Of a stretch of 64,000 bases of DNA, positions 1 to 64,000 are shown piece by piece. Source of the DNA: Alienimonas californiensis (GTDB lineage: Bacteria; Planctomycetota; Planctomycetia; Planctomycetales; Planctomycetaceae); the NCBI RefSeq assembly GCF_007743815.1, contig NZ_CP036265.1, forward strand, positions 1,390,501 to 1,454,500. Reading direction: 5' to 3'. The translations under genes were made by a program, and so were the position numbers. The notes under the pieces were generated by a model. It did no database searches. It was not told the DNA's origin and saw only the letters and a program-made list of their open reading frames with translations. Each line of letters starts with the position of its first letter. Within the stretch, counting starts at the first letter, position 1.

Positions 1-3000
1 GGCGGCGGGTTCGTGGTCTCCAGCGGGAACAACGGCGGCGGCATGTTCGGCTCCGTCCTGAACGCCCCCGAGCAGGCCGGCATGCCGCTGGCGGACGCGG
101 AGATCGCGACCGCCCTGACCACCCTGTCGTCGCAGTGGGAGGCCGCCGGGGCCGACCCCGCGGCGGTCGCGGCGACGCTGCTCGACGTCGTGCTGCCCGC
201 CGCCCGGCCGAACGAAGCCTTCCCCTACCTGGAACCGTTCGTCGCCGGCTCGGGCTCCGACGCAGCCGCGACCGCGACCGCGACGCGGGACGCCGTCGCC
301 CCGCTGCTGACGTGGGCGACCCGGGCGGGAACGCTGGGGGCGGTCCGGCGGCGGTTGGAGGGACGGCAGTCGGCCGGCGAGGCGGGGCGGGCGGTCGATC
401 TGCTGCGGGTCCGGCTGGCGGTTGCGGAGGACCGGGCGGCGGACGCCGCCGCGGGGCTGGTCGCCCTCAAGGAGGCGGTGCGCACGGATCTGTCAGGGAC
501 CGGCGGCGAGACGCTGCTGCACGCCGCCCTGCCGGCGCTGGAGGCCGGCGTCGCCGCCCCGGAGGCCATCGACGCCCTGTTGGCGGGCGTGGAGAGCTAC
601 GGGAAGTCGGAGGGCGTCTGGACGCGGTTGCTGCCCCAACTGGCCCGCGCCGCCTTCGAGCAGGGCGATCCGGCCATGGGGGAACGCCTCCTCGACCGGT
701 TCGTCGAGCTGGCCCGCTCCAACCCCGCCGTCCGGGTGAACGCGAAGCAGGAGGCGCTGACCAGTGCGATCCACGAAGCGGCCCGCGGCGGGGCGGCGGT
801 CCCGGCTCTCAAATGGCTCAACGCCCTGGAAAAACTGCCGGTCTACGAGGAGCAGTCCAGGGCCCCGCGGTTCAACCGGGACGAGGTGACGCCCGACCTG
901 GCCCGCGCCGCCGCGGCGCTGCCGGCGGACGAGCGGTTCGACGTCCTGCTGGCCTGGGCGATCCCGGGAACCTCGCTGAGCGAGGCGGAACAGGTCGCCG
1001 CACGCCGGCCGGGGGCGATCCGGGACCTGGCGGCGCTGCTGCCGACGGACGGCCCGCCGGCGGAGTTCGGTCGGCCCGCGGATCCGGCCCGTCGGCTCAG
1101 CGCTGAGGCCGGGCGGGCGCCGGCGCCGCTGACGAGCCTCCTCGTCGCGCTGGCCGCCGCGGCGGTGGAGGCCGATCGGGTCGACGAACTCGCCGCCGCG
1201 CTGGACCGGGCGGCCGCGGCCCGGGCCTTCGCCCCGGACGACGCCGACGTTCCCCGGAGCGCCCCCGGGGCCTCCTTCGCCTCGCCCGAACTCATTCAGG
1301 TTCAGCGGACGGTCACGCTGCCCAACGGCGCGACGACGACGGTGATGACGACCCAGCGCCAGCCGCGTCGCGTCGACGGGATCGCCCCGATCCCGCTCGA
1401 TGCGTCGGGCACGGTGCGGACCGCGACGCTGCGGGCGTTAACGGGTCTGAAGCCCGATCTGCCGAAGGCGTTCGCCGCCGCCGCCGAGCTGCGCCAGTGG
1501 ATCGCGGATCGCGACGACGGCAACCCGTCCGGCGAGTGGAAGGTCGCGCTCGATCAGGCGTTCGCGGCGAACCTGCTGCTCGCGTGGGCGGCGCTCGGGG
1601 AGCCGGAGACCCGGACCGCGGCCTTGGAGGAGCTCAAGACGCTGGAAACATGGGCGGTCGGGAACAATGTCGTCGGCGGGGACTTCCGCGAGTCGATTCT
1701 CGCCCTGCGCACCGAGGCGGAGGGTCCGCCGGGCGTGCCGCCGCTGGGCGCCGACCACGGCCTCTGGCGGTCCGCCGCCCCGGGCTCCTACGCCACCGGG
1801 CCGACCGGCCGGCCGGGCTGGACCTTCTTGCACGGCATGGCCCATGCGACCGGGTCCGGCCGGGCGAACCTGCTGACGTTCCGACTGCCGCTGACCGGGA
1901 CGTTTCAGCTGTTCGTCGTCGCGTCGAACGGAACTCGCGAGGAGGCGTTCCCGATGTACAACGGCCTGCTCCACGAGGCGTTCCCGCACAACGGCAGCTT
2001 CTACGCCCGCGACTTCAGCGGCACGCGGTTCGCCAAGGAAAACGCCCCCTGGCTGCCGTACCAGAGCGAACAGCGGTTCCTGTACGACGTGAGCCCGGAG
2101 CAGGTCGAACTGAGGGTCGCCGGCCGCACGCTGTTCACGGATCCGACGCCGCCGCCCGGCTCGCCGTTCTTCGGCCTGTCGACGACGGACGGCCGTCGGG
2201 GCTGGTTCAGCGCCGTCCGGATCATCGGCGATCCGACGATTCCCGCCGAGGTCGATCTGCTGGCCGGGGACCGCACCGACGGCTGGTTCTCCCCCTCCGG
2301 CAACGGCGCCTGGCCGCGGGAGGGGCTGGAATGGGACCGCAACGCCCCCCGTTCCCAACCCCGCTGGGCCGTGAAAGACGGCGTGTTGGCCTCCAAGCCC
2401 GACGCCGGCCGGCTGATGCACCACCGCCCGCTGTTCGACGGCGACCGCATCGCCTTCGAGTTCCGCACCGTCGGCGCCGCGGCGACCGTCGTGCCGTCGC
2501 TGGATCGCGTCGGGTTCGTGCTGGAGCCGGAGGGCGTCCGGCTGCGGTTCCTGCCCGTCGACTCGCCCCGCGGCCGCTTCGCCGAGGACGGCGGACTGGG
2601 CGCCGCCCGAACCGTCCCCGCCCCCGGGGCGCTGGGGCCGGTTCCGCTGGTTCCCAACGACTGGAACCGAGCCGTGCTGGAAGCGCAAAACGGGCGGCTG
2701 ACGCTCTCCGTGAACGACGTGCCGGTGTTGGAACGCGACCTCTCCGCCGGGGCCGGCACGCCGCACGGGGCGGCCCACCCGGACCGCCTGTTCGGCCTCG
2801 CCCCGCCGCCCGGCGGGACGGCGGCGGTGCGCAACGTGATCCTCTCCGGCGACTGGCCGACCGAACTGCCGGAGGACTGGAAGGCGAACCTCCTGCTCCG
2901 CCCGGAGTTGTCCGCGGCGCCGGAGGACCCGCTCGCGGACCGCCCGTACGACGATCAAGCCGTCGCCGAGGGGCGGCGGGACGTCGCGCTCCTCGGGCAC

Positions 3001-4902
3001 TATTGGATCACGGCCCTGCAATGGGAGTTCCTCGCGACGGCGGCGGCGTTGTCGCCGGAGGACCGGCTGCGGGTTCTGGTCAATCAGGTGCTGTTCACGC
3101 CGGAGGACCCGTACTGGCGCAGCGATTGGGCCTTCTCCCCGGCCGACCCGCCCCCGGGCACGAACCTGCCGGGGGTCGAGAACCCCGCCGAGGGCCGCCG
3201 CGTGCCCACCGGCGGCCGGTTGCTGAGCCCGATCCTGATGCTGGCGGAGACGGCCGAGGAACTGGGCCGACTGGACGACCTGCGGGCCGCCGCGGAGCGG
3301 GCCCCCGCGACCTCAGACCCCACCGCCGCGGCGCAGGCGGCGTTGCTGATCGCCGTCGGGATGCGCGACGGCGGCGAGATCGCCCCGCACGTGCAGTTTC
3401 TCGAGACCTACCTCGGCAAGATGACGAAGGAGACCCAGGCGTGGGAGCCGCGACCGATGCTCATCGCCGGCCGCGCCCTGGCCGACGCCGTGATCGCCGA
3501 TCCCTCCAACACGGAGGCGAAGCAGGCCGCCGAATCGCTGGCGACCGGTTACCTCCAAACCTTCCAGAACAACTTCGGCGGCCCGTGGACGATCCCGAAG
3601 CGACAGGCTCGCACGATCTTGGCGGACCTCGAAACCGAACCGCCGGTCGGCCCGGCCTGGGTCGCGGCGCCGGAATTGTCGCTTCGCAAAAGTGCCGACG
3701 GACTCCCGGCCGCCCGCTGGACGGCGCCGGAGGGCGCGACGGGGAACGCCGCGGAGGACACGGGGGCGACGGTCCGCCATTGGGCCGGTGGGGAGCGGGA
3801 CCGGCTATTCGCTGTCCGCCCCGCGGCGCCGACGGCGGACGGAACCCTGACCGTGACCGCGACGCCGACCATCGGCTGGTTCCACATCGTGCGGGTCCTC
3901 GCCGGGGGGCTGGGCGTCCAGATGGAAGCGAACCGCGATCGGCTCAACGTCCGTTCGCTCAGCGAGCAACGGGCCGACGCCAAGCTGGCGGCCAAGTACG
4001 AGGGGAACGACTACCCGCTGCGTCTGGACGTGCGGCGCGATCACTTCACCGCCCTCTTCTCGGACAAACCCGTCTGGGAAGCCGCCCTGGATACGGTGAC
4101 GTTCGACGGCCCGCTGCCGTTCCTGGCGCTGCAAGCCCGCGGCGACTACGGCGGCGCGGTGCGGAACCTGACGATCGGCGGCGACGTGGAAACGCCGGAC
4201 GCCGTCGCCCTGCTCCCCGATAACGGCCGCATCCCCGACTGGTGGGTCGACGCCTACGGCGACGAGAACAAGGACCGCACCACCGCCGGCTGGGAGTGGC
4301 AGGACGACGGGCTGGCCGCGGGCCCCCCCTCGCCCGATAACGCCGGGGCGTCGGACCAGGAGACGCTGCTGGTCTTCCCCCGCCCGCTGGCCGCGCCCAC
4401 GGAAACGGTCCGGTTCGAGTTCCTGCACGAACCCGGCGTCGGTTCCGGCGGCGGCCCCGACGGTGAGAAACGGGACCGGGCCGGGGTGCACGTCGCGCTG
4501 GGCCGGATCGCGTTCGTGCTGACGAAGGACGGCGTGCGGGTGCACCGCATCACCGCCGGCCCGACCGACCGGCTGCCGCTGGCCAGCGACAACCTCGCCG
4601 ACGAACCGGAGAACCGCCGTGGCCCGGAGACGCTCGATCTCTCCCCCGGCATCTGGCGCACGTTGGAACTGACCGTGACGAGCGGCGGCGACGGATCGAA
4701 CGGCGACAAGCCGAACGGCGATACGGCGACGCTGTCGCTGGACGGCACGCCGATCTTCGAGCGGCCGATCGCCCCGGCGAACCGCCGGACCTTCGGCCTG
4801 TTCCGCTGGGTCGGCGATCCGGCGGTGCGGGTCCGCAACGTCACCCTGTCCGGCGACTGGGCTGACGTCCCCCCCGCCGCCCCGGAGACGCCGAGCCCGT
4901 AG
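1..4902 (+). CDS. Giant planctomycete protein of unknown function, DUF1583-like (5' end outside window)
   Basis: The frame is open from base 1, so the gene begins before the window; the first start-like codon inside is the GTG at 13, giving at least 1629 residues. The first ~550 residues are Ala/Leu/Glu-rich helical repeats resembling TPR/armadillo-type arrays. The rest contains at least three copies of a beta-sandwich-like unit, each ending in a signature similar to VRNVxLSGDW (near residues 955, 1400 and 1615), with the phrases DGWFSPSGN and KDGVLASKP. This pattern recalls the planctomycete families DUF1581/DUF1583, which have no established biochemical role. The repeated units look like concanavalin/LamG-style modules, suggesting an extracytoplasmic binding protein. 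The family name is from memory of the motif style, and function is unknown. Confidence 0.6.
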   Translation, partial: GGGFVVSSGNNGGGMFGSVLNAPEQAGMPLADAEIATALTTLSSQWEAAGADPAAVAATLLDVVLPAARPNEAFPYLEPFVAGSGSDAAATATATRDAVAPLLTWATRAGTLGAVRRRLEGRQSAGEAGRAVDLLRVRLAVAEDRAADAAAGLVALKEAVRTDLSGTGGETLLHAALPALEAGVAAPEAIDALLAGVESYGKSEGVWTRLLPQLARAAFEQGDPAMGERLLDRFVELARSNPAVRVNAKQEALTSAIHEAARGGAAVPALKWLNALEKLPVYEEQSRAPRFNRDEVTPDLARAAAALPADERFDVLLAWAIPGTSLSEAEQVAARRPGAIRDLAALLPTDGPPAEFGRPADPARRLSAEAGRAPAPLTSLLVALAAAAVEADRVDELAAALDRAAAARAFAPDDADVPRSAPGASFASPELIQVQRTVTLPNGATTTVMTTQRQPRRVDGIAPIPLDASGTVRTATLRALTGLKPDLPKAFAAAAELRQWIADRDDGNPSGEWKVALDQAFAANLLLAWAALGEPETRTAALEELKTLETWAVGNNVVGGDFRESILALRTEAEGPPGVPPLGADHGLWRSAAPGSYATGPTGRPGWTFLHGMAHATGSGRANLLTFRLPLTGTFQLFVVASNGTREEAFPMYNGLLHEAFPHNGSFYARDFSGTRFAKENAPWLPYQSEQRFLYDVSPEQVELRVAGRTLFTDPTPPPGSPFFGLSTTDGRRGWFSAVRIIGDPTIPAEVDLLAGDRTDGWFSPSGNGAWPREGLEWDRNAPRSQPRWAVKDGVLASKPDAGRLMHHRPLFDGDRIAFEFRTVGAAATVVPSLDRVGFVLEPEGVRLRFLPVDSPRGRFAEDGGLGAARTVPAPGALGPVPLVPNDWNRAVLEAQNGRLTLSVNDVPVLERDLSAGAGTPHGAAHPDRLFGLAPPPGGTAAVRNVILSGDWPTELPEDWKANLLLRPELSAAPEDPLADRPYDDQAVAEGRRDVALLGHYWITALQWEFLATAAALSPEDRLRVLVNQVLFTPEDPYWRSDWAFSPADPPPGTNLPGVENPAEGRRVPTGGRLLSPILMLAETAEELGRLDDLRAAAERAPATSDPTAAAQAALLIAVGMRDGGEIAPHVQFLETYLGKMTKETQAWEPRPMLIAGRALADAVIADPSNTEAKQAAESLATGYLQTFQNNFGGPWTIPKRQARTILADLETEPPVGPAWVAAPELSLRKSADGLPAARWTAPEGATGNAAEDTGATVRHWAGGERDRLFAVRPAAPTADGTLTVTATPTIGWFHIVRVLAGGLGVQMEANRDRLNVRSLSEQRADAKLAAKYEGNDYPLRLDVRRDHFTALFSDKPVWEAALDTVTFDGPLPFLALQARGDYGGAVRNLTIGGDVETPDAVALLPDNGRIPDWWVDAYGDENKDRTTAGWEWQDDGLAAGPPSPDNAGASDQETLLVFPRPLAAPTETVRFEFLHEPGVGSGGGPDGEKRDRAGVHVALGRIAFVLTKDGVRVHRITAGPTDRLPLASDNLADEPENRRGPETLDLSPGIWRTLELTVTSGGDGSNGDKPNGDTATLSLDGTPIFERPIAPANRRTFGLFRWVGDPAVRVRNVTLSGDWADVPPAAPETPSP

Positions 4903-5003
4903 GAGGAATCGAGCGGGCGGCGACGGTCTCGGCGGGCCATGGCGGGCTCGGGGAGACTGCCGGAGACCGCGCGCCCGCGGACCGGGTTCACGCCACGCTC
5001 GCC

Positions 5004-6614
5004 ATGACCGCCGCCGCCTCCCCGCTCTCGCCCGCCGGTTCGCCGCTCTCGCCTGCCGGTTCGCCGCTCTCGCCTGCCGGTTCGGGCCCGGGTCGTGGGC
5101 GGCTGGGGCGGTTGCCGGGGCAGTTGCGGCGGGTCAATCCGTTCGGCGGGGACTGCCGGCCGTCGCGGGTGCCGTTGTTCGGATCGGGGGGGCCGGCGCT
5201 GCCGTTTCCGCATCCGTGGAACTACGGGCAGCCGCTGGAGATCCTCGACACCTATTTTCACAGGGCCGACGACGAAGCCGGCCCCGGCCGCCACAACCGC
5301 TATCTGGACGTGCCCGGGTTCGCCCCGGTGCTGGTCACCCGGGACCCGGCCGTCATCCGGGCCGTGACGACCGCCACCGGCGACAAGCCCGGGCAGTTCG
5401 ACCGCGACACCCTGCCCTCGACCGGCATCGCCCGGGCGACCGGGCCGGACTCGCTGCTGTACGCCAACGGGCCGCTGTGGCGCCGGCAGCGGAAGCTCGC
5501 GGCCTCCCCCTTCGGCAAGACGAGCCTGTTCCAGCCGGAGAAGTTCGGCGAGTTCGAAGCCACCTTCCGCCAAACCGTCGCCCAACGGCTGGACCTCCTG
5601 CGGCGCCATCTGGAGCAGAGCGGCGAACCGACCGTGCGGCTCGAACTGGAGCCGGAGATTCAGGCGGTGATGTTGGAGATGCTGGCGAACAACTTCTTCG
5701 GGGCGACGATCCCCTACGCGGCGATCCGCGACCGCTACGCCCCGGCGTTGTCGCGGACGATCGAACGCATCGTCCGCGACACCGTGACCAACCGCGTCGG
5801 CGTGCCGGTGTGGAAGTGGCCGCCGCTCACGCCGGGCCTCCGGCGGGCGCGGGCGGATTACGCGGCGTTCGAGGAGCTGACCGACCACGTGCTCGCGGCC
5901 CGGCGCCCCCTCTCCGGAGGACCCGGGCGGGGCCTGTGGGGGCAGTTCAAATCCGACGCCCCGGACGCCGCCCTCCGCAGCAACGTGCGGGTGTTTCTGG
6001 CCGGGGCGCTGGAGGCCACCACCTCCTACGCCTGCTGGACGATCTCGCACCTCGCCCGCAACGAGGCGTGGCAGGAACGGGTCCACGAGGACGTCCGCAC
6101 GATCGAGGACTACACCCCGCGGAACCTGCTGGGGGCGACGCATTTATTAGCGGCGATGAACGAAACGCTGCGGCTCACGCCGTCGCTGTATTTCCTCCCC
6201 CGCCGGGCCACGGCGGACACGACGCTGGACCTGCCGCACGGCCGCACGCTGACGATCCCCCGGGGCACGCACCTCCTGCTGGACGTCTGGCACGCCAACC
6301 GGCACGAGGACCACTGGGGAGCGGGCGTCACCGGCCACCCCGCAGGGACCTTCGCCCCGCAGCGGTGGGCGGAGGCGACGACCCAGGCCCGCGGCTGCAA
6401 GGACCTGCTGCACTTCGGGTTCGGCCACGGCCCGCGCGTCTGCCCGGGCAAGCATCTGGGGGAACTGGAGGTCGGGCTGGTCGTCGGGGCGTTCGTCAAA
6501 CTGTTCCGGGTGCGGGCCGTGCACGCGGAGAACCCGCCGAAGGCCGGCGTCTCCACCAAACCGGCGGACGGCACGCTCGTGGAACTGGCCCTGCGACCCG
6601 CTCCGGGAGCCTGA
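5004..6614 (+). CDS. Cytochrome P450
   Basis: A 536-residue heme-thiolate monooxygenase by family. The K-helix ExxR pair is visible as E387/R390 in NETLRLTP. The heme-ligand loop FGHGPRVCPG places the axial cysteine at Cys480, and the I-helix region (AGALEATTS) lies near residue 335. The ATG at 5004 sits about 100 bases after the preceding gene. The first 30 residues after the start are a threefold SPLSPAG repeat encoded by a 21-bp tandem repeat, probably a disordered leader; a later start is possible. No ferredoxin or ferredoxin reductase lies nearby, so the electron donor and substrate cannot be deduced. The gene stands alone and convergent to the DUF1552 gene. Confidence 0.93.
   Translation: MTAAASPLSPAGSPLSPAGSPLSPAGSGPGRGRLGRLPGQLRRVNPFGGDCRPSRVPLFGSGGPALPFPHPWNYGQPLEILDTYFHRADDEAGPGRHNRYLDVPGFAPVLVTRDPAVIRAVTTATGDKPGQFDRDTLPSTGIARATGPDSLLYANGPLWRRQRKLAASPFGKTSLFQPEKFGEFEATFRQTVAQRLDLLRRHLEQSGEPTVRLELEPEIQAVMLEMLANNFFGATIPYAAIRDRYAPALSRTIERIVRDTVTNRVGVPVWKWPPLTPGLRRARADYAAFEELTDHVLAARRPLSGGPGRGLWGQFKSDAPDAALRSNVRVFLAGALEATTSYACWTISHLARNEAWQERVHEDVRTIEDYTPRNLLGATHLLAAMNETLRLTPSLYFLPRRATADTTLDLPHGRTLTIPRGTHLLLDVWHANRHEDHWGAGVTGHPAGTFAPQRWAEATTQARGCKDLLHFGFGHGPRVCPGKHLGELEVGLVVGAFVKLFRVRAVHAENPPKAGVSTKPADGTLVELALRPAPGA
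5022..5084 (+). repeat. 21-bp tandem repeat, three copies, inside the P450 N-terminus
   Basis: Three adjacent 21-bp units beginning CCGCTCTCGCC and ending GCCGGTTCG, differing only at one C/T position. They encode SPLSPAG three times. The unit length is a multiple of three, so copy-number change would not break the reading frame. Confidence 0.9.
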
Positions 6615-6665
6615 CGTAACGCGCCCTGTGCACAGCCTTCGGCCGAGGGGGCGGCAGGCCGGGGG

Positions 6666-8003
6666 TCAGACGGTTTCCAGCCCGGGGAGCGTCCGCGTGC
6701 CGGTGGCGAAGCGGTCGGTCTCGAAGCCCATCTGCTGGAGGACGCTGACGAACAGGTTGGCCAGCGGCTCGTTGTTCTGCCGGTCGAACCGCAGGATCGG
6801 TTCGTGCCGGAATCGCCCCCCCGCCAGCATCAGCGGCAGGTTGGTGGTCGTGTGCTTGTTGGCGTCGCCGAGGTTGCTGCCGAGGAGGATCGAGGTGTTC
6901 GTCAGCAGGTCGGCGTCGTCCTCGCCCACCGCGGCGAGGTCCCCCAGGAAGCTTCCGAACAGCCGCAGGTGGTTGCGGTCGATCGCCTCCAACTGCGCGA
7001 GCTTCTTGGCGTTCTTCCCGTGGTGCGACAGGTTGTGATAGCCGTCGGTGATCTCCACGTCCGCGTCCCGCACGTCGGAGACGGTCGGCGTGGCGTTGGT
7101 GTCCAGCAGCAGGGTGACCGTGCGGGTGGAGTCTGTCTCGAAGGCGAGCTTCGCCATCTGGTACATCAGGGCGGACTTCTCCATGAAGGCGGTCCGCTCC
7201 GCGGGGTCGGTCGGCTGCGGGATCGGGGCCTCCGGCTTGGGGCGTTGCGCCCAGCCCTCGTTCTCGGTCAGCCGCCGTTCGACGTCGCGGACGGCGGTCT
7301 CGAACTGGTCCAGCCGCTCCCGGTCGCGGGGGCCGAGCGTCCGCTGCAACGATTTGGACTGCGCCCCGACGGCGTCCATGATGCTCCGGCCCAGCCGTAA
7401 CTCGTGCATCCGGGCCCGCACCTCGGCGTCGGTGCCCCGCAGGAACAGGCGGCGGTAGACCTCCGCGGCGCTGTCCTCGCAGGGGATCAGCACGCCGGAT
7501 TCGGTCCAGGAGAGGCTGCGGCGGCCGGGGGAGGCGTTCACGCCCAGGGTCAGCGAGGGGAACCGCGTGACCGGGCCGAGCTGGCCGGCGACGTACTGAT
7601 CCAGCGACACGGAGTTCTGAAAGCCCCCCGTCCCCGGCCCGGGCGCCCCAGTCAGGAAGGAGACGTCCGAGGCGTGCGACCCGTTCACCCCGGGATGCGA
7701 AACGCCCTCCAGCACGGTGACGCGGTCGCGGACGTCGGCCAGCTCCTCCAGGTAGGGCGAGGAGGCGTCGTCCCCGGCCCCGTCGAGCCCCCCGTCGGCG
7801 GGGAAGAACTTGTCCGGCACGAAGCCGAGGTTGTTGCAGATCGCCATCATCCGCCGCGGGGAGCGCCGCTCCCGGGAGCGGGCGTGGGCGGGCGTCATCG
7901 CGTCCAGCCACGGCAGCGCCAGCGCCACCCCCGCCCCCCGCAGAAAGGTGCGGCGGCCGAGTCGCTTCTTGAGCGAGACGTGCGGGGCGTCGTGAACGGG
8001 CAT
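6666..8003 (-). CDS. DUF1552 domain protein with Tat signal
   Basis: A 445-residue exported protein of the DUF1552 family, which is nearly confined to planctomycetes and related bacteria and is typically encoded beside a DUF1592 protein. The start is the ATG at 8003. Its N-terminus carries a twin-arginine signal (GRRTFLRGAGVALALPWL, residues ~15-32), so it is probably exported folded. Family-typical phrases are present, including MAICNNLGF, VLEGVSHPG, a SLDQYVAGQLG segment and LLDTNATPTVSDV. The biochemical role of DUF1552 is not established. The gene lies 62 bases downstream of the DUF1592 gene on the same strand and is presumably co-transcribed. Confidence 0.93.
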   Translation of the reverse strand: MPVHDAPHVSLKKRLGRRTFLRGAGVALALPWLDAMTPAHARSRERRSPRRMMAICNNLGFVPDKFFPADGGLDGAGDDASSPYLEELADVRDRVTVLEGVSHPGVNGSHASDVSFLTGAPGPGTGGFQNSVSLDQYVAGQLGPVTRFPSLTLGVNASPGRRSLSWTESGVLIPCEDSAAEVYRRLFLRGTDAEVRARMHELRLGRSIMDAVGAQSKSLQRTLGPRDRERLDQFETAVRDVERRLTENEGWAQRPKPEAPIPQPTDPAERTAFMEKSALMYQMAKLAFETDSTRTVTLLLDTNATPTVSDVRDADVEITDGYHNLSHHGKNAKKLAQLEAIDRNHLRLFGSFLGDLAAVGEDDADLLTNTSILLGSNLGDANKHTTTNLPLMLAGGRFRHEPILRFDRQNNEPLANLFVSVLQQMGFETDRFATGTRTLPGLETV

Positions 8004-8065
8004 CGGGACGTCGGGGCGGGGGGAAATCGGGCGGGGCGAACGCGGAAGGGCGATCTCTTCCGAAG

Positions 8066-10729
8066 CTATTTCTGCCGAAACAGGTCGCTCTGAACGAGGG
8101 CGTGCAGCAGGTCGCGGAGGCCGTAGCCGGAGGGCTCGGCGGCGTCGAGGATCGCCTCCACCGCCGGCCGGTCGGCGAAGGAGACCGGCTCCCCGGCGCC
8201 GTAGACGACCCACTGATGCACCAGGTTGCGGGCGATCGCCCGCTCGTCGGTCAGCAGGAGCGATTTGAGTTGCTCCACGTCCTCGAACCGTCCGCCGCCG
8301 GCCCATTCGCCGGCGCTCTCCACCGGCTGGGCGAGGCGGAACTCGAAGGCGTGGCCGTTCATGCCGTAGCCCTCGACCTCCTCGCCGACGTCGCCGAGGG
8401 CGCGGTACGTCTCCCGCCAGCCGCCCATCACGTCGAAGCTCTCGAGGGCGAAGCCGACGGGATCGAACTTGGCGTGGCAGGCGGCGCAGGAGGCCGTCTC
8501 GGTGTGTTTGGCGAGTTGCTCCCGGATCGTCACGGCGCCGCGGGTGTCCGGCTCGATCGCCTCGATGCCCGACGGCGGGGGCGGGATCTCGCGGCCGAGC
8601 AGCCGCTCCACGACCCACACCCCCCGCAGCACCGGCGAGGTGGTCGTGCCGTTCGCCGTCACCTTCAGCACGCTGGCCTGCGTGAGCAACCCGCCGCGGG
8701 GCGAGTCCGCCGGGAGTTCGACCCGCTCCAGTTCGATCGACCGGCCCCCGTGTTTCAGGCCGCTGGAATCCAGCCCGTAATGCCGGGCCAAACGCTCGTT
8801 GACGAAGGTGAAGTCGGCGTCGATCAGGTTCCGCGCCGGCCGGTTCTCGTCGAGCAGGGTTTTGAAGAAGGTCCGGGTCTCGAACAGGGCCGACTCGGCG
8901 AGTTGCCCGTCGAGGTAGTAGTCGGGGTACAGGTCAGCGTCGGGGACGGTGTTGCCCAGGTCCCGCAGTTCCAGCCAGTGGTCGAGGAAGTGCTCCACGA
9001 ACCGGTCGGACCGCGGGTCGTTCAGCAGGCGGTCGGTCTGCTCCTGGAGAACCTCGGCGGTCTGTAGGTCGTCCCGCGCCAGCAACTCCGCATCGGGCGG
9101 ACCGTTCCAGAGGAAGTACGACAGCCGGGCGGCGAGCGCCGGCGGGTCGAGTTCGCCCGGCTCGGCCTCGAGGTAGAGGAACCGCGGCGAGGCGAGCACG
9201 GCGCTGAACCCGGCGATCGTCGCGTCGGTGAAGTCGTAGCCCAGCTCCCGGGCCTGCCCGTAGATGCCCAGGTACGGCTCGACGCCCCCCTCGGGCAGCC
9301 CGCGGCCGCGGAAGGCGCGGGCGGCGAAGTCGGTCAGCAACCGCTCGGCGTCGGCGTCGGGGTTCTCGGAGAGCACACGCACCCGGCGGTTCTCGTCCTC
9401 CCCGTTCTCCACTTCAAAGGGCAGGTCGCCGAACAGGGCCGTGTAGGACTCCGGCGGCCACTCGTCGGTGATCGGGCCTTCGACGTCCACCCACTGCAAC
9501 ACCCAGCCGGGGATGTGGTCGCGGTCGACCGCCAGCGGATTGCCGGACCAGCCGGGCCGCAGCCGCGGGAACCGGGCGGCGTCGGGGCGGAGGTTGTCTC
9601 CCTTCCGAAGGGTCACCTCCACCTCGGCGACGTGGGGCTCGGGCTGGGCGTCAAAGCTCGCCAGCCAGCGGGTGTCGCCGCTGTCGCGGAGGGCGTACAG
9701 GGTGATCGGTTCGGGGCGTTCCGACCGCCGCAGGTCGAACACGTTCGGCAGATACCAGCGCTGGTGTTTCGGGGCCGGCTTGTCCGGATCGGCCCCGCCG
9801 TTCGCATACCCGTTCTTGCCGGCAGCGAGGGAATAGCTCTTCACCCGCAGCCGGTAGCGCCCGTCGATGGGCGGGTCCATGCTCTCGACGTCGTAGCGGG
9901 TGAAGGCCGGGTGCGGACCGTGGAAGACCGCCAGCCCCTCCCGGTCCTGAGCCTCCCGGTCCCCCTTGGCGGTCTTCGGCGTCTCCCCGGTGAGCACGCC
10001 GAGGTCCGCCTCCCAGCCGATCACCGGGGTGGTCCGCCGGGGACTGCGGTCGATGTACCTCATCCCCGTTTCCTGCCGGGCGTAGTACCGCCGGGTCTGC
10101 GGCGGGTGGGCCGCCGCGTCCGTCGCGGTCCGCAGGGCCCGCCGGCCGACCTCCAGGTACTTTTCCATCTGCACGTGGGAGACGTCCAACGCCTCGCCGG
10201 ACTTGCTGAACAGGTGGGTCGACCCGTCCGCGGGCAGCTCCTCGGCCACCCTCAGCCAGGGGGCGTCGAGCAGTTCCCGCAGGGTGTTTTCGTACTCGTC
10301 CCGGTTGAGCCGGCGAACCTGCGCCCGGCCCGTCGCCGCGACGCGGTCCCGGTCGGCGGCGGTCAGCGACTCCGCCAGGGCGTGCAGGAAGGGGGCGCGG
10401 TCCGCCTCGTCCGACAGCCCGTCGGGCGGCATCTCGCCGTCGCGGACGCGGTCGTGGATCAGCGTCCACCGCGCGAGGCCCGTCGCCGCGTTCGACCCGT
10501 CCGCGGGGGTCGTCAGGTCCAGCCCGCCCTCGGCGAGCGCCGCGTTATGGCAGTCGGCGCAGTGGCTCTCGAGGAAGCCGACGACGGCGGGCGCCTCGAA
10601 CCGCGGCTCCCCGGCGCTCGCCCCCGGCACCGCCGCGGAGAACGCCAGCGCCGCCGCGAGCCAGGGCGCCGCAGCGAAACCGTGCGCCGCAGCGAAGCGG
10701 GGCGTTGCAGCGCGGCGGTCGAGGCGCAT
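8066..10729 (-). CDS. DUF1592/DUF1588/DUF1585 cytochrome-type PSD protein
   Basis: An 887-residue exported protein with the planctomycete domain chain PSCyt/DUF1587, DUF1595, DUF1592, DUF1588 and DUF1585. After a signal peptide (residues ~1-40, ending ASA-GEP), a heme-binding CADCH motif occurs at residues 57-61. A second CxxCH, CAACH, lies at 748-752 in the DUF1588 part. The LNRDEYENTLRELL phrase marks DUF1587 and the C-terminal GLRDLLHALVQSDLFRQ marks DUF1585. The ATG at 10729 is preferred over a TTG two codons upstream. Proteins of this type are thought to be periplasmic multidomain cytochromes, but their electron partners and substrates are unknown. Gene order (DUF1592 then DUF1552) is the usual pair. 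Confidence 0.93.
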   Translation of the reverse strand: MRLDRRAATPRFAAAHGFAAAPWLAAALAFSAAVPGASAGEPRFEAPAVVGFLESHCADCHNAALAEGGLDLTTPADGSNAATGLARWTLIHDRVRDGEMPPDGLSDEADRAPFLHALAESLTAADRDRVAATGRAQVRRLNRDEYENTLRELLDAPWLRVAEELPADGSTHLFSKSGEALDVSHVQMEKYLEVGRRALRTATDAAAHPPQTRRYYARQETGMRYIDRSPRRTTPVIGWEADLGVLTGETPKTAKGDREAQDREGLAVFHGPHPAFTRYDVESMDPPIDGRYRLRVKSYSLAAGKNGYANGGADPDKPAPKHQRWYLPNVFDLRRSERPEPITLYALRDSGDTRWLASFDAQPEPHVAEVEVTLRKGDNLRPDAARFPRLRPGWSGNPLAVDRDHIPGWVLQWVDVEGPITDEWPPESYTALFGDLPFEVENGEDENRRVRVLSENPDADAERLLTDFAARAFRGRGLPEGGVEPYLGIYGQARELGYDFTDATIAGFSAVLASPRFLYLEAEPGELDPPALAARLSYFLWNGPPDAELLARDDLQTAEVLQEQTDRLLNDPRSDRFVEHFLDHWLELRDLGNTVPDADLYPDYYLDGQLAESALFETRTFFKTLLDENRPARNLIDADFTFVNERLARHYGLDSSGLKHGGRSIELERVELPADSPRGGLLTQASVLKVTANGTTTSPVLRGVWVVERLLGREIPPPPSGIEAIEPDTRGAVTIREQLAKHTETASCAACHAKFDPVGFALESFDVMGGWRETYRALGDVGEEVEGYGMNGHAFEFRLAQPVESAGEWAGGGRFEDVEQLKSLLLTDERAIARNLVHQWVVYGAGEPVSFADRPAVEAILDAAEPSGYGLRDLLHALVQSDLFRQK

Positions 10730-10893
10730 GGGCAACGGGCGAACGAGGTCGAGGCGGAAAGACGGCGGCGACCGGCAGTTTCCCCCGAGGGCGCCCCGGG
10801 CCGCAACGGGCGCCGGACCGACCGGGGGACGCCGGCCCCGGGCGCGGACCGCGGCGCTCCAAGCGAGGCGACCTCAAAAACCGCCCCGCCGCC

Positions 10894-11124
10894 TCACTCG
10901 GGCAGCGTCCCCGGCGCCGCATGGGCGGTCTTGAGGATCGCGTCGATCAGCTCCTTCATCGGCTCGACGCCGTCCCGCCGGATCTCCTGGCAAACCTGCG
11001 CGAATTCCTCCGGGTCGTCCCGCAGCCCCTGAAGGGCCTCCAGTCCCAGGCTGACGACCAGCAGTTGCGTCTTGACGTCGTGGCCGAGTTGGCGGAGGCG
11101 TTGCTGACGCGGGTCGTCGTTCAC
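10894..11124 (-). CDS. Tiny HisKA-like (histidine kinase dimerisation domain) protein
   Basis: A 76-residue all-helical protein starting MNDDPRQQRL. The segment LGHDVKTQLLVVSLGLEAL (residues ~13-31) resembles the H-box of a HisKA domain (H-E/D-x-[KR]-[TN]-x-L), with His15 as the possible phosphoacceptor. No ATPase domain follows. It is encoded 73 bases downstream of the large hybrid histidine kinase on the same strand, so it could be a stand-alone dimerisation or phosphotransfer piece acting with that kinase. The similarity is short and a real phosphotransfer role is an inference. Confidence 0.55.
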   Translation of the reverse strand: MNDDPRQQRLRQLGHDVKTQLLVVSLGLEALQGLRDDPEEFAQVCQEIRRDGVEPMKELIDAILKTAHAAPGTLPE

Positions 11125-11197
11125 GGGGGGGGCCTTTTCGAGGGGATGCGATTTCCGGCCGAAGAGACCCGGTTCAGGAGGATAACCCAGGTTCGTC

Positions 11198-14100
11198 TCA
11201 CGCGCGGCGGTCGTTCGGCTGCGACGGCTGCGTCGGCGCCGCGCGGTCGGCCGGTCGCCGGAGCTGCGCGAGCAGTTGCTGCAAGACGGCGGGCTCCACC
11301 GGCTTGACGAGGTGGCGGTCGAACCCGGCTTCGCGCGTCCGCCGCCGATCCTCCTCCTGACCCCAGCCGGTGAGCGCGACGAGGACCATTTCGGCGCCCC
11401 ACGGCTCGTCGCGGATGCGGCGGGCCGCCTCGTAGCCGTTCAGGTTCGGCATGCCAAGGTCCATCAGCGCCAGGTCGGGGCGGACCGCGCCGGCGGCCTC
11501 GATCGCTTCGACGCCGTCGTGGGCCAGGTGCACCTCGTGCCCGAGCATCCCCAGGACCCGCCCCAGCATTCGGGCCGCCGCTTTGTTGTCGTCCACGACC
11601 AGCACCCGGCGCGCCGGGGCGTCGGCGGCCCCCTCCGAGTCGGCGGCCGCGTCGGTCTCTGGCGCCGCCTGGGGTACGGCGGCGGGCGGCCCGCCGGCGA
11701 TCGGCAGGCGGACGCGGAACTCGCTGCCCCGGCCGGCGCCCTCGCTGTGCACCTCGACGCGCCCGCCGTGCATCTCCACCAGCGACCGCACCAACGTCAG
11801 GCCGATGCCCAGGCCGGTTTCGCTCGCCTCCGTCGCGGACTCGCGGTCGATCTGGGCGAACATCTCGAAGATGCGGCTGAGCGAGTCCGCGGGGATGCCG
11901 AGGCCGTTGTCGGCGACCGTCACCACCGCCTCGCCGCCCCGCCGCTCGGCGGTCAGGGCGATGCGGCCGCCCCGCGGGGTGTACTTGGCGGCGTTGTTGA
12001 GCAGGTTGGAGAGGACCTGAGCCAGCCGGTGCGGGTCGGCCTCCAGTTCGACCGGCTCCTCGGGGAGGGCGACGGTCAGTTCGTGGCCGGCCTCGTCGAC
12101 GAAGGGGCGGGCGGCCTCGAGGGCGCTCCGCGCCACCTCGGCGAGCGTTACGCGGCGCGTGCGCAACTGAAACTTGCCGCGGGTGATGCGGGAGACGTCC
12201 ATCAGGTCGTCGATCAGGTGCGCCAGCTGCTGGACCTGCCGCTCCATCGTGTCGCGGACGGTTCCCACCGTCGCCGGGTCGTTCTCGGCCAGCCTCAGGA
12301 CTTCCAGCCCGGTCCGGATGGGGGCCAGGGGGTTGCGCAACTCGTGGGCCAGCGTCGCCAGGAACTCGTCCTTGCGGCGGTCCGCCTCGGAGAGTTCGGC
12401 GGCGATCCGGCGCAACGCCTCCTCCGCCTGCTTGCGTTCGGTCATATCGCCCACGATCCCCAGCAACCGGCCGATCCGCCTGTCGGGGTTCCGCCGAAAG
12501 AGGGCCTTGGTCCAGATCCAACGCTCGGCCCCGTCGGCGCGGCGGATGCGGCACTCGACTTCCCACGCCGTACCGACGGCCTGAGCCTCCTGAAAACTGG
12601 CGTCCACCGCAGGCCGGTCTTCCGGCAGGACGTGCTCCAGGAACATCTGGTACGTCCATTCGGGCAGCGGGGCGTCGTAGCCGAAGATCTGGTCGTGCCG
12701 CGGGGTGCGGCCGGCCGTGCGGTCGTTCAGGTTCAGGTCCCACTGACCGAGATCGGCGGCTTCGAGGGCGAAGGCCAACCGCTCCCGGCTCTCACGGATT
12801 TCGGCCTCCGCCCGCTTGCGGGCGGTGATATCGAGCGTCACGCCCGTCAGGGCCTGGGGGGCGCCGTCGGCCGCGTAGACGGCCCGGCCGCGAACCATGA
12901 TCCAGCGCTCCTCGCCGTCGGGCCAGGCGACCCGGTACTCCACGTCGTAGTCGGTCCGCAGGTCGATCGCCTGCCGGACGTCGGCCCGCACGCGGTCCTG
13001 ATCGTCGGGGTGAACCGATTGCCACAGGTCCTCGACGGTGAAGCGGTCCCCCGGCTGCCGTCCGTAGTTCGCCTTGCAGCCGTCGGAGCAGGTCAGCTCG
13101 TTCGTCGGCAGGTCGAGCGTCCACTGACCGAGTTTGGCCGCCTCGACGGCGATGCGCAGCCGTTCCTCGCTCTCCCGCAGCGCCGCCGCGGAGCGGACCC
13201 GCTCGATGTGCGCCCAGGAGCGCTCGGCGGCCTCCCCCACGAGGCCGATCTCGTCCGCCGTCCAGTCCCGCGGGGTCGCCTGGTGGACGGCCATCATGGC
13301 CCGCAGCCGTCCGTCCTTGACCAGAGGACAGCAGACGATCGCCTTGATGCCGATCGCGTTGAACATGGCGGCGCCGCCGTCGGCGGCGTCGAACTCGGCG
13401 TCCACGTCCCGCACGATCAGCGTTCGCCCGGCCCGGATTTCGGCGGCGGCCCGGGCGCCGAACAGGTTCAGGCGGTACGTGCCGGCGGTGGTCGTCGCGC
13501 CGGTCGTCCGCCAGTCGTCGCGGATGGTGAAGCGGTCGTTGTCCGGCTCGAGGTCGGCGTAGGCGCAGCGGGTGACGCCGAGATGTTCCCCCAGCCGGCG
13601 GGTCGCGGCGGCCATGACGGCGGCGGGATCGGCCTCCGCCCTCATCGCCTCGCCCAGCGCATCGAGGAATCGGAGTTGGCCCTCGCTGGTGCGGAGCCGC
13701 TCCTCGGTCCGCTTGCGCTCGGTGACGTCCCGCAGGTAGCCGATGAACAGCGGCGCCCCCTGCCCCTCGATGGGCGTGATCGACAGCTCGACGGGGAACT
13801 CGGACCCGTCCGCCCGCATCGCCGGCAACTCGATGCGCCGATTCAGGACCGGCCCCTCGCCGGTGGCCAGATAATGGGCCAGCCCGCGGCGGTGTCGTTC
13901 CCGCAGGGCCGGCGGGACGATCAGCTCCGCCAGTTCCCGGCCCAGGGCTTCTTCGCGACGGTACCCGCAGATCCGCTCCGCCGCGGGGTTGAACTCGACC
14001 ACCTTCCCCTCGTGGTCGATCGAGATGACGGCGTCCAGGGCCGCGTCGAGGATCGCCGATTTGCGGGCCTCGCTGGCCCGGAGGGCCGCCGCGGCGTGCT

Positions 14101-14494
14101 CGCGCTCGGCGTGCTCCCGGGCCTCGGTCACGGCGCGTTCGACCGCCGCCGGGAGCCGGGCCAGGCGCTCCTTCACGAGATAGTCGGTCGCCCCCTGCCG
14201 GAGCGTCTCGACGGCGAAGTCCTCGCCGGTCTCCGCGACGACGAAGAGGAACGGCGCGTCGGGCCGGCGTTCCCGGGCCAGTCGCAGGGCGGCCAGGCCC
14301 CCGAGCGTCGGCACCTGCTCGTCCGACAGGATGAGGTCGTGCCGCCCCTCCCGCAGACGCGACTCGAACCCCTCGCGGTCGGTCGCCCGCTCCACGCGGA
14401 CGGCCAGCCCCGCCTGCTCGAGCCGCCCACGGACGAGCGCGGCGTCGCGATCGCTCGCTTCCAGATGCAGTACTGCGTAGGTCTCGGGCGGCAT
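11198..14494 (-). CDS. Hybrid sensor histidine kinase (REC-PAS-GAF-PAS-PAS-HisKA-HATPase-REC)
   Basis: A 1098-residue cytoplasmic sensor kinase. Order visible: N-terminal receiver (residues ~5-125, Asp58); PAS (~150-265, ending in the PAC phrase RDVTERKR); GAF (~275-440); PAS (~450-575); PAS (~580-705); HisKA with H-box LAHELRNPLAP (His717); HATPase with DNGLGIP and a GIGLTLV G-box; C-terminal receiver (~955-1075, DDN start, Asp1012 in LMDLGMP). There are no membrane segments, so the signal is probably intracellular or relayed through the N-terminal receiver. The ATG at 14494 begins MPPETYAVLHLEA. It is divergent from the sugar operon at 14684 and may share its promoter region. No cognate response regulator gene is adjacent; the stimulus is unknown. 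Confidence 0.93.
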   Translation of the reverse strand: MPPETYAVLHLEASDRDAALVRGRLEQAGLAVRVERATDREGFESRLREGRHDLILSDEQVPTLGGLAALRLARERRPDAPFLFVVAETGEDFAVETLRQGATDYLVKERLARLPAAVERAVTEAREHAEREHAAAALRASEARKSAILDAALDAVISIDHEGKVVEFNPAAERICGYRREEALGRELAELIVPPALRERHRRGLAHYLATGEGPVLNRRIELPAMRADGSEFPVELSITPIEGQGAPLFIGYLRDVTERKRTEERLRTSEGQLRFLDALGEAMRAEADPAAVMAAATRRLGEHLGVTRCAYADLEPDNDRFTIRDDWRTTGATTTAGTYRLNLFGARAAAEIRAGRTLIVRDVDAEFDAADGGAAMFNAIGIKAIVCCPLVKDGRLRAMMAVHQATPRDWTADEIGLVGEAAERSWAHIERVRSAAALRESEERLRIAVEAAKLGQWTLDLPTNELTCSDGCKANYGRQPGDRFTVEDLWQSVHPDDQDRVRADVRQAIDLRTDYDVEYRVAWPDGEERWIMVRGRAVYAADGAPQALTGVTLDITARKRAEAEIRESRERLAFALEAADLGQWDLNLNDRTAGRTPRHDQIFGYDAPLPEWTYQMFLEHVLPEDRPAVDASFQEAQAVGTAWEVECRIRRADGAERWIWTKALFRRNPDRRIGRLLGIVGDMTERKQAEEALRRIAAELSEADRRKDEFLATLAHELRNPLAPIRTGLEVLRLAENDPATVGTVRDTMERQVQQLAHLIDDLMDVSRITRGKFQLRTRRVTLAEVARSALEAARPFVDEAGHELTVALPEEPVELEADPHRLAQVLSNLLNNAAKYTPRGGRIALTAERRGGEAVVTVADNGLGIPADSLSRIFEMFAQIDRESATEASETGLGIGLTLVRSLVEMHGGRVEVHSEGAGRGSEFRVRLPIAGGPPAAVPQAAPETDAAADSEGAADAPARRVLVVDDNKAAARMLGRVLGMLGHEVHLAHDGVEAIEAAGAVRPDLALMDLGMPNLNGYEAARRIRDEPWGAEMVLVALTGWGQEEDRRRTREAGFDRHLVKPVEPAVLQQLLAQLRRPADRAAPTQPSQPNDRRA

Positions 14495-14683
14495 AGGGGC
14501 CTTCAGGGGACGTTCTCGCTTCGCGCCCGCCGACTGCCGCCCGGTGTGACGTGCCGCGGGACGAAACGGGGAAGGAGCGAATCATCGCGTCCTCCAAAAC
14601 CGAGTCCATGCCCGCCGCCCGTTCCCCCGCCGCCCGCTCCCCCGTCGGGGGCCGCCGGAGAACGGATTCGCTATCGTCGTTCC

Positions 14684-15997
14684 GTGCTCGCCCTCCCCCT
14701 GCTCGTTCTGCTCGCGACCGACGCCCCGGCAGGCCCTGTGGCGCCCCGTCAGGTCACGCCCCGCCAAGTCACGACGGCGGCGACCGGGCACGTCCTCGCC
14801 AATCGAGATTGCTGGTCGGCCGATTCGCGGTGGCTGCTGTACGACCTGCGCACCGACGAGACGGTCTTCGACGGGCGACGGATCGAACGCGTCGAAGTCG
14901 ATTCCGGTCGGGTGGAGACGCTGTACGAGGCCCCCGCGACGGCGGCCTGCGGCGTGCCGACCGGCCGCGGCGAACGCGTTGTGTTTCTGCGCTCCCCCGC
15001 GGAGCCGACGCCCGACTGGGCCTACGCCCCGTGGCATCGGTTCGGCATGACCGCCCGGCGGGGAGAGCGCCCGACGGTCTTGGACGCCCGCGATCTTGCC
15101 CCGCCGCTCACCCCCGGCGCGCTGCGGGGCGGCACACACCTGCACACCGTCAGCCCGGACGGCCGGCGGGTCGCCTCCACTTACGAGGATCACCTGCTGG
15201 CGACGGGGACCGGCCTGCCGGAGAACCGCCGCGTCGTCGCGGTGACGTGGCCGGAACGGCGAGTCGCGGTCTCGGCCGACCATCCCCGCGACCAGGACGG
15301 CGGCTTCACCGTCGTGGCGACCGCGGTCACGGACGAACCCACCCCGGGCAGCGACGAGATCGCCCGCGCCTATTCGGACGCCTGGCTGCCGGACTCCCGC
15401 CGCATCGCTTTTTTCGGCGAGGTGCGGGGGGCGGGGGGCGAAGCGTTCTCCGAGGTGTTCGTCGTCGACCTGCCGGACGAACCGACCGCCGCCCCCGGCC
15501 GGCCGCTGGAGGGCACGCCGACGACCCGCCCCAACCCGCCGGCCGGCGCCCGCCAGACCCGGCTGACCTTCATCGGCGCGGAGCCGAATCCCGGCGTCGC
15601 CGCCTCGCCGCGGCACTGGCCGGTCAGTTCGCCCGCCGGCGAGATCGCCTTCCTCCGCCGAGACGCCGACGACCGCCTGCGGTTCTGCCTCGTCGACCGC
15701 CGCGGCGGCCCGATCCGCTGGCTGACCAACGGCCGGATCGAACCGACCTCCGCCTTCACCTGGAGTCCGGACGGCGCTCGCCTCGCCTTCGTCGGCGACG
15801 GCAGCGTCTGCACGGTCGACGTCGCCTCCGGCCGGGTCGACCGACTCACCCCCCCGGCCGAACCCGGCCCGACCCATCACGCCTGCGTCTTCTCCCCGGA
15901 CGGGACGCAGATCGCCTATATGCAGCGGGTCGGGGCATACGACCAACTGTTCGTCGTCGACGCGGCGACGTCTGGCCCTGAAGGAGAGGCACGATGA
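14684..15997 (+). CDS. YidR-like DUF3748 beta-propeller protein
   Basis: A 437-residue protein with a short hydrophobic leader and WD40/TolB-like propeller repeats (WSADSRWLLYDLR, TVSPDGRRVAS, WSPDGARLAFVGD, FSPDGTQIAYM). The phrases TPGALRGGTHLHTVSPDG and GRRIERVEVDSGRVE match what I know of the E. coli YidR/DUF3748 family, whose role is not established. The GTG at 14684 begins MLALPLLVLLATDAPAGP, a plausible signal peptide, and is the best in-frame start. Its stop overlaps the ATG of the symporter gene (ATGA), placing it first in the six-gene sugar operon. It may be a periplasmic binding or modifying partner for the transported sugar. Confidence 0.82.
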   Translation: MLALPLLVLLATDAPAGPVAPRQVTPRQVTTAATGHVLANRDCWSADSRWLLYDLRTDETVFDGRRIERVEVDSGRVETLYEAPATAACGVPTGRGERVVFLRSPAEPTPDWAYAPWHRFGMTARRGERPTVLDARDLAPPLTPGALRGGTHLHTVSPDGRRVASTYEDHLLATGTGLPENRRVVAVTWPERRVAVSADHPRDQDGGFTVVATAVTDEPTPGSDEIARAYSDAWLPDSRRIAFFGEVRGAGGEAFSEVFVVDLPDEPTAAPGRPLEGTPTTRPNPPAGARQTRLTFIGAEPNPGVAASPRHWPVSSPAGEIAFLRRDADDRLRFCLVDRRGGPIRWLTNGRIEPTSAFTWSPDGARLAFVGDGSVCTVDVASGRVDRLTPPAEPGPTHHACVFSPDGTQIAYMQRVGAYDQLFVVDAATSGPEGEAR

Positions 15998-17595
15998 GCG
16001 GAGCGTTCTCCGGCGTCGACTGGACCGTGCTGGTCGTTTATTTCACCGCGACGATGGCCCTGGGTTTCGCCTTCGCGCGGCGGGGCGGTTCGTCGGAGGG
16101 GTTCACGACCGGCGACCGCTCGCTGCCGGGCTGGGTGTGCGGGCTGTCGATCTTCGCCACGTACCTCAGTAGCATCAGTTATCTGGCGCTGCCGGGGAAA
16201 AGCTTCGCGGACAATTGGAACCCGTTCGTCTTCAGCCTGGCGATCCCGCTGGCGACGCTGATCGCGGTGACGTGGTTCGTGCCGTACTACCGGGCCAGCA
16301 CGGAGGTCTCCGCCTACGCAGCGCTGGAGCGCCGCTTCGGGCTGTGGGCGCGGATTTACGTCAGCCTGTTTTATCTGCTCACGCAGGTCGCGCGGATGGG
16401 GGTCGTGATGTACCTGATGGCCCTGCCCATGCAGATGCTGCTGGGCTGGGACATGGCGACGCTGATCCTCGTCACGGGGGTCTCGGTGACGATTTATTCC
16501 TTCGTCGGCGGCATCGCGGCGGTGATCTGGGCGGACGCGATTCAGGCGATCGTGCTCTCCGCAGGAGCCGTCGCCTGCCTCGCCGCGATGCTCTGGGCGA
16601 TCCCCGGCGGGCCCGGCACCGTCATGGAGGTCGCGGCGGCGGGGGACAAGTTCTCGCTCGGCTCCTGGTCGCTGACGGAGTGGGGGGCGCCGACGGTCTG
16701 GGTGATCCTGCTGTACGGGCTGGTGATTAATCTGCAGAACTTCGGCGTCGATCAGAGCTACGTGCAGCGGTACATCGCCGCCGATTCGGACGCCGCCGCC
16801 AAGCGGAGCCTGTGGCTCGGCGGGCTGCTGTACGTGCCGATGAGCGCGCTGTTCTTTTTCATCGGGACGACCCTGTTCGCCTATTATCAGACCCGCCCGG
16901 AAACGCTGACGGAGGTGCGGGCGATCGTCGCGGAGCAACGGAACGCGGTGGCCGCCCCCGGGGGCGAACCGGTCGTCGCCGCGGACCTGACGGACGCGGA
17001 CGTCGGCGACCGGGTCTTTCCGTATTATATTGTCACCCAGATGCCCGCCGGCCTGCGGGGCCTGCTGGTGGCCGCGGTGTTCGCCGCGGCGATGAGCACG
17101 GTCTCGACCAGCCTGAACTCCTCCGCCACGCTGATCCTCGAGGACTATTATAAACGCTTCCTCGCCCCCGAGGCGGGCGACGCGGCCGCCGTCCGGGTGC
17201 TGCGCGGCGCCACGGTGGCCTGGGGGGCGCTGGGGACCGGCATGGCGCTGCTTTTAATTCGACTGACCGACAGCGCCCTGGACGTCTGGTGGATGCTGGC
17301 GAGCGTGTTCAGCGGCGGGATCGTCGGCCTGTTTTTATTGGGCATGGCGAGCCGCACGAACTCCGCCGGCGCCGCGGTCGCGGTGCTCTGCGGGCTGCCC
17401 GCGGTCGCCTGGATGGCCCTCTCGCCGACTCCGCTGTGGCCGGCCGCGCTTGATGATTTCCGGTGCACGCTGCACCCGAACCTGACGGCGGTGGTCGGTA
17501 CGGTCGTGATCCTCGCCGTCGGCTTCCTCGCGGGGATCCCCCCGTTCGGGCGGCGCCCCGAGCCGCTCCTCCCCCAAACCGAAGCGCCTGGATGA
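15994..17595 (+). CDS. Sodium:solute symporter (SSS family)
   Basis: A 533-residue integral membrane protein with about 13 hydrophobic segments. The family signature FATYLSSISYLALPGKSFADN lies near residues 52-72, and a GRxxxxSLY-like middle region (NLQNFGVDQSYVQRY) lies near residue 250. SSS proteins import sugars, sugar acids or amino acids with Na+. The gene starts by ATGA overlap with the DUF3748 gene and ends overlapping the aldolase start (GATGA), so it is translationally coupled. Given the neighbours it probably imports the sugar metabolised by this operon; substrate specificity cannot be read from sequence. Confidence 0.93.
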   Translation: MSGAFSGVDWTVLVVYFTATMALGFAFARRGGSSEGFTTGDRSLPGWVCGLSIFATYLSSISYLALPGKSFADNWNPFVFSLAIPLATLIAVTWFVPYYRASTEVSAYAALERRFGLWARIYVSLFYLLTQVARMGVVMYLMALPMQMLLGWDMATLILVTGVSVTIYSFVGGIAAVIWADAIQAIVLSAGAVACLAAMLWAIPGGPGTVMEVAAAGDKFSLGSWSLTEWGAPTVWVILLYGLVINLQNFGVDQSYVQRYIAADSDAAAKRSLWLGGLLYVPMSALFFFIGTTLFAYYQTRPETLTEVRAIVAEQRNAVAAPGGEPVVAADLTDADVGDRVFPYYIVTQMPAGLRGLLVAAVFAAAMSTVSTSLNSSATLILEDYYKRFLAPEAGDAAAVRVLRGATVAWGALGTGMALLLIRLTDSALDVWWMLASVFSGGIVGLFLLGMASRTNSAGAAVAVLCGLPAVAWMALSPTPLWPAALDDFRCTLHPNLTAVVGTVVILAVGFLAGIPPFGRRPEPLLPQTEAPG

Positions 17596-18551
17596 CCTTC
17601 CCCCGCCTCCGCGGCCTCGTTCCGCCGCTGGTCACCCCGCTGCGCTCCTCGGAGGCCCGCACCTCCGCGGCGTCCGCCGGGCCGGACGAACTCGACCGCG
17701 ACGGCCTGGAACGGCTGATCGCCCACGTCGTCGCCGGCGGCGTGCACGGCGTCTTCGCCCTGGGCAGCAGCGGCGAGGGGCCGTCGCTGAGCCACCGGTT
17801 GCAGCGGGAAGTCGTGACCGCGACCTGCGAGTGCGTCGCGGCGGGGGAGCGCCGCGTGCCCGTGCTGATCGGCATCACGGATACCTCCGCGGAGGAGTCC
17901 CTCGCCCTCGCCCGACACGCCGCCGACTGCGGGGCGGACGCGGTCGTCCTCGCCCCGCCCTATTATTTCCCCGCCGGTCAAACGGAGTTGCGGCAGTATG
18001 TCGAACGGCTGGTCGCGGCGATCCCGCTGCCGACGATGCTGTATAACATGCCGTCGCTGACGAAGGTCGTCTTTGAAATTGAGACCGTGGAGGCCCTCGC
18101 CCGGTTGGACTCCGTCGTCGGCGTGAAGGACTCCGGCGGGGACCTGGATTATTTCGCCCGCCTGATCGACGTGAAGAACCGCGTGCGGCCGGATTGGAGC
18201 GTCTTGATTGGCCCGGAAAGCAAGCTGGTCGAAGCGGTGCGCCTCGGCGGGGACGGCGGCGTCTGCGGCGGGGCGAACGTCGTTCCCAGGCTGTTCGTGC
18301 GGCTGTACGACGCCGCGGTCGCCGGCGACGCGGCGGCCGTCGCCCGGTTGCAGGCCCAGGTCGAGCAGTTGGGCCGGATGTACGAGATCGGGAAATACGC
18401 CTCCCGCCACATTAAAGCGATGAAGTCGGCGTTGTCGTTGCGGGGGATCTGCGGCGACGCGCTGGCGGAGCCGTTCAATAAGTTCCTGCCGCCGGAGCGG
18501 GCGAAGGTCGCCGCAATTCTGGACGAATTGGACGAGGAACTGACCCGATGA
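17592..18551 (+). CDS. DapA/NanA-family aldolase or dehydratase
   Basis: A 319-residue class I Schiff-base TIM-barrel enzyme. The catalytic lysine is Lys179 in VVGVKDSGG; the tyrosine of LYNMPS and the GSSGEGPSLS phosphate-loop-like motif are present. The family includes dihydrodipicolinate synthase, N-acetylneuraminate lyase and 2-keto-3-deoxy-sugar-acid aldolases. Because it is wedged between a sugar symporter and a sugar kinase, a keto-deoxy-sugar aldolase role is more likely than lysine biosynthesis. The ATG at 17592 overlaps the preceding stop; its stop overlaps the kinase ATG. Confidence 0.9.
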   Translation: MTFPRLRGLVPPLVTPLRSSEARTSAASAGPDELDRDGLERLIAHVVAGGVHGVFALGSSGEGPSLSHRLQREVVTATCECVAAGERRVPVLIGITDTSAEESLALARHAADCGADAVVLAPPYYFPAGQTELRQYVERLVAAIPLPTMLYNMPSLTKVVFEIETVEALARLDSVVGVKDSGGDLDYFARLIDVKNRVRPDWSVLIGPESKLVEAVRLGGDGGVCGGANVVPRLFVRLYDAAVAGDAAAVARLQAQVEQLGRMYEIGKYASRHIKAMKSALSLRGICGDALAEPFNKFLPPERAKVAAILDELDEELTR

Positions 18552-20152
18552 CGGCCGTCGCGCTCGGACTGGATTTCGGCACCGAATCGGTGCGGGCCCT
18601 GCTGGCGGACGCCGCGGGGACCGAACGCGGCACGGCGGAGGCGGCCTACGAGCACGGCCAGATCCTGCGGTCGCTGCCAGGGTCGGACCGCCCGTTGCCG
18701 CCGCGGTTCGCTCTGCAATGCCCGCGGGATTGGCTGGACGCCGCCGCGGTCGCCGTGCGGGCCGCGCTCGCCGAGGCGGGGCTCGACCCGCGGGAGGTCG
18801 TCGGCGTGGGCGTGGACTTCACCAGTTGCACGATGCTGCCGACGACCGCCGACGGCACGCCGCTGTGCGAACTCCCTCGCTTCGCCGACCAACCGCACGC
18901 CTGGCCGAAGCTGTGGAAGCACCACGGGGCGGTGGAGCAGACGGCCCGCATGAACCGCATCGCGACGGAGCGGGACGAGCCGTTCCTCAAACGCTACGGC
19001 GGGATTATCGGCCTGGAATGGCTGCAGCCGAAGATGCTGGAGGCGATCGAGGACGCCCCGGAGGTCGCCGCCGCCGCGGACGTCTGGCTGGAGGGCGGCG
19101 ACTGGTTCGTCTGGCAGCTCGTCGGCGGACCGGCGGAGGAGTTGCCGCGGTCCACCTGTCAGGCGGGTTATAAAGCGCTGTGGTCGGCGACGGAGGGTTA
19201 TCCGAGCGACGCCTACTTCGCCGCCGTCCACCCCGGGCTCGCGGAGGCGGTGCGGACGAAGCTGCCGGGTCGCAAGCTGGCCCCGGGGCAGGTCGCCGGG
19301 CGACTGACCGAGCAGCGGGCGGCGGCGCTGGGGCTGCCGGCGGGCATTGCGGTGTCGGCGGCGGTGATCGACGCCCACGCGGCGGTCCCCGGCGTCGGCG
19401 CCGCCGGGCCGGGGGCGTTGGTGATGGTGATGGGCACGAGCAGTTGCCACATGCTCAACGCGACCGAGGAACGCTTCGTCCCCGGGCTGGCCGGCGTCGT
19501 GGAGGGCGGCATCCTGCCGGACCTGTTCGGTTACGAAACCGGACAGGCGGCGGTCGGCGACGCCTTCGACTGGCTGCGGACGCTGCTCGGGCAGGATTCG
19601 TTCGAGGCGATGGCGGCCGCGGCCGCCGAACTGCCGCCGGGCGCCGAGGGGGTGCGGTGCCTGGACTGGTTCAACGGGTGTCGCACGCCGCTGATGGACG
19701 GGGCGCTGCGGGGGACGTTCTCCGGGCTCTCGCTGCACGCCGGGCCGGGGCATCTTTATCGGGCGCTGTCGGAAGCCTCCGCCTGCGGGCTGCGGTGGAT
19801 CGTGGAACTGCTGCGGGAAGGCGGCGTGCCGATCGACCGGCTGATCGCCGCCGGCGGGCTGCCCCATCACAACCGCGCGCTGGTTCAGGTCTACGCCGAC
19901 GTGCTGGGCGAGCCGATCGACGTGCACCCCGCCCGGCAGGCGCCGGCGCTGGGGGCGGCGATCCTGGGGATGGTCGCCGCCGGCCGGTTCGACACCGTCG
20001 CCGCCACGATCGAGGCGATGGCCGCCCCCGTCCCCGCCGAGGCCCGCGTCGAACCGGACCCCCACGCCGCGGCGCTTTATCAATCCGTCTACGCCGACTA
20101 CCGCCGCCTCGCCGAGACGTTCGCCCCGACCGCCGCCCGGCAGACCTCATGA
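18548..20152 (+). CDS. FGGY-family sugar kinase, ribulokinase-like
   Basis: A 534-residue ATP-dependent carbohydrate kinase. The N-terminal phosphate-1 motif is LGLDFGTESVRALLAD. The phrases GVDFTSCTMLPTTADGTPL, WKHHGA and YGGIIGLEWLQPKMLE are typical of ribulokinase (AraB-like) enzymes. A C-terminal ATPase-core motif GLPHHNRALVQVYADVLG is also present. Ribulokinases phosphorylate L- or D-ribulose and related ketoses, so the substrate here would be the ketose made by the isomerase-like gene of the same operon. Start and stop overlap both neighbours by four bases. Confidence 0.92.
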   Translation: MTAVALGLDFGTESVRALLADAAGTERGTAEAAYEHGQILRSLPGSDRPLPPRFALQCPRDWLDAAAVAVRAALAEAGLDPREVVGVGVDFTSCTMLPTTADGTPLCELPRFADQPHAWPKLWKHHGAVEQTARMNRIATERDEPFLKRYGGIIGLEWLQPKMLEAIEDAPEVAAAADVWLEGGDWFVWQLVGGPAEELPRSTCQAGYKALWSATEGYPSDAYFAAVHPGLAEAVRTKLPGRKLAPGQVAGRLTEQRAAALGLPAGIAVSAAVIDAHAAVPGVGAAGPGALVMVMGTSSCHMLNATEERFVPGLAGVVEGGILPDLFGYETGQAAVGDAFDWLRTLLGQDSFEAMAAAAAELPPGAEGVRCLDWFNGCRTPLMDGALRGTFSGLSLHAGPGHLYRALSEASACGLRWIVELLREGGVPIDRLIAAGGLPHHNRALVQVYADVLGEPIDVHPARQAPALGAAILGMVAAGRFDTVAATIEAMAAPVPAEARVEPDPHAAALYQSVYADYRRLAETFAPTAARQTS

Positions 20153-21660
20153 CGAACGCCGCCCCGCTCGCCCTGTTCCTGCTCGCCGTCCTGCCGGTCG
20201 CGGCGTCGGCCGCCGGCCCCGAACCCGGCGCCGGCGGGCGGCCGAACGTGCTGTTCGTGCTGGCGGACGATCTGGGTTGGCGGGACCTCGGCTGCTACGG
20301 CGGGCCGTTCGAGACCCCGGCGCTGGACCGGCTCGCCGCTCAGGGCGTGCGATTCACGCAGGCGTACGCCCCGGCGCCGATCTGCTCGGCCAGCCGGGCC
20401 GCAATTCTCACCGGCCGCTCGCCGGCCCGGTTGAACTTCACCTTCGTCACGAAGCCGGAGCCCGGCCGGCAATCGATCCCCGGGATGCCGCTGCGGACCC
20501 CGCTGTTCACGCTGCATTTACCGCTGGAAGAAGTCACGACCGCGGAGGTCCTCGCCGCCGCCGGGTACGACACGGCGTTCTTCGGGAAATGGCATCTGAA
20601 CCCGCACCACAAGCGGTACCTCGGCTGGCATCCGGAGTTCGGCCCGCCGCGGCAGGGGTTCACGACCGCCGTCGAGGACTTCGGCGGCCACCCCTATAAT
20701 TCCGGCCGGCCGGCGGGGCCGACGCCGCCGGGGACCTTCCCCGACGACTCCCTCACCGACCGGGCCGTCGAGTTCCTGACGAACCGCCCGGCGGACGCGG
20801 CGCCGTTTTATCTGCACGTCAGTCACTTCTACGTCCACACGCCGGTCGACCCCCGAGCCGAGTGGGCCGTCGAGGAGGCCCGCGGGGAGCCGGGCGTGGG
20901 CGGGAACCCCCGCCGGGCCCGCTACGCGGCGTTTGTGCAGACATTGGACCACCATGTCGGCCGGTTGCTGACGGCGCTGGAGGCCTCCGGGCACGCGGAG
21001 AACACGCTGGTGATCTTCTTCAGCGACAACGGCGGGCACCCGGAGTTCGCCCGGCAGGCGCCGCTGCGGGGGCACAAGTGGACGCTTTATGAAGGCGGCA
21101 TCCGCGTGCCGCTGATCGTCCGCGGCCCCGGCGTGCCGGCCGGGCGGACGGTGGACGAACCCGTGATCGGGACCGACCTGCTGCCGACGCTCGCCGATTA
21201 CGCCGGCGTCGATCTCGCCGACTCCCCGCTGCTCGCCGGCCGGCCGCTGGACGGGGTCTCGGTCCGCGGGCTGTTCGAGGCGGACCCCGCCGCGATCGCG
21301 ACGGCCCGGGATACGCCGCGGACGACGCTGTGGCACTTCCCCTATTACCACCCGGAAACGGGCGTCGCCTTCCCCACGGAGCCGGTCGGCTGGAACGACC
21401 CGTCGGCGCCGTTCGTGGGGCCGCACTCGGCGGTCCGCGTCGGCGACCGGAAGGCCGTGTACTTCTGGGAGGACAGTTCGCTGGCGCTGTACGACCTCGC
21501 CGCCGACCCCGCCGAACGCACCGACCTCGCCGCGGACGACCCCGCCCTCGCCGACCGCTGGAAACGCCGGCTGTTCGCGGCGCTGGACGCCGCCGGCGCC
21601 CGCCGCCCGGTCCCGGCCGACCCGACTCTCGTTGACCCGCCAAACCCGTCGTCGCCATGA
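20149..21660 (+). CDS. Type I sulfatase (formylglycine-dependent)
   Basis: A 503-residue exported sulfatase with a signal peptide (residues ~1-22). Metal-binding DD occurs in [16 protein letters not shown]. The modifiable cysteine is Cys79 in CSASR, where the commoner consensus is C-x-P-x-R; the alanine variant is tolerated in the family. GKWHL and FFSDNGGH supply further active-site residues. Formylglycine maturation would need an FGE or anSME enzyme, none of which is in the window. It probably removes sulfate from an extracytoplasmic sulfated sugar before import or breakdown. The ATG at 20149 overlaps the kinase stop; its own stop overlaps the next start. Confidence 0.93.
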
Positions 21661-23255
21661 CCCGCACCGTGCAACTCGTCGCCTCCGGCGACCTGCGTGA
21701 ATCCGCCAACCGCGTCTGCTGGCCGGCCCAGCGGGAGATGGAGGCGGCGCTGTCCACGGCCGTCGAGCGGTGCGGCGCCCAGCTCCGCCGCGGCCACCAG
21801 GTCTCCGCAGACCGCGGGCACGGCTTCCTCGCCTCCCAAAAGGAGGGGATGGAGGTCTTTAAAACGCTCGACCCGGACGCCCCGCTGATCGTCGCGGAGG
21901 CGGTCTGGCAATATTCGCACCACGTCCTCGCCGGGCTGACGACCCACCGCGGGCCCATTTTAACCGTCGCGAACTGGTCCGGGCAGTGGCCGGGGCTGGT
22001 GGGCTTGTTGAACCTCAACGGCTCCCTGGCGAAGGCGGGCGTGAAGTACGATTCCCTGTGGAGCGAGACGTTCGAGGACGACTGGTTCGTGTCCCGGTTG
22101 AAGGCGTGGCTGGACGGCCGGCCGGTGGAACACGACCTGTCGCACGTCCGGCCATTTGATCCGGCCGAGGCGAACGAGAACGCCCTCCGCGTCGGCGAAG
22201 GGATCGCCGCGGACTTAATGCGAGACAAGGCGATCCTCGGCGTGTTCGACGAGGGCTGCATGGGGATGTTCAACGCGATCGTCCCCGATCATTTATTGAT
22301 GCCGTGCGGGGTCTTTAAAGAACGGCTCAGTCAGTCGGCCCTCTACTACGAGGCAAAGCAGGTCCCGGACGCGGAGGCCGACGCCGTGCGGCATTGGCTG
22401 GAGGACCGCGGGATGACCTTCCACACTGGGCCGAACCACGCCGAGGACCTGACGGACGGGCAGATCCGCGATCAGTGCCGGACCTACGTCGCCGCGGTGC
22501 GGATCGCCGACGACTTCGGCTGCGACGCGATCGGCATTCAATATCAACAGGGACTCAAAGACCTATTGCCCGCCAGCGATCTGGTCGAGGGGATGTTGAA
22601 CAACGCCGACCGCCCGCCGGTCCGCAGCCGCGGCGGGGGGCGGGTTCTCTATGAGGGTCGCCCGCTGACGCACTTTAATGAGGTCGACGAATGCGCCGGC
22701 CTGGACGGGTTGCTGACCGAGCGGGTGCACCGGGCGCTGGGCCAGCCGACGGAGAACACGCTGCACGACCTGCGGTGGTCGGACCGGGACGCCAGCGACA
22801 CGGTCGACGGGGAGGTGTGGGTGTTGGAAATCAGCGGCGCCGCCCCGCCGGCCCACTTCGAGGGCGGCTGGGCCGGGGCGGAGGGGTTCCGGCAACCGGC
22901 GATGTATTTTCCCAACGGCGGCAGCACGGTGCGGGGCGTTTCGAAGGCCGGGCCGGTGGTCTGGTCGCGGGTTTTCGTGGAGGACGACCGCCTGCACATG
23001 GACCTCGGTCGGGCCGACGCCGTCGCGCTGCCGCGGGAGGAGACGGAACGCCGCTGGGCGGCGACCACCCCGCAGTGGCCGATCATGCACGCGATCTTCC
23101 GCGGGGTGAGCCGGGACCAGATGATGGCCCGCCACCGCTCGAACCACGTCCAGGTCGCCTACGCCGCGGACGAGGCCGCGGCGAACGAGGCCCTGTTCGC
23201 CAAAGCCGCCGCCGCCGCCGCGCTCGGCCTGACGGTCTGCCTGTGCGGGGGGTAG
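21657..23255 (+). CDS. L-fucose/L-arabinose-isomerase-like protein
   Basis: A 532-residue protein resembling the FucI/AraA isomerase superfamily. Family-like segments include an N-terminal Rossmann-type half with [16 protein letters not shown] and [20 protein letters not shown], an acidic metal-site candidate in [18 protein letters not shown], and [21 protein letters not shown]. Enzymes of this fold interconvert aldoses and ketoses with a divalent metal. As last gene of the operon it would supply the ketose for the FGGY kinase. The exact sugar (fucose, rhamnose or arabinose type) is not determinable, and a non-classical reaction is possible because the protein departs from canonical FucI. Confidence 0.78.
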
Positions 23256-23327
23256 GCGGCGGGATTGACGCGTCTCGGGCCGCCGCGCTATCCTGCACAC
23301 GCCTTGCATTTGAGGAGCGAGCCCCCG

Positions 23328-23801
23328 TTGTCCCGCGTGCTGTGCCGACTGCCGGCGATCGTCGCCGCGGCCGCCTATCTGGCGGCGGCGGTCGGGGGGA
23401 CCGGGCTGCACGCGCTGGTCGAGGCCGGTCACGCCGGCTGCGGACATTCGCACTGCGAGCACGTGGCGTTCGTCCCCGAGGACGACGCGGTCGGCGAACC
23501 CCCGCCGCCCGCCGCGAACTGCTGCGGGCATGACCACGCCGCGCACGATCGCCTTCCGGCTCGACACGCCGGGAACCCAACGGAGCCGGAGGGCTCGGAG
23601 CGGGACGCGCCCGCGGAGCCGCACGATCCGCATCACTGTGCGGTCTGCCAGTTCCTGGCGATGGGCCAGCAACCCGCCGAGGCCCCGCGGCCGGTGGACG
23701 CCGCGGGGGCGATCCCCGGCGCCGCCGTCGACGCGGCTCCGTCGATCGCCCGGACGTTCTTTCTGACGAAGCGGGTCCGGGGACCGCCGGCGACGGTCTG
23801 A
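23328..23801 (+). CDS. Small His/Cys-rich exported protein
   Basis: A 157-residue protein of unknown function. The TTG at 23328 is chosen because AGGAG lies about 11 bases upstream and the first ~25 residues form a signal peptide (LPAIVAAAAYLAAAVGG). The mature part is rich in His and Cys: GCGHSHCEH, NCCGHDHAAHD and HHCAVCQFLAMG. Such clusters suggest binding of a soft or borderline metal such as Zn, Cu or Ni. The CxxC-QF segment resembles small planctomycete DUF2946-like proteins, but I would not assign a family. It is separated from the sugar operon by ~70 bases and may be independent. Confidence 0.6.
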   Translation: MSRVLCRLPAIVAAAAYLAAAVGGTGLHALVEAGHAGCGHSHCEHVAFVPEDDAVGEPPPPAANCCGHDHAAHDRLPARHAGNPTEPEGSERDAPAEPHDPHHCAVCQFLAMGQQPAEAPRPVDAAGAIPGAAVDAAPSIARTFFLTKRVRGPPATV

Positions 23802-23996
23802 CCGCGTTCCCGCGTTCGTCCCGCCCCCTGCTGCGCCCCGAGAATCCGGGGCGACCGGCGTCGGGGCGGGGGCGTGCGGCGTGCGGTCCCGTGACCCCGT
23901 CCCCGCCCCCCGTTGTCCACGGGCCGGGCCGCCGGCTGCGGCTTCTCACGGGAGAAGTTGCGGGCGGTTCGCCGGTCCGCGGGCGGACGTTCTCCC

Positions 23997-25307
23997 ATGC
24001 CTTTCGCCCCCCCGGCGGACGGCGGCGCCCTGCCCGGCGTCGTCGGTCCCCGTCGGGCGGTCGCGTGCCTCACGCGGCTGCTCCATCACGATTTCTGCCC
24101 CGGCCAGAACGGCTGGGCCTACAAACTGAAGCACCCGCTGTGGGCGGTCGCGGCGGCGACCGTCGCGGCGGCGCTGGTCGGCGTGTCTCTGAACGCTGCG
24201 GCGCTGTGGGTCGCCGCGGCACTGGCGGTCGGCGGGGCCGCGGGCGTCGTTTGGCCGTGGGTCGCCGCCCGCGGGCTGCGGTGCACGATCGAGTTCGACG
24301 GCCGCCGGGGCCGGGAGGGCACGCCGGCGACGGTCGTGCTACGGGTGACGAACCGCCTGCCGCTGCCCGCGTGGGGGCTGTCGGTCGCGGAGGGCTTCGG
24401 GTCGAAAGAGCACGCGGACGGGGCGAGCGGGAACGGGTCCGCCGACCTCACGCTGGACCGCGTGCCCGGCTGGGCGACGGTCGAGTACCGCTGGACGTTC
24501 ACCCCGACGCGGCGGGGCGTCCTCCCGCTGGCCCCGCCGCGGCTGGCGACGGCATTCCCGTTCGGCCTGTGGAGCGCCGCGATCCCCGCGGAGGTGACGC
24601 GGCGGCTGGTCGTCTGGCCCCGCGGCCCCGCCGCCGGCGACGTGCCGGAGGCCGACGCCCCGCACCCCTCCGACGACCGCCTCTCCGACCGCGACCCCGG
24701 CGAGTTCGGCGACCTGCTCGGCACGCGGGCCTTCCGGGAGGGGGATTCGCTCCGCCGGGTGCACTGGGCTCAAACCGCCCGGCACCGCCGCCTGATCGTC
24801 TGCGAACGGCAGGCCGGCCGCACCGCGACCGTGCGGCTGCGGGCGGATCTCGCGGCGTCCTCCTTCGTCGAGTTCGGCACGAAGCCGGCCGAGGCCGAGG
24901 AAGCCGTCGAGGCGGCGGTGCGGGTCGTCGCCGGGCTGTGCGAATCACTGGTGCGGTTGGGGGCGACGGTGGAGTGCCGGTTGAACGGCGCGACGCACCG
25001 CCTCGGCGGCGACCCGGCGGCGCTGCGGAGCCTGCTGGACGCCCTCGCCGCGGTGCCGCGGGGCGGGTACGCCGCGCCCCCCGACGCCGGCCGGACGGGC
25101 GGCGGGGGCCTTGGCGGGGTGGTCGTCACCGGACCGAGCGGCGTCGAGGAGCGGGGCGAACGGGTGGTGCGGGTCGGCGGCCGGCGTTCGAGCGACGCGG
25201 AGGCCGCCCCGCCCTGTTCCCGGCGGTCGGCGGCGTGGGTGACGGTCGTTCCGGGCCAGGAAAGCCGGTTCGCGGCGGACTGGCGGAGGGCCTGTCGTGC
25301 GGCTTGA
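23997..25307 (+). CDS. DUF58 domain protein
   Basis: A 436-residue membrane-anchored protein with two hydrophobic helices (residues ~45-85) followed by a beta-rich domain. The DUF58 signature REGDSLRRVHWAQTARHRRL lies near residues 247-266. DUF58 proteins (von Willebrand-factor-like) are usually encoded with a MoxR ATPase and a transglutaminase, exactly as here, and are thought to act with the MoxR AAA+ protein in maturation or envelope processes. The ATG at 23997 is preferred to an upstream in-frame ATG at 23913. It overlaps the transglutaminase start by 11 bases. Confidence 0.88.
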   Translation: MPFAPPADGGALPGVVGPRRAVACLTRLLHHDFCPGQNGWAYKLKHPLWAVAAATVAAALVGVSLNAAALWVAAALAVGGAAGVVWPWVAARGLRCTIEFDGRRGREGTPATVVLRVTNRLPLPAWGLSVAEGFGSKEHADGASGNGSADLTLDRVPGWATVEYRWTFTPTRRGVLPLAPPRLATAFPFGLWSAAIPAEVTRRLVVWPRGPAAGDVPEADAPHPSDDRLSDRDPGEFGDLLGTRAFREGDSLRRVHWAQTARHRRLIVCERQAGRTATVRLRADLAASSFVEFGTKPAEAEEAVEAAVRVVAGLCESLVRLGATVECRLNGATHRLGGDPAALRSLLDALAAVPRGGYAAPPDAGRTGGGGLGGVVVTGPSGVEERGERVVRVGGRRSSDAEAAPPCSRRSAAWVTVVPGQESRFAADWRRACRAA

Positions 25308-27648
25308 ACCGACCTCTCGGACGGTCCGTCCCCTCGGTTCGTCGCGCCTGCGTGCCCCGGCGGCGAGCGGCGGGGCGGCGGCGACCTCGCTGCGGCTCGC
25401 GGCCCTGACGGGCGCGATCGCGGCGTCGGCGGTTGTCTCCTTGGCGGCGGCGAACGGGGAGCGGGCGCCGCTGGCGGTGGGACTGGAGATCGCCGTGACG
25501 GCCCTCCTCACGCTGGTTGCGGCGGCGGTCGCGGCCCGGTTCGTCTCGACCGGCCGCACGCTCCCGCTGTGGGGGCTGGGGTTGGTCGCGGCCTCGGTCG
25601 CGGCGGAGCCGGCGCTGCGGGCCTTCGGGGTCGGACGGGCGGTGGAGATCGTGCTGCTGGACGGCCTGCGGGTCGCGGCGCTGGCCTGTGCGGCGTGCGG
25701 GCGTTTGGCGGGGCCGAACGCGATGTCGCGGCTGCTGGCGCTGTTCGCGGCCCTATTCGCGGCGGGGCTGCCGCTGGGTCCGGCGGCCTCCCCGGGGGGG
25801 ATCCGGGCGGCGTTGCTGGCGTTCGCCGCGGCGGCGGCCTGGGGGGCGGCGGCGGCCTATTGGGGCGGGCTGCGGGGCCGGGTGAGCGTGGCCGACCCGG
25901 GCCGCGGCCGGTGGGCCGCGCACGGGCTGATCGCCGGCCTCGTGTTGCTCACGCTGGCCGTGGGCGGCGGGGGGGCGGCCGCGGGGCGGGCCGGCTTCCT
26001 GTCCACCTCCGGCGGGTCCGGCTCGGACGCGACCGACCCCTTCGCCCGGGACGGCGTGGGCAACGGCGAGCGGCTCGTGGCCGGGACCGAGGACATCCGC
26101 TCCTTCGCCCCGATCGACGACGCCCCCTTCCTGGAAGACGAACGCCCCAGCCTGTTCGACGCCTACGACGACACCTACCAGGCGCCCTTCAAACCCGGCG
26201 AGAACGAACGCTCGCAGGCCCTCTCCCGGGAGCAGGTCGCCGAGAGCCGCCGCAAGGACATGACCGTCGCCGGCCGGCCGTCGGCGGGCGACTTCTCGAC
26301 CTGCCGCCAGCCCTCGCCGACGTCCGGGCGGACGCCGGGCGAGAAACCCTCGCCGGCGCTGCTGTTCGTCTCCGGCCGGGTTCCGGTGCACCTGCGGTTG
26401 GCGACCTACGGCACGTTCGACGGCGAAAGCTGGCGGCGGGAGCCGGCCCCGGCGGAGCGTGAACTGCACGCCGCGGAGATCGACGGCCGCACCTGGGTCG
26501 GCCCGGAGCCGAGCGCCGCCTGGGCGAACCTGTTCCGCGGCGCCGACGCCCACGCGTTGAAGGTGGTGAACCTGTCCGGCCCGGCGCTGCCCTGCCCGCC
26601 GAACGCGACGGGGGTCTGCATCGCGGACGTGACCCGGGCCGACCTGTTCGCCCTCGCGGCCCCGGACGTGATCCGGCTGGACCGCTCGACGGTCCCCCCG
26701 CTGACGGTCGTGCACGCCGCCAGCCGTCGGCTCGACCCGGCCGCGCTGGACGATCCCCTGCTGTTCCTCACCCTGCCGAGCGGCTGCACGGAGGTGCCCG
26801 AGGCGCTGCGGGAGCCGCTGTCCGAACTGGCCGCCGAGTGGACCGCCGGGCGGAGTCGGGGCTGGGACGAGGTAACGGCGGTCCGCGATCGGCTGCGGAG
26901 CGACTACACGCTCGACCCCGCCGTCGGCGACCCGGAGACGGGTTCGCCCACGCTGCACTTCCTGCGGGAGGCGAAGCGGGGCCGGGCCTACCAGTTCGCC
27001 ACGGCCTGCTGCCTGTCGCTGCGCTGCCGGGGGTACGCGACCCGGCTGGTCGGCGGGTTCTACGCCGACGCGGAGAACTACGACCGCACGCTGGGGCACA
27101 CCGTCGTCTCGAAGGAGGACGTGCACGTCTGGTGCGAGGTCGCCGTCGCCCCGGGGGTGTGGGCGACGGTCGACCCGTCGCCCGGCTACGACCCGCTCGG
27201 CCCGCCGCCGACGTGGCGGGACCGGGCCGCGGCAGTCTTCGCGGCGGGTGCGAAACTCGTCGTTCAGAACTCGGCGGCGTCGGCGGTTTGCCTGCTGGCC
27301 GTGTGCGGGGCGGGGCTCTTCCGGCGGCGGATCGCCGACGCGGGGGACATGCTCGGTTGGCAGTTGGCCCGGCTGTGGCGGGGCGAACGGGACGCGGTCG
27401 TCGCGGCGGTGCGGGTGCTGGACCGGCGGTGCCGCCGGTTCGGGCCGGCCCGGCCGCCGGGGCTGTCGCCGCCCCGGCACTTCGCGGCCCTGCCCGGGGC
27501 GGCCCCGTTCGCCGACGCCGCCACCCGGGCGCTGTTCGCCCCGGCGCTGTCCCCGGGCGACCTCTCCCTGGCCGCTGCGGCGGTGCGGGGCTCGGCCGTC
27601 CAAGTCACCCGCGAAACCGCAAGCGTCCGTTCGGGAGAGGAACGATGA
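25297..27648 (+). CDS. Transglutaminase-domain membrane protein
   Basis: A 783-residue protein with roughly seven N-terminal hydrophobic segments (residues ~25-240), a soluble extracytoplasmic region, and a transglutaminase-like domain near residues 520-640. The catalytic triad candidates are Cys571/Cys572 (ATACCLSLRCRGY), His610 (DVHVWCEV) and Asp626 (VDPSPGYDP). A further membrane helix near residue 665 is followed by a cytoplasmic tail. The GTG at 25297 overlaps the DUF58 gene; the stop overlaps the MoxR ATG. Family members are transglutaminases or cysteine proteases of unknown substrate, functionally linked to DUF58/MoxR. Confidence 0.88.
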   Translation: MRLEPTSRTVRPLGSSRLRAPAASGGAAATSLRLAALTGAIAASAVVSLAAANGERAPLAVGLEIAVTALLTLVAAAVAARFVSTGRTLPLWGLGLVAASVAAEPALRAFGVGRAVEIVLLDGLRVAALACAACGRLAGPNAMSRLLALFAALFAAGLPLGPAASPGGIRAALLAFAAAAAWGAAAAYWGGLRGRVSVADPGRGRWAAHGLIAGLVLLTLAVGGGGAAAGRAGFLSTSGGSGSDATDPFARDGVGNGERLVAGTEDIRSFAPIDDAPFLEDERPSLFDAYDDTYQAPFKPGENERSQALSREQVAESRRKDMTVAGRPSAGDFSTCRQPSPTSGRTPGEKPSPALLFVSGRVPVHLRLATYGTFDGESWRREPAPAERELHAAEIDGRTWVGPEPSAAWANLFRGADAHALKVVNLSGPALPCPPNATGVCIADVTRADLFALAAPDVIRLDRSTVPPLTVVHAASRRLDPAALDDPLLFLTLPSGCTEVPEALREPLSELAAEWTAGRSRGWDEVTAVRDRLRSDYTLDPAVGDPETGSPTLHFLREAKRGRAYQFATACCLSLRCRGYATRLVGGFYADAENYDRTLGHTVVSKEDVHVWCEVAVAPGVWATVDPSPGYDPLGPPPTWRDRAAAVFAAGAKLVVQNSAASAVCLLAVCGAGLFRRRIADAGDMLGWQLARLWRGERDAVVAAVRVLDRRCRRFGPARPPGLSPPRHFAALPGAAPFADAATRALFAPALSPGDLSLAAAAVRGSAVQVTRETASVRSGEER

Positions 27649-28595
27649 GCGACATGTACGCCCCCGGCCACCGCACCGCCGTGCTGGACGCCCTGCGGGC
27701 TCGGATGAACGCGGCCCTCCGCGGGAAACCGGACGTGGTCGAGCGGGCGCTGGCCTGCGTGCTGGCCCGCGGGCACCTGCTGATCGAGGACCGCCCCGGC
27801 CTCGGCAAAACCACGCTGGCGAAGGCGCTGGCGGACGCCCTCGGCGGGACGTTCGGCCGGGTGCAGTGCACGCCGGACCTGCTGCCCAGCGACGTGACCG
27901 GGTTCAACCTGTTCAGCGAGAAGACCCGCGAGTTCGAGTTCCGCCCCGGCCCGGTGTTCGCGGACATCGTGCTCGCCGACGAGATCAACCGGGCCACCCC
28001 GCGCACCCAGTCCGCGCTCTTGGAAGCGATGGCGGAGCGGCAGGTGACCTACGACGGCGTGCGGCGGGCGCTGAGCCCGCGGTTCTTCGTGATCGCCACG
28101 CAGAACCCCGCCGGGCAGCACGGCACCTACCCGCTGCCGGAGGCCCAGTGCGACCGCTTCGCGATGAAGCTGACGGTCGGCTACCCCTCCCCGGCGGAGG
28201 AGGCGGGGCTGTTGGCGGCGGCAGTCGGCGAACGGCTCGATACGCCCCCGCCGGAGCCGCCGGTGACGGACGCCGCCGGCCTGGCGGCCCTGCAAACGGC
28301 GACCGCCGCGGTCGCCGTCACGCCGCCGGTGCGGGACTACCTGCTGCGGTTGGCGACCGCGACCCGCACGCATCCGCGAATCGAACTGGGCGTCTCCCCC
28401 CGCGGCCTGCTGACCCTCCAGCGGGTCGCCCAGGCGTGGGCGCTGCTGAGCGAACGGGACTTCGTCTCCCCGGACGACGTGCAGGACGTCGCCCCGGCCG
28501 TGCTGGGCGTGCGGCTGGGCGTCGACGCCGACGACCCCGCCCCGCTGATCGCCGAACTCCTCGACTCCACCCCCGTTCCCGACGGGAGAGACTGA
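27645..28595 (+). CDS. MoxR-family AAA+ ATPase
   Basis: A 316-residue AAA+ chaperone-type ATPase. Walker A is DRPGLGKT (residues ~49-56); Walker B ends in LADEIN (110-115). The sensor region IATQNPAGQHGTYPLPEAQ and the arginine-containing lid (SPRGLLTLQRVAQAWAL) are intact. MoxR proteins assist maturation or metal insertion of partner proteins and normally sit beside DUF58 genes. The ATG at 27645 overlaps the transglutaminase stop (ATGA), so the three genes form one translational unit. Confidence 0.95.
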   Translation: MSDMYAPGHRTAVLDALRARMNAALRGKPDVVERALACVLARGHLLIEDRPGLGKTTLAKALADALGGTFGRVQCTPDLLPSDVTGFNLFSEKTREFEFRPGPVFADIVLADEINRATPRTQSALLEAMAERQVTYDGVRRALSPRFFVIATQNPAGQHGTYPLPEAQCDRFAMKLTVGYPSPAEEAGLLAAAVGERLDTPPPEPPVTDAAGLAALQTATAAVAVTPPVRDYLLRLATATRTHPRIELGVSPRGLLTLQRVAQAWALLSERDFVSPDDVQDVAPAVLGVRLGVDADDPAPLIAELLDSTPVPDGRD

Positions 28596-28598
28596 CCA

Positions 28599-29129
28599 AT
28601 GCACTCTCGATTTCCCAGGTTCGCCGTCGCCGTGAGGCGGCGCGCTCGTACCGCCCCCGCGCGCCGCATAACGGCGACGGCGAACCTCGTCCTCATCGCA
28701 CTCGCCGGGTGCGGCGGGACGGAGACCGACGGCGGGACCGGCGACGTGTACGCCGACCACGAACACGAAGACCGCCCGCTCCACTACCCGGAGAGCTTCC
28801 CCGCGGCGATCGCCGCGTTGCGGGACCGCCTGCCGGCGATCGCGAACGGCGACGCCCGCAGCGCCGCCGAGGCCGCCGATATCGCCGGGTGGATGCCCGA
28901 ACTCGCCGCCGACAGCGACGCGACGGAAGCGGAGTGGACGCCGCTGGCCGCCGGGTCGCGGGAGTTGGCGGTCCTCCTCCCGCGGGTCGCCGTCGGGGAG
29001 GCGGAGGCCTTGGAGAGGGCGAACGCGACGCTCGACCGCCTCGCCGCCGTCGTCAGCGAGATCGGCGAGGAGGAGTTCGAAGTCACCCCCCACGAGCCTC
29101 ACGACCACGGTGACGACCATGACCGCTGA
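28599..29129 (+). CDS. Histidine-rich lipoprotein, unknown function
   Basis: A 176-residue predicted lipoprotein: basic N-terminus, hydrophobic stretch and lipobox LIALAGC with Cys38. The mature protein begins with an acidic/His cluster (YADHEHEDRPLHY) and ends HEPHDHGDDHDR, so both ends could bind metal. The middle is helical. It begins three bases after the MoxR stop, and its stop lies inside the first codons of the permease, so it is coupled to the permease gene. A metallochaperone or sensor role for the permease is inferred from context only. Confidence 0.7.
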   Translation: MHSRFPRFAVAVRRRARTAPARRITATANLVLIALAGCGGTETDGGTGDVYADHEHEDRPLHYPESFPAAIAALRDRLPAIANGDARSAAEAADIAGWMPELAADSDATEAEWTPLAAGSRELAVLLPRVAVGEAEALERANATLDRLAAVVSEIGEEEFEVTPHEPHDHGDDHDR

Positions 29130-30723
29130 ACAGTTCCACGCCGCCCTCGTCGGCGGGCTGCTGCGGGCGGCCGAGGCGCTGTGCGAGGCGTCGCCGTTCC
29201 TGATGTGCGGGCTGATCGTGGCGGCGGTGTTCCGCCGGCTGGTCGGTCACGCCGGCGTGCGAACGCTGTTCGGCGACGACTCCCGCACCGGCCTGCTGCG
29301 GGCCTGGGCGGTCGGCATGCTGTTGCCGGTCGACGCGCTGGGCGTGCTGCCGGTGATTCGGGAGCTGCGCAAAGCCGGGCTGAAGGGCGGGACGATCCTG
29401 GCGTTCGCCCTGTCGGCGCCGCTGTTCAACCCGCTCTCGCTGCTGTACGGGCTCACGCTGAGCGACCCGGCCGCGGTGCTGGCGTTCGCGGTGGGGTCGC
29501 TGATCGTGGTGACCAGCGCCGGGCTGCTGTGGGACCGGCTGTTCCCGGGCACGGTCGCGGTGGAGGACCCGCCGCCGGCGCCGGTTCAACAGGGGGCGAA
29601 ACGCCTGGCGGCGGTGGCCGTCGCGGGGGCGCGGGAGGCGTCGGGGGGGGCGGTCCCGCTGGTCCTGATCGCCCTGGCCGGGCCGTTGCTGCTCGGGATC
29701 GTCGTGCCGAAGGGTTTCCTCAGCACGGCGGTGAACGGGGAGAACCCGTTCGCCCCGCTGGTGACGACCGCCGTGGCGATCCCGGCCTACGCCTCGCCGA
29801 TGGCGGCGATGGGGACGGTCGGGTCCATGTTCCAGCACGGCAACAGCGTGGGGGCGGCGTTCGCGATGCTCGTGCTGGGGGCCGGCACGACGCTCGGCCT
29901 GCTGGCCTGGGCCTGGCGGACGTACGGCCTTGGCCGGACCGCGGCGCTGCTCGGCGCCGTCGCCGGGGTCACGTTGGCGCTGTCGTACGGCATCGACCGC
30001 CCGCTGCGGCCGGCCGGCGCCGAGGAGGGCGGCCACACCCACGCCTTCGACGGCTACACCGCCCCCTTCGCCGCAACCTCTCCGCCGGCGGACCCGTGGG
30101 CGCGGGCCTGGACCGAACTGGTCGACGGGGCGGAGGTGCATGAACGGTACGCCCTGGTCGCCCTGGCGGCGTTCGTCCTGATGGGATTGGCGCTGCGGGT
30201 CGCCGACCGCCCCGGCCGCGTCGAAGCTTGGCTGGAACGCCCGCCGGCCGAAGACGCCGAGGCCCAACCGATCGGCCGGTTCGACGTCGCCCTGCCGGCC
30301 CCCGTGCTCGGCGGCGTGGCGCTGGTCGGGCTGGCGGCGATCAGCGTGCTGGGCTGCTTCACCTACTACCCCCCGCCCGGCGAGTGCCTGGACGACCTGA
30401 ACGTGATGCAGACCGAAGCCCTCATCGCGGCGAACACCGGCGACGCGGCCCGGGCCGCGGAGTTCATCCCGGTCTGCGAGGACTGGGCGAAGCGGGCGCA
30501 GGTCGGCTACGTGCTGCGGAACGGCCCGGCCGGCGAGTTCCGCGAACTGCGGACCGCCCTCTACCTGGATCGCCTGGAACTGCTGGAGCACGAACTGGCC
30601 CACCAGGCCGCCGAGTCGAAGCTCGACGACCCCGCCGAACAGGCGATCCGGCGGGAGCTGGTCGGCCGGATCGGCCGCAGCTTCGGCCGCCTGCGACAGG
30701 CCTACGACCCCGACCGGAACTGA
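29119..30723 (+). CDS. DUF318-type permease (SO_0444-like efflux family), variant
   Basis: A 534-residue membrane protein with about 10-11 helices, resembling the DUF318/SO_0444 permeases implicated in Cu/Zn or arsenical export. The conserved helix that normally reads LLPxCSCG is here LLPVDALGV (residues ~69-76), so the usual cysteine pair is replaced by Asp-Ala-Leu. A pseudo-repeat half with PLFNPLSLLYG and PAYASPMAAMG is retained. The C-terminal ~130 residues after the last helix are a soluble helical extension. The ATG at 29119 is chosen, though a GTG three codons upstream is possible. It is co-directional with the His-rich lipoprotein and the Fur regulator. Confidence 0.75.
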   Translation: MTAEQFHAALVGGLLRAAEALCEASPFLMCGLIVAAVFRRLVGHAGVRTLFGDDSRTGLLRAWAVGMLLPVDALGVLPVIRELRKAGLKGGTILAFALSAPLFNPLSLLYGLTLSDPAAVLAFAVGSLIVVTSAGLLWDRLFPGTVAVEDPPPAPVQQGAKRLAAVAVAGAREASGGAVPLVLIALAGPLLLGIVVPKGFLSTAVNGENPFAPLVTTAVAIPAYASPMAAMGTVGSMFQHGNSVGAAFAMLVLGAGTTLGLLAWAWRTYGLGRTAALLGAVAGVTLALSYGIDRPLRPAGAEEGGHTHAFDGYTAPFAATSPPADPWARAWTELVDGAEVHERYALVALAAFVLMGLALRVADRPGRVEAWLERPPAEDAEAQPIGRFDVALPAPVLGGVALVGLAAISVLGCFTYYPPPGECLDDLNVMQTEALIAANTGDAARAAEFIPVCEDWAKRAQVGYVLRNGPAGEFRELRTALYLDRLELLEHELAHQAAESKLDDPAEQAIRRELVGRIGRSFGRLRQAYDPDRN

Positions 30724-30729
30724 CGACGC

Positions 30730-31386
30730 ATGCTCATCGCCCGCCGCCCGACCGGGTCCGCCGGTCCGTCGCCGTCCGCACGACCGGCGTTGCCGCTGCC
30801 GTGCCGCGCCTATATCGTGCCGCAGGCCGTCCCGTGGGGCGGCGTTCGTTCGCCACTGCGCCCGCCCGTGCCGAAAGCCGCTCGCACCGACGCCCCCACC
30901 GTCCCGCCCGAGGAGGAGTTGCGGGGGCGGTTACGGGAGACCGGCTTGCGGGTCACCCCCGCCCGGCTGGCGTTGATGAAGGAACTGGCCGGCGCCGGCG
31001 TGCCGCTGTCGCACGGCGAGGTCGTGGACCGGATGCGGCCCCCGGAATCGTCCGGCCGCGGCAGGAAGAAGGACGCGGACGCCGAGGCTCCCCGCCGGTT
31101 CGATCAGTCCACGCTGTTCCGCGGGCTGACGGACCTGTCGGAAGCCGGCCTGCTGGCCAAGCTGGACCTCGGGGACGCGGTCCGCCGCTACGAATGGCTG
31201 CCGGCCGAGGGCGACGCCGCCGTGCACCCGCACCACGTCTGCACCGCGTGCGGCCGGATCGTCTGTTTGGAAGGCTTCGCGCTGAAGCTCACGCCGTCCA
31301 AGGGGACGGCCCGGGAGCAGGTGGGGACGATCGGCGAAGTCGTGCTCCGCGGCCTGTGCGGCGACTGCGAAGCCGCCGCCGCCTGA
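30730..31386 (+). CDS. Fur-family metal-dependent regulator
   Basis: A Fur/Zur/PerR-type repressor. Up to 218 residues from the ATG at 30730, or 172 from the GTG at 30868, which removes a low-complexity leader and gives a more usual length. The winged helix covers GLRVTPARLALMKEL and QSTLFRGLTDLSEAGLL. The dimerisation domain has metal ligands in HPHHVCTACGRIVC and LRGLCGDC, the two CxxC pairs of the structural zinc site. It follows the lipoprotein/permease pair by 6 bases, consistent with autoregulated metal export or uptake. I cannot tell whether it is Zn-, Fe- or Mn-responsive. Confidence 0.88.
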   Translation: MLIARRPTGSAGPSPSARPALPLPCRAYIVPQAVPWGGVRSPLRPPVPKAARTDAPTVPPEEELRGRLRETGLRVTPARLALMKELAGAGVPLSHGEVVDRMRPPESSGRGRKKDADAEAPRRFDQSTLFRGLTDLSEAGLLAKLDLGDAVRRYEWLPAEGDAAVHPHHVCTACGRIVCLEGFALKLTPSKGTAREQVGTIGEVVLRGLCGDCEAAAA

Positions 31387-31732
31387 GGCGTCCGGTCTTC
31401 CTGCCCCGTGGGCTGAAGGGACGAGGGCTGAAGGGACGAGGGCTGAAGCGGCGGGGGCGGAGCGGGCGATGCGGGCCGCCCGCCCGGCCTTTCTGCAAAA
31501 AGTTTGCAAGAAGGGCGGCCCCGGGGGTTGCCGGCCGCCGCGGCCTCGTGTCAGATGCAAGTTGATTGCGTCTGTGCGGACACGGCGACGCGAGTCGCCG
31601 GCCGCGGCGCCGTTCGGCGGGCGCTGGAACGCCTCCGTCGGCCGCCGCTTCTGAACTCCCGATTTTCCGCCGGCGCGCCCGGCGACGCCCCCGGTCTGCG
31701 CGCCGCGGGGCGTTCCCCCCTTGGAGAAGCCG
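31387..31732. other. Intergenic region with short tandem repeat
   Basis: No gene is supported here. It holds the 15-bp tandem repeat described separately and an A-rich patch around 31495-31510. A promoter for the DUF1559 gene probably lies in the right half, but no convincing -35/-10 pair stands out. Confidence 0.5.
31410..31454 (+). repeat. 15-bp tandem repeat, about three copies
   Basis: Two perfect copies and one diverged copy of GGGCTGAAGGGACGA lie just downstream of the Fur gene. They do not form an obvious inverted repeat. Confidence 0.9.
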
Positions 31733-32740
31733 ATGTCGCTTCACGACCGCCGGGAGAGAGCCCGCCCCGGCTTCACCCTCATCGAATTATTGGTGGTAAT
31801 TGCCATCATTGCGATCCTCGTCTCCCTGCTGCTCCCCGCGGTGCAGCAGGCCCGCGAAGCCGCCCGCCGCAGTCAGTGTTTAAATAACCTCAAGCAACTC
31901 GGGCTGGCCCTGCACAATTACGAGAGCACGTACCAGCGGTTCCCGCCGGGCGGCTGGGACTCCTACAACAGCTTTTCGCAGCAGGCCCAGCTTCTGCCGT
32001 ACCTCGACGCGGAGCCGCTCTCGAAGTCGATTTCCTTCGAGGACCCGCTGATGGATCCGGCGCTGCCGGCGTACGCGACCAAGCTGAACGAACCGCAGCG
32101 GGAGGCGGCCGGGACCGTGGTCGCCACGTTCCTCTGCCCCAGCGACGGGGAGCCGCCGTTGTTCACCGACGAGGAGGGCGACGTCTGGGCCGCCACGAAT
32201 TACTTCCTGAACGTGGGCTCCGGCGTCGGCAAGAATTATTACGAAAGCAATCCGGACACCGACGGCCTGTTCTGGCGGGGGTCGCACACCGGCTTCCGCT
32301 CCGCCCGGGACGGGACCACGCAGACGCTCGTGGCGACCGAGACGCTGCTCGGCCGCCGCGGCGAACGCACGACGGAACTGCTGGACGCCCAACGGCAGAT
32401 GGCCCGCCCGAGCATCGGCGGGGCGCCGGGCGGCCCGACCGGCGAAGCCCTGTACGCCGCCGCCGGCTCGGCGACCTCCTTCGACGGCGGGCGGGCCGTC
32501 TCCTGGATCCGCGGGCTGGGCTACAACGTTTACGTCGACGGCTATCTCACGCCCAACAACGACGTCCCGGACGTCGCCCACCACGGGAGCGGTCTCATCG
32601 GCGCCCGCAGCGCCCACCCGGGGTCGGTCAACGTCCTGCTGCTGGACGGCAGCGCCCGGGGCGTGTCGGAGGGCGTCCGGCAGGAGACCTGGCGGGCCCT
32701 GTTCAGCCGCAACGGCGGCGAAGTGATCGACGAGTTCTGA
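31733..32740 (+). CDS. DUF1559 domain protein with prepilin-type N-terminus
   Basis: A 335-residue member of the planctomycete DUF1559 family. The N-terminus has a type IV pilin-like cleavage and methylation motif GFTLIELLVVIAIIAIL (residues ~14-30), followed by the family phrases LLPAVQQAREAARRSQCLNNLKQLGLALHNYES and, near the C-terminus, GSVNVLLLDGSARGVSEGV. These proteins are thought to be pseudopilins or major pseudopilin-like surface components; their function is not established. The ATG at 31733 has GGAG upstream (TTGGAGAAGCCG). Confidence 0.95.
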   Translation: MSLHDRRERARPGFTLIELLVVIAIIAILVSLLLPAVQQAREAARRSQCLNNLKQLGLALHNYESTYQRFPPGGWDSYNSFSQQAQLLPYLDAEPLSKSISFEDPLMDPALPAYATKLNEPQREAAGTVVATFLCPSDGEPPLFTDEEGDVWAATNYFLNVGSGVGKNYYESNPDTDGLFWRGSHTGFRSARDGTTQTLVATETLLGRRGERTTELLDAQRQMARPSIGGAPGGPTGEALYAAAGSATSFDGGRAVSWIRGLGYNVYVDGYLTPNNDVPDVAHHGSGLIGARSAHPGSVNVLLLDGSARGVSEGVRQETWRALFSRNGGEVIDEF

Positions 32741-32825
32741 GGGCGCCGGCCGGCCGCCGTTCACGCCGTCGCCCGCTCCGCGGCTCCCTGTTCGTTCCGT
32801 TTCCCCCCCGCACTCCCGCGATCCC

Positions 32826-34778
32826 ATGTCGCTCGCCGCCGCTCCGAACCTTGCCGATCCCTGTGAAGAAGCCTGTTGCCGTCACGCCCCAACGGACCTG
32901 TTCGGCATCGTCTGTTCCGTCGGGTGCGGAATTCATTGCGCCGCCATGCCGCTGTTGATCGCCGCGGCGCCGGCGGTCGGCGGGTCGTGGCTGGGCGGGG
33001 AGGCGGCGCATCTTGTGCTGCTTCCGTTGTGCGCGGGGGCGGCGTTCTGGTCGATGCGTTCGGGCGTGCGGCGGCACGGGCGGCGGTCGGTTCCGTGGAT
33101 CGCGGCGGCCGGGGTCTCGCTGCTCGCCGCGGGGGTCGCCGTCCCGTCGCTGCTGAATGACGGCTCCGCGGGCGAGGCCGCCGGGGGCGGGGCCGGAGCC
33201 TGCTCGGCCGCCTGTTGCCAATCGACCGCGATTGCCTCGCCGGAGGACGGCCCGGCCGCCGCGGTCGTTCGCTTCGCCGTCCCGTTCCTGACGCCCCTCG
33301 GCGGCGGGCTGCTTGTGCTCGCCCATCTGGTCAATCTGTTCGCCGCCCCCGCCCGTCGGCGGCCGGTCCACATTCCTGAACCGCAAACAACAATGCCCGC
33401 TCTCGCCCGTTCCGGCGCCGTCCTCGTCCTCGCCTGCTGCGGGACGACCGCACACGCGGCGGACGGGTCCTGGTCCGACTTTCGCGGCGGCGGCGCCAGC
33501 GTCGCGGACGCCGCCGATCTGCCGTTGAACTGGTCCCCGGAGGACGGGGTGGCGTGGTCGGTCGAGCTGCCGGGGGTGGGGCAGTCCTCGCCGGTCGTGT
33601 TCGGGGACCGGGCCTACGTCACTTTCGTGGAGGGGCCGAACAAGGAGGCCGTGGGCGTCGCCGCCCTGAGCGTCGCGACGGGCGAGACGCTGTGGACGCA
33701 GCGGTTCGACGCCGCCCGCACCAGCCCGAACGACTTCATGCACGGCCGGGCCGCGCCCACGCCGGCGGCGGACGGGGCCGGCGTGGTCGCCTTCTTCGCC
33801 TCCGGCGATCTGATCGCTCTCACCCCCGACGGCACGAAGCGCTGGCGGCGGAACCTGTGGGAGGAGTTCGGCCCCTTCGAGAACAACCACGATCTCGGGA
33901 CCAGCCCCGCCCAGGACGCCGAGCGCCTCCTTCTGCAACTGGACCACGGCGGCCCGTCGCTGCTGCTGGCGGTCTCCAAGGCCGACGGACAAACGGCTTG
34001 GACTGCGGAGCGGGAGCCGCGGACGAGCTTCACCTCCCCGGTCGTCGCCGAGATCGCCGGCACTGCCCAAGTGGTGTGCAGTTCGAACGGCTCGGTCGAC
34101 GGCTACGACGCGGCGACGGGGGCGAAATTGTGGAGCCTCGACGGGCTGACGGGCAACACAATTCCCTCGCCGGTCGTCGTGGGGAACCGGGTGTACGTCG
34201 GGGCAAAACCCGGCCGCGGAAACACGGACGTGGCCGCCGCACAGGAGTCGAACTGCTGCGTCGAGGTGAGCCGCACGCCGGCGGGGGACTGGACCGCCGA
34301 ACTCCTTTGGCGGGCGAACCGCACGCTGAGCCACTACTCCAGCCCGCTGGTCCACCGCGGGCGGTGCTATTACCTGAACAACGTGGGCGTGCTGGCCTGC
34401 TTCGACGCGGAGACCGGCGACCTGCTCCACCGCGGCCGGCTGGGCTTTGAAAGTTGGGCCACGCCGATCGGCGCCGGCGACCGCGTGTACTGCTTCGGCC
34501 GCGGCGGCGAATGCGCCGTGCTGGCCGCCGCGGACGACTTCGAACTCCTCGCCGAGAACCGCCTCTGGTCCCCCGAAGCGTCGGGCGAAACCGCGGCCGA
34601 GGCTCCCCCGCAACCCCCTGCCGACGGCGCGGGAGCCGACGACGAGAGCGACGGCCGGCCGGGCGCCGGCGGCTACGACGGCCCGTTCGTCTACGGCGCC
34701 GCCCCGGTCGCCGGCGGCTTTCTGCTCCGCACCGAAACCCGCCTGTACCGCGTCGGCGCCGCAACGCCGACGCCGTAG
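32826..34778 (+). CDS. MerC-domain / PQQ-like beta-propeller fusion
   Basis: A 650-residue open frame with two parts. Residues ~20-175 are a four-helix membrane domain like MerC, with the motif SVGCGIHCAAMPLL and additional cysteines (ACSAACCQ). Residues ~210-645 are a PQQ/WD-type propeller (GSWSDFRGGG, LPGVGQSSPVVFGDRAYVT, KADGQTAWTAE). At the junction, residue 190 is an ATG (33393) followed by ALARSGAVLVLACCGTTAHA, which looks exactly like a signal peptide. The frame is continuous with no stop. Either a true fusion with an internal membrane segment is made, or the propeller is also started independently at 33393. The propeller type is common as a secreted protein in planctomycetes. Confidence 0.82.
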   Translation: MSLAAAPNLADPCEEACCRHAPTDLFGIVCSVGCGIHCAAMPLLIAAAPAVGGSWLGGEAAHLVLLPLCAGAAFWSMRSGVRRHGRRSVPWIAAAGVSLLAAGVAVPSLLNDGSAGEAAGGGAGACSAACCQSTAIASPEDGPAAAVVRFAVPFLTPLGGGLLVLAHLVNLFAAPARRRPVHIPEPQTTMPALARSGAVLVLACCGTTAHAADGSWSDFRGGGASVADAADLPLNWSPEDGVAWSVELPGVGQSSPVVFGDRAYVTFVEGPNKEAVGVAALSVATGETLWTQRFDAARTSPNDFMHGRAAPTPAADGAGVVAFFASGDLIALTPDGTKRWRRNLWEEFGPFENNHDLGTSPAQDAERLLLQLDHGGPSLLLAVSKADGQTAWTAEREPRTSFTSPVVAEIAGTAQVVCSSNGSVDGYDAATGAKLWSLDGLTGNTIPSPVVVGNRVYVGAKPGRGNTDVAAAQESNCCVEVSRTPAGDWTAELLWRANRTLSHYSSPLVHRGRCYYLNNVGVLACFDAETGDLLHRGRLGFESWATPIGAGDRVYCFGRGGECAVLAAADDFELLAENRLWSPEASGETAAEAPPQPPADGAGADDESDGRPGAGGYDGPFVYGAAPVAGGFLLRTETRLYRVGAATPTP

Positions 34779-34782
34779 CCCG

Positions 34783-35130
34783 CCGACGCCGTTCCGCGTC
34801 GGCCGCGAGCGCCTCGCGGCGGTGTTCCTCGACGACGCGGAGCCGGAGGGGGACGAGGAGCTGACGCTCGTCGACCTCGACCCCAACGGCGACCGCGACC
34901 GTTCCGACGCCGCCGCGACTCACCAGATCGCCGTCGGGGACAATGCCGTCGACGGGCGCTTCGGTCATCACGACCTGGCGACCGAACCGACGCGGGACCG
35001 CCCGTTCGTCGTCAATCCGGGCGACGGCACGCTGGTCGCCGTCAATCTGGAGAACTGGAAGCCCGGGGACGGCGCTGTCTGTCCCCGGGAATTCGAACGC
35101 CGTGCTGAACGTCGGCCGCCGGACGGATTA
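34783..35130 (+). pseudogene. Possible coding remnant
   Basis: In one plus-strand frame this stretch reads protein-like (ERLAAVFLDDAEPEGDEELT, VDLDPNGDRDRSDAA, NPGDGTLVAVNLENWKPGD), with an acidic composition unlike random frames of GC-rich DNA. No start codon precedes it in frame outside the upstream gene and there is no recognisable family. It could be the decayed 3' end of a secreted protein gene. Support is weak. Confidence 0.3.
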
Positions 35131-35156
35131 AAGCGCGGCCCGACGAACGTCGCGGC

Positions 35157-35891
35157 TCACTCGGCCGCGGCGGGCTGGCCGGGCGCCTCCTCGCTCAGCG
35201 ACTTGATCGGCGTCAGCCGGAGCTTCTTGAACTCCACCTCGGAGCCTTCCGCCTGCACCGCGATCTGACCGCTGGCGGCGGTGCAGTCGTGGCCGTGGTT
35301 CACCAGGTCGCCGTTGACCCAGACCTTCACCTCGTCGCCGACGCACTCGATCGTCATGCGGTTCCACTCGCCCAGCGGCTTCTCGGAGCCGTCGGTCAGG
35401 TTGAGGATCCGGCGGGCCTTGCTCCCGTTGATCCCCCAGTTCTCCTTGGGGCCGCGGCGCTCGACCATATCCGGCACGGCGATGTCCTCCTCGATGCACC
35501 AGAAGTCGCCGGCGTGCTGGTGGTTCATCTGCACCTCGATCGACTGCGGGAACATCTGATAGAGCGCCCGCGGCGTGGAGGCGTGCACCAGCACCCCGCA
35601 GTTGCCGGGCTTGCCGGGGAAGCGGTATTCGACCTCCAGCCGGTAGTTCTCGTGCGTCTTGTCGGTGATGAGGTGCCCGTTCGGCGAGCCGAGGCTGACG
35701 AGCATCCCGTCGCGGACGACGAAGGAGGGCTTCGTCTCCGGCTTGCCGTCCGCGGCCGGCACGTCGGCGTGCCAGCCGTCGAGGGTCTTCCCGTCGAACA
35801 GGGAGACCGGGCCGGCCGGCCCGTCGTCCGCGAACGCGGAGCAGCAGAACGAGGCGGCGGCGGTCAGGGCGAGCGCGGTGCGGAGAGCCAT
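35157..35891 (-). CDS. DUF1080 (3-keto-disaccharide hydrolase-like) protein
   Basis: A 244-residue exported protein with a signal peptide (residues ~1-22, ending AFA). It is a single concanavalin-like DUF1080 domain: SLFDGKTLDGWH at the start, the central LEVEYRFPGKPGNCGVLVHAS, then SIEVQMNHQHAGDFW and GEWNRMTIECVGDEVKVWVNGDLVNHG. DUF1080 proteins are abundant in planctomycetes; some have 3-keto-glycoside hydrolase or lyase activity, others are lectin-like. The ATG at 35891 is the natural start before the signal peptide. It is a single gene with no obvious operon partner. Confidence 0.93.
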   Translation of the reverse strand: MALRTALALTAAASFCCSAFADDGPAGPVSLFDGKTLDGWHADVPAADGKPETKPSFVVRDGMLVSLGSPNGHLITDKTHENYRLEVEYRFPGKPGNCGVLVHASTPRALYQMFPQSIEVQMNHQHAGDFWCIEEDIAVPDMVERRGPKENWGINGSKARRILNLTDGSEKPLGEWNRMTIECVGDEVKVWVNGDLVNHGHDCTAASGQIAVQAEGSEVEFKKLRLTPIKSLSEEAPGQPAAAE

Positions 35892-35959
35892 CGGGCGGCG
35901 GTCGGGTCGGGGGAACGGGGAGCGGTCGATCGGCGGCCGGGCGGCGAGAGATCGTCGCC

Positions 35960-36531
35960 GACATGCTACCGGGAACCCGAAGCCGCCGAAGCGGCCGCGT
36001 CGGGCTCGCCGAAAGCGATCGCCGAGGAGATCGGCGGGTACCTCGACCCCGAAGACGTGGACACTACGGAGCCGATCATGCCCCGTGCCGTCGATGCAAA
36101 GACGAACCTCGGCGCTCGGCACAAGCGGATGCCGTCGGCCCGGAAGCCCTCCGCGTCTCGGAGAGCGACGCCAATTCCTGCGCACGGAGAACGCAAAACC
36201 CAACGTCGCCCAGAGCGTCGCTGAACGGCACAGAACCGCGCCCCGGCGGCAAAACCCCTGTTTCACCGCCCTTCGAACCGCCCGGCGCCATTCACCGCCG
36301 GCTCAAAGAGATCCCCGACCAGGACCTCGGGCTGACTCAGTTTATCCCTGTAAAACAGGAGTGAAAACAAAATCCTTGGAAGTGGGCGGCGCGGAATCCG
36401 GCGCAGCGGAGCCAGACGCCGGTCTCGCCGCCGTCGTCGCGGCTTGGCCAAGACTTTCGCCCGCACTGCGCGCTGGAATCGTCGCGATTGTCGAAGCGGC
36501 CATGTCCTCGCGGAACATTCCGGGCGGATGA
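35960..36531 (+). pseudogene. Broken C-terminal part of a planctomycete tyrosine recombinase
   Basis: Frames shift repeatedly, but fragments match the tail typical of planctomycete phage-type integrases: AKTNLGARHKRM (compare AKANLGTQFKR in the second remnant at ~40.3 kb), then AKPNVAQSVAERHRTAPR, and a trailing AGLAAVVAAWPRLSPALRAG. The catalytic Arg-His-Arg core and Tyr are not present. The fragment marks one edge of an old insertion. Assignment rests on remembered family style plus the internal similarity to the second remnant. Confidence 0.5.
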
Positions 36532-36784
36532 CGTTCTTCGATGTCGTCGGCGCCCGCCCCGACGAATCGGACGGGTCCGTCCTCGCGAGTCGGCTCCGTT
36601 CAACCCGGTCGCCGGCGGCCGACATCCCCGAACCGGGACCGGCGACGATCCTCCAGTTCCCGACGGGCCGCCGCAGTCGCGGAACCGGGTAAGTGGGAGA
36701 TTTCTACCTGTCAGGTGTATTGCCAATCCCGCGGCTCGCCTCGAAAAAATCGCGACCGCCGCGGCGCCTCAGGAGACCCCGAAG

Positions 36785-37660
36785 ATGACCACGACTCTCG
36801 CCCGCGGCGCCCCGCCGCTCGTCCCCTCGCTGCTCGTCCTCCAGCCCATGCTGGGCCCGATCGTCGGCTGGCTCCGCCGCGACGGGTTCGACCCCGAGGC
36901 GGTGCTCGTCGCCGCCGCCGCCCGGCTGCGGGAGCGGGGGCGGAATCTCCCCGAGCCGCTCCGGAACCGGTATCTGACGACGGTGCTGGCGGGAGAGTTC
37001 CTCGCTCGCTGGGTGAAGAAGAACGACGGACGAACGACCCGCGACTGGATCGAAGACGGGAAGGTCGTGGACGAGGCCGGCTACGACGAACAGCTGAGGC
37101 CGTTCGAGTATGCGGTCGTGCTGACGTGCGACGAGCGGGCTTTCGACCGCCAGATCGACAAGCTGGTGCGGCGGTCCGAGGCGGACCGGTCGAACCTGCA
37201 CTACGGCGACCGGTCGGGCTTCGCGGCCTATTCCGCCCAGAGCACGCTGCTGCTGGCGAACCGGATGCTGAAGAACTTCAAGCCGTCCTACCGGCGGGCC
37301 GAGCGACACGCGGTCAACTACCTGCTCAAAACGGCGGCGAGCGCGTACCTGCATCGCTGCGCGAAAGAAACGGACTTCGCATCCGGCGAGATCCTCCGTC
37401 ACCTGAAGCGGTCGAAGAAGGTCAGCCGCCGCAGCGTCGTGGCCTACAAGCTGGTCTACTGCCCCGCCAACCTCGTCTACGAGGAGCGGAAGTGGCTCCG
37501 AGAGCGGTACGGCTGGAAGGACTCGGTCGCCCGCGCGCAGGTGCAGGAGGTCGCCTGCCTGCTCGGCTACGAGAGCGCGGCGGCTCTCTCGCGGAAGTTC
37601 TACCGGATGCGGGGGTGGGCGAAGAGCGCGGCGGAACGGCGGGAGGAGGCGGGGCGATGA
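36785..37660 (+). CDS. Unrecognised protein with C-terminal helix-turn-helix-like segment
   Basis: A 291-residue basic, mostly helical protein; no family recognised. The C-terminal segment VQEVACLLGYESAAALSRKF (residues ~257-276) resembles the second helix-turn-helix of AraC-type regulators (x-A-x-x-x-GY-x-S-x-x-x-x-SR-x-F), suggesting DNA binding. The middle is rich in Lys/Arg (RHLKRSKKVSRRSVV). The ATG at 36785 follows a purine-rich stretch GGAGACCCCGAAG. Its stop overlaps the start of the next small membrane protein, so the two are coupled. It lies between the two recombinase remnants, so it may be element cargo or an element control gene. Confidence 0.6.
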   Translation: MTTTLARGAPPLVPSLLVLQPMLGPIVGWLRRDGFDPEAVLVAAAARLRERGRNLPEPLRNRYLTTVLAGEFLARWVKKNDGRTTRDWIEDGKVVDEAGYDEQLRPFEYAVVLTCDERAFDRQIDKLVRRSEADRSNLHYGDRSGFAAYSAQSTLLLANRMLKNFKPSYRRAERHAVNYLLKTAASAYLHRCAKETDFASGEILRHLKRSKKVSRRSVVAYKLVYCPANLVYEERKWLRERYGWKDSVARAQVQEVACLLGYESAAALSRKFYRMRGWAKSAAERREEAGR

Positions 37661-37923
37661 GCGGCACGAACGAACAACCATCGGCCGGGTCGGAGCCGGC
37701 CAGCGTCAGCGTGAACTCCGGGACGAACCGCCTGTCCGTTCAAGGGGCGGGGACCGCGGTCATCGCGATCGTGGCGGTGATCGGCTTAATCGTCGTGAGC
37801 GTATGTGCGGTGAAACTGGCGGGGCGGGCTGTGGACCGCGTCGGGGACAGCGCCCCGCCGGCCGCCGGCGGCGGGGAACACGTTCCCGCCTCCGCCGAGA
37901 AGGGTCGACATCACGACCTTTAG
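37657..37923 (+). CDS. Small single-pass membrane protein
   Basis: An 88-residue protein with one clear hydrophobic helix (residues ~31-54, TAVIAIVAVIGLIVVSVCAV), a polar N-terminus and a short polar tail with His-His. No homology recognised. It starts by ATGA overlap with the preceding gene, so it is likely to work with or be regulated alongside it. Confidence 0.6.
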   Translation: MSGTNEQPSAGSEPASVSVNSGTNRLSVQGAGTAVIAIVAVIGLIVVSVCAVKLAGRAVDRVGDSAPPAAGGGEHVPASAEKGRHHDL

Positions 37924-38279
37924 GTGGCCCTTCGGTCGGTCGAGACCGGGATGGGGGCCGCTACGCGGTGCCCGCCTCCATCGCCCCGTCCTCGGCCGCG
38001 GCGCGGGCCGTCGCTTCGGCGGGCCGCAGTTCTCGGGCCACGGCCCGAGCCACGGCCCAAGACTGTTCCAACTCCTTCGTCTTCAGCAGCCAGTACGAAG
38101 CAAACGTCGCCACGAGTCCTCTTTTGGGGATTGAGGACCACGAGGCGGGGGATCCGAATCCTTCTCGCTTTTCGGCCGGGGCGGGAGTCCGTCCGGGAAC
38201 GGGAACCCGCCCCGCCCGCACCGGGTCTGTCCGTCGCCCGACGCCCCTCCCGCCGACCCCCGCCCCCGCCCCCGAAGCC
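37924..38279. other. Intergenic region, no supported gene
   Basis: About 356 bases with no convincing coding signal. The open frames on both strands here are Pro/Arg/Ala-rich, as expected for shadow frames in GC-rich DNA. No terminator or promoter stands out. Confidence 0.5.
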
Positions 38280-39197
38280 GTGTCCGCCCTCTCCGCCCCG
38301 TACGCCCCCTGTTTCGTCACGCCGGACGGCGTTCTCACTCCCGCCCGGCGCCGGCGGAGGGGCGTCCTCCGCCTCGTTCGCTGCGTCGACCTCGCCGACG
38401 TCCGCAAGTGGACCCACCCGCCGGCCGGGGCCGAACAGCCGCCGCCCCAAGCCGAACTTCGCATTGCCAAGGTCGTCCGCCAACTCCCCGGGGCGGACCC
38501 GACCGCGGAGGTCAGGCAGGCCGTACGCGACTGGGGCATGGCCGTGCTGACCGACGCGCCGGGCCGGCCGGCCCTCCTGGTCGAACCTCTCTCCGACCTC
38601 GCATACGACCGATTCGCCCACAGCTCCGTCGTACCGCCCGGTGCCGCCGGCTGCGCCCTGCCGACGAAGTCCGTCGTGCATTCCGCACCGCCCCCTTCGA
38701 CTGGATCCGCCAATCCCGCCCTCCTCTCCGGCGGCGTCCAAGACGGCGAGATATCGGACATCCCGATCGTCCGCCGCCTGAGCCCGCAGCAGAAAGTGCC
38801 GCCGGTCTTCTTCCCCGCCCTGATCTTCTCCGCCCGTCAGGCCGTCCTCTGCACTGAGGCGGACGGCGCCCCGGCCCGCCCGAGGGCGACCGCAGAAGCC
38901 GCACTCGCACGGGCGGTCGAGGTGCGGGGCACCGAGGACCGGTACACTGTGGCGGCGGCGGTCACGGTCGCCGCCGACGGGCTGGATCCCGCCGACGAAT
39001 TGACCTGGACCGACGCATTGCGGCTCGCCCCCCGCCGGCTCGGTCCGCCCGTGGCGCCCGGCCGGCCCGACGCCCTGGAGGGGGCTTGCGAAAGTCTGGG
39101 CCTGTTCACCGTCGGCGGGTTCGGCAATCGCCCCGACCGCCTCCTGACCGTCCTACGCCCCGCCCTCACCCAAGACCCCGCCGGAGAGACGCCGTGA
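38280..39197 (+). CDS. Unrecognised protein, first of three coupled genes
   Basis: About 305 residues from a GTG at 38280 (start uncertain; the frame is open upstream). Visible text such as VLTPARRRRRGVLRLVRCVD, SDIPIVRRLSPQQKVPPVFF and GTEDRYTVAAAVTVAADG is protein-like, with no transmembrane helix and no family recognised. Its stop lies inside the GTG of the next small gene (GTGA), which supports it as real. It lies within the interval bounded by recombinase remnants. Confidence 0.5.
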   Translation: MSALSAPYAPCFVTPDGVLTPARRRRRGVLRLVRCVDLADVRKWTHPPAGAEQPPPQAELRIAKVVRQLPGADPTAEVRQAVRDWGMAVLTDAPGRPALLVEPLSDLAYDRFAHSSVVPPGAAGCALPTKSVVHSAPPPSTGSANPALLSGGVQDGEISDIPIVRRLSPQQKVPPVFFPALIFSARQAVLCTEADGAPARPRATAEAALARAVEVRGTEDRYTVAAAVTVAADGLDPADELTWTDALRLAPRRLGPPVAPGRPDALEGACESLGLFTVGGFGNRPDRLLTVLRPALTQDPAGETP

Positions 39198-39397
39198 ACG
39201 ATCCCGACGACGACCGCCCCGCCAACCGGCGCCCGCCCCCGCCGGACCCGGAGGAACTCAAGCGGCAGGTCCGTGAGGCGGCCGAAGTTCTCCGACGGGT
39301 TCTCGACGTTCCCGCACGGCCGGCGGGGGCGGGGGACCATTCGCCGACGAGCGATCCTCCCCAGGACCGGCCCCCCGAATTGAAACCCGATCCGTGA
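39194..39397 (+). CDS. Small Pro-rich protein, unknown
   Basis: A 67-residue hydrophilic protein with a GTG start at 39194 overlapping the previous stop. It contains one helix (DPEELKRQVREAAEVLRRVL, residues ~18-37) flanked by Pro/Asp-rich disorder. The coupled start is the main reason to call it. It could be an adaptor or antitoxin-size partner of the preceding protein; nothing in the sequence decides this. Confidence 0.42.
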   Translation: MNDPDDDRPANRRPPPPDPEELKRQVREAAEVLRRVLDVPARPAGAGDHSPTSDPPQDRPPELKPDP

Positions 39398-39481
39398 CTC
39401 CCGGATTCGCAGCCCGAGGGTCCCCTACCCCGCGGCCGCGACAGGCGACGCCTCGCTCCACGCCCGACCTCCCGAGCATCC

Positions 39482-40045
39482 GTGCCTCCTCCGCCCTCCA
39501 ACCCCATCGCCGCCCTCGGCGACCTCCGGACGTTCGTCAACCGCCGGCGGCTCGTGCTGGAAGTCGCCGAAGAACTCACGGACGCCAAGACCCCGCCCCT
39601 GAGGATCGCCCGACTTGACCTCGCCGACGCAGCCGACGACCGAGAGTTCGTCCGCCGCCTCGCCGCCGCTTTGCTGCTGCACGACGGCCGCACCGGTTGC
39701 CCCGTCACGGTGCGGGGCGCGGTTCACGAACTCCAGTGGCGGGCGGAACCTGGCGCCGTCTACCTGACGCTCACGCCGGCCGGCGCCCGCACGGCGTTCG
39801 ACATCGGGAACGGCGAGTACCCGCCGACCTTCCCGAAGCTGGCCGCCCGCATCGCCGAGTTCTGGCTGGCCGGGCCCGGGACCGAGGCGTTTCTGCCGGA
39901 CGTGCTGTACCGGCCGGGACCGTTTCCGGAGTGCCCGTTCGGCTGGAACGACCCGCAACTGGGCACGGACCCCGACCCGGCCGGGGCGGCCATTCGGGCA
40001 ACGCGGGAACTGACCGACGAACTGCTCCATGGTGCCTCCGAGTGA
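39482..40045 (+). CDS. Unrecognised protein, last of three
   Basis: About 187 residues from a GTG at 39482. Ordered-protein composition with segments TFVNRRRLVLEVAEELTDAK, LRIARLDLADAADDREFVRR and a C-terminal FPECPFGWNDPQLGTD. No transmembrane helix and no recognised family. It follows the 67-aa gene by 84 bases in the same direction and precedes the second recombinase remnant, so it may be cargo of the same old element. Confidence 0.5.
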   Translation: MPPPPSNPIAALGDLRTFVNRRRLVLEVAEELTDAKTPPLRIARLDLADAADDREFVRRLAAALLLHDGRTGCPVTVRGAVHELQWRAEPGAVYLTLTPAGARTAFDIGNGEYPPTFPKLAARIAEFWLAGPGTEAFLPDVLYRPGPFPECPFGWNDPQLGTDPDPAGAAIRATRELTDELLHGASE

Positions 40046-40189
40046 GTGCGGCAAGAACCGCACGCCCGCCCCGCCCCCCGGAAACCGCACCCCGCTCCGT
40101 CGGGAGATGGCGACCCGCCATAACCGAACGCCGTCACGGAGCGGTGACGGGAGAGGGCTGGGGCGTGGTCCGATCGGTCCGACGATTGG

Positions 40190-40590
40190 TTCTGGTCGAT
40201 CGAATCCAACGTCACCGAACCCACCGTCCGAGAGAGACGGTGCCGCTGTTCCCCGAGCTGCGGGAGCATCTCGATCCGGGGACGCCAAGGCGAACCTCGG
40301 CACGCAGTTCAAGCGGACCATCAAGCAGGCCGGGCTTGAGTTGTGGCCCAAGCCGTTCCACAACCTACGGGCGATCCGACAGACGGAACTGTCCAGCCGG
40401 TTCGCCGAGTTGTTTCATTCCCACCTCAAGCAAGGAGCCCCCGCGCTCGCAGGCCCGCCGGATCGTCGCCCGCCAGGCGGCGTGCACGCTCTGGAGCCTG
40501 TGGAAGACGCGCGAGGGCTACGACCCGGCCCGCGTCCGCCGCGGCGACCGCCTCGACCGCCTCGACCGGGGGGCGTCCGCCTGAGCCGCG
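40190..40590 (+). pseudogene. Second broken tyrosine recombinase, possibly fused to transposase debris
   Basis: Frame 1 reads VPLFPELREHLDPG, then the sense continues in another frame as AKANLGTQFKRTIKQAGLEL followed by WPKPFHNLRAIRQTELSSRF, the linker-to-box-II part of planctomycete phage-type integrases. After ~40,420 the reading returns to the first frame with RRIVARQAACTLWSLWKTRE, which looks like the C-terminus of a transposase instead. At least one frameshift and loss of the catalytic tyrosine show that it is not functional. Confidence 0.6.
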
Positions 40591-41109
40591 CGAACGGCCC
40601 CGCTTCGCCCCCCGCCGGCGTGGGCGGTCGAGTTCCCCAAGGTGGCATTTGGACCGGTCCACGCCGCCTCGCGCGGCGCGGGCACCGAATCTCGAACAGT
40701 GACCGAACCGACCGCCGACTCCGCGACCTCGTCGCGACGTTTCCGCGTCGCGCCCGAATTTCTCACTGAAACGCCCGGTCCCCCGGCCGGACGAGTTTCT
40801 CAACAGGTGCCTGGCGATGCGTCGCCCGCCCGCCTCGGCGGACGCCGCACGCGATCCCCCGAACCGCCCGAGAGCCCTCTCGTGAACGCCCGGCCGTTCC
40901 CCGCCCTCAGACGCCCCCGGCCCGGCCGGGCCCGCGCTCCGACGCCCCACCCGCGTTCAAAAACGCCCCTCCAAAAATGGAGACTCACGGGCGTTGCGGG
41001 GAGGTTCCGTCCTTGACTTGGGACTTCCCACAGGTGGCGCCCTCCGCCAAGGCCGAAAGAAACCGCCGGATCCCCTTGCAGGTCCGCCAGTGCCGCCCAG
41101 CCGGACGAA
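40591..41109. other. Intergenic region, no supported gene
   Basis: About 520 bases without a believable coding frame. It includes an A-rich stretch CAAAAACGCCCCTCCAAAAA near 40957-40976. Nothing resembling an attachment site or terminator could be fixed by eye. Confidence 0.45.
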
Positions 41110-42918
41110 TCAGGGGAAAGAGGGGATTGAAGGCATCTTGGGAATCTCGGGCACTTCGGGGACATGGGGTGCTCCGCTCGGGCCGAATGTCTTCCGCATG
41201 TGCTCCTCATGGGCCCGGCGGGCCTCGTAGAAGTCGAGCGGGTAAACCGGACCCCACTGCCCCCGTTCGTCGCGGAACCGGACGTAAATCATGCCGTCCC
41301 ACCCCGGCTCGTCCGCAGGGACGTCTTCGAGGGGGCCGCGGGCCAACACGATGGTGCGGACGAGGTCCGCGGTCTCCCGCCATCCGTCGGCGCCGGGCGG
41401 GTCGTCCGCAATGTTTGGGTCGAAGGTGTACTCGATGGCGACGACGGCCGGGTCCATCACCCAGACCTCCCGCCCTCTATCGCCGAGAAACACCCGGGTC
41501 TTCGTCACGAGGCCGCCGCCGGGACCGGCCGCGGCGGTCGCCCGACCGCGGGCGTCTTTCACGGCAGCAATCGCCCGCTGCTTGTCGAGATACCAGCGGT
41601 GCACCTCCCCGGCGTCGGCCGCCTCCAAGAACTGGGCGAGGTACTCCCGCTCTCGGTCGGCGTCGACCCCGCTGCGGTCGGCCTGGCCGGCGGCGCTGTA
41701 CGCGTCCGCCAGGGCGAGCGAGGCCGGGGCGAAGTCCGGTACGTCGGTCCGCAGGCGTTCCAGCCGGGAGACCCGCTCCGCCCGTTCTTCCAATTCGGCG
41801 GCGGCGAGCCGAACGGCTGGGTTCTCCGGGAACCGCGTCGCCAGACCCGCAAGTTCACGGCGGGCCGCGACGTGGCCCCGCTGCACGCGGAGCAGGTCCG
41901 CATAGTCCGCGAGCGGATCCACGAACGCCTGGTTGAATTCGACGTATCGGGCGTAGTCGTCGAACGCTTCCCCGAAGCTCCCCTCGAGCGCATGAACTCG
42001 GGCGTTGTGGTAGTACTCCGCCGGCGTACTCGGGTCTTTCAGGAGCCCGCCGAGGTCGCCTAACTCTTCGATCCCGGCACCGATCCGGCGGGTCTCCCCC
42101 AGGATCGCGACGGTGTCCGACTTTACGTCGTCCACCTTCCCCTGAAGGTCGAGCAGGGAGTTCTGAACGGCGGCGACGGCGGCGACGTGGTCGGCCACCA
42201 CGCCGCGATCGTCGTCGGCGAGTTGCTCCGCGACGAGCCAGAATCCGAACCCCGCCAGCGACACCGTGCAGAACACGATCGCCTGCTGCGGGAACAAGCG
42301 CTCCCAACGACTGCGGTCGGTCGGCCGGAGGCGCCAGTATGCGAAGGCCGACACGACCATGCCGCACGCCGCCGCCGCGGCTAGGTAGCCGTTGATCGGG
42401 CCGAGGGGCGTGAGGACGTCGCCAACGAAGCCGCCTACCACCGACAGGCCGGTCGCGAGCCGCCCGCCCCCCGAGAACGCCGCCGCAACGGGGCCCGGTC
42501 CGGCGTCCGCCGGGGCCTCCGCGTCGACGGTCCCCGCGGGGTCGTCGCCGTCATCGGGGACGCGTTCCGGGGATCGGTCAGCCGGCCCGACCTGCTCAAA
42601 GACGACCGGGCCGCCCGCCGTCCGCCCCGCCGATTCCCCCTTGGTCCGATCGGCGGGGAGCGGGGACGATTTAGGCGTCTCGAACAATCCTTCCACCTTC
42701 GACGCCGGCCTCCAGCCGTCCAGGCCGTCCCGTCTGACTAAATCCTCCGGGGTGAGCTGCCCGCGGTCGGCGAGCGCCTTCAGTTGGGAGGACCGCATCG
42801 GCCCGACCTTCTGGCCGCCGAGTCCTCCGGGGCGGGCGTACCAACGAACCCGGCCGCGGCCGGACCGCCCCGCGTTGGGCGTCGGAGGCGGTTCGGAGGA
42901 CGAGTTTCCGGGCGGCAT
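41110..42918 (-). CDS. GYF_2-domain membrane protein with TPR-like region
   Basis: A 602-residue protein. Residues ~22-80 match a GYF_2-type domain (VRWYARPGGLGGQKVGPMRS, SQLKALADRGQLTPEDLVRR, then DGLDGWRP). A disordered acidic linker follows, then two membrane helices (residues ~178-195 and ~212-232), a coiled-coil-like segment (AAVAAVQNSLLDLQGKVDDV), and a helical TPR-like repeat region (~280-420). The C-terminal domain (~430-590) ends in a Pro-Glu-Ile-Pro-rich tail. Function unknown; GYF_2 domains are thought to bind peptides and occur widely in planctomycete membrane proteins. The ATG at 42918 is divergent from the next operon. Confidence 0.72.
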   Translation of the reverse strand: MPPGNSSSEPPPTPNAGRSGRGRVRWYARPGGLGGQKVGPMRSSQLKALADRGQLTPEDLVRRDGLDGWRPASKVEGLFETPKSSPLPADRTKGESAGRTAGGPVVFEQVGPADRSPERVPDDGDDPAGTVDAEAPADAGPGPVAAAFSGGGRLATGLSVVGGFVGDVLTPLGPINGYLAAAAACGMVVSAFAYWRLRPTDRSRWERLFPQQAIVFCTVSLAGFGFWLVAEQLADDDRGVVADHVAAVAAVQNSLLDLQGKVDDVKSDTVAILGETRRIGAGIEELGDLGGLLKDPSTPAEYYHNARVHALEGSFGEAFDDYARYVEFNQAFVDPLADYADLLRVQRGHVAARRELAGLATRFPENPAVRLAAAELEERAERVSRLERLRTDVPDFAPASLALADAYSAAGQADRSGVDADREREYLAQFLEAADAGEVHRWYLDKQRAIAAVKDARGRATAAAGPGGGLVTKTRVFLGDRGREVWVMDPAVVAIEYTFDPNIADDPPGADGWRETADLVRTIVLARGPLEDVPADEPGWDGMIYVRFRDERGQWGPVYPLDFYEARRAHEEHMRKTFGPSGAPHVPEVPEIPKMPSIPSFP

Positions 42919-43229
42919 GTCCTGACGGTACCGGGCTGGCCGATCCCGCCGCCACCTTTCGCCGCCCGTCGGGACGGGACGAAACGATCACTGCACCGCT
43001 TTGATCGACCGCCGGGCGGGCGGCATGCCTTCGCCGTGGGTCACAAACCGGCTTCAGACAAGACAGATCAGAGTGAGTTTCAAGAGGATGAGCTGCCCCG
43101 ACCGCATCCTCGGACTTTTCCAGGCCGGCAGAATAACCTCAACCGCTCAGACCCGCGGGCGGCGCGAACTCATCCGATCGTAGGTTTCGGGACTGCTTGA
43201 CGGTCGTCGATGCGAAGTCGATCGTTCCG
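42919..43229. other. Divergent intergenic region
   Basis: About 310 bases between two divergently transcribed genes, so promoters for both should be here. I could not identify confident -35/-10 hexamers. The region has no supported gene. Confidence 0.5.
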
Positions 43230-45320
43230 ATGTCTCACCCCGCTGCGATAAGTTCCGTGATGCCGGCCCCCACTGGAGTGTTTCGCTGCGGAAAATGTGA
43301 CGCCAAAATTCGATTGCGGCCAACCGCGATGGCCGGCAAATGCCCTCGCTGTTCGGCGATCGTCCGCCGTAGCGGGGACGCGGTTCCAACGGAGCCGAAG
43401 TCGACTGAGGAAGTGGCTCCGAACCTGTTCGCCTACCTTTGGAGGTATTGGGGCAGGTCGTCCGGCTCCTGGCTGCCGGCAGCTCTTTTAGGCGTGTTGG
43501 TCCTTCCGGCCTTAAGTCTCGCAAAGCCGGTGCTGGGCATTGGGGGACTGACGGTCGCCGCCGTGGGTCTGGCCGCTGCGGGAGCGCTCTGCTTCGCGTT
43601 CTTCATGGTCCGGCGGAGCGGCGCGTATCTCTTGGGCGGGCAACGAACGGTGGGCGAGGGAAGCGCCAGCACCGCCGCGTGGCTCTCCAAAACAGCCATC
43701 CTCCTAGCGATCTTCGGCCTCGCCCCGTTGGCGCTGGCTGAACGTTTCACGCCGGAGGAGGGTTTGCTCGCCTCGATCGTACCGCCGCTCGGCGACGTGC
43801 AGTCGGAGATCCTGGACGATCCGGCGGCCGGTGCCGAGGAGCAGGATGCGTCGGTTGAACTCGCCGACGCGGGGGCCGACGGGGATGCCCAGACGGTCCT
43901 CACCGCGGGTCCGGACGTCGATGCCTTCCTGTCAGATGCGACCGTTTCAGAGTCTCCGGCGGCGTTCGCGGGGCCGTCGGCCAACAGTCTCCTCGCCTCC
44001 GCCAGCGGGACGAGCGGTGCTGAGCCGGCCGCGACTCCCGCCGCGGCGACCTCCGGGGCGGTCCGGTTCAACGACCGCCGCCCCGACTCCGCCACACCGA
44101 TGAACCTTTCCGGCGGGGACGCTCGCTCTGACGGAACGAACGTGGTGATTGCGGAGGGCGTCGGCCTAAACGTCGACGAGGCTCGCAAAGACGCGTTTCG
44201 GGAAGCGGTCCGGCAGGTCGTCGGGACGGTGGTGGACGCCGAAACGATCGTTCGCAACGACGAATTGATCTCCGACGAGGTGCTCACCCACAGCCCCGGC
44301 TTCATCAAGACCTACGACGACTTGTCGCAGAACGCAGAAGGCGGCCTGGTCCGAGTACGACTGCGGGCGGTGGTCGAGCGGCGTTCGCTGGTCGCGCGTT
44401 TGGAAGCGGCGAACGTCACCGTCCGGGAGGTCGACGGGTCGGGCATGTTCGCCGAGGCGATCACGCAGTTGGAGGCCGAGCAGACTGCCGCGGCGCTGAT
44501 CAAGAAGGCGTTCGAGGGGTTTCCCCAAAGCGTCATGACTGCTGAAGTTCGTGGTGAGCCGATGATCATCTCTAAGGATGCGGAGGCGAATAAGGTCACG
44601 GTCCGCTTCGAAGTGGTAGTGCGGCCGGATCTTGAAGCTTGGGACAACTTCGTCGGACGCCTCCGGCCTGTCCTGGAAAAACTGGCGACGCGGACACGGG
44701 AGTCGACAGTCGTGGCGACGTTTAACTCGGAGGAACGATTTCATCCGGGATTCTTTAATGTCACCGATCGACATAAGGAATTCGCGGATGGTATTGAAGA
44801 GGTGTTCCCAGAGAGAGTAGAGCGGCGGGACCTCCCGTCGGCGCCGCCCGTGGCTGTTACGTTGGTCGTGAATCGTTCTTTGCGGGGGGATCGCTTGGAA
44901 TGCCGCACCTATCTCTTAGACGCCGCTGTCCGCCCCGCCTTAACGGAGATTTCGCGGCGGATGGGCAGCGGGAAGCTATCTTTGGTCAACTCCGACGGGC
45001 GAGAGATCATGGTCGACCGTTTCCCGGTCGAGTTCCGCATCGGAAGTTATAGCATTTACTTTTCTGGATCGCCGGCGGCTTCCGTAGGTCGGCTCTACGG
45101 GTCGAGCGAACCGCGTGTTGTGGATTGGGCGTATGAAGATGCCGAACGAGACTATCTCCCTCACGCTAATCTGCTTTGGCTGGGGCCGGTCCTTCTTGAA
45201 CATGGCACCAGCGACTTCTCCTATCGCTCGGATCTGCCGCTCGTCCGCGACTTGACTCTGAGCTTGGACGAGATGAAGGCCGTCCAGTCCGCCCGGTGCG
45301 AGGTGCGGTATGGCAATTAG
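43230..45320 (+). CDS. Zinc-ribbon membrane protein with LPP20/FlgT-like domain
   Basis: A 696-residue protein from the ATG at 43230 (a TTG at 43197 is an alternative). N-terminus: zinc ribbon FRCGKCDAKIRLRP...GKCPRCSAIV (two CxxC pairs, residues ~18-45). Three membrane helices follow (~80-175), then a long acidic linker. Residues ~310-400 resemble the LPP20/FlgT N-terminal fold: AEGVGLNVDEARKDAFREAV, a conserved Ile/Val-rich middle and LVRVRLRAVVERRSLVARLE. The C-terminal ~300 residues are unassigned. FlgT-type domains occur in envelope and flagellar proteins, but no flagellar gene is nearby. The gene overlaps the next start by 11 bases. Confidence 0.68.
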   Translation: MSHPAAISSVMPAPTGVFRCGKCDAKIRLRPTAMAGKCPRCSAIVRRSGDAVPTEPKSTEEVAPNLFAYLWRYWGRSSGSWLPAALLGVLVLPALSLAKPVLGIGGLTVAAVGLAAAGALCFAFFMVRRSGAYLLGGQRTVGEGSASTAAWLSKTAILLAIFGLAPLALAERFTPEEGLLASIVPPLGDVQSEILDDPAAGAEEQDASVELADAGADGDAQTVLTAGPDVDAFLSDATVSESPAAFAGPSANSLLASASGTSGAEPAATPAAATSGAVRFNDRRPDSATPMNLSGGDARSDGTNVVIAEGVGLNVDEARKDAFREAVRQVVGTVVDAETIVRNDELISDEVLTHSPGFIKTYDDLSQNAEGGLVRVRLRAVVERRSLVARLEAANVTVREVDGSGMFAEAITQLEAEQTAAALIKKAFEGFPQSVMTAEVRGEPMIISKDAEANKVTVRFEVVVRPDLEAWDNFVGRLRPVLEKLATRTRESTVVATFNSEERFHPGFFNVTDRHKEFADGIEEVFPERVERRDLPSAPPVAVTLVVNRSLRGDRLECRTYLLDAAVRPALTEISRRMGSGKLSLVNSDGREIMVDRFPVEFRIGSYSIYFSGSPAASVGRLYGSSEPRVVDWAYEDAERDYLPHANLLWLGPVLLEHGTSDFSYRSDLPLVRDLTLSLDEMKAVQSARCEVRYGN

Positions 45321-46218
45321 CACGGCGCTCCTCACGCTCGCCAGTCTTGGAACGCTCCAGTTGCCCATCGAGGACGCGGGGCTCGGAGCGAACCATCCGG
45401 CGGAGGCGTTGGCGGCCGCGGAATCGCTCGCCCCCAAACCGGGCCGGACCGCCGCGACCTCCGGTCGCAGCGGCGACTTCCTGTGGGCTGTCGCCGTCCG
45501 GTCCCTGCCGGCCTCCGGCGGCCCGCTGGCGAAGGCCGCGGCTGTCCGCACGGTCCACGCCCGCGTCGCGGCGGAATTGCTCGCGGGCGAGACCCTGGCT
45601 CGCGCCTTCGCCGCGGAGAATCTGACCGATCGAGCGGCGCTGCGATCCGCCGCGCTCTCCGTCTCCGGACGAATCGAGACCACCGGCTTCGCCCGAGAGA
45701 CGCTGCACCAGACGACCGTTCAGGACGATCGGGTCGTGGGGCTGATCACCGCGGACGCGGACGCGGTGCTCGCCGCCGTTCGCCGCCCGCCGGTCCTCCC
45801 CCTGATGCGGACGGCCTACGGCGAGGCACTCGCCCGCTGGCTCGCCGCAGCCGCCGACGCGGGGGAGTGGGAGAAGGGGCTGCGAATCCGGGACCACCTC
45901 CGCACGCTCGATCTCTCCGGCCCCGGGGCGGAGGTCGACGCGGTGCGGTGCCTCCTCGCCGCCGGCCGCATCGACGACGCCCTCGCCGCCGGTCGCATGT
46001 TGCTCGGCCGCGTCGACGCGGACTCCGCCTCGCTCGAGCGCCTCGGCGACGCGCTGCTCGCCGACAAGCAACCCGACGCGGACGATCTCGCCGGCGAGGC
46101 GTTCACGCTCGCCTCCGAGCGACTCCAAACGACCCGGACCGACGGGCGGCCCCACCCGGAGCCGCCCGCCGTCCGCATTCTTTCTTCTTCCCCCGTCGAC
46201 GAGAACTCTCGCCCATGA
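45310..46218 (+). CDS. Exported helical-repeat protein, unknown
   Basis: A 302-residue protein with a short hydrophobic leader and Ala/Leu-rich helical repeats resembling TPRs (ARWLAAAADAGEWEKGLRIR, VRCLLAAGRIDDALAAGRML). No family recognised. The ATG at 45310 lies inside the preceding gene's end and its stop overlaps the next ATG, so it is the middle member of a three-gene translational unit. It probably acts with the two LPP20/FlgT-like partners as a scaffold. Confidence 0.6.
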   Translation: MAISTALLTLASLGTLQLPIEDAGLGANHPAEALAAAESLAPKPGRTAATSGRSGDFLWAVAVRSLPASGGPLAKAAAVRTVHARVAAELLAGETLARAFAAENLTDRAALRSAALSVSGRIETTGFARETLHQTTVQDDRVVGLITADADAVLAAVRRPPVLPLMRTAYGEALARWLAAAADAGEWEKGLRIRDHLRTLDLSGPGAEVDAVRCLLAAGRIDDALAAGRMLLGRVDADSASLERLGDALLADKQPDADDLAGEAFTLASERLQTTRTDGRPHPEPPAVRILSSSPVDENSRP

Positions 46219-47561
46219 TTCCCGCTTTGCGCTCCGCCTCACGCCCGCGACTAACCGCGGCCCTCATCCTCGCGTCCGCGGCGTCCGCCGCCGCCCAGGG
46301 ACCGGGGGTCGACGACTTTCTCGCGCCTGCCGAGGGCGGCTCGCCCAAGATCGCACAACCCTCGGCGGTCGAGGTGGACGAGCGGGCCGACACGGTCACC
46401 GCCGCCACCGGTCAAGACGCCGCAAACGCTGCGGTTCAGCACAACAAGCAGGAAATTGAGTCCGAGGGGGCCGACCCCGCCAACCCGGAGATCGGCACGA
46501 CGCTCATTCAATTCCCCAGCGGCCTAGGCGTGGTCGCGACGGGGGTCGGGACCTATCGCACCATGCCGAACGCCACCGCCACCCGACTGTCGCAGCGCAA
46601 CGCGGCGGTCGTCGCGTTTGCGATGGCTAAGAAGAATCTCGCCGCCTATCTCGGCGGGCTTTCGAACGAGAGCAAAGAAGAGCTCCGCGAAAGCCTTGAG
46701 GATATTCAGCGGGCCGACGGCGGCGTCACCAACTTCGAGACCTCCACGGACATCTCGCTCTCGCAGTCGGTGGACATGATGTTGCGGGGCTTCATCACCT
46801 ATGAGGTTCAGAACCGGCCCGAAGAGGGGCTGTATTACGTCAGCATCATCACGACGCCGAAAACGCGGGGGCAGTTTGAACGCCCCTCGTCGGGGCAGGT
46901 CGACGCGACCTCGCTGCGGGACGGGCTGCAGAAAGTGCTCACTGAGGTGAAATCCGGCCTTGTGCCGCCGGTCGGCGGGCGGATCGTCACCGTGCCGAGC
47001 ACGGGCGAGGTCGCGTTCATCGGCTTCGGGTCGTCGGTGGTCCGCGACAGCCGCAGCCCCGCGATGACGGCTCGCATGAAGCTGACGGCGCAGAAGGTCG
47101 CCCGCGCCTATGCTCAAGACGCATTGTGCGGACTCATCATCGGGGACAAGACGGCTTGGGAGGGACAGGTGTTGGAGAGCTACTCCGATCAATACCAGGA
47201 GTTCGAAGCGGCGACTGAAAACGATCCGCTCGCCCCGGACGCCGCGGGCGAGCAGAAGCTGGATGCGGCCCGGGAGTCGTTCCTCGCGACAATGAAGGTC
47301 ACCGACACTTACCGCGGAGCCCGGAGCGGAGCTCTTCCGCCCGGAATTGACGTGAAAAGCTGGTTCGACGAGGACGGGGCATGGGCCTACGGCATGGCCG
47401 TCTACCTGCCGGGCGTGAGCGACGCCGCCGCGGGAATCGGCCGGCAGATGCGCGACGCCAGGATTCTCGGACGGCCGGCAGGAGGTGATTCGGGCGGTGC
47501 CGCGGAAGGTCCACCAGTGCGCCCCCTGCCGTCCGGACGCGTCGGCGGCGACGACCTGTAA
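46215..47561 (+). CDS. Exported LPP20-like protein
   Basis: A 448-residue protein with a signal peptide (residues ~1-28, ending AAAQG). Residues ~95-150 carry the LPP20-type pattern VVATGVGTYRTMPNATATRL...AVVAFAMAKKNLAAYLGG. A second similar unit occurs near residues 240-320 (VAFIGFGSSVVRDSRSPAMT...KLTAQKVARAYA). The repeated fold suggests a self-associating envelope protein. Function is unknown. It starts by ATGA overlap with the preceding gene and ends the operon; the next 670 bases carry no convincing gene. Confidence 0.68.
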   Translation: MIPALRSASRPRLTAALILASAASAAAQGPGVDDFLAPAEGGSPKIAQPSAVEVDERADTVTAATGQDAANAAVQHNKQEIESEGADPANPEIGTTLIQFPSGLGVVATGVGTYRTMPNATATRLSQRNAAVVAFAMAKKNLAAYLGGLSNESKEELRESLEDIQRADGGVTNFETSTDISLSQSVDMMLRGFITYEVQNRPEEGLYYVSIITTPKTRGQFERPSSGQVDATSLRDGLQKVLTEVKSGLVPPVGGRIVTVPSTGEVAFIGFGSSVVRDSRSPAMTARMKLTAQKVARAYAQDALCGLIIGDKTAWEGQVLESYSDQYQEFEAATENDPLAPDAAGEQKLDAARESFLATMKVTDTYRGARSGALPPGIDVKSWFDEDGAWAYGMAVYLPGVSDAAAGIGRQMRDARILGRPAGGDSGGAAEGPPVRPLPSGRVGGDDL

Positions 47562-48229
47562 CCTGAGTGCTATCTGCTTCCGCCGCAACGGCGAGCGCCG
47601 ACAATGATTCTGGTCGAACGGCTCGCCGCTGCCTCGGGAATATACTGCGGAACGCCTTCGAGGCTGCTGAATACGGGCAGTGATTTCGGGGGCTCACCCG
47701 CCAGCCGAAGGTGAGACGAACCTCGCCAAGGGGCAAAATCCCAGACCGCCAAAGCACTCGGAATAGTCACCAGGCGGGTCACGTCCTTCACGGAATCGCT
47801 CAAAGTCTCCTACTTCGAGGGCAGCTGATCGGCTGCGGCATGTATTCATAGAATCTGCCCGTCGCGTCCGCCGGGGGAAGGAGGCGTCTCACCGCTGGGT
47901 GAAGGGGCGAGCCACGGATCCTACAGGGCTTTCAGACACGTTCCAGCGTTCGCACCCGGTCGCGGACCGTCGCGTTCGCGCCCGCTCCGTTGCGTTGAAA
48001 GTGGTCAAACGGGCCGGAAGCGGGGGTTTCCTGATCAGACTGACCAGGTTTCGAAATCACCTGTCTCCTGGCAAGAACCTCCGCGTCCGCCCCCTGGCCG
48101 AGAACTCTTCACATGTGCTCTCGCCCTAGTCTGCTCGTCCTATAAGTGAGCCTGAGTGCGCGAAAATGATGTCGGCGTCAGGCCCGTCTATGCTGCGGCG
48201 TCGCGTCACGCCGCCGTCCGGAAGGCCCC
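47562..48229. other. Intergenic region before the CRISPR-cas operon
   Basis: About 670 bases of lower GC content than the surroundings and no supported gene; a 76-codon open frame at 47899-48129 lacks any homology or ribosome site. The cas operon promoter is expected here. TTCACA (48109-48114) and TATAAG (48141-48146) are present but badly spaced (~26 bases), so I do not call a promoter. The GGAAGG at 48220-48225 is the likely ribosome site of csx15. Confidence 0.55.
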
Positions 48230-48640
48230 TTGATCGTTAACCTGTCCCACCCGCTCAGCAAAGCCCAGCGGAGGGCCCTGCGGGACCTCGTCGGCGAGGC
48301 GGCGGAACCGGTCCGCGAACTCCCGCTGCACTTGGACCACGCCCGCCCGCTGGCCCCGCAGGTCCGGGCGGCGGTGGACGGGGCGGGGCTGTCCGGTCGG
48401 GACTGGCAGACCGAACCGGTCCTGCTGGTTCCCCCCGGCTTCGCGCCGGCCGCCTGCGCGGTCTTGGCGGAGTTGCACGGGCGGTGCGGGTATTTTCCGC
48501 CGGTCGTTCGGCTGCGGCCTGTCCCCGGATCGGTGCCGCCAGCGTTTGAGGTGGCGGAGGCGGTCGACTTGGCCGCCGTCCGCGATCTCGCCCGGGCCGG
48601 GCGGGGGTCGACGGCGGGACCCGGTTCCGGCGACGGTTGA
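48230..48640 (+). CDS. csx15: CRISPR-associated protein Csx15
   Basis: A 136-residue protein recognisable as Csx15 from MIVNLSHPL at the N-terminus, the middle LAPQVRAAVDGAGLSGRDWQ, and the C-terminal VLAELHGRCGYFPPVVRLRP followed by VPGS. Csx15 belongs to the type III accessory proteins proposed on comparative grounds to bind or degrade cyclic oligoadenylate, so it may damp the signal made by Cas10. The start is a TTG at 48230 with GGAAGG a few bases upstream; no ATG lies nearby in frame. It leads the cas operon, 70 bases before cas10, which supports a role in signalling control over RNA interference itself. Confidence 0.85.
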   Translation: MIVNLSHPLSKAQRRALRDLVGEAAEPVRELPLHLDHARPLAPQVRAAVDGAGLSGRDWQTEPVLLVPPGFAPAACAVLAELHGRCGYFPPVVRLRPVPGSVPPAFEVAEAVDLAAVRDLARAGRGSTAGPGSGDG

Positions 48641-48710
48641 TCCCCGCCGCCCCCGGGCGTATTCCCGGGACCTCCGGAAAACGGTCCGCAGTTATCCCGG
48701 GGCGGCGTCA

Positions 48711-51002
48711 GTGCGGAACCCTCCGCGGCGTAAGGCCGGCGTCTCGCCCCGAACCGAAGTCGATCCGCTGCCCGTCCTCGCCCAGTTCGCCGTCAGCCCG
48801 GTTCAGCGCTTCATCCGCGAAGCCCGCAAGTCGCAGGACATATGGAGCGGCAGTCTCGTGCTGTCCCACCTCACGCTCGCCCTGTGCGACGCGGCGCGGG
48901 AACGGGGCGGGGAAATCCTCTTCCCGGCCGGGGCGTTCGAGGATAGCGCGCCCAAGCACCCGCACCGGCCCCGGGTGACGAACGAGGTCACCGCGCGGTT
49001 CGACGACAATGCCCCCACCACGGTCGTCGCGTTTTGCGAGGACGTCGCCGGGGCCGGTCGGGCTTGGTGGCTTGACGCGGGGGAGAAGGTGCGGAACGGA
49101 CTGCTCTCCGCCGGGCTCTTCCGGGAGGGGGAGTTGGAGAAGTGGTCGGAGCAACTGAAGTCCCGGTTCACGATCGGCTGGTCGTGGGCCGCGGTCGGCG
49201 AGGGGGGCGACGCCGCGGCCCTGCACGCCCTGCACCGTTACGCAGCCGCCGCGAAGGCGGCCCGCCGGCCGGCGGTCTACCGAGGCGACGACCGGCCCAA
49301 GTGCACGCTGTGCGGCGAGTTTGAGCAGATGGGGGAGCCGGGGAAGACCGTGAAGGAGGCGACCGCGTTCTGGACGGCCACGGTCTGGGGTGAGATTGGG
49401 ACCGGCGAGGCCTCCCGGGTGATCCGCGCCCGCCTGGATCCGAACGGCCGTGAACGACTGTGTGCGGTCTGCCTGACGAAACGCTTCGCTCCGGTCTGGG
49501 CGATCGCTCCGAAGTTCAAGAAGGCCGCGGAAGATCGCGACGACGCCGCGGAGGCTCGGCGGTGGGATCACACCAAGGAGGAATCGTATCTGCGGTTCCC
49601 CTCGACCCACTCCGTCGCCCTGGCCGCGGCGAAGCGGCGGGTCGCCGAGGCGGCGGCGAAGGGAACGGACGAGGCGGAGAAGCTGCGGCAGGCGCTGGAC
49701 CGGTTCGTCGCGGCCGTCGACGCTCGGCGGGCGATCACCGGCGAGCCGCTCGGCCGTCATGTGTCTCCGTGGCACGCGGACGTGCCTGGCGCCGACGCCG
49801 ACGGGCCGGCCCGTCGGTTCCTGCGGCTGGACGGCGGGTGGCTGTTCCCCGACCGCTGGGACGGCGCCGGCGACGACGACCCAGGCGGACTGTTGAAGAC
49901 GCTTGACGGGCTGCGTCACGCCGCGAAGGCTGCCGGGGCCCCGCTGGGCGACTGCCCGCCCGTCGCCTTGATCCGAGCCGACGCGGACAAGATGGGGGAG
50001 CGGCTCGAGCGTGAGGCGCGTGAGGGCGGCGTCGAACGCGCCCGAGAACTCAGCCGCGTCCTTGCCGAGAACGTGCTGGCGGAGGACGGGCTGATTCGAG
50101 CCTTGGAGACCGATCACCTCGGGGCCGTGTTGTTCGCCGGCGGGGACGAGCTGATCGCGATGGTCCCCGTCGAACAGGCCCTGCCCGCGGCCGCCGCGAT
50201 CGCCGAGGCGTACGAGAAGCGCGCCGCGGAGGCGGGTTCCCAAGAACGGCGTGGCTTTCCGGACGTAACCGGCAGCGTGGGGGTCACGACGGTGTCCGTC
50301 TCGCACCCGCTGCGTATGGCGATCGAAGGGGTCGGCGACCTGCTGGAGCGGGCGAAGAACCATCGCCGGCCGGCCGTGGGGGCGGAGCGGGGCGACGCCG
50401 AGGGACTCCGGGACCGGCGGGCGTTGGGCCTCGCCGTCATTCCTGGCTCCGGCAACGTCCGCGAGGGGCGGGTCGGCCTGTCAGTCGCCGCGGCCGGCGG
50501 AGAGCCCCGTCGGGTGATCGGCGACCTGCTGGCCCCCCTGGCCTTGGCGATGACCGAGTCCGGCGTCGCATTGGAGCTTCGCCCGAAGGGCGACGGACCG
50601 ACTCGACCCGTGACGGCCCGCGTCTCCCCGAAGCTGTTCCGGGAGTGGGTCGCCCTGCTGGCCCCCGTCGCCCCGCGCGGGCGGGCGAAGTTCGATAAGA
50701 TCGCCCCGCACTTCCTCCCGGCCGAAAGCTCCGCGGTGGGCGGCCGCGACGGCGGCTACGCCTTGGCGGAGTTCGCCCGCCTGGCGGAACGGCACCTCGC
50801 CTCGATCGATCCGCCGCCGTCCCCCAAAGACCGGGCGGACATGTCGCGGGCGGTCGCCCGGACCCTCGCCGACGAACTGCGTCCGCTGCTGCCGGCCGAC
50901 CCAGCGGTCGCGACGGGCGCGGACTGGGACAACCTCACCGGGCTGCTGGCGTGCGTCGTCACGCTGGGCACCCGCACGCTGCGGGGGGCGGACGACCGAT
51001 GA
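48711..51002 (+). CDS. cmr2: Cas10/Cmr2, type III-B large subunit (GGDE variant)
   Basis: A 763-residue Cas10 of the Cmr2 kind. N-terminus SPVQRFIREARKSQDIWSGS is the Cmr2 signature; there is no N-terminal HD nuclease domain. A treble-clef zinc site is seen as CTLCGEFEQ plus LCAVCLTKRF. The palm domain has ALIRADADKMG as its first metal motif, and the core nucleotidyl-cyclase motif reads AGGDELIAM, i.e. GGDE (residues 477-480, D479/E480) where GGDD is usual. Asp-to-Glu is conservative (diguanylate cyclases use GGDEF), and the downstream CARF protein and Csx15 argue that cyclic-oligoadenylate synthesis persists. The GTG at 48711 is the best start. The stop overlaps the cmr3 ATG. Confidence 0.94.
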   Translation: MRNPPRRKAGVSPRTEVDPLPVLAQFAVSPVQRFIREARKSQDIWSGSLVLSHLTLALCDAARERGGEILFPAGAFEDSAPKHPHRPRVTNEVTARFDDNAPTTVVAFCEDVAGAGRAWWLDAGEKVRNGLLSAGLFREGELEKWSEQLKSRFTIGWSWAAVGEGGDAAALHALHRYAAAAKAARRPAVYRGDDRPKCTLCGEFEQMGEPGKTVKEATAFWTATVWGEIGTGEASRVIRARLDPNGRERLCAVCLTKRFAPVWAIAPKFKKAAEDRDDAAEARRWDHTKEESYLRFPSTHSVALAAAKRRVAEAAAKGTDEAEKLRQALDRFVAAVDARRAITGEPLGRHVSPWHADVPGADADGPARRFLRLDGGWLFPDRWDGAGDDDPGGLLKTLDGLRHAAKAAGAPLGDCPPVALIRADADKMGERLEREAREGGVERARELSRVLAENVLAEDGLIRALETDHLGAVLFAGGDELIAMVPVEQALPAAAAIAEAYEKRAAEAGSQERRGFPDVTGSVGVTTVSVSHPLRMAIEGVGDLLERAKNHRRPAVGAERGDAEGLRDRRALGLAVIPGSGNVREGRVGLSVAAAGGEPRRVIGDLLAPLALAMTESGVALELRPKGDGPTRPVTARVSPKLFREWVALLAPVAPRGRAKFDKIAPHFLPAESSAVGGRDGGYALAEFARLAERHLASIDPPPSPKDRADMSRAVARTLADELRPLLPADPAVATGADWDNLTGLLACVVTLGTRTLRGADDR

Positions 51003-52321
51003 CGACTGGCACGACGCGACTGACGCTCGAACCGCAGGACGTTTGGTTCTTCCGCACGTCCCGCCCGTTCGGGGCCGCCCAAGCCGCCTCCAGCGCCGGC
51101 GAGGCCGACCTGCTGCCCTCCCCGGAGGTCGTCTTCGGATTGGTCCGCGGAGCCCTTGGCAACGCCCGGGACGGGTGGGACTGGACGGCGTACCGTCGAG
51201 GCGAGATCGTCGACCCGCTGCTCGGCCCGCCGTCGCTCCCGGACGCGGACCGCGATTGGCCGGCCGACGCCGTGCGAGTGCTGGGCTGCCTGCCGGCGGA
51301 GATCGGAGACGACGGCGCCGCCGCGCCTTTGTTCCCCGCCCCGGCGTTCCTGATGGCCGATCCGAACGGCGAGCAGATCGACGCGAACGCCCTCCGGCGG
51401 GCGGCCCCGCTCGACGCCCCGCCTGCCGGCGGGTTCGACGGCGATCGGGAAGGCCTGCAGCCGACGCTGCCGCCCGACGACGGGTTCCGCGGCCGCCCGG
51501 CCGACGGGTTCCTCACCGCCGAGGATTTCTCGCGGACGCTGGCGGGGGGGCTGCCGTCGGCGGTCGTCCCTCGGACGGCGCTGGCGGCGGAGGAGCCGCG
51601 GGTCGGCATCGCCCGGGACAACTCCCGCCGCACCACAAGACGGGGGCAGCTTTACACCCTCACGGCCCACCGCTGGCACGCCCGCGCACCTTGGGCCGGC
51701 GGCGACGCCGGCGGCGGAGCGGCGGACGCCGCGACCGGCCGCTACGGGTTGCTGGCCCGCGTCGAGAATGTCCCCGCCGGGGAGGCCGGCGCGCTCGCCC
51801 TCGTGCACGCCGGGGGCGAACGGCGGCAGGCGTGGACTCGTCTCACGGCGGAGGGGCCGGGCGACGGCTGGCTGCCCGCCGAGACGGGCCCCCGCGTCCG
51901 CGAGGCGGTCGCCGCCTCCCGCCGCTGGACGCTGACGCTCGCCGCCCCGGCGTACTTCAAGTCCGGCTGGAAGCCTTCCTGGGTCAACGGCGGGGGCGGC
52001 GGCGCCCCGCACCGCGCGAACCGCGGCGGGATCGACCTCGGCCGCCTCGTCGGTTTCGCCGCCGGCCCCGCGACCTTCGCCAGCGGCTGGGACATGGCCG
52101 CGAACCGCCCCAAGCCCGCCCGGCGTCTGCTGTCGTCGGGGACGAGCTGGTTTTTCGAGTTCGACGACGCCCCGACCGCCGCACAACTCGACGCCTTGGG
52201 CGGACTACAGGGCGAGCGGCTGGACGACTCCCGGGCGTTCGCCGGTTTCGGCCTGGCGTTCGTCGGATCTTGGGGCGAATCGCCCCCTCACGGCGTCAGT
52301 ACGCCCGCCCCGGCGGCGTAA
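50999..52321 (+). CDS. cmr3: Cmr3 (Cas5-group RAMP)
   Basis: A 440-residue RAMP subunit that binds the crRNA 5' handle in type III-B complexes. Recognisable from the N-terminal LEPQDVWFFRTSRPFGAAQ and the C-terminal ASGWDMAANRPKPARRLLSS followed by WFFEF, both hallmark Cmr3 segments, with a RRTTRRGQLYT loop in the middle. It starts by ATGA overlap with cas10 and is followed 51 bases later by cmr4. Confidence 0.93.
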   Translation: MTTGTTRLTLEPQDVWFFRTSRPFGAAQAASSAGEADLLPSPEVVFGLVRGALGNARDGWDWTAYRRGEIVDPLLGPPSLPDADRDWPADAVRVLGCLPAEIGDDGAAAPLFPAPAFLMADPNGEQIDANALRRAAPLDAPPAGGFDGDREGLQPTLPPDDGFRGRPADGFLTAEDFSRTLAGGLPSAVVPRTALAAEEPRVGIARDNSRRTTRRGQLYTLTAHRWHARAPWAGGDAGGGAADAATGRYGLLARVENVPAGEAGALALVHAGGERRQAWTRLTAEGPGDGWLPAETGPRVREAVAASRRWTLTLAAPAYFKSGWKPSWVNGGGGGAPHRANRGGIDLGRLVGFAAGPATFASGWDMAANRPKPARRLLSSGTSWFFEFDDAPTAAQLDALGGLQGERLDDSRAFAGFGLAFVGSWGESPPHGVSTPAPAA

Positions 52322-52372
52322 CGCTCCCGCCCCCGTTCATTTTCCCCCGCGAGTCCCGACCCCGCCCGCCGC

Positions 52373-53359
52373 ATGGCTCACGCCTACACGATTCTCACCC
52401 TGCACGCCCACTCTGGCATTCACGCCGGCAGCGGACAGGAGTTGGGGGTTGTCGACCTGCCGATCCAGCGGGAACGCACGACGGGCCTACCGGTGCTCCG
52501 CGGCTCTTCGCTGAAGGGGGCCCTGCGGCAGGCCGTCGAGGACCGCACCGGCCTGACGGCCGCCCTGGCCGGACTGAAGGAGAAGGAACGGAAGGACAAA
52601 CTCGACGCCGAGCCCGTGCTGAAAGACGCGCAGGTGCTCGTTCACGCTCTGTTCGGCTCCGACGCCGGAGGCGACCAGGACGCGACCCACGCCGGGGCGT
52701 TGTCCGTGGGCGACGCCAAACTGTTGCTGTTCCCGGTGCGCAGCCTGTCCGGCGTGTTCGCCCGTGTGACCAGCCCGTACGCCTTGGAACGGGTTCGGCG
52801 GGACCTTGCGGCCTTGGGTGCCGCCGACCCGCTGCCGGCTTCGCCGTCGCCGGGCTCGGACGAGGCGGTCCTCACGGCCGGCACCGCATTGAAGGTGGGG
52901 GAGCACGCGGTGCTGGAGGAGTTCGCCTTTCGCTGCGGGGCGACGGTCGAGGCTCCCCCCGCTGACGACGACCTGCACCTACCGGGCGACCTGGCGGAGC
53001 GGCTGGCCGTGTTGTCGGACGACAGCTTCGCCCACTTCGCGCGGTTCGCGACGGAGGTCGTCACCCGCGTTCATCTCGACGACGAGACGAAGACGGTGAA
53101 GCAGGGGCAGTTGTGGACCGAGGAACTGCTGCCGGCCGAGTCGGTGCTCGTCGCCGTGATCACCTGCACCGACGCCCGCACGCCGCGGACGGACGGCGAA
53201 TCGCTGCCGGACGCGCACCGGGCGGTCGACCTGCTGACGACCCTGCGGGAGTACGTCGGCGGGCGGTTGCAGGTGGGGGGCAAGGAGACGATCGGCTACG
53301 GCCAGTGCCGGGCCGCGTTCGCAAAGCCGGCCGTACTGGCCGCGAATCGGGAGAACTGA
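52373..53359 (+). CDS. cmr4: Cmr4 (Cas7-group backbone and target-RNA nuclease)
   Basis: A 328-residue RAMP that forms the repeated backbone of the Cmr complex. The N-terminal LHAHSGIHAGSGQELG is followed by VVDLPIQRE; Asp28 corresponds to the catalytic aspartate that cuts target RNA at 6-nt intervals in characterised Cmr4 proteins, so slicing is probably retained. PVLRGSSLKGALRQAVED and the C-terminal LQVGGKETIGYGQCR are typical RAMP glycine-rich segments. The start ATG is at 52373, 51 bases after cmr3. Confidence 0.95.
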   Translation: MAHAYTILTLHAHSGIHAGSGQELGVVDLPIQRERTTGLPVLRGSSLKGALRQAVEDRTGLTAALAGLKEKERKDKLDAEPVLKDAQVLVHALFGSDAGGDQDATHAGALSVGDAKLLLFPVRSLSGVFARVTSPYALERVRRDLAALGAADPLPASPSPGSDEAVLTAGTALKVGEHAVLEEFAFRCGATVEAPPADDDLHLPGDLAERLAVLSDDSFAHFARFATEVVTRVHLDDETKTVKQGQLWTEELLPAESVLVAVITCTDARTPRTDGESLPDAHRAVDLLTTLREYVGGRLQVGGKETIGYGQCRAAFAKPAVLAANREN

Positions 53360-53362
53360 CCG

Positions 53363-53947
53363 ATGCCGATCGCCCCCCTGCCCGGCTCGCCGGGCCGCCC
53401 GCCCAGGCTCGCCCCCGGCTCGAAACAGGCCGCCGCTTCCGCCTCCGGCACCGGGGCGTCGTTCGGATCGCCCGCCCCGCTGGCCACCGGCGACGTCGAC
53501 CGCCGCCGCGCCGCCTTCGCCTGGGAGCGGATCGCGGAGGTTCGCGACCAGCCTGACGACGTGAAGAAGCGGTACCGCGGCCAATCGCGGTCGGCCGGGG
53601 CCCTGATCCAGCGGAACGGTCTGGGACAGGCGTTCGCGTTTTGGGCCTCAAAGGGATTCAGCGACCAGAAACCCGCCGAAGGGAAGAAGGAGTTCGCCGA
53701 CGTGCTGCTCTACCGACACCTCGGCGGGTGGATCGTCGGCGAGCTGACCGGCCGCGGGAACCTGCTGACCACTGCGCAGCAACTCGCCGGCGTCGACCCG
53801 GACGGCGGACCGCTGGACCCGCTCGCGTGGCTGATGGCCCCCGGCCGGACCACGCCGGAGGCGGTTCGCGCGACCGGCGAGGCGTTGGCCCTTCTGCACT
53901 GGCTGCGGCGGTTCGCGGATTCGCAACTGCCGAAGGGGGACGACTGA
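53363..53947 (+). CDS. cmr5: Cmr5 (Cas11-type small subunit)
   Basis: A 194-residue small helical subunit. The Cmr5 core starts near residue 48 (RRRAAFAWERIAEVRDQ), with GALIQRNGLGQAFAFWASKG and LLYRHLGGWIVGEL typical of the family. The first ~45 residues are a Pro/Gly/Ser-rich extension, longer than usual. It lies 3 bases after cmr4, and its stop overlaps the cmr6 ATG. In the Cmr complex it lines the target-RNA channel without catalytic function. Confidence 0.93.
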   Translation: MPIAPLPGSPGRPPRLAPGSKQAAASASGTGASFGSPAPLATGDVDRRRAAFAWERIAEVRDQPDDVKKRYRGQSRSAGALIQRNGLGQAFAFWASKGFSDQKPAEGKKEFADVLLYRHLGGWIVGELTGRGNLLTTAQQLAGVDPDGGPLDPLAWLMAPGRTTPEAVRATGEALALLHWLRRFADSQLPKGDD

Positions 53948-54930
53948 TGGCGACCGCCGTTTCCTACGAGAGCCTTCACTGGCGGCCGCCCGCGCCAGGA
54001 GCAGTCCGGGATCTCTACGGCGATCGTCCGGTGCCGGAGCCGGAGCGGTTTCACCCGGGCTTGGTCTTCGACCGCCTGCTGCCCATCCCGTACCTGACCG
54101 CCGAGTACAAATCGGTGGAGCGGCTGGCGTTCGCCAAGTCCGAAGCCGCAGGCCGGAAGGTGGACGGGCTGAAGGGGAAGTGGCTGTTCGACTTTGTCGA
54201 CCGGGCGAACGCTTATTACCGCAGTGCCGTCACGCCCCCACTGGCCGCACACCACGCCCGGGCCGACGCCCTGCTGACCTCCGTCCCGTCCGTCCGGTTC
54301 GACGCCTCTCCCGCTTGGCGATGGGTGACAGGGTTGGGCAACGAAACGCCGCTGGAGACCGGCCTCACGCTGCATCGCCCGCTCGGTGTGCCGTACCTGC
54401 CCGGCTCCGCCCTCAAGGGGCTGACGCGGGCCTGGGCGACGCTAACCGCGGAGGAGATCGCGACTGACCCCGCCATCTTGGAGGAATTCCGCGGCGAGGC
54501 GGCCCCACCCACCGCCGAAATGCTCGACGCCGTCTTCGGTCCGGAGGAGGAGCCGACGCCTCCCCGCTCCGAAAACGGCGAATGGCGACGGACCGGCTCG
54601 GTCGTGTTCCACGACGCCCTGCCTCGGCCCGGGTCCGGGTTTGGGCTGGCGGTGGACGTGATGACGCCCCACTTCCCCAAGTATTACGCCGATGCGACCG
54701 GGGCCATCGCCCCGCTCGAGATCGAGGACCCAGTTCCGGTCCCGTTCCTCGTCGCCTCGGGCGGCACCTACGCGGTCGCGCTGACCGCCCGCACCGCCGC
54801 CGGCACGGCCCTGCTGCCGTCGGCCGCGGCGTGGTGCCGGTCCGCCCTGGAGGATCTCGGCGCCGGCGGCAAGACGGCGAAGGGATACGGCTATTTCCTG
54901 ATTTCCGAGGCGGAAGGGGCGGCGAGATGA
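53947..54930 (+). CDS. cmr6: Cmr6 (Cas7-group RAMP)
   Basis: A 327-residue RAMP that caps the 3' end of the Cmr backbone. Recognisable features: NETPLETGLTLHRPLGVPYL, PGSALKGLTRAWA (glycine-rich loop), VVFHDALPRP, DVMTPHFPKYYAD and the C-terminal LEDLGAGGKTAKGYGYFLI. The ATG at 53947 overlaps the cmr5 stop (TGATG), and the gene ends overlapping cmr1 (ATGA). Length and motif order are normal for Cmr6. Confidence 0.94.
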   Translation: MATAVSYESLHWRPPAPGAVRDLYGDRPVPEPERFHPGLVFDRLLPIPYLTAEYKSVERLAFAKSEAAGRKVDGLKGKWLFDFVDRANAYYRSAVTPPLAAHHARADALLTSVPSVRFDASPAWRWVTGLGNETPLETGLTLHRPLGVPYLPGSALKGLTRAWATLTAEEIATDPAILEEFRGEAAPPTAEMLDAVFGPEEEPTPPRSENGEWRRTGSVVFHDALPRPGSGFGLAVDVMTPHFPKYYADATGAIAPLEIEDPVPVPFLVASGGTYAVALTARTAAGTALLPSAAAWCRSALEDLGAGGKTAKGYGYFLISEAEGAAR

Positions 54931-56216
54931 AGTGGGTCCGCCTGGAACTGGAACTGATCACACCGTGTTTCCTGGGCGGGGCGGCGGGCGATCGCACGAC
55001 CGCCGCCGATCTAAAGAACGAACTGCTCCGCCCGGCCAGCCTGATTGGGCAGTGGCGGTACTGGCTGCGCACGTTGCACGTCGACGGGTTGGCCGATGAC
55101 TGGCGGCAGCGGGAGCGCGAGTTGTTCGGGGCCGCGTCCGGATCGGCCGGGGCGACCCAGGGGCGGGTCTGGGTGCGGCCGGTTGCAGGTCGCGAGCCGG
55201 AAACAATTCCCGCCAGCCGGGAGGAGGGACGCCAAAGCGACCACCTTCTGCACCGCCCGCCTCTGGAGCTTCAGTACCTGCTCGGTCAGGGGCTCTGGGA
55301 TCGGAAGGAGGGGCTCACCCGGCCTGCGTTCCGGGAGGGACAGCGATTACTCGTGGACGTAGCCGTCCGACCGACACGGGGACAGTCGCCGGAAGATCGA
55401 GCCCGAGACTTCAAACACCTGCGGCACGCTCTCACGCTGTGGCATACGTTCGGCGGGCTGGGGGCCCGATCCCGCCGCGGGTGGGGCAGCGTTCAGGTCG
55501 TCAACCTCGACGCCGCCGCCGTGCCGGACGTGCCGGCTACCTCGGGCGAAAAGCCGGAGCGCTGGTTCTGGGAGAACGAGTTCCGCGGATTGCGGCCTGC
55601 GGAGCAGTGGCGGGATCTGGCCCGCGGCCGGACCGTCGCCTGGGGAGGACGAACGTCCGCTCCGGACGGAATGCTCTCTCCGTCCGGCACCGACTGCCAC
55701 CCCGGCGACCCGCGCACGGCCGACCTCGCCGGCGACGGCGACTTCTCGCGGCTAGACCGGTGCTGCGTGGTCACTCCGCCGTTCTCCGGCCGATCTTGGG
55801 ACGACGTGTTAGTACGTATTTCCGAGGTGATGAAAGCGGTTCGGGCGGACCCGGATTTCCGATTGCCCGGCGGCGAGTACTACTCTGGAGAAACGCCGCC
55901 CCCGCGCGCCGCCTTCGGCCTGCCGCACAATTACTTCTTCAAGAACAGCGGCGGAAAGGTCGACATCGACGGCGCCGCCGCCGGCGCGACCCGCCGGGCC
56001 TCCCCGGTTCTGCTACACGTCGCCCGGGTGAACGACCGTCACGGGCCGTTCGTGCCGGCGGTCCTCTGGTTGAAAGCGCCGCTCGCCCCGGCCGGCATGA
56101 GCTGGAAGTCCAAGGCCGGCCGCGGCAGGGTGGGGGCGCCGGACTGGGAGGCGGTCCGAAGGTTCCTCCTCGCCGCCGCCGACCCGACCACGGTATCGTC
56201 CGCGCCGAGACGGTGA
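54927..56216 (+). CDS. cmr1: Cmr1 (Cas7-group RAMP)
   Basis: A 429-residue RAMP of type III-B. N-terminus LELELITPCFLGGA; then ELLRPASLIGQWRYWLRTLH and the distinctive TFGGLGARSRRGWGSVQV, which is diagnostic of Cmr1. In Cmr complexes Cmr1 sits at the 3' end of crRNA and affects target capture. Gene order cmr2-3-4-5-6-1 is one of the standard III-B arrangements. The ATG at 54927 overlaps the cmr6 stop. Confidence 0.94.
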   Translation: MKWVRLELELITPCFLGGAAGDRTTAADLKNELLRPASLIGQWRYWLRTLHVDGLADDWRQRERELFGAASGSAGATQGRVWVRPVAGREPETIPASREEGRQSDHLLHRPPLELQYLLGQGLWDRKEGLTRPAFREGQRLLVDVAVRPTRGQSPEDRARDFKHLRHALTLWHTFGGLGARSRRGWGSVQVVNLDAAAVPDVPATSGEKPERWFWENEFRGLRPAEQWRDLARGRTVAWGGRTSAPDGMLSPSGTDCHPGDPRTADLAGDGDFSRLDRCCVVTPPFSGRSWDDVLVRISEVMKAVRADPDFRLPGGEYYSGETPPPRAAFGLPHNYFFKNSGGKVDIDGAAAGATRRASPVLLHVARVNDRHGPFVPAVLWLKAPLAPAGMSWKSKAGRGRVGAPDWEAVRRFLLAAADPTTVSSAPRR

Positions 56217-56376
56217 CGCCCCGACCTTCGCCCGCCCCCTGATCGGCCGCCGCCCCCCGCCGCCCAACCTCGCCGCCCTCGCCGCCCTCGCGGCGGAAGC
56301 GGCGGAGTCCTGCGCGCGGCGTCGGCACGGACGGGCGGACGCGAACGAACTACTCGGGCCGATTTACGAGCACCTT

Positions 56377-57282
56377 GTGCGGGTGTGGCACCAGTACGAC
56401 CCCGCCGCCGGGTTGCCGGGGGCGTGGGCCGCCCGGGTGGCGGAGAACCGCGTCCGCGACCTCGAACGGGCCGAACGCCGCCGCCGCGCCCGCGATCGGC
56501 GGGCCGCCGCTTCCGGGCCCGACGCCGCCGACCCCGGCCCGGACGCCTTCACGCCGCTCGCCGGCGCTTTAGACGGGGAGGCGCCGGCGTTTTCCCCCGA
56601 CGACGTCGCACGGTTGAACGCCGAAGACGTTCTCTCCCGCGTGCTGATCGCCGCGGCGTACGGGCTGTGGCGGGTCGCCCCGGCCGGGTTCACGGGTCCC
56701 GGAGGGGACTGGTTCGCTTGGCTGGACGAACTGGGGGCCGTCGATCCGGCGGCGGTCGACGACGCCCTGCTGGCGGCCGACACCTCCCGGGAACGGGTCG
56801 CGATCGTGGCCGACGTCGCCGGGCTAGTGGACAACTCGGTCTTCCAACGCTTCAGACGCTCACGGCACCGGGTTGTGCGGCTGGATTACTGGTGGAACGT
56901 CGCCCTGCCGCACGTCGACCACCACGACGTCTTCACGGGCGACGACCTCGCCAGGTTGCGGGCAGTGGGAGGCGAACCGGTCGAGGCGGACGGCCCGCCG
57001 GCGGACCGGCTGGTCCTGCTCTGCCTGGGCGGGGCGTGGAACCGATTCGAAACGCGGAGCGACTTCGAGGAGGTCTGCCGCCCCAACGTCCTGCGGAAGA
57101 ACTTCCCCTGGCTGACGTTCCTGGAGGAACGGTCGTTCGCCGCCCGCCTGCGGGCGCTGTCCGGCCGCGACGCCCTACACCGCCCCGCCGAGGAAGTGCG
57201 GGGCCTGTGGCGAAAAACCAAGGACGACCGGTCAGCCCTGGCCGTGCGGGGACGTAGAGATTCCGGAGAGACTGATGAGTGA
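56377..57282 (+). CDS. Sigma-factor-like protein in the CRISPR operon
   Basis: At least 301 residues from a GTG at 56377, but the homologous region begins earlier. The codons just upstream continue the same frame as LLGPIYEHL before VRVWHQYDPAAGLPGAWAAR and VAENRVRDLERAERRR, a pattern like sigma-70 region 2 of ECF factors (xYxxLVRxW, YDP, GAWxxRVxxNxxRD). No ATG/GTG/TTG occurs upstream in frame; a CTG at 56239, 22 bases after cmr1, would extend it to ~347 residues. A later segment RERVAIVADVAGLVDNSVFQ resembles a region-4-type helix-turn-helix. Two units similar to DRLVLLCLGGAWNRF occur in the C-terminal half. It overlaps the 273-aa gene by 8 bases. A transcription role is inferred. Confidence 0.6.
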   Translation: MRVWHQYDPAAGLPGAWAARVAENRVRDLERAERRRRARDRRAAASGPDAADPGPDAFTPLAGALDGEAPAFSPDDVARLNAEDVLSRVLIAAAYGLWRVAPAGFTGPGGDWFAWLDELGAVDPAAVDDALLAADTSRERVAIVADVAGLVDNSVFQRFRRSRHRVVRLDYWWNVALPHVDHHDVFTGDDLARLRAVGGEPVEADGPPADRLVLLCLGGAWNRFETRSDFEEVCRPNVLRKNFPWLTFLEERSFAARLRALSGRDALHRPAEEVRGLWRKTKDDRSALAVRGRRDSGETDE

Positions 57283-58096
57283 CGCCCCCACCGCCGCCGA
57301 CGATCCGCACGCCGCGGACGACCCGCTGGTATGGCGCGACCTTCCGGACCCGCGCGGATGGGACCCGCATTCCACGAACTACGACCGCGACGCGACCTGG
57401 GACGTGGAAGCTCAAGACGACCGTTGGGTCAAACTCACCAGGCGACCGAACCGCCACAAATCCGCCCACATTTCGGACGACTCGCCGGAGCGGCCGCGCT
57501 GGGACGCGTGGCTCGGGCCCGAGGTCGTTGCCGACCTCGTCCGCCTCGCCCCGAAGAACTCCCGATCCAAGCTGAAGAAAGCGTGTGCCGCGGCGGTCGC
57601 GGCGGCCGACGCCGCCGTACGTCAGACCTTGGGGATTCCGCTCGCGGTGCTGCACGGCAGCAAAGCGGTGGTACGGGACGGCCGGAAGATCGAGTCGCCC
57701 CGGGGCCGTAAAATGCTGTTGATGGTGCTCGAGAACGGGGCCCGGGTCGTCCTGCAGTACCTCGACGCCCCGCGTCGGGGGCGTCTCACGACCGCATTCT
57801 TCCCCGACGCTTCGTTGGACGCGCTGCTCGGCGGGCACCTCCCGGGGCTTGAGTGGCAGGCCGCGGTGAGCGAGACGGTCGCCGCGTATTGTCCGCCGGG
57901 GCAGGTCCTGCCGGACATCCACCACACGTTCGAGGTGAAGCAGACGGGGCGCGGCCGGACCGAACGGCGGACTGGCGTCCGGTTTCTCACACCCGGGGCG
58001 TGGGGCTTCGCGTCGGACGAACCCGGGGCCGTCTGGGAAAGCCCCTCCGCCTACCCCTCCCCGGCGGCGGTGGAACAGCGCGGAGCAACATCATGA
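57275..58096 (+). CDS. Unrecognised CRISPR-linked protein, 273 aa
   Basis: A 273-residue soluble protein; no family recognised. Notable parts are a polar N-terminus with ATWDVEAQDDRWVKLTRRPN, a helical Ala/Lys-rich middle (SRSKLKKACAAAVAAADAAV), and a beta-rich part MVLENGARVVLQYLDAPRRG followed by RLTTAFFPD. The last phrase faintly recalls RelE/BECR-type ribonuclease domains, but no catalytic set can be fixed. It starts inside the sigma-like gene and ends overlapping the 394-aa gene (ATGA), so its stoichiometry with both is likely matched. Its size and position make it a candidate for the regulatory partner or proteolytic target of the Lon-CARF protein. Confidence 0.65.
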   Translation: MSDAPTAADDPHAADDPLVWRDLPDPRGWDPHSTNYDRDATWDVEAQDDRWVKLTRRPNRHKSAHISDDSPERPRWDAWLGPEVVADLVRLAPKNSRSKLKKACAAAVAAADAAVRQTLGIPLAVLHGSKAVVRDGRKIESPRGRKMLLMVLENGARVVLQYLDAPRRGRLTTAFFPDASLDALLGGHLPGLEWQAAVSETVAAYCPPGQVLPDIHHTFEVKQTGRGRTERRTGVRFLTPGAWGFASDEPGAVWESPSAYPSPAAVEQRGATS

Positions 58097-59277
58097 AGGA
58101 GAAGCCCCTCGACCCGTTAGGCCACCGGACCCGGCTGCGGATGCTCACGGCCCGGCCGGAGTACGCGGCGGCGGTCGCCGGCCCGACCGATGCCCCGGCC
58201 GCCCGGGCCGCCGCGCTCATGGCGGCGGTGTCCCGCGGGTGGTGCCTGCTGGCCGGCGCGGTCGGGGAATCGGCCCCGCTCCCGCCGGCGGTGATCGAGA
58301 ACGGCTCGGCCGCGGCCGGCCCGGCGGTCGACGCGCTGCTCGCGCAGCTGGGCGGGTTGGCCGACCGGGTCGACGCCGCCGAGTCCCAGTTCGAGATCGA
58401 CGCGATCGTCGTCGCCCCGCTCCGGACGCGGGCGGACCTGCACGCCGCCGCCGCGGCGGCCCGCGAGACTGTCGGCCCTGACGCCCCCGCGACTGGCGAA
58501 CTCGACCGCCGGGGCGCCGACCTCGACGCGGCCCTGCGCGAGAACCTCGACCTGATCTCGTTGGCCGCGGACACGTACCTACTGGACAACTGGCGGGCCC
58601 TGGTCCTGCCGGAACACGCCGCGGGCCTGTGGTGGCTGTCCGGCGAAGTCGAGGCCGCCCGGGACGCCGCCCGCCTCGACGCAGAGGCCGGACTACCCAC
58701 CGCCGACTGGTGGGCCGACCTCGCCGTCACCCTCGACCCCAGGTCGTATTTCAACGAAACCACCGCGGAGGTCGTCGCTTCGACCTCGACCACGAAGCCC
58801 CCCGCGCCCCCTGCCGAGGGACGTAGCCTGGTCACGCGGGCGACGGCCGAATATCGCCATCCCGTGCGGTGGGGCGCGATCGTTCCGCAGGCGGCGATGG
58901 CGGCGGCGACGCCCGCGGCGGGCGCGCCCACCGCGGCGCGGTTCGTCTCCCCCGACGGGACGGTGATCGCGACCGTCCGCGTTCCCGCCGTCACGAAGCC
59001 GAGCGGCGAGACCCCCCTGGTCGTCCTGTTCGAGGCGGCGGGCGGCGACGACGCGACCCGGGAGGCGCTCGTCGGCACGACCTGCCGGCTGGGCGGGGCC
59101 CCCATCGCCGACGCCCCCGCCGCCACGGTCGAGGAAGTGCACGGGGCCGTCCGCGCGGCGTTCGTGTTCGAGAAGGTTCGGGACACATTGGGGCCGACGG
59201 CCGACGACGGTGCCGCCGGGCTGCGGCTGCGGGTGGATGACGCGGACTGGCCCGTCGTGCGGACGGACCGAGCATGA
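58093..59277 (+). CDS. Unrecognised CRISPR-linked protein, 394 aa
   Basis: A 394-residue protein; no family recognised and no membrane helix. Residues ~1-230 are predominantly helical and acidic, with Trp-rich text LLDNWRALVLPEHAAGLWWL near residue 165. Residues ~235-280 are a Thr/Pro/Ala-rich flexible stretch (STSTTKPPAPPAEGRS). The C-terminal ~115 residues are beta-rich (FVSPDGTVIATVRVPAV). Two domains joined by a disordered linker is the architecture expected of a regulated protease substrate, directly upstream of the Lon-CARF gene that it overlaps by four bases. That role is an inference. Confidence 0.65.
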   Translation: MKEKPLDPLGHRTRLRMLTARPEYAAAVAGPTDAPAARAAALMAAVSRGWCLLAGAVGESAPLPPAVIENGSAAAGPAVDALLAQLGGLADRVDAAESQFEIDAIVVAPLRTRADLHAAAAAARETVGPDAPATGELDRRGADLDAALRENLDLISLAADTYLLDNWRALVLPEHAAGLWWLSGEVEAARDAARLDAEAGLPTADWWADLAVTLDPRSYFNETTAEVVASTSTTKPPAPPAEGRSLVTRATAEYRHPVRWGAIVPQAAMAAATPAAGAPTAARFVSPDGTVIATVRVPAVTKPSGETPLVVLFEAAGGDDATREALVGTTCRLGGAPIADAPAATVEEVHGAVRAAFVFEKVRDTLGPTADDGAAGLRLRVDDADWPVVRTDRA

Positions 59278-60701
59278 CCGTGGCGGTAGTCAGTCCTGGA
59301 CGGATTCTCGACCCCTCGATCTCTGCCCCTGAACTCGCCGCCCAGCTGGGGCCGGCGTTGGCCGGGTGGTGGATGCCGGCCGCCTCCCGGGCCGAGGCGG
59401 CGGCGGCACTGTGTGACGACGCTTTCCTGCGTGTCCCCCGCCGGCCGGACGAGCCGGGAGCCTGCGCGGTCCTCTGCTGGCGCCGCGGCGGGGGCGCGGC
59501 ACTCCGCGAGGGCCTGCCGATTCCGGTGCGGTGGGAGGGGGTGGACAATCCAGGGGAGCCGGTTCACGACCCCCGCTTGCCGAAAGATTTGCGGTCGGTG
59601 GCCGACGACGTCCGGAGGGAGTTCCCGGACGAAGGCCGCGGGCGCCAGCTGGCCCTGGACGATCCGCCGGCGGAGAACGGGCCCCCGCTGCCGGATCTGT
59701 CCGGGTTCAGCCCGGACGTCCTCACCGCCGGCAGCGGGTTCGCATCGCTCTCCGCCGGCCTGATCGCCGCCGCCACCGCCCCGGACGAGCGGGTCCAAGG
59801 CGAACACCCCCGCGTGTGGGCGACCGGCGCCTGGCGGCCGGGTGGCGGCGTGGACGAGGTCGTGGGAATGCCCGCGAAGGTTGCCGCCGCCCGAGAGATT
59901 GCGGCGGAGTGGGGGGACGACCAGATTCAGTTCTTTGCCCCGGACGGCCAGTTGCAGCAGGTGAAGGACGCAGCCGCGTCCCCCGGGCCGGCCGTGACGC
60001 CCCGGACCTTCGCCGCCGACCCCCGCCCCGCGGTCGCGCTGGCTCCGCTGCTGGCCGCCTGCCGCCTGCCGCCCGACCCGCGGGCGGACCTTGACGTGTT
60101 GTTGGAGTACGAGGAGGCGTTGCGGCCGCACGACGCCCCCTCCGCGGACGCCTTCTACCGGGCCGCGATCCTGCCGCACGTTGTCGTCGACGTCAGCCCG
60201 TCGGGCGAGTCTCCCGGCCCGATAACACATTTGGTGACGGTCGTCAGCGGACAGACCGAGCCGGCCGAACTGGCCGCCCGGGCTCTCCGACCGCCGCCGG
60301 CCGTTCTGCTGTTGCACACCCACGAGTTTCGATCGAAGACCGCCCGATTACAGGGCCGTCTGAGGCAGGGGGGCGTTCTTTCGGTGGACGCCTGCGAGTT
60401 CATCCACCCGGGCGATCAGGCGGACGCCGGTGCCGCCTGGATGCCCGCCCTCGGCGATGCGCTGCGGGCGTCGGTCGCCCGTTTTCTGGAGGGGGCCGAC
60501 GCGAGCCGCGTGCTGTTCGAACTCACCGGCGGGACTTCCGCCATGAAGCTCGCGTTGGCACTCGGGGGGGCGATCCCGGCCGGGGCCGTCTGCCGCGTCC
60601 TTGACAGCGGCCGCTATCACCCCGTCCTGAATCGCGCCATGCCTGGGACCCAGCGGGACGCCGTCTGGCGGGCCGGGGAGTCGTGGGGGGCCGAGCCGTG
60701 A
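59274..60701 (+). CDS. Lon-type protease fused to a CARF domain
   Basis: A 475-residue fusion. The N-terminal ~240 residues form a Lon-like serine-lysine protease domain: FASLSAGL gives Ser160, VVGMPAKVAAA gives Lys202. The 42-residue spacing is almost identical to the Ser679-Lys722 dyad of E. coli Lon, and the intervening WATGAW...GGVDEV strand-turn fits. There is no AAA+ ATPase. Residues ~315-455 are a CARF domain: THLVTVVSGQTEPAELAARA and FELTGGTSAMKLALALGG, the signature found in DUF1887/Can-type sensors of cyclic oligoadenylate. The predicted role is a protease switched on by the Cas10 product. The ATG overlaps the 394-aa stop; the stop overlaps the next GTG. Soluble, unlike CalpL with its membrane helices. 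Confidence 0.85.
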   Translation: MTVAVVSPGRILDPSISAPELAAQLGPALAGWWMPAASRAEAAAALCDDAFLRVPRRPDEPGACAVLCWRRGGGAALREGLPIPVRWEGVDNPGEPVHDPRLPKDLRSVADDVRREFPDEGRGRQLALDDPPAENGPPLPDLSGFSPDVLTAGSGFASLSAGLIAAATAPDERVQGEHPRVWATGAWRPGGGVDEVVGMPAKVAAAREIAAEWGDDQIQFFAPDGQLQQVKDAAASPGPAVTPRTFAADPRPAVALAPLLAACRLPPDPRADLDVLLEYEEALRPHDAPSADAFYRAAILPHVVVDVSPSGESPGPITHLVTVVSGQTEPAELAARALRPPPAVLLLHTHEFRSKTARLQGRLRQGGVLSVDACEFIHPGDQADAGAAWMPALGDALRASVARFLEGADASRVLFELTGGTSAMKLALALGGAIPAGAVCRVLDSGRYHPVLNRAMPGTQRDAVWRAGESWGAEP

Positions 60702-61339
60702 CCTCCCCCGTCCCCCCCGATCCCCCCGCGTCCCCGGGGGCTGCGGTCCCGTCCGCCCCGCCGGCCGGCGCCGTCACGAGCACGGCGTCGGCCCGGGAGG
60801 CCGGGCGCAGGGTGTTTTGGGACCTGCCGCGGGAGCGGCCCGTGTCGGCGGCGGTGTTCGCGCTGGTCGTGGTCGCCTCCGCCGCCGCCCTGTTCGGCTG
60901 GCTGCCGGGCGGGTGGGTGGAGGCGCTGGACCGCTGCACCATCGTCGTCGCCTTCGGGGCGCTCTGGTTCAGCCTGATGACCTTCTGGCACGAGTTCCGC
61001 GAGGAACGCCTCGGGGCGGAGCGGATCGCCGTCGTCGTCGCCGACGGGGCCGGCCGGGAGGTGGTCGTCCGCTACCGGCCCCGGCGGCGGGACCTCACCC
61101 GCGGCGAACTGGGCGGCGTCCTGGCGATGCCGCTGGGCGGCGGCCACTACAACCGCGGGGCGATCTTCGAGCCCGCGTTCCAGGTTCGGGAGGGGGAGGC
61201 GGAGAGCCCGTTCGAGCGAACCCTCGCCGGGCGGACCGACCGGCTCGTCATCCGCGTCGCCCCGCAGGCGTTCGACGAATATCGAGCCCAGATCGCCGAG
61301 GCGGCCCGCGGCGGCGATCGCACGCCCGGGGCGGCCTGA
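60698..61339 (+). CDS. CRISPR-linked two-helix membrane protein
   Basis: A 213-residue protein starting at the GTG that overlaps the Lon-CARF stop (GTGA). A Pro/Ala-rich leader is followed by two membrane helices (residues ~47-68 and ~73-95) and a cytoplasmic C-terminal domain of ~110 residues with RIAVVVADGAGREVVVRY. No family recognised. Because the Lon-CARF protein has no membrane anchor, this protein could tether it or act as a membrane effector. Its stop overlaps the cas6 ATG. Confidence 0.65.
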   Translation: MTSPVPPDPPASPGAAVPSAPPAGAVTSTASAREAGRRVFWDLPRERPVSAAVFALVVVASAAALFGWLPGGWVEALDRCTIVVAFGALWFSLMTFWHEFREERLGAERIAVVVADGAGREVVVRYRPRRRDLTRGELGGVLAMPLGGGHYNRGAIFEPAFQVREGEAESPFERTLAGRTDRLVIRVAPQAFDEYRAQIAEAARGGDRTPGAA

Positions 61340-62274
61340 TGCGCGTCCTCACCGTCGACGGCTTATCGCTCGAGTTCGTCTCCGCCGGGCGGCTGGCCCC
61401 CTGGCTGGGGCCGGCGGTCCGCGGGACGCTCGCCGAGCCGCTCCGGCGCGGGCGCTGCCCCGCGACGGCCGGCGGCGGGCGGTGCGAGCCGGGGTCGCCC
61501 GAGGCCTGCGTCTCCTGCGCGACCTACGAGGCCCTCGCCCCACCGGTCCCGGCCGGGTCGCCGCTGGGGCGGGCCCGCGGGGCCGGCGGCGGCGTGCCCA
61601 AACCGGTCTCGCTCGCCCCCGCCGGGCCGGCCCCGGACTGGGCCGCCCCCGGGGACCGGCTGCTGTTCCGACTCACGCTGCTCGGGCCGGCCGCCGCCCA
61701 CATGGACGCACTGCTGGCCGCGTTGGACGGGGCCGGACGCGACCGCGGACTGGGGCCGGACGCGGTCCGCTTCTCCCTCGCCGGGATCGCCCGGCCGACG
61801 ACGCACGAACTGATTCCCGCGGCGTTGCCGGGCGGGCCGCGCGCCGTCCCCGGGACGATCCCGCGGCTGGGGCTGGAACTGACCGCCCCGCTGTTCCTCA
61901 CCGGCCGTGACGGGACCCCGCTGGTCGAACCGGACCTGCCGGGGCTGGTGCGGTCGGCGGTGCGGACCGTCGGGACCCTGCTGGCCTGCTGGGGCGAGGG
62001 AGACGGGGAGCTGACGCGAGCGGACACCGCGTCGCTGATCGCCGCCGCCGAATCCGCCCGGCCGCTGCCGGCGGACGCCCGCTGGGGTTCGTTCTCGCAG
62101 TCGCACCAGTCCACCCGGCAGGGCCGACGGCGGACGCTGCGGGGGTGCGGCGGGGCCGGGGCGTGGGCGGACGTGCCGGCCTGCCTGCTGCCCTGGCTGC
62201 TGTGGGCCGGCCGGTTGGGGTGCGGCAAGGACCGCGTCGCCGGCGCCGGCGTCTGGAGGCTGACTCTGGATTGA
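61339..62274 (+). CDS. cas6: Cas6 pre-crRNA endoribonuclease
   Basis: A 311-residue RAMP of the Cas6 family that cuts repeat RNA to release crRNAs. The C-terminal segment LPWLLWAGRLGCGKDRVAGA is the family's glycine-rich loop; the usual HxGK reads GCGK, so the histidine often present there is missing. A cysteine cluster near residues 40-60 (RCEPGS...CVSCATYEALAP) is typical of planctomycete and cyanobacterial Cas6. The N-terminus DGLSLEFVSAGRLAPWLGPA and the RGTLAEPL motif complete the picture. Cas6 follows the signalling module, so that module is embedded between cmr1 and cas6. Confidence 0.9.
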   Translation: MRVLTVDGLSLEFVSAGRLAPWLGPAVRGTLAEPLRRGRCPATAGGGRCEPGSPEACVSCATYEALAPPVPAGSPLGRARGAGGGVPKPVSLAPAGPAPDWAAPGDRLLFRLTLLGPAAAHMDALLAALDGAGRDRGLGPDAVRFSLAGIARPTTHELIPAALPGGPRAVPGTIPRLGLELTAPLFLTGRDGTPLVEPDLPGLVRSAVRTVGTLLACWGEGDGELTRADTASLIAAAESARPLPADARWGSFSQSHQSTRQGRRRTLRGCGGAGAWADVPACLLPWLLWAGRLGCGKDRVAGAGVWRLTLD

Positions 62275-62295
62275 CGGCCCCCGGCCCCGCGGCGG

Positions 62296-62724
62296 TCAGT
62301 CCGCCGGGTCGAACCAGTCGGCCGCCTTCGCCCGGGCCCGCTGCTTGACGTTCTCGTCGATCGCGAAGGCGACCGCCGCCACGGTCCAGGCGAGGGCCGC
62401 CGCGTCGTCGGCGAAACCGACGCCCGGCAGCGCGTCGGGCACGGCGTCCAGCGGCATCATCAAATAGGCCAGCGCGGCGGCGATTCGGGCCTTCGCCCAC
62501 GCCGGCGTATTGGGGCTGAGGGCGGCGTAGTACAGCCACAGGGCCTTCTCGACCGTCTGCCGGCCGATCGCCCCGGCGCGGGTCGACAGCAGGCCCCGCA
62601 GCGCCGCCCGCTCGGGCAGAGCGTCCCCCTCCGGCGCCAGGTCCAACGAGGCCGGCCGTTCGGCGGGCAGCGGGTCTCCGCCACGGCAGGACGGGACGGA
62701 GAGACGGGCGGAGGGGGCGAGCAT
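62296..62724 (-). CDS. DUF1232 (YkvA-like) membrane protein
   Basis: A 142-residue protein convergent with cas6. The DUF1232 signature ALAYLMMPLDAVPDALPGVG followed by FADDAAAL (residues ~82-110) is clear, with a hydrophobic helix immediately after. The family is common in bacterial membranes with no assigned activity. The ATG at 62724 is the start. It is not part of the CRISPR operon (opposite strand), and its downstream end lies 22 bases from the cas6 stop. Confidence 0.88.
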   Translation of the reverse strand: MLAPSARLSVPSCRGGDPLPAERPASLDLAPEGDALPERAALRGLLSTRAGAIGRQTVEKALWLYYAALSPNTPAWAKARIAAALAYLMMPLDAVPDALPGVGFADDAAALAWTVAAVAFAIDENVKQRARAKAADWFDPAD

Positions 62725-62944
62725 GAGTGAGCGGGAGCGGCGGGGGTCTTGGACGGGTGGATGCGGGACTCACGTCCCGCCCCACCTACGCCGGTCGCGG
62801 TTCCCGCCTGACGCGGCGGGCAAAAAAGAACGGCCCGCACGCCCAACAGCGTGCAGGCCGTCATTGGCCGAAACAGATCGGCCCGGGGACGCCAAGGTAG
62901 CGAAGGCACTTCTGCTGCCCGTACGTGCCTCTGACACAGACCCC
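62725..62944. other. Region between DUF1232 and the CRISPR array
   Basis: Holds the leftward terminator at 62821-62860 and no gene. The ~80 bases between the terminator and the first repeat show no further repeat copy or AT-rich leader, consistent with this being the leader-distal side of the array. Confidence 0.6.
62821..62860 (-). terminator. Intrinsic terminator reading leftward
   Basis: A near-perfect 12-bp hairpin (62831-62842 with 62849-62860, one mismatch, six-base loop) is followed on the minus strand by a run of six T (A6 on the plus strand at 62822-62827). It lies immediately left of the CRISPR array and upstream of the minus-strand DUF1232 gene, so it would stop transcripts that read the array leftward and keep them out of DUF1232. 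Confidence 0.85.
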
Positions 62945-64000
62945 GTTTCAACCCGCCTGGTTAGCGGAAGCTCGGTGGGGTGAGGTCGAATACTACGAGC
63001 AATTGTTCGACGGGCAGTGGTTTTAACCCGCCTGCGTAGCGGAAACCCGGTGGGACGTGCCCACCAAGGGGCTCCCCAACGCGGCCCATCGGGGCACCAT
63101 GTTTCAACCCGCCTGCGTAGCGGATGCCCGGCGGGGCTCGGCGAGGGCCGGGCGATCTACAAAGACCCCGTCACCGACGAGTTTCAACCCGCCTGAGTAG
63201 CGGAAGCCCGGTGGGGCGGCGTGGACATCGCCAACTACCTCGGCAAGGTGCTGGTCAAGTTTCAACCCGCCTGCGTAGCGGAAGCCCGGTGGGTCGGCGA
63301 TGCACAAGTGCAACTTGAAGACCCCGCACCGCTTGTTTCAACCCGCCTGCGTAGCGGAAGCCCGGTGGGGCATCACGCGGGTCGACCACCTGAACGGCTG
63401 CGTGTTCTTTCACGTGTTTCAACCCGCCTGCGTAGCGGAAGCCCGGTGGGGCACGTTCAAGACCTGTTCCACACGGACGACGTGGTCGCCATCTGGTTTC
63501 AACCCGCCTGCGTAGCGGAAGCCCGGTGAGGCGACGGCCCGAACCTGCGGACCCTGCTCGCCGGTTCGCCCTATTTCAACCCGCCTAGTTAGCGGAAGGC
63601 CGGTGGGGCCCAATCTACAGCATCGACTGGGCGACGATGTACTACTACGCCCTGTTTCAACCCGCCTGCGTAGCGGAAGCCCGGTGGGGCGATGAACGAC
63701 TTCGTCGAGTTCTTCGAGGACCAGATCTGGGGGTTTCAACCCGCCTGGATAGCGGAAGCCCTGTGATGCCAAGCCGTTCGACAAGGCCCTGCTGGCGGAG
63801 CGTGTGCGGACGCTGGTGTTTCAACCCGCCCGCGTAGCGGAAGCCCGGTGGGACGCCCCCATCCCCAATCTCTCCGTCGGCCAGTCGGTCACGTTTCAAC
63901 CCGCCTGAGTAGCGGAAGCCCGGTGGGGCGACGTGCTGTGCGTCGTGGACGACTGCTGCGTCACCTGCTGGCCGTTTCAACCCGCCTGCGTCGCGGAGGC
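62945..64000 (-). CRISPR. CRISPR array, at least 14 repeats of 36 nt, runs off the window
   Basis: Repeat units start at 62945, 63020, 63101, 63181, 63259, 63335, 63416, 63496, 63573, 63654, 63733, 63818, 63893 and 63974 (last one truncated). On the plus strand they begin GTTTCAACCCGCC and end CCCGGTGGGG. Spacers are 39-49 nt, mostly 40-45. The complement ends in GTTGAAAC, the usual 8-nt crRNA 5' tag, so crRNA is probably made from the minus strand and the leader lies beyond 64000. Many repeats differ from consensus by one to six bases (for example those at 62945, 63020, 63573, 63733 and 63974). It is served by the Cas6 and Cmr genes to its left; no cas1/cas2 is seen. Confidence 0.97.

Follow-up and report, generated by a model that had tools for sequence, protein, structure and literature searches.

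The window, that is, the whole 64,000-nucleotide stretch of Alienimonas californiensis DNA analysed here, carries a type III-B operon in which the genes from cas10 to cmr1 are followed by five co-directional overlapping genes and then by cas6. The features of this region are as follows:

48546..51002, + strand: cas10 (Cmr2) open reading frame (TIGR02577, 1.1e-30, over its cut-off; PADLOC Cas10, 5.2e-52)
54927..56216, + strand: cmr1 (TIGR01894, 1.2e-9, over its cut-off)
56239..57282, + strand: sigma-like protein (Sigma70_r2 below cut-off; family profile matches ECF SigE)
57275..58096, + strand: 273-aa middle protein, type A (family A3)
58093..59277, + strand: 394-aa protein, predicted CARF-Lon client and anti-sigma (neighbourhood; two-part evolution)
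58120..58692, + strand: N-terminal helical domain, residues 10-200 of the 394-aa protein (type-matched to sigma and middle protein)
58876..59274, + strand: C-terminal tail, residues 262-394 of the 394-aa protein (likely CARF-Lon recognition region)
59274..60701, + strand: CARF-Lon, predicted protease (PADLOC PDLC01981)
59733..59735, + strand: codon of Ser154, aligned with the Lon serine of 1z0e
59877..59879, + strand: codon of Lys202, aligned with the Lon lysine
60683..61339, + strand: 218-aa membrane protein (PADLOC Csx23 profile; hydropathy)
61339..62274, + strand: cas6 (PADLOC, 2.3e-30)
62939..64000, + strand: CRISPR array, 14 repeat copies, running to the window end

The cas10 frame carries a GGDE motif at residue 532 and lacks GGDD, and its product would be the source of the second messenger. 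The cmr3 match (TIGR01888, 9.9e-20) lies under its cut-off, and cmr4, cmr5 and cmr6 were assigned by gene order alone. The five overlapping genes that the initial annotation had reported between cmr1 and cas6 are present, with successive overlaps of 8 bases (57275-57282), 4 bases (58093-58096), 4 bases (59274-59277), then 4 or 19 bases between CARF-Lon and the membrane protein, depending on whether the latter starts at GTG 60698 or GTG 60683, and finally 1 base (position 61339). Rfam gave no match, a PHROGs scan gave no informative match, and a scan of viral contigs found no relatives. The last of the five genes lies outside the conserved cassette described below: relatives of the 218-aa membrane protein were not found in the 37 CARF-Lon loci compared (the window and 36 relatives). 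This protein weakly resembles Csx23, a cA4-gated membrane effector (PMC11014256) that combines a membrane domain with a cA4-binding C-terminal domain. It has hydrophobic stretches and a low-scoring match to the Csx23 profile (8.1e-4) that spans only half of it (positions 16-64 of 102), and its top PDB match had an E value of 9.7.

The first of the five products had been described as sigma-region-2-like, a description supported at the level of its family: the window protein by itself scores 21.9 bits against Sigma70_r2 (E 1.5e-4), under the Pfam cut-off of 24, and the family profile (11 rows) matches the ECF sigma factor SigE in the PDB at 3e-8. Across a wider set of 28 sigma rows, two of which were judged to lie outside the cassette, Pfam matched Sigma70_r2 in 18. 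The first ATG, GTG or TTG of the sigma frame is GTG 56377, within the region-2 homology, and upstream of it the possible starts are just CTG 56239, ATC 56242 and ATT 56362.

Residues 18-467 of the predicted protease align to positions 22-408 of the 408-position PADLOC model PDLC01981 (E 1.2e-52), a family for which PADLOC already has a name (CARF_m2--CARF_LON). It is the family, more than the lone window sequence, that supports the CARF-Lon assignment: by itself the window sequence matched nothing in Pfam up to E 1, and the Pfam Lon_C model does not detect it. A 34-sequence profile matches the Csm6 structure 5fsh in its CARF part (7.7e-14, the best sensor-half match in the PDB) and LonB (1z0e, 7.6e-11) in its Lon domain. 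The stretch ELTGGTSAMK, read from the outset as a CARF motif, aligns with the Csm6 CARF domains, and Pfam SAVED found no match in the window protein, whose sensor half is CARF. The catalytic dyad first proposed, Ser160 and Lys202, was right in its lysine and wrong in its serine: Lys202 is Lys in 34/34 sequences, Ser occupies column 160 in just 2 of them against 24 with Ala, and the invariant serine (34/34) is Ser154. When the match to the Lon dyad was checked by sequence alignment, Ser154 and Lys202 corresponded to the dyad of 1z0e and Ser160 did not. Column 154 falls on the first Ser of the GDSAS stretch of 1z0e, which we take to be the nucleophile; the Ser-Lys spacing is most commonly 43 (16/34) and is 48 in the window protein.

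Genes for the sigma-like protein, the 394-aa protein and CARF-Lon stand together in 24 of the 37 CARF-Lon loci (23 besides the window), and a 394-aa relative adjoins CARF-Lon in 25 of the 36 related loci. This grouping exceeds chance, and the conserved co-occurrence in other genomes whose absence had been named beforehand as a refutation is thus observed. Outside the class, the three genes are found together in 2 of 3 further loci. Strong matches to the 394-aa tail, with a model built mostly from copies adjoining CARF-Lon, occur in 22 of 297 genomes, all of them among the 26 that encode CARF-Lon (hypergeometric 1.5e-29, a P value that ignores relatedness). Of the 36 copies of the tail, 10 lie away from CARF-Lon, though their genomes encode one. 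Four CARF-Lon genomes have no recognised tail (G169, G184, G210 and G288), the CARF-Lon gene of locus L150 adjoins a 394-aa relative without a clear tail, and genome G248 encodes a 394-aa relative whose tail is weak, yet has neither a CARF-Lon nor a Cas10 match. Among the 26 CARF-Lon genomes, 25 score above the cut-off of the Cas10 model, which also scores in the E. coli control; over all 297 genomes the figure is 59.

Sequence comparison shows the 394-aa protein to be chimeric. The N-terminal domain occurs in two types that are not alignable to each other (identity of 27.8 and 25.5% within types versus 14.3% between them; hhalign probability 6.5) and that switch jointly with the sigma and middle proteins, and the tail is common to both types (hhalign probability 99.4, E 6.1e-22); the type split is followed neither by the tail nor by CARF-Lon. 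Middle-protein type changes once on the sigma tree and once on the 394-aa tree, with 0/500 shuffles as low, and six times on the CARF-Lon tree (279/500 shuffles as low); in a tree built from the tail only, the types are intermixed, with five changes (171/500). Distance correlations were mixed, and no weight is placed on them (sigma versus N-domain 0.71 and tail versus CARF-Lon 0.35 over 24 loci; within type A, tail versus CARF-Lon 0.27, p 0.058, and N-domain versus CARF-Lon 0.54). It is the 394-aa protein, not the 273-aa protein, that bears a two-partner signature, which narrows the original suggestion that either could be the substrate or anti-sigma. Most likely, the 394-aa protein is both client of CARF-Lon and anti-sigma factor, with a tail read by the protease and an N-domain holding the sigma, because the N-domain tracks sigma, the tail tracks the presence of CARF-Lon, and the helicase fusions described below are tailless. 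No anti-sigma family was matched in Pfam up to E 0.1 among 25 rows of 394-aa relatives. The relative in locus L149 has an HxxxCxxC stretch, the pattern of the zinc anti-sigma motif, but Pfam returned nothing for it up to E 1. Structure predictions from three-row alignments reached a mean pLDDT of 34.9 for the 394-aa protein and 32.8 for the 273-aa protein.

Taken together, these comparisons make it fairly probable that the locus encodes a conserved signalling cassette in which CARF-Lon, on receiving a CRISPR messenger, cuts the 394-aa anti-sigma and frees the ECF-like sigma. When the Cmr complex meets its target RNA, Cas10 would likely make cyclic oligoadenylate, which, by homology, the CARF domain of CARF-Lon would bind. 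The protease may then recognise the tail of the 394-aa protein and cut that protein, as co-occurrence and the exchange pattern suggest, whereupon the N-domain, type-matched to sigma and to the middle protein, would release the sigma, and the freed factor would change transcription. If true, virus detection is likely converted into a gene-expression response. Weighing against this reading are the absence of any anti-sigma family match, the rarity of region 4 among the sigma rows in Pfam, the lack of a standard start codon ahead of the homology in the window's sigma gene, and the exceptions among tail-bearing and CARF-Lon genomes given above.

Alternatively, the middle protein (the 273-aa protein or its type-B relative) might be a toxin that the 394-aa protein restrains and that CARF-Lon frees by cutting the latter, with the sigma only tuning expression of the set. 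This is unlikely: the middle protein does co-vary with sigma and the N-domain, its two families seem to be related (type B has conserved His residues), and a 2022 review likens the part of the Calp substrate that binds sigma to the MazF toxin (PMC9704534), but a recognised middle protein is absent from 6 of the 24 cassettes and no toxin family was matched in Pfam or the PDB. The 273-aa family has no Pfam match better than E 0.2, and 16 of its 17 strong matches in the 297 genomes adjoin a sigma or 394-aa relative; we place the protein as an accessory on the sigma side. Its identity as a BECR-type RNase, suggested by the appearance of its motifs, was dropped because Pfam and PDB family matches do not back it. 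The lone 273-aa copy outside a cassette, at L151, was uninformative.

It is more doubtful still that the sigma-like protein has ceased to be a sigma factor and acts as an adaptor or polymerase blocker, in a complex that CARF-Lon releases or destroys to halt transcription. Two observations would fit such a role: Pfam sees region 4 in just 3 of the 28 sigma rows, and a C-terminal extension sets the window protein apart from the other 10 type-A rows, which lack it. Against it, region 2 is discernible throughout type A and matches ECF sigmas, and region 4 is plain in the L149 partner (2e-9). A C-terminal HTH-like stretch aligns across the type-A rows. Least probable of all is the 2022 review's speculation (PMC9704534) that CARF-Lon is a broad killer protease, with unrelated passengers as neighbours, since, although its gene is separate from the cassette in L036, L037, L052 and L053 (and beside ordinary metabolic genes in L036 and L053), the neighbours are common to 24 of 37 loci, strong tail matches are confined to CARF-Lon genomes, and the L036, L037 and L053 genomes (G113, G217 and G174) hold a cassette elsewhere.

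The predicted release of a sigma factor by CARF-Lon invites comparison with CalpL-CalpT-CalpS, with which the window cassette shares a Lon protease fused to a messenger sensor, a type III context, an ECF-like sigma (recognised as such at the family level) and a third protein placed as client. In Calp, cleavage of the client yields pieces of 23 and 10 kDa, and the sigma stays on the 23-kDa piece (PMC11417357). The two differ in that the sensor of CalpL is SAVED and that of the window protease is CARF, in the extra middle protein found only on the window side, and in a client whose tail is exchanged independently of its sigma-side domain. No CalpL chain was among the PDB matches of the CARF-Lon profile up to E 1, and no CalpT-like or MazF-like chain was matched by the 394-aa family up to E 10 or by the 273-aa family profile, in a set from which CalpT may be absent. 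The cassette is predicted to be Calp-like in its working and, with CARF in place of SAVED, not a Calp member by sequence; the Calp-like logic with a CARF sensor that was first suggested gains comparative support from the co-occurrence and from the Ser154/Lys202 alignment. Should this hold, type III CRISPR is linked to sigma release by way of another sensor domain as well, apparently with other partners than those of Calp.

CARF-Lon effectors were predicted in a CARF survey cited by PMC9704534, which, in its excerpted text, speculates that they hit essential host targets or kill promiscuously and proposes no substrate. The window protein shares domain architecture and family with these effectors (PADLOC CARF_m2--CARF_LON); what differs is that a specific client, with its likely recognised part, and a transcriptional output are now predicted. 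In the literature searched, which was mostly open-access and partly available as excerpts (including PMC11229360, PMC12751052, PMC12669027 and PMC12409355), a CARF-Lon/sigma module is not described and no CARF-Lon substrate is named.

The cassette also touches other defence systems. In two genomes (loci L111 and L112), the 394-aa N-domain is fused to helicases resembling those of DISARM (DrmD) and BREX (BrxHI), and the sigma/273-aa/N-domain cassette recurs there; unlike the window protein, these fusions lack the tail, and their genomes have no CARF-Lon or Cas10 match. As these fusions show, control need not involve CARF-Lon, which counts against the main reading. A quite possible, if tentative, extension is a plug-in cassette in which one sigma/anti-sigma unit would be wired to CRISPR through a detachable CARF-Lon tail and to helicases through fusion, so that different intruder sensors raise one transcriptional alarm and one CARF-Lon serves several tailed clients genome-wide. 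If true, the cassette is movable between CRISPR and helicase-based defence. Among the candidates listed from a large protein database, little turned up beyond the window proteins themselves, with at least one relative each for the 273-aa and 394-aa families, and a scan of genome contigs gave two named loci, both in MAGs (Thermoguttaceae and Thermogutta).

The window comes from a genome of one contig (5.48 Mb) and carries a type III-B operon and a CRISPR array, with the five briefly overlapping genes between cmr1 and cas6 present as the initial annotation described them.

48546-62274, forward strand: type III-B operon, from the start of the cas10 ORF to the end of cas6
56239-57282, forward strand: sigma-like protein
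57275-58096, forward strand: 273-aa middle protein
58093-59277, forward strand: 394-aa protein
59274-60701, forward strand: CARF-Lon, a predicted protease
62939-64000: CRISPR array, 14 repeat copies up to the window end

The 14 repeat copies vary among themselves at several positions, and the stretch separating cas6 from the array encodes a DUF1232 protein in the reverse orientation (62296-62724). The Cas10 has GGDE in place of the usual GGDD; as GGDE is one variant listed for Cas10 in loci with a known effector (PMC11229360), production of a second messenger is likely. The 218-aa protein at 60683-61339 matches Csx23 weakly, has two hydrophobic stretches of which one is clear and the other weaker, and is possibly a second, membrane-acting cOA effector of the operon.

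The 475-aa CARF-Lon belongs to a family already named, matching PADLOC CARF_m2--CARF_LON over nearly its full length (1.2e-52). A Pfam search with this protein alone gave no match, and the Lon_C model, run against this genome, matched only at another place. Searched against the PDB, a profile of 34 sequences (the window's and 33 of 36 relatives, L063, L066 and L069 being excluded) matched CARF domains of Csm6 at 7.7e-14 and, at 7.6e-11, the Lon domain of an archaeal protein. The catalytic dyad had been placed at Ser160 and Lys202; the lysine stands (34/34 rows), and the serine must be moved, the Ser160 column being Ala in 24/34 rows and Ser154 invariant (34/34). In the sequence alignment, column 154 falls on the first Ser of the GDSAS stretch of 1z0e. 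The Ser-Lys spacing is 48 residues in the window and most commonly 43 (16/34 rows).

A CARF-Lon model matched 26 of 297 genomes of the source organism's class at better than 1e-15, and 45 at 1e-3. Neighbourhoods were fetched for the 37 best places besides the window (down to E 8.6e-11), and 36 hold a CARF-Lon ORF, split in two in L066; L067 holds a fragment only. A 394-aa relative lies nearby in 25 of these 36 loci, and sigma, 394-aa and CARF-Lon genes occur together in 24/37 loci, the window counted, so that the anticipated co-occurrence in other genomes was indeed found. In L056, CARF-Lon comes first and the sigma and 394-aa genes follow. Among loci without the full set, L065 and L066 are cut by contig ends, and L036, L037, L052 and L053 are real absences. 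The middle protein of the 24 loci is of type A (relatives of the 273-aa protein) in 10, type B in 8 and neither in 6, and the two families look related (hhalign probability 86.6, E 4.5e-6). In a phylum-wide draw of 392 genomes, 6 match CARF-Lon at 1e-15, 3 of them outside the class. Relatives of sigma, the type-B middle protein and the 394-aa protein are present at two of these three loci, the 394-aa relative having the C-terminal tail (about residues 262-394) in L148 and no clear one in L150. The third, L149, encodes a sigma factor with a clear region 4 (2e-9), a 281-aa protein and after it, between sigma and CARF-Lon, a 306-aa protein (8043-8960) that matches no Pfam family up to E 1, matches the tail weakly (5.7e-5 in an 8-sequence test) and contains HRESCHSC, an HxxxCxxC stretch, the pattern of the zinc anti-sigma motif. 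L062:5814-9441, a CARF-Lon locus from the same family as the window, has 317-aa and 280-aa neighbours that by eye resemble sigma region 4 and an anti-sigma, with no Pfam match.

Comparison with ECF sigma factors supports the sigma-like reading at family level: 11 type-A sequences, the window's among them, remained after cleaning of the set and still matched ECF SigE at 3e-8. The window protein alone reaches 1.5e-4 with Sigma70_r2, slightly below the Pfam cut-off; this family matches 18 of 28 aligned sequences (best 2.1e-18), a set that includes L046:13544 and L052, judged to be ECF sigmas outside the cassette. Region 4 is weak, Pfam seeing it in 3/28. No ordinary start codon precedes GTG 56377, itself within the homology; upstream the sigma frame offers only CTG, ATC and ATT, and GTG 56213, which overlaps the cmr1 stop, opens a frame offset from that of sigma and ending at TGA 56240 after nine codons. 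This anomaly (56213-56242) may reflect a non-standard start, a frame change or a sequence error. At its C-terminus the window's sigma-like protein runs on for about 100 residues (56900-57282) with no counterpart in the other 10 type-A rows.

The 394-aa model matches 25/297 genomes, 22 of which belong to the 26 CARF-Lon genomes; the other three (G014, G019 and G248) gave no Cas10 match. The tail model gives 36 matches at 2e-14 or better, three weak ones (0.0026-0.0061) having been dropped, in 22 genomes that all have CARF-Lon (hypergeometric P 1.5e-29, a value that ignores relatedness and comes from models built mainly from linked genes). Ten of the 36 copies lie away from CARF-Lon within the fetched stretches, their genomes nonetheless having it; in L114, a contig end just beyond the gene limits the neighbour check. 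G248 is an exception in retaining a weak tail although it has no CARF-Lon match, and the tail was not recognised in four CARF-Lon genomes (G169, G184, G210 and G288, the last with a CARF-Lon fragment only). The Cas10 palm model exceeds its cut-off in 25/26 CARF-Lon genomes (weakly in G113 and G253) versus 59/297 overall, its specificity being imperfect, as it also matches the E. coli control.

When the A/B middle type was mapped on trees of the 24 cassette loci with 500 label shuffles, it changed once on the sigma tree and once on the 394-aa tree (0/500 shuffles as low) versus six times on the CARF-Lon tree (279/500 as low for A, 306 for B; 283 and 316 on a more careful tree). The sigma, middle and 394-aa proteins therefore change together, and CARF-Lon does not track them. 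Within the 394-aa protein, the N-domain (residues 10-200) shows identities of 27.8% inside type A and 25.5% inside type B, falling to 14.3% across the types, with no hhalign support for aligning A to B (probability 6.5), whereas residues 263-394 show 23.4%, 25.2% and 23.1%, with strong support (probability 99.4, E 6.1e-22). A tail-only tree of 23 rows (L045, too short, excluded) mixes the types, with 5 changes versus a shuffled mean of 6.0 (171/500 as low for A, 164 for B). Branch support is mostly low on these trees; L055 with L060 and L058 with L061, all on long branches, group on the tail and CARF-Lon trees and not on the sigma tree, and L035, L051 and L064 group on all three. By these sequence comparisons the 394-aa protein is a chimera of two parts with separate histories, and the simplest reading is that it would have two interfaces, the N-domain for sigma and the middle protein and the tail for CARF-Lon.

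The mechanism proposed from sequence and comparative evidence, with moderate confidence, is that Cas10 would make a second messenger that activates CARF-Lon, which, directed by the tail, would cut the 394-aa protein and so release sigma. The predicted anti-sigma role fits the position of the 394-aa protein between two partners that do not co-change, and would parallel that of CalpT, which is cut by CalpL with a 23-kDa piece remaining on sigma (PMC11417357). Against this role, neither a fold nor an anti-sigma family match was obtained for the 394-aa protein, and distance correlations are mixed. The cassette resembles Calp in its predicted working logic; however, it lacks the SAVED feature of that system and no CalpT-like sequence was seen in it, and for these reasons it was not filed as Calp.

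G014 and G019 carry the N-domain as part of helicase fusions that lie downstream of sigma and 273-aa relatives, and no tail was found in either fusion. One helicase is BrxHI-like (L112:9251-12514, 1.1e-38) and the other DrmD-like (L111:3-9976, 6.7e-109), with TmtA and PDC-S68 matches downstream. These fusions show that the N-domain can come under other control; they fit a general sigma-holding domain and also a non-proteolytic switch. No description of the cassette was found in the papers searched, and what is new is the CARF version, together with the specific client that is predicted, a tail exchanged on its own and the sister cassettes wired to helicases. Two further settings were seen: 394-aa and sigma relatives adjoin a reverse transcriptase (RVT_1, 8.4e-26) away from CARF-Lon in L105:6941-12510, and in L107:2598-7072 a PP2C phosphatase (5.4e-15) and a 344-aa protein come after sigma and 394-aa relatives.
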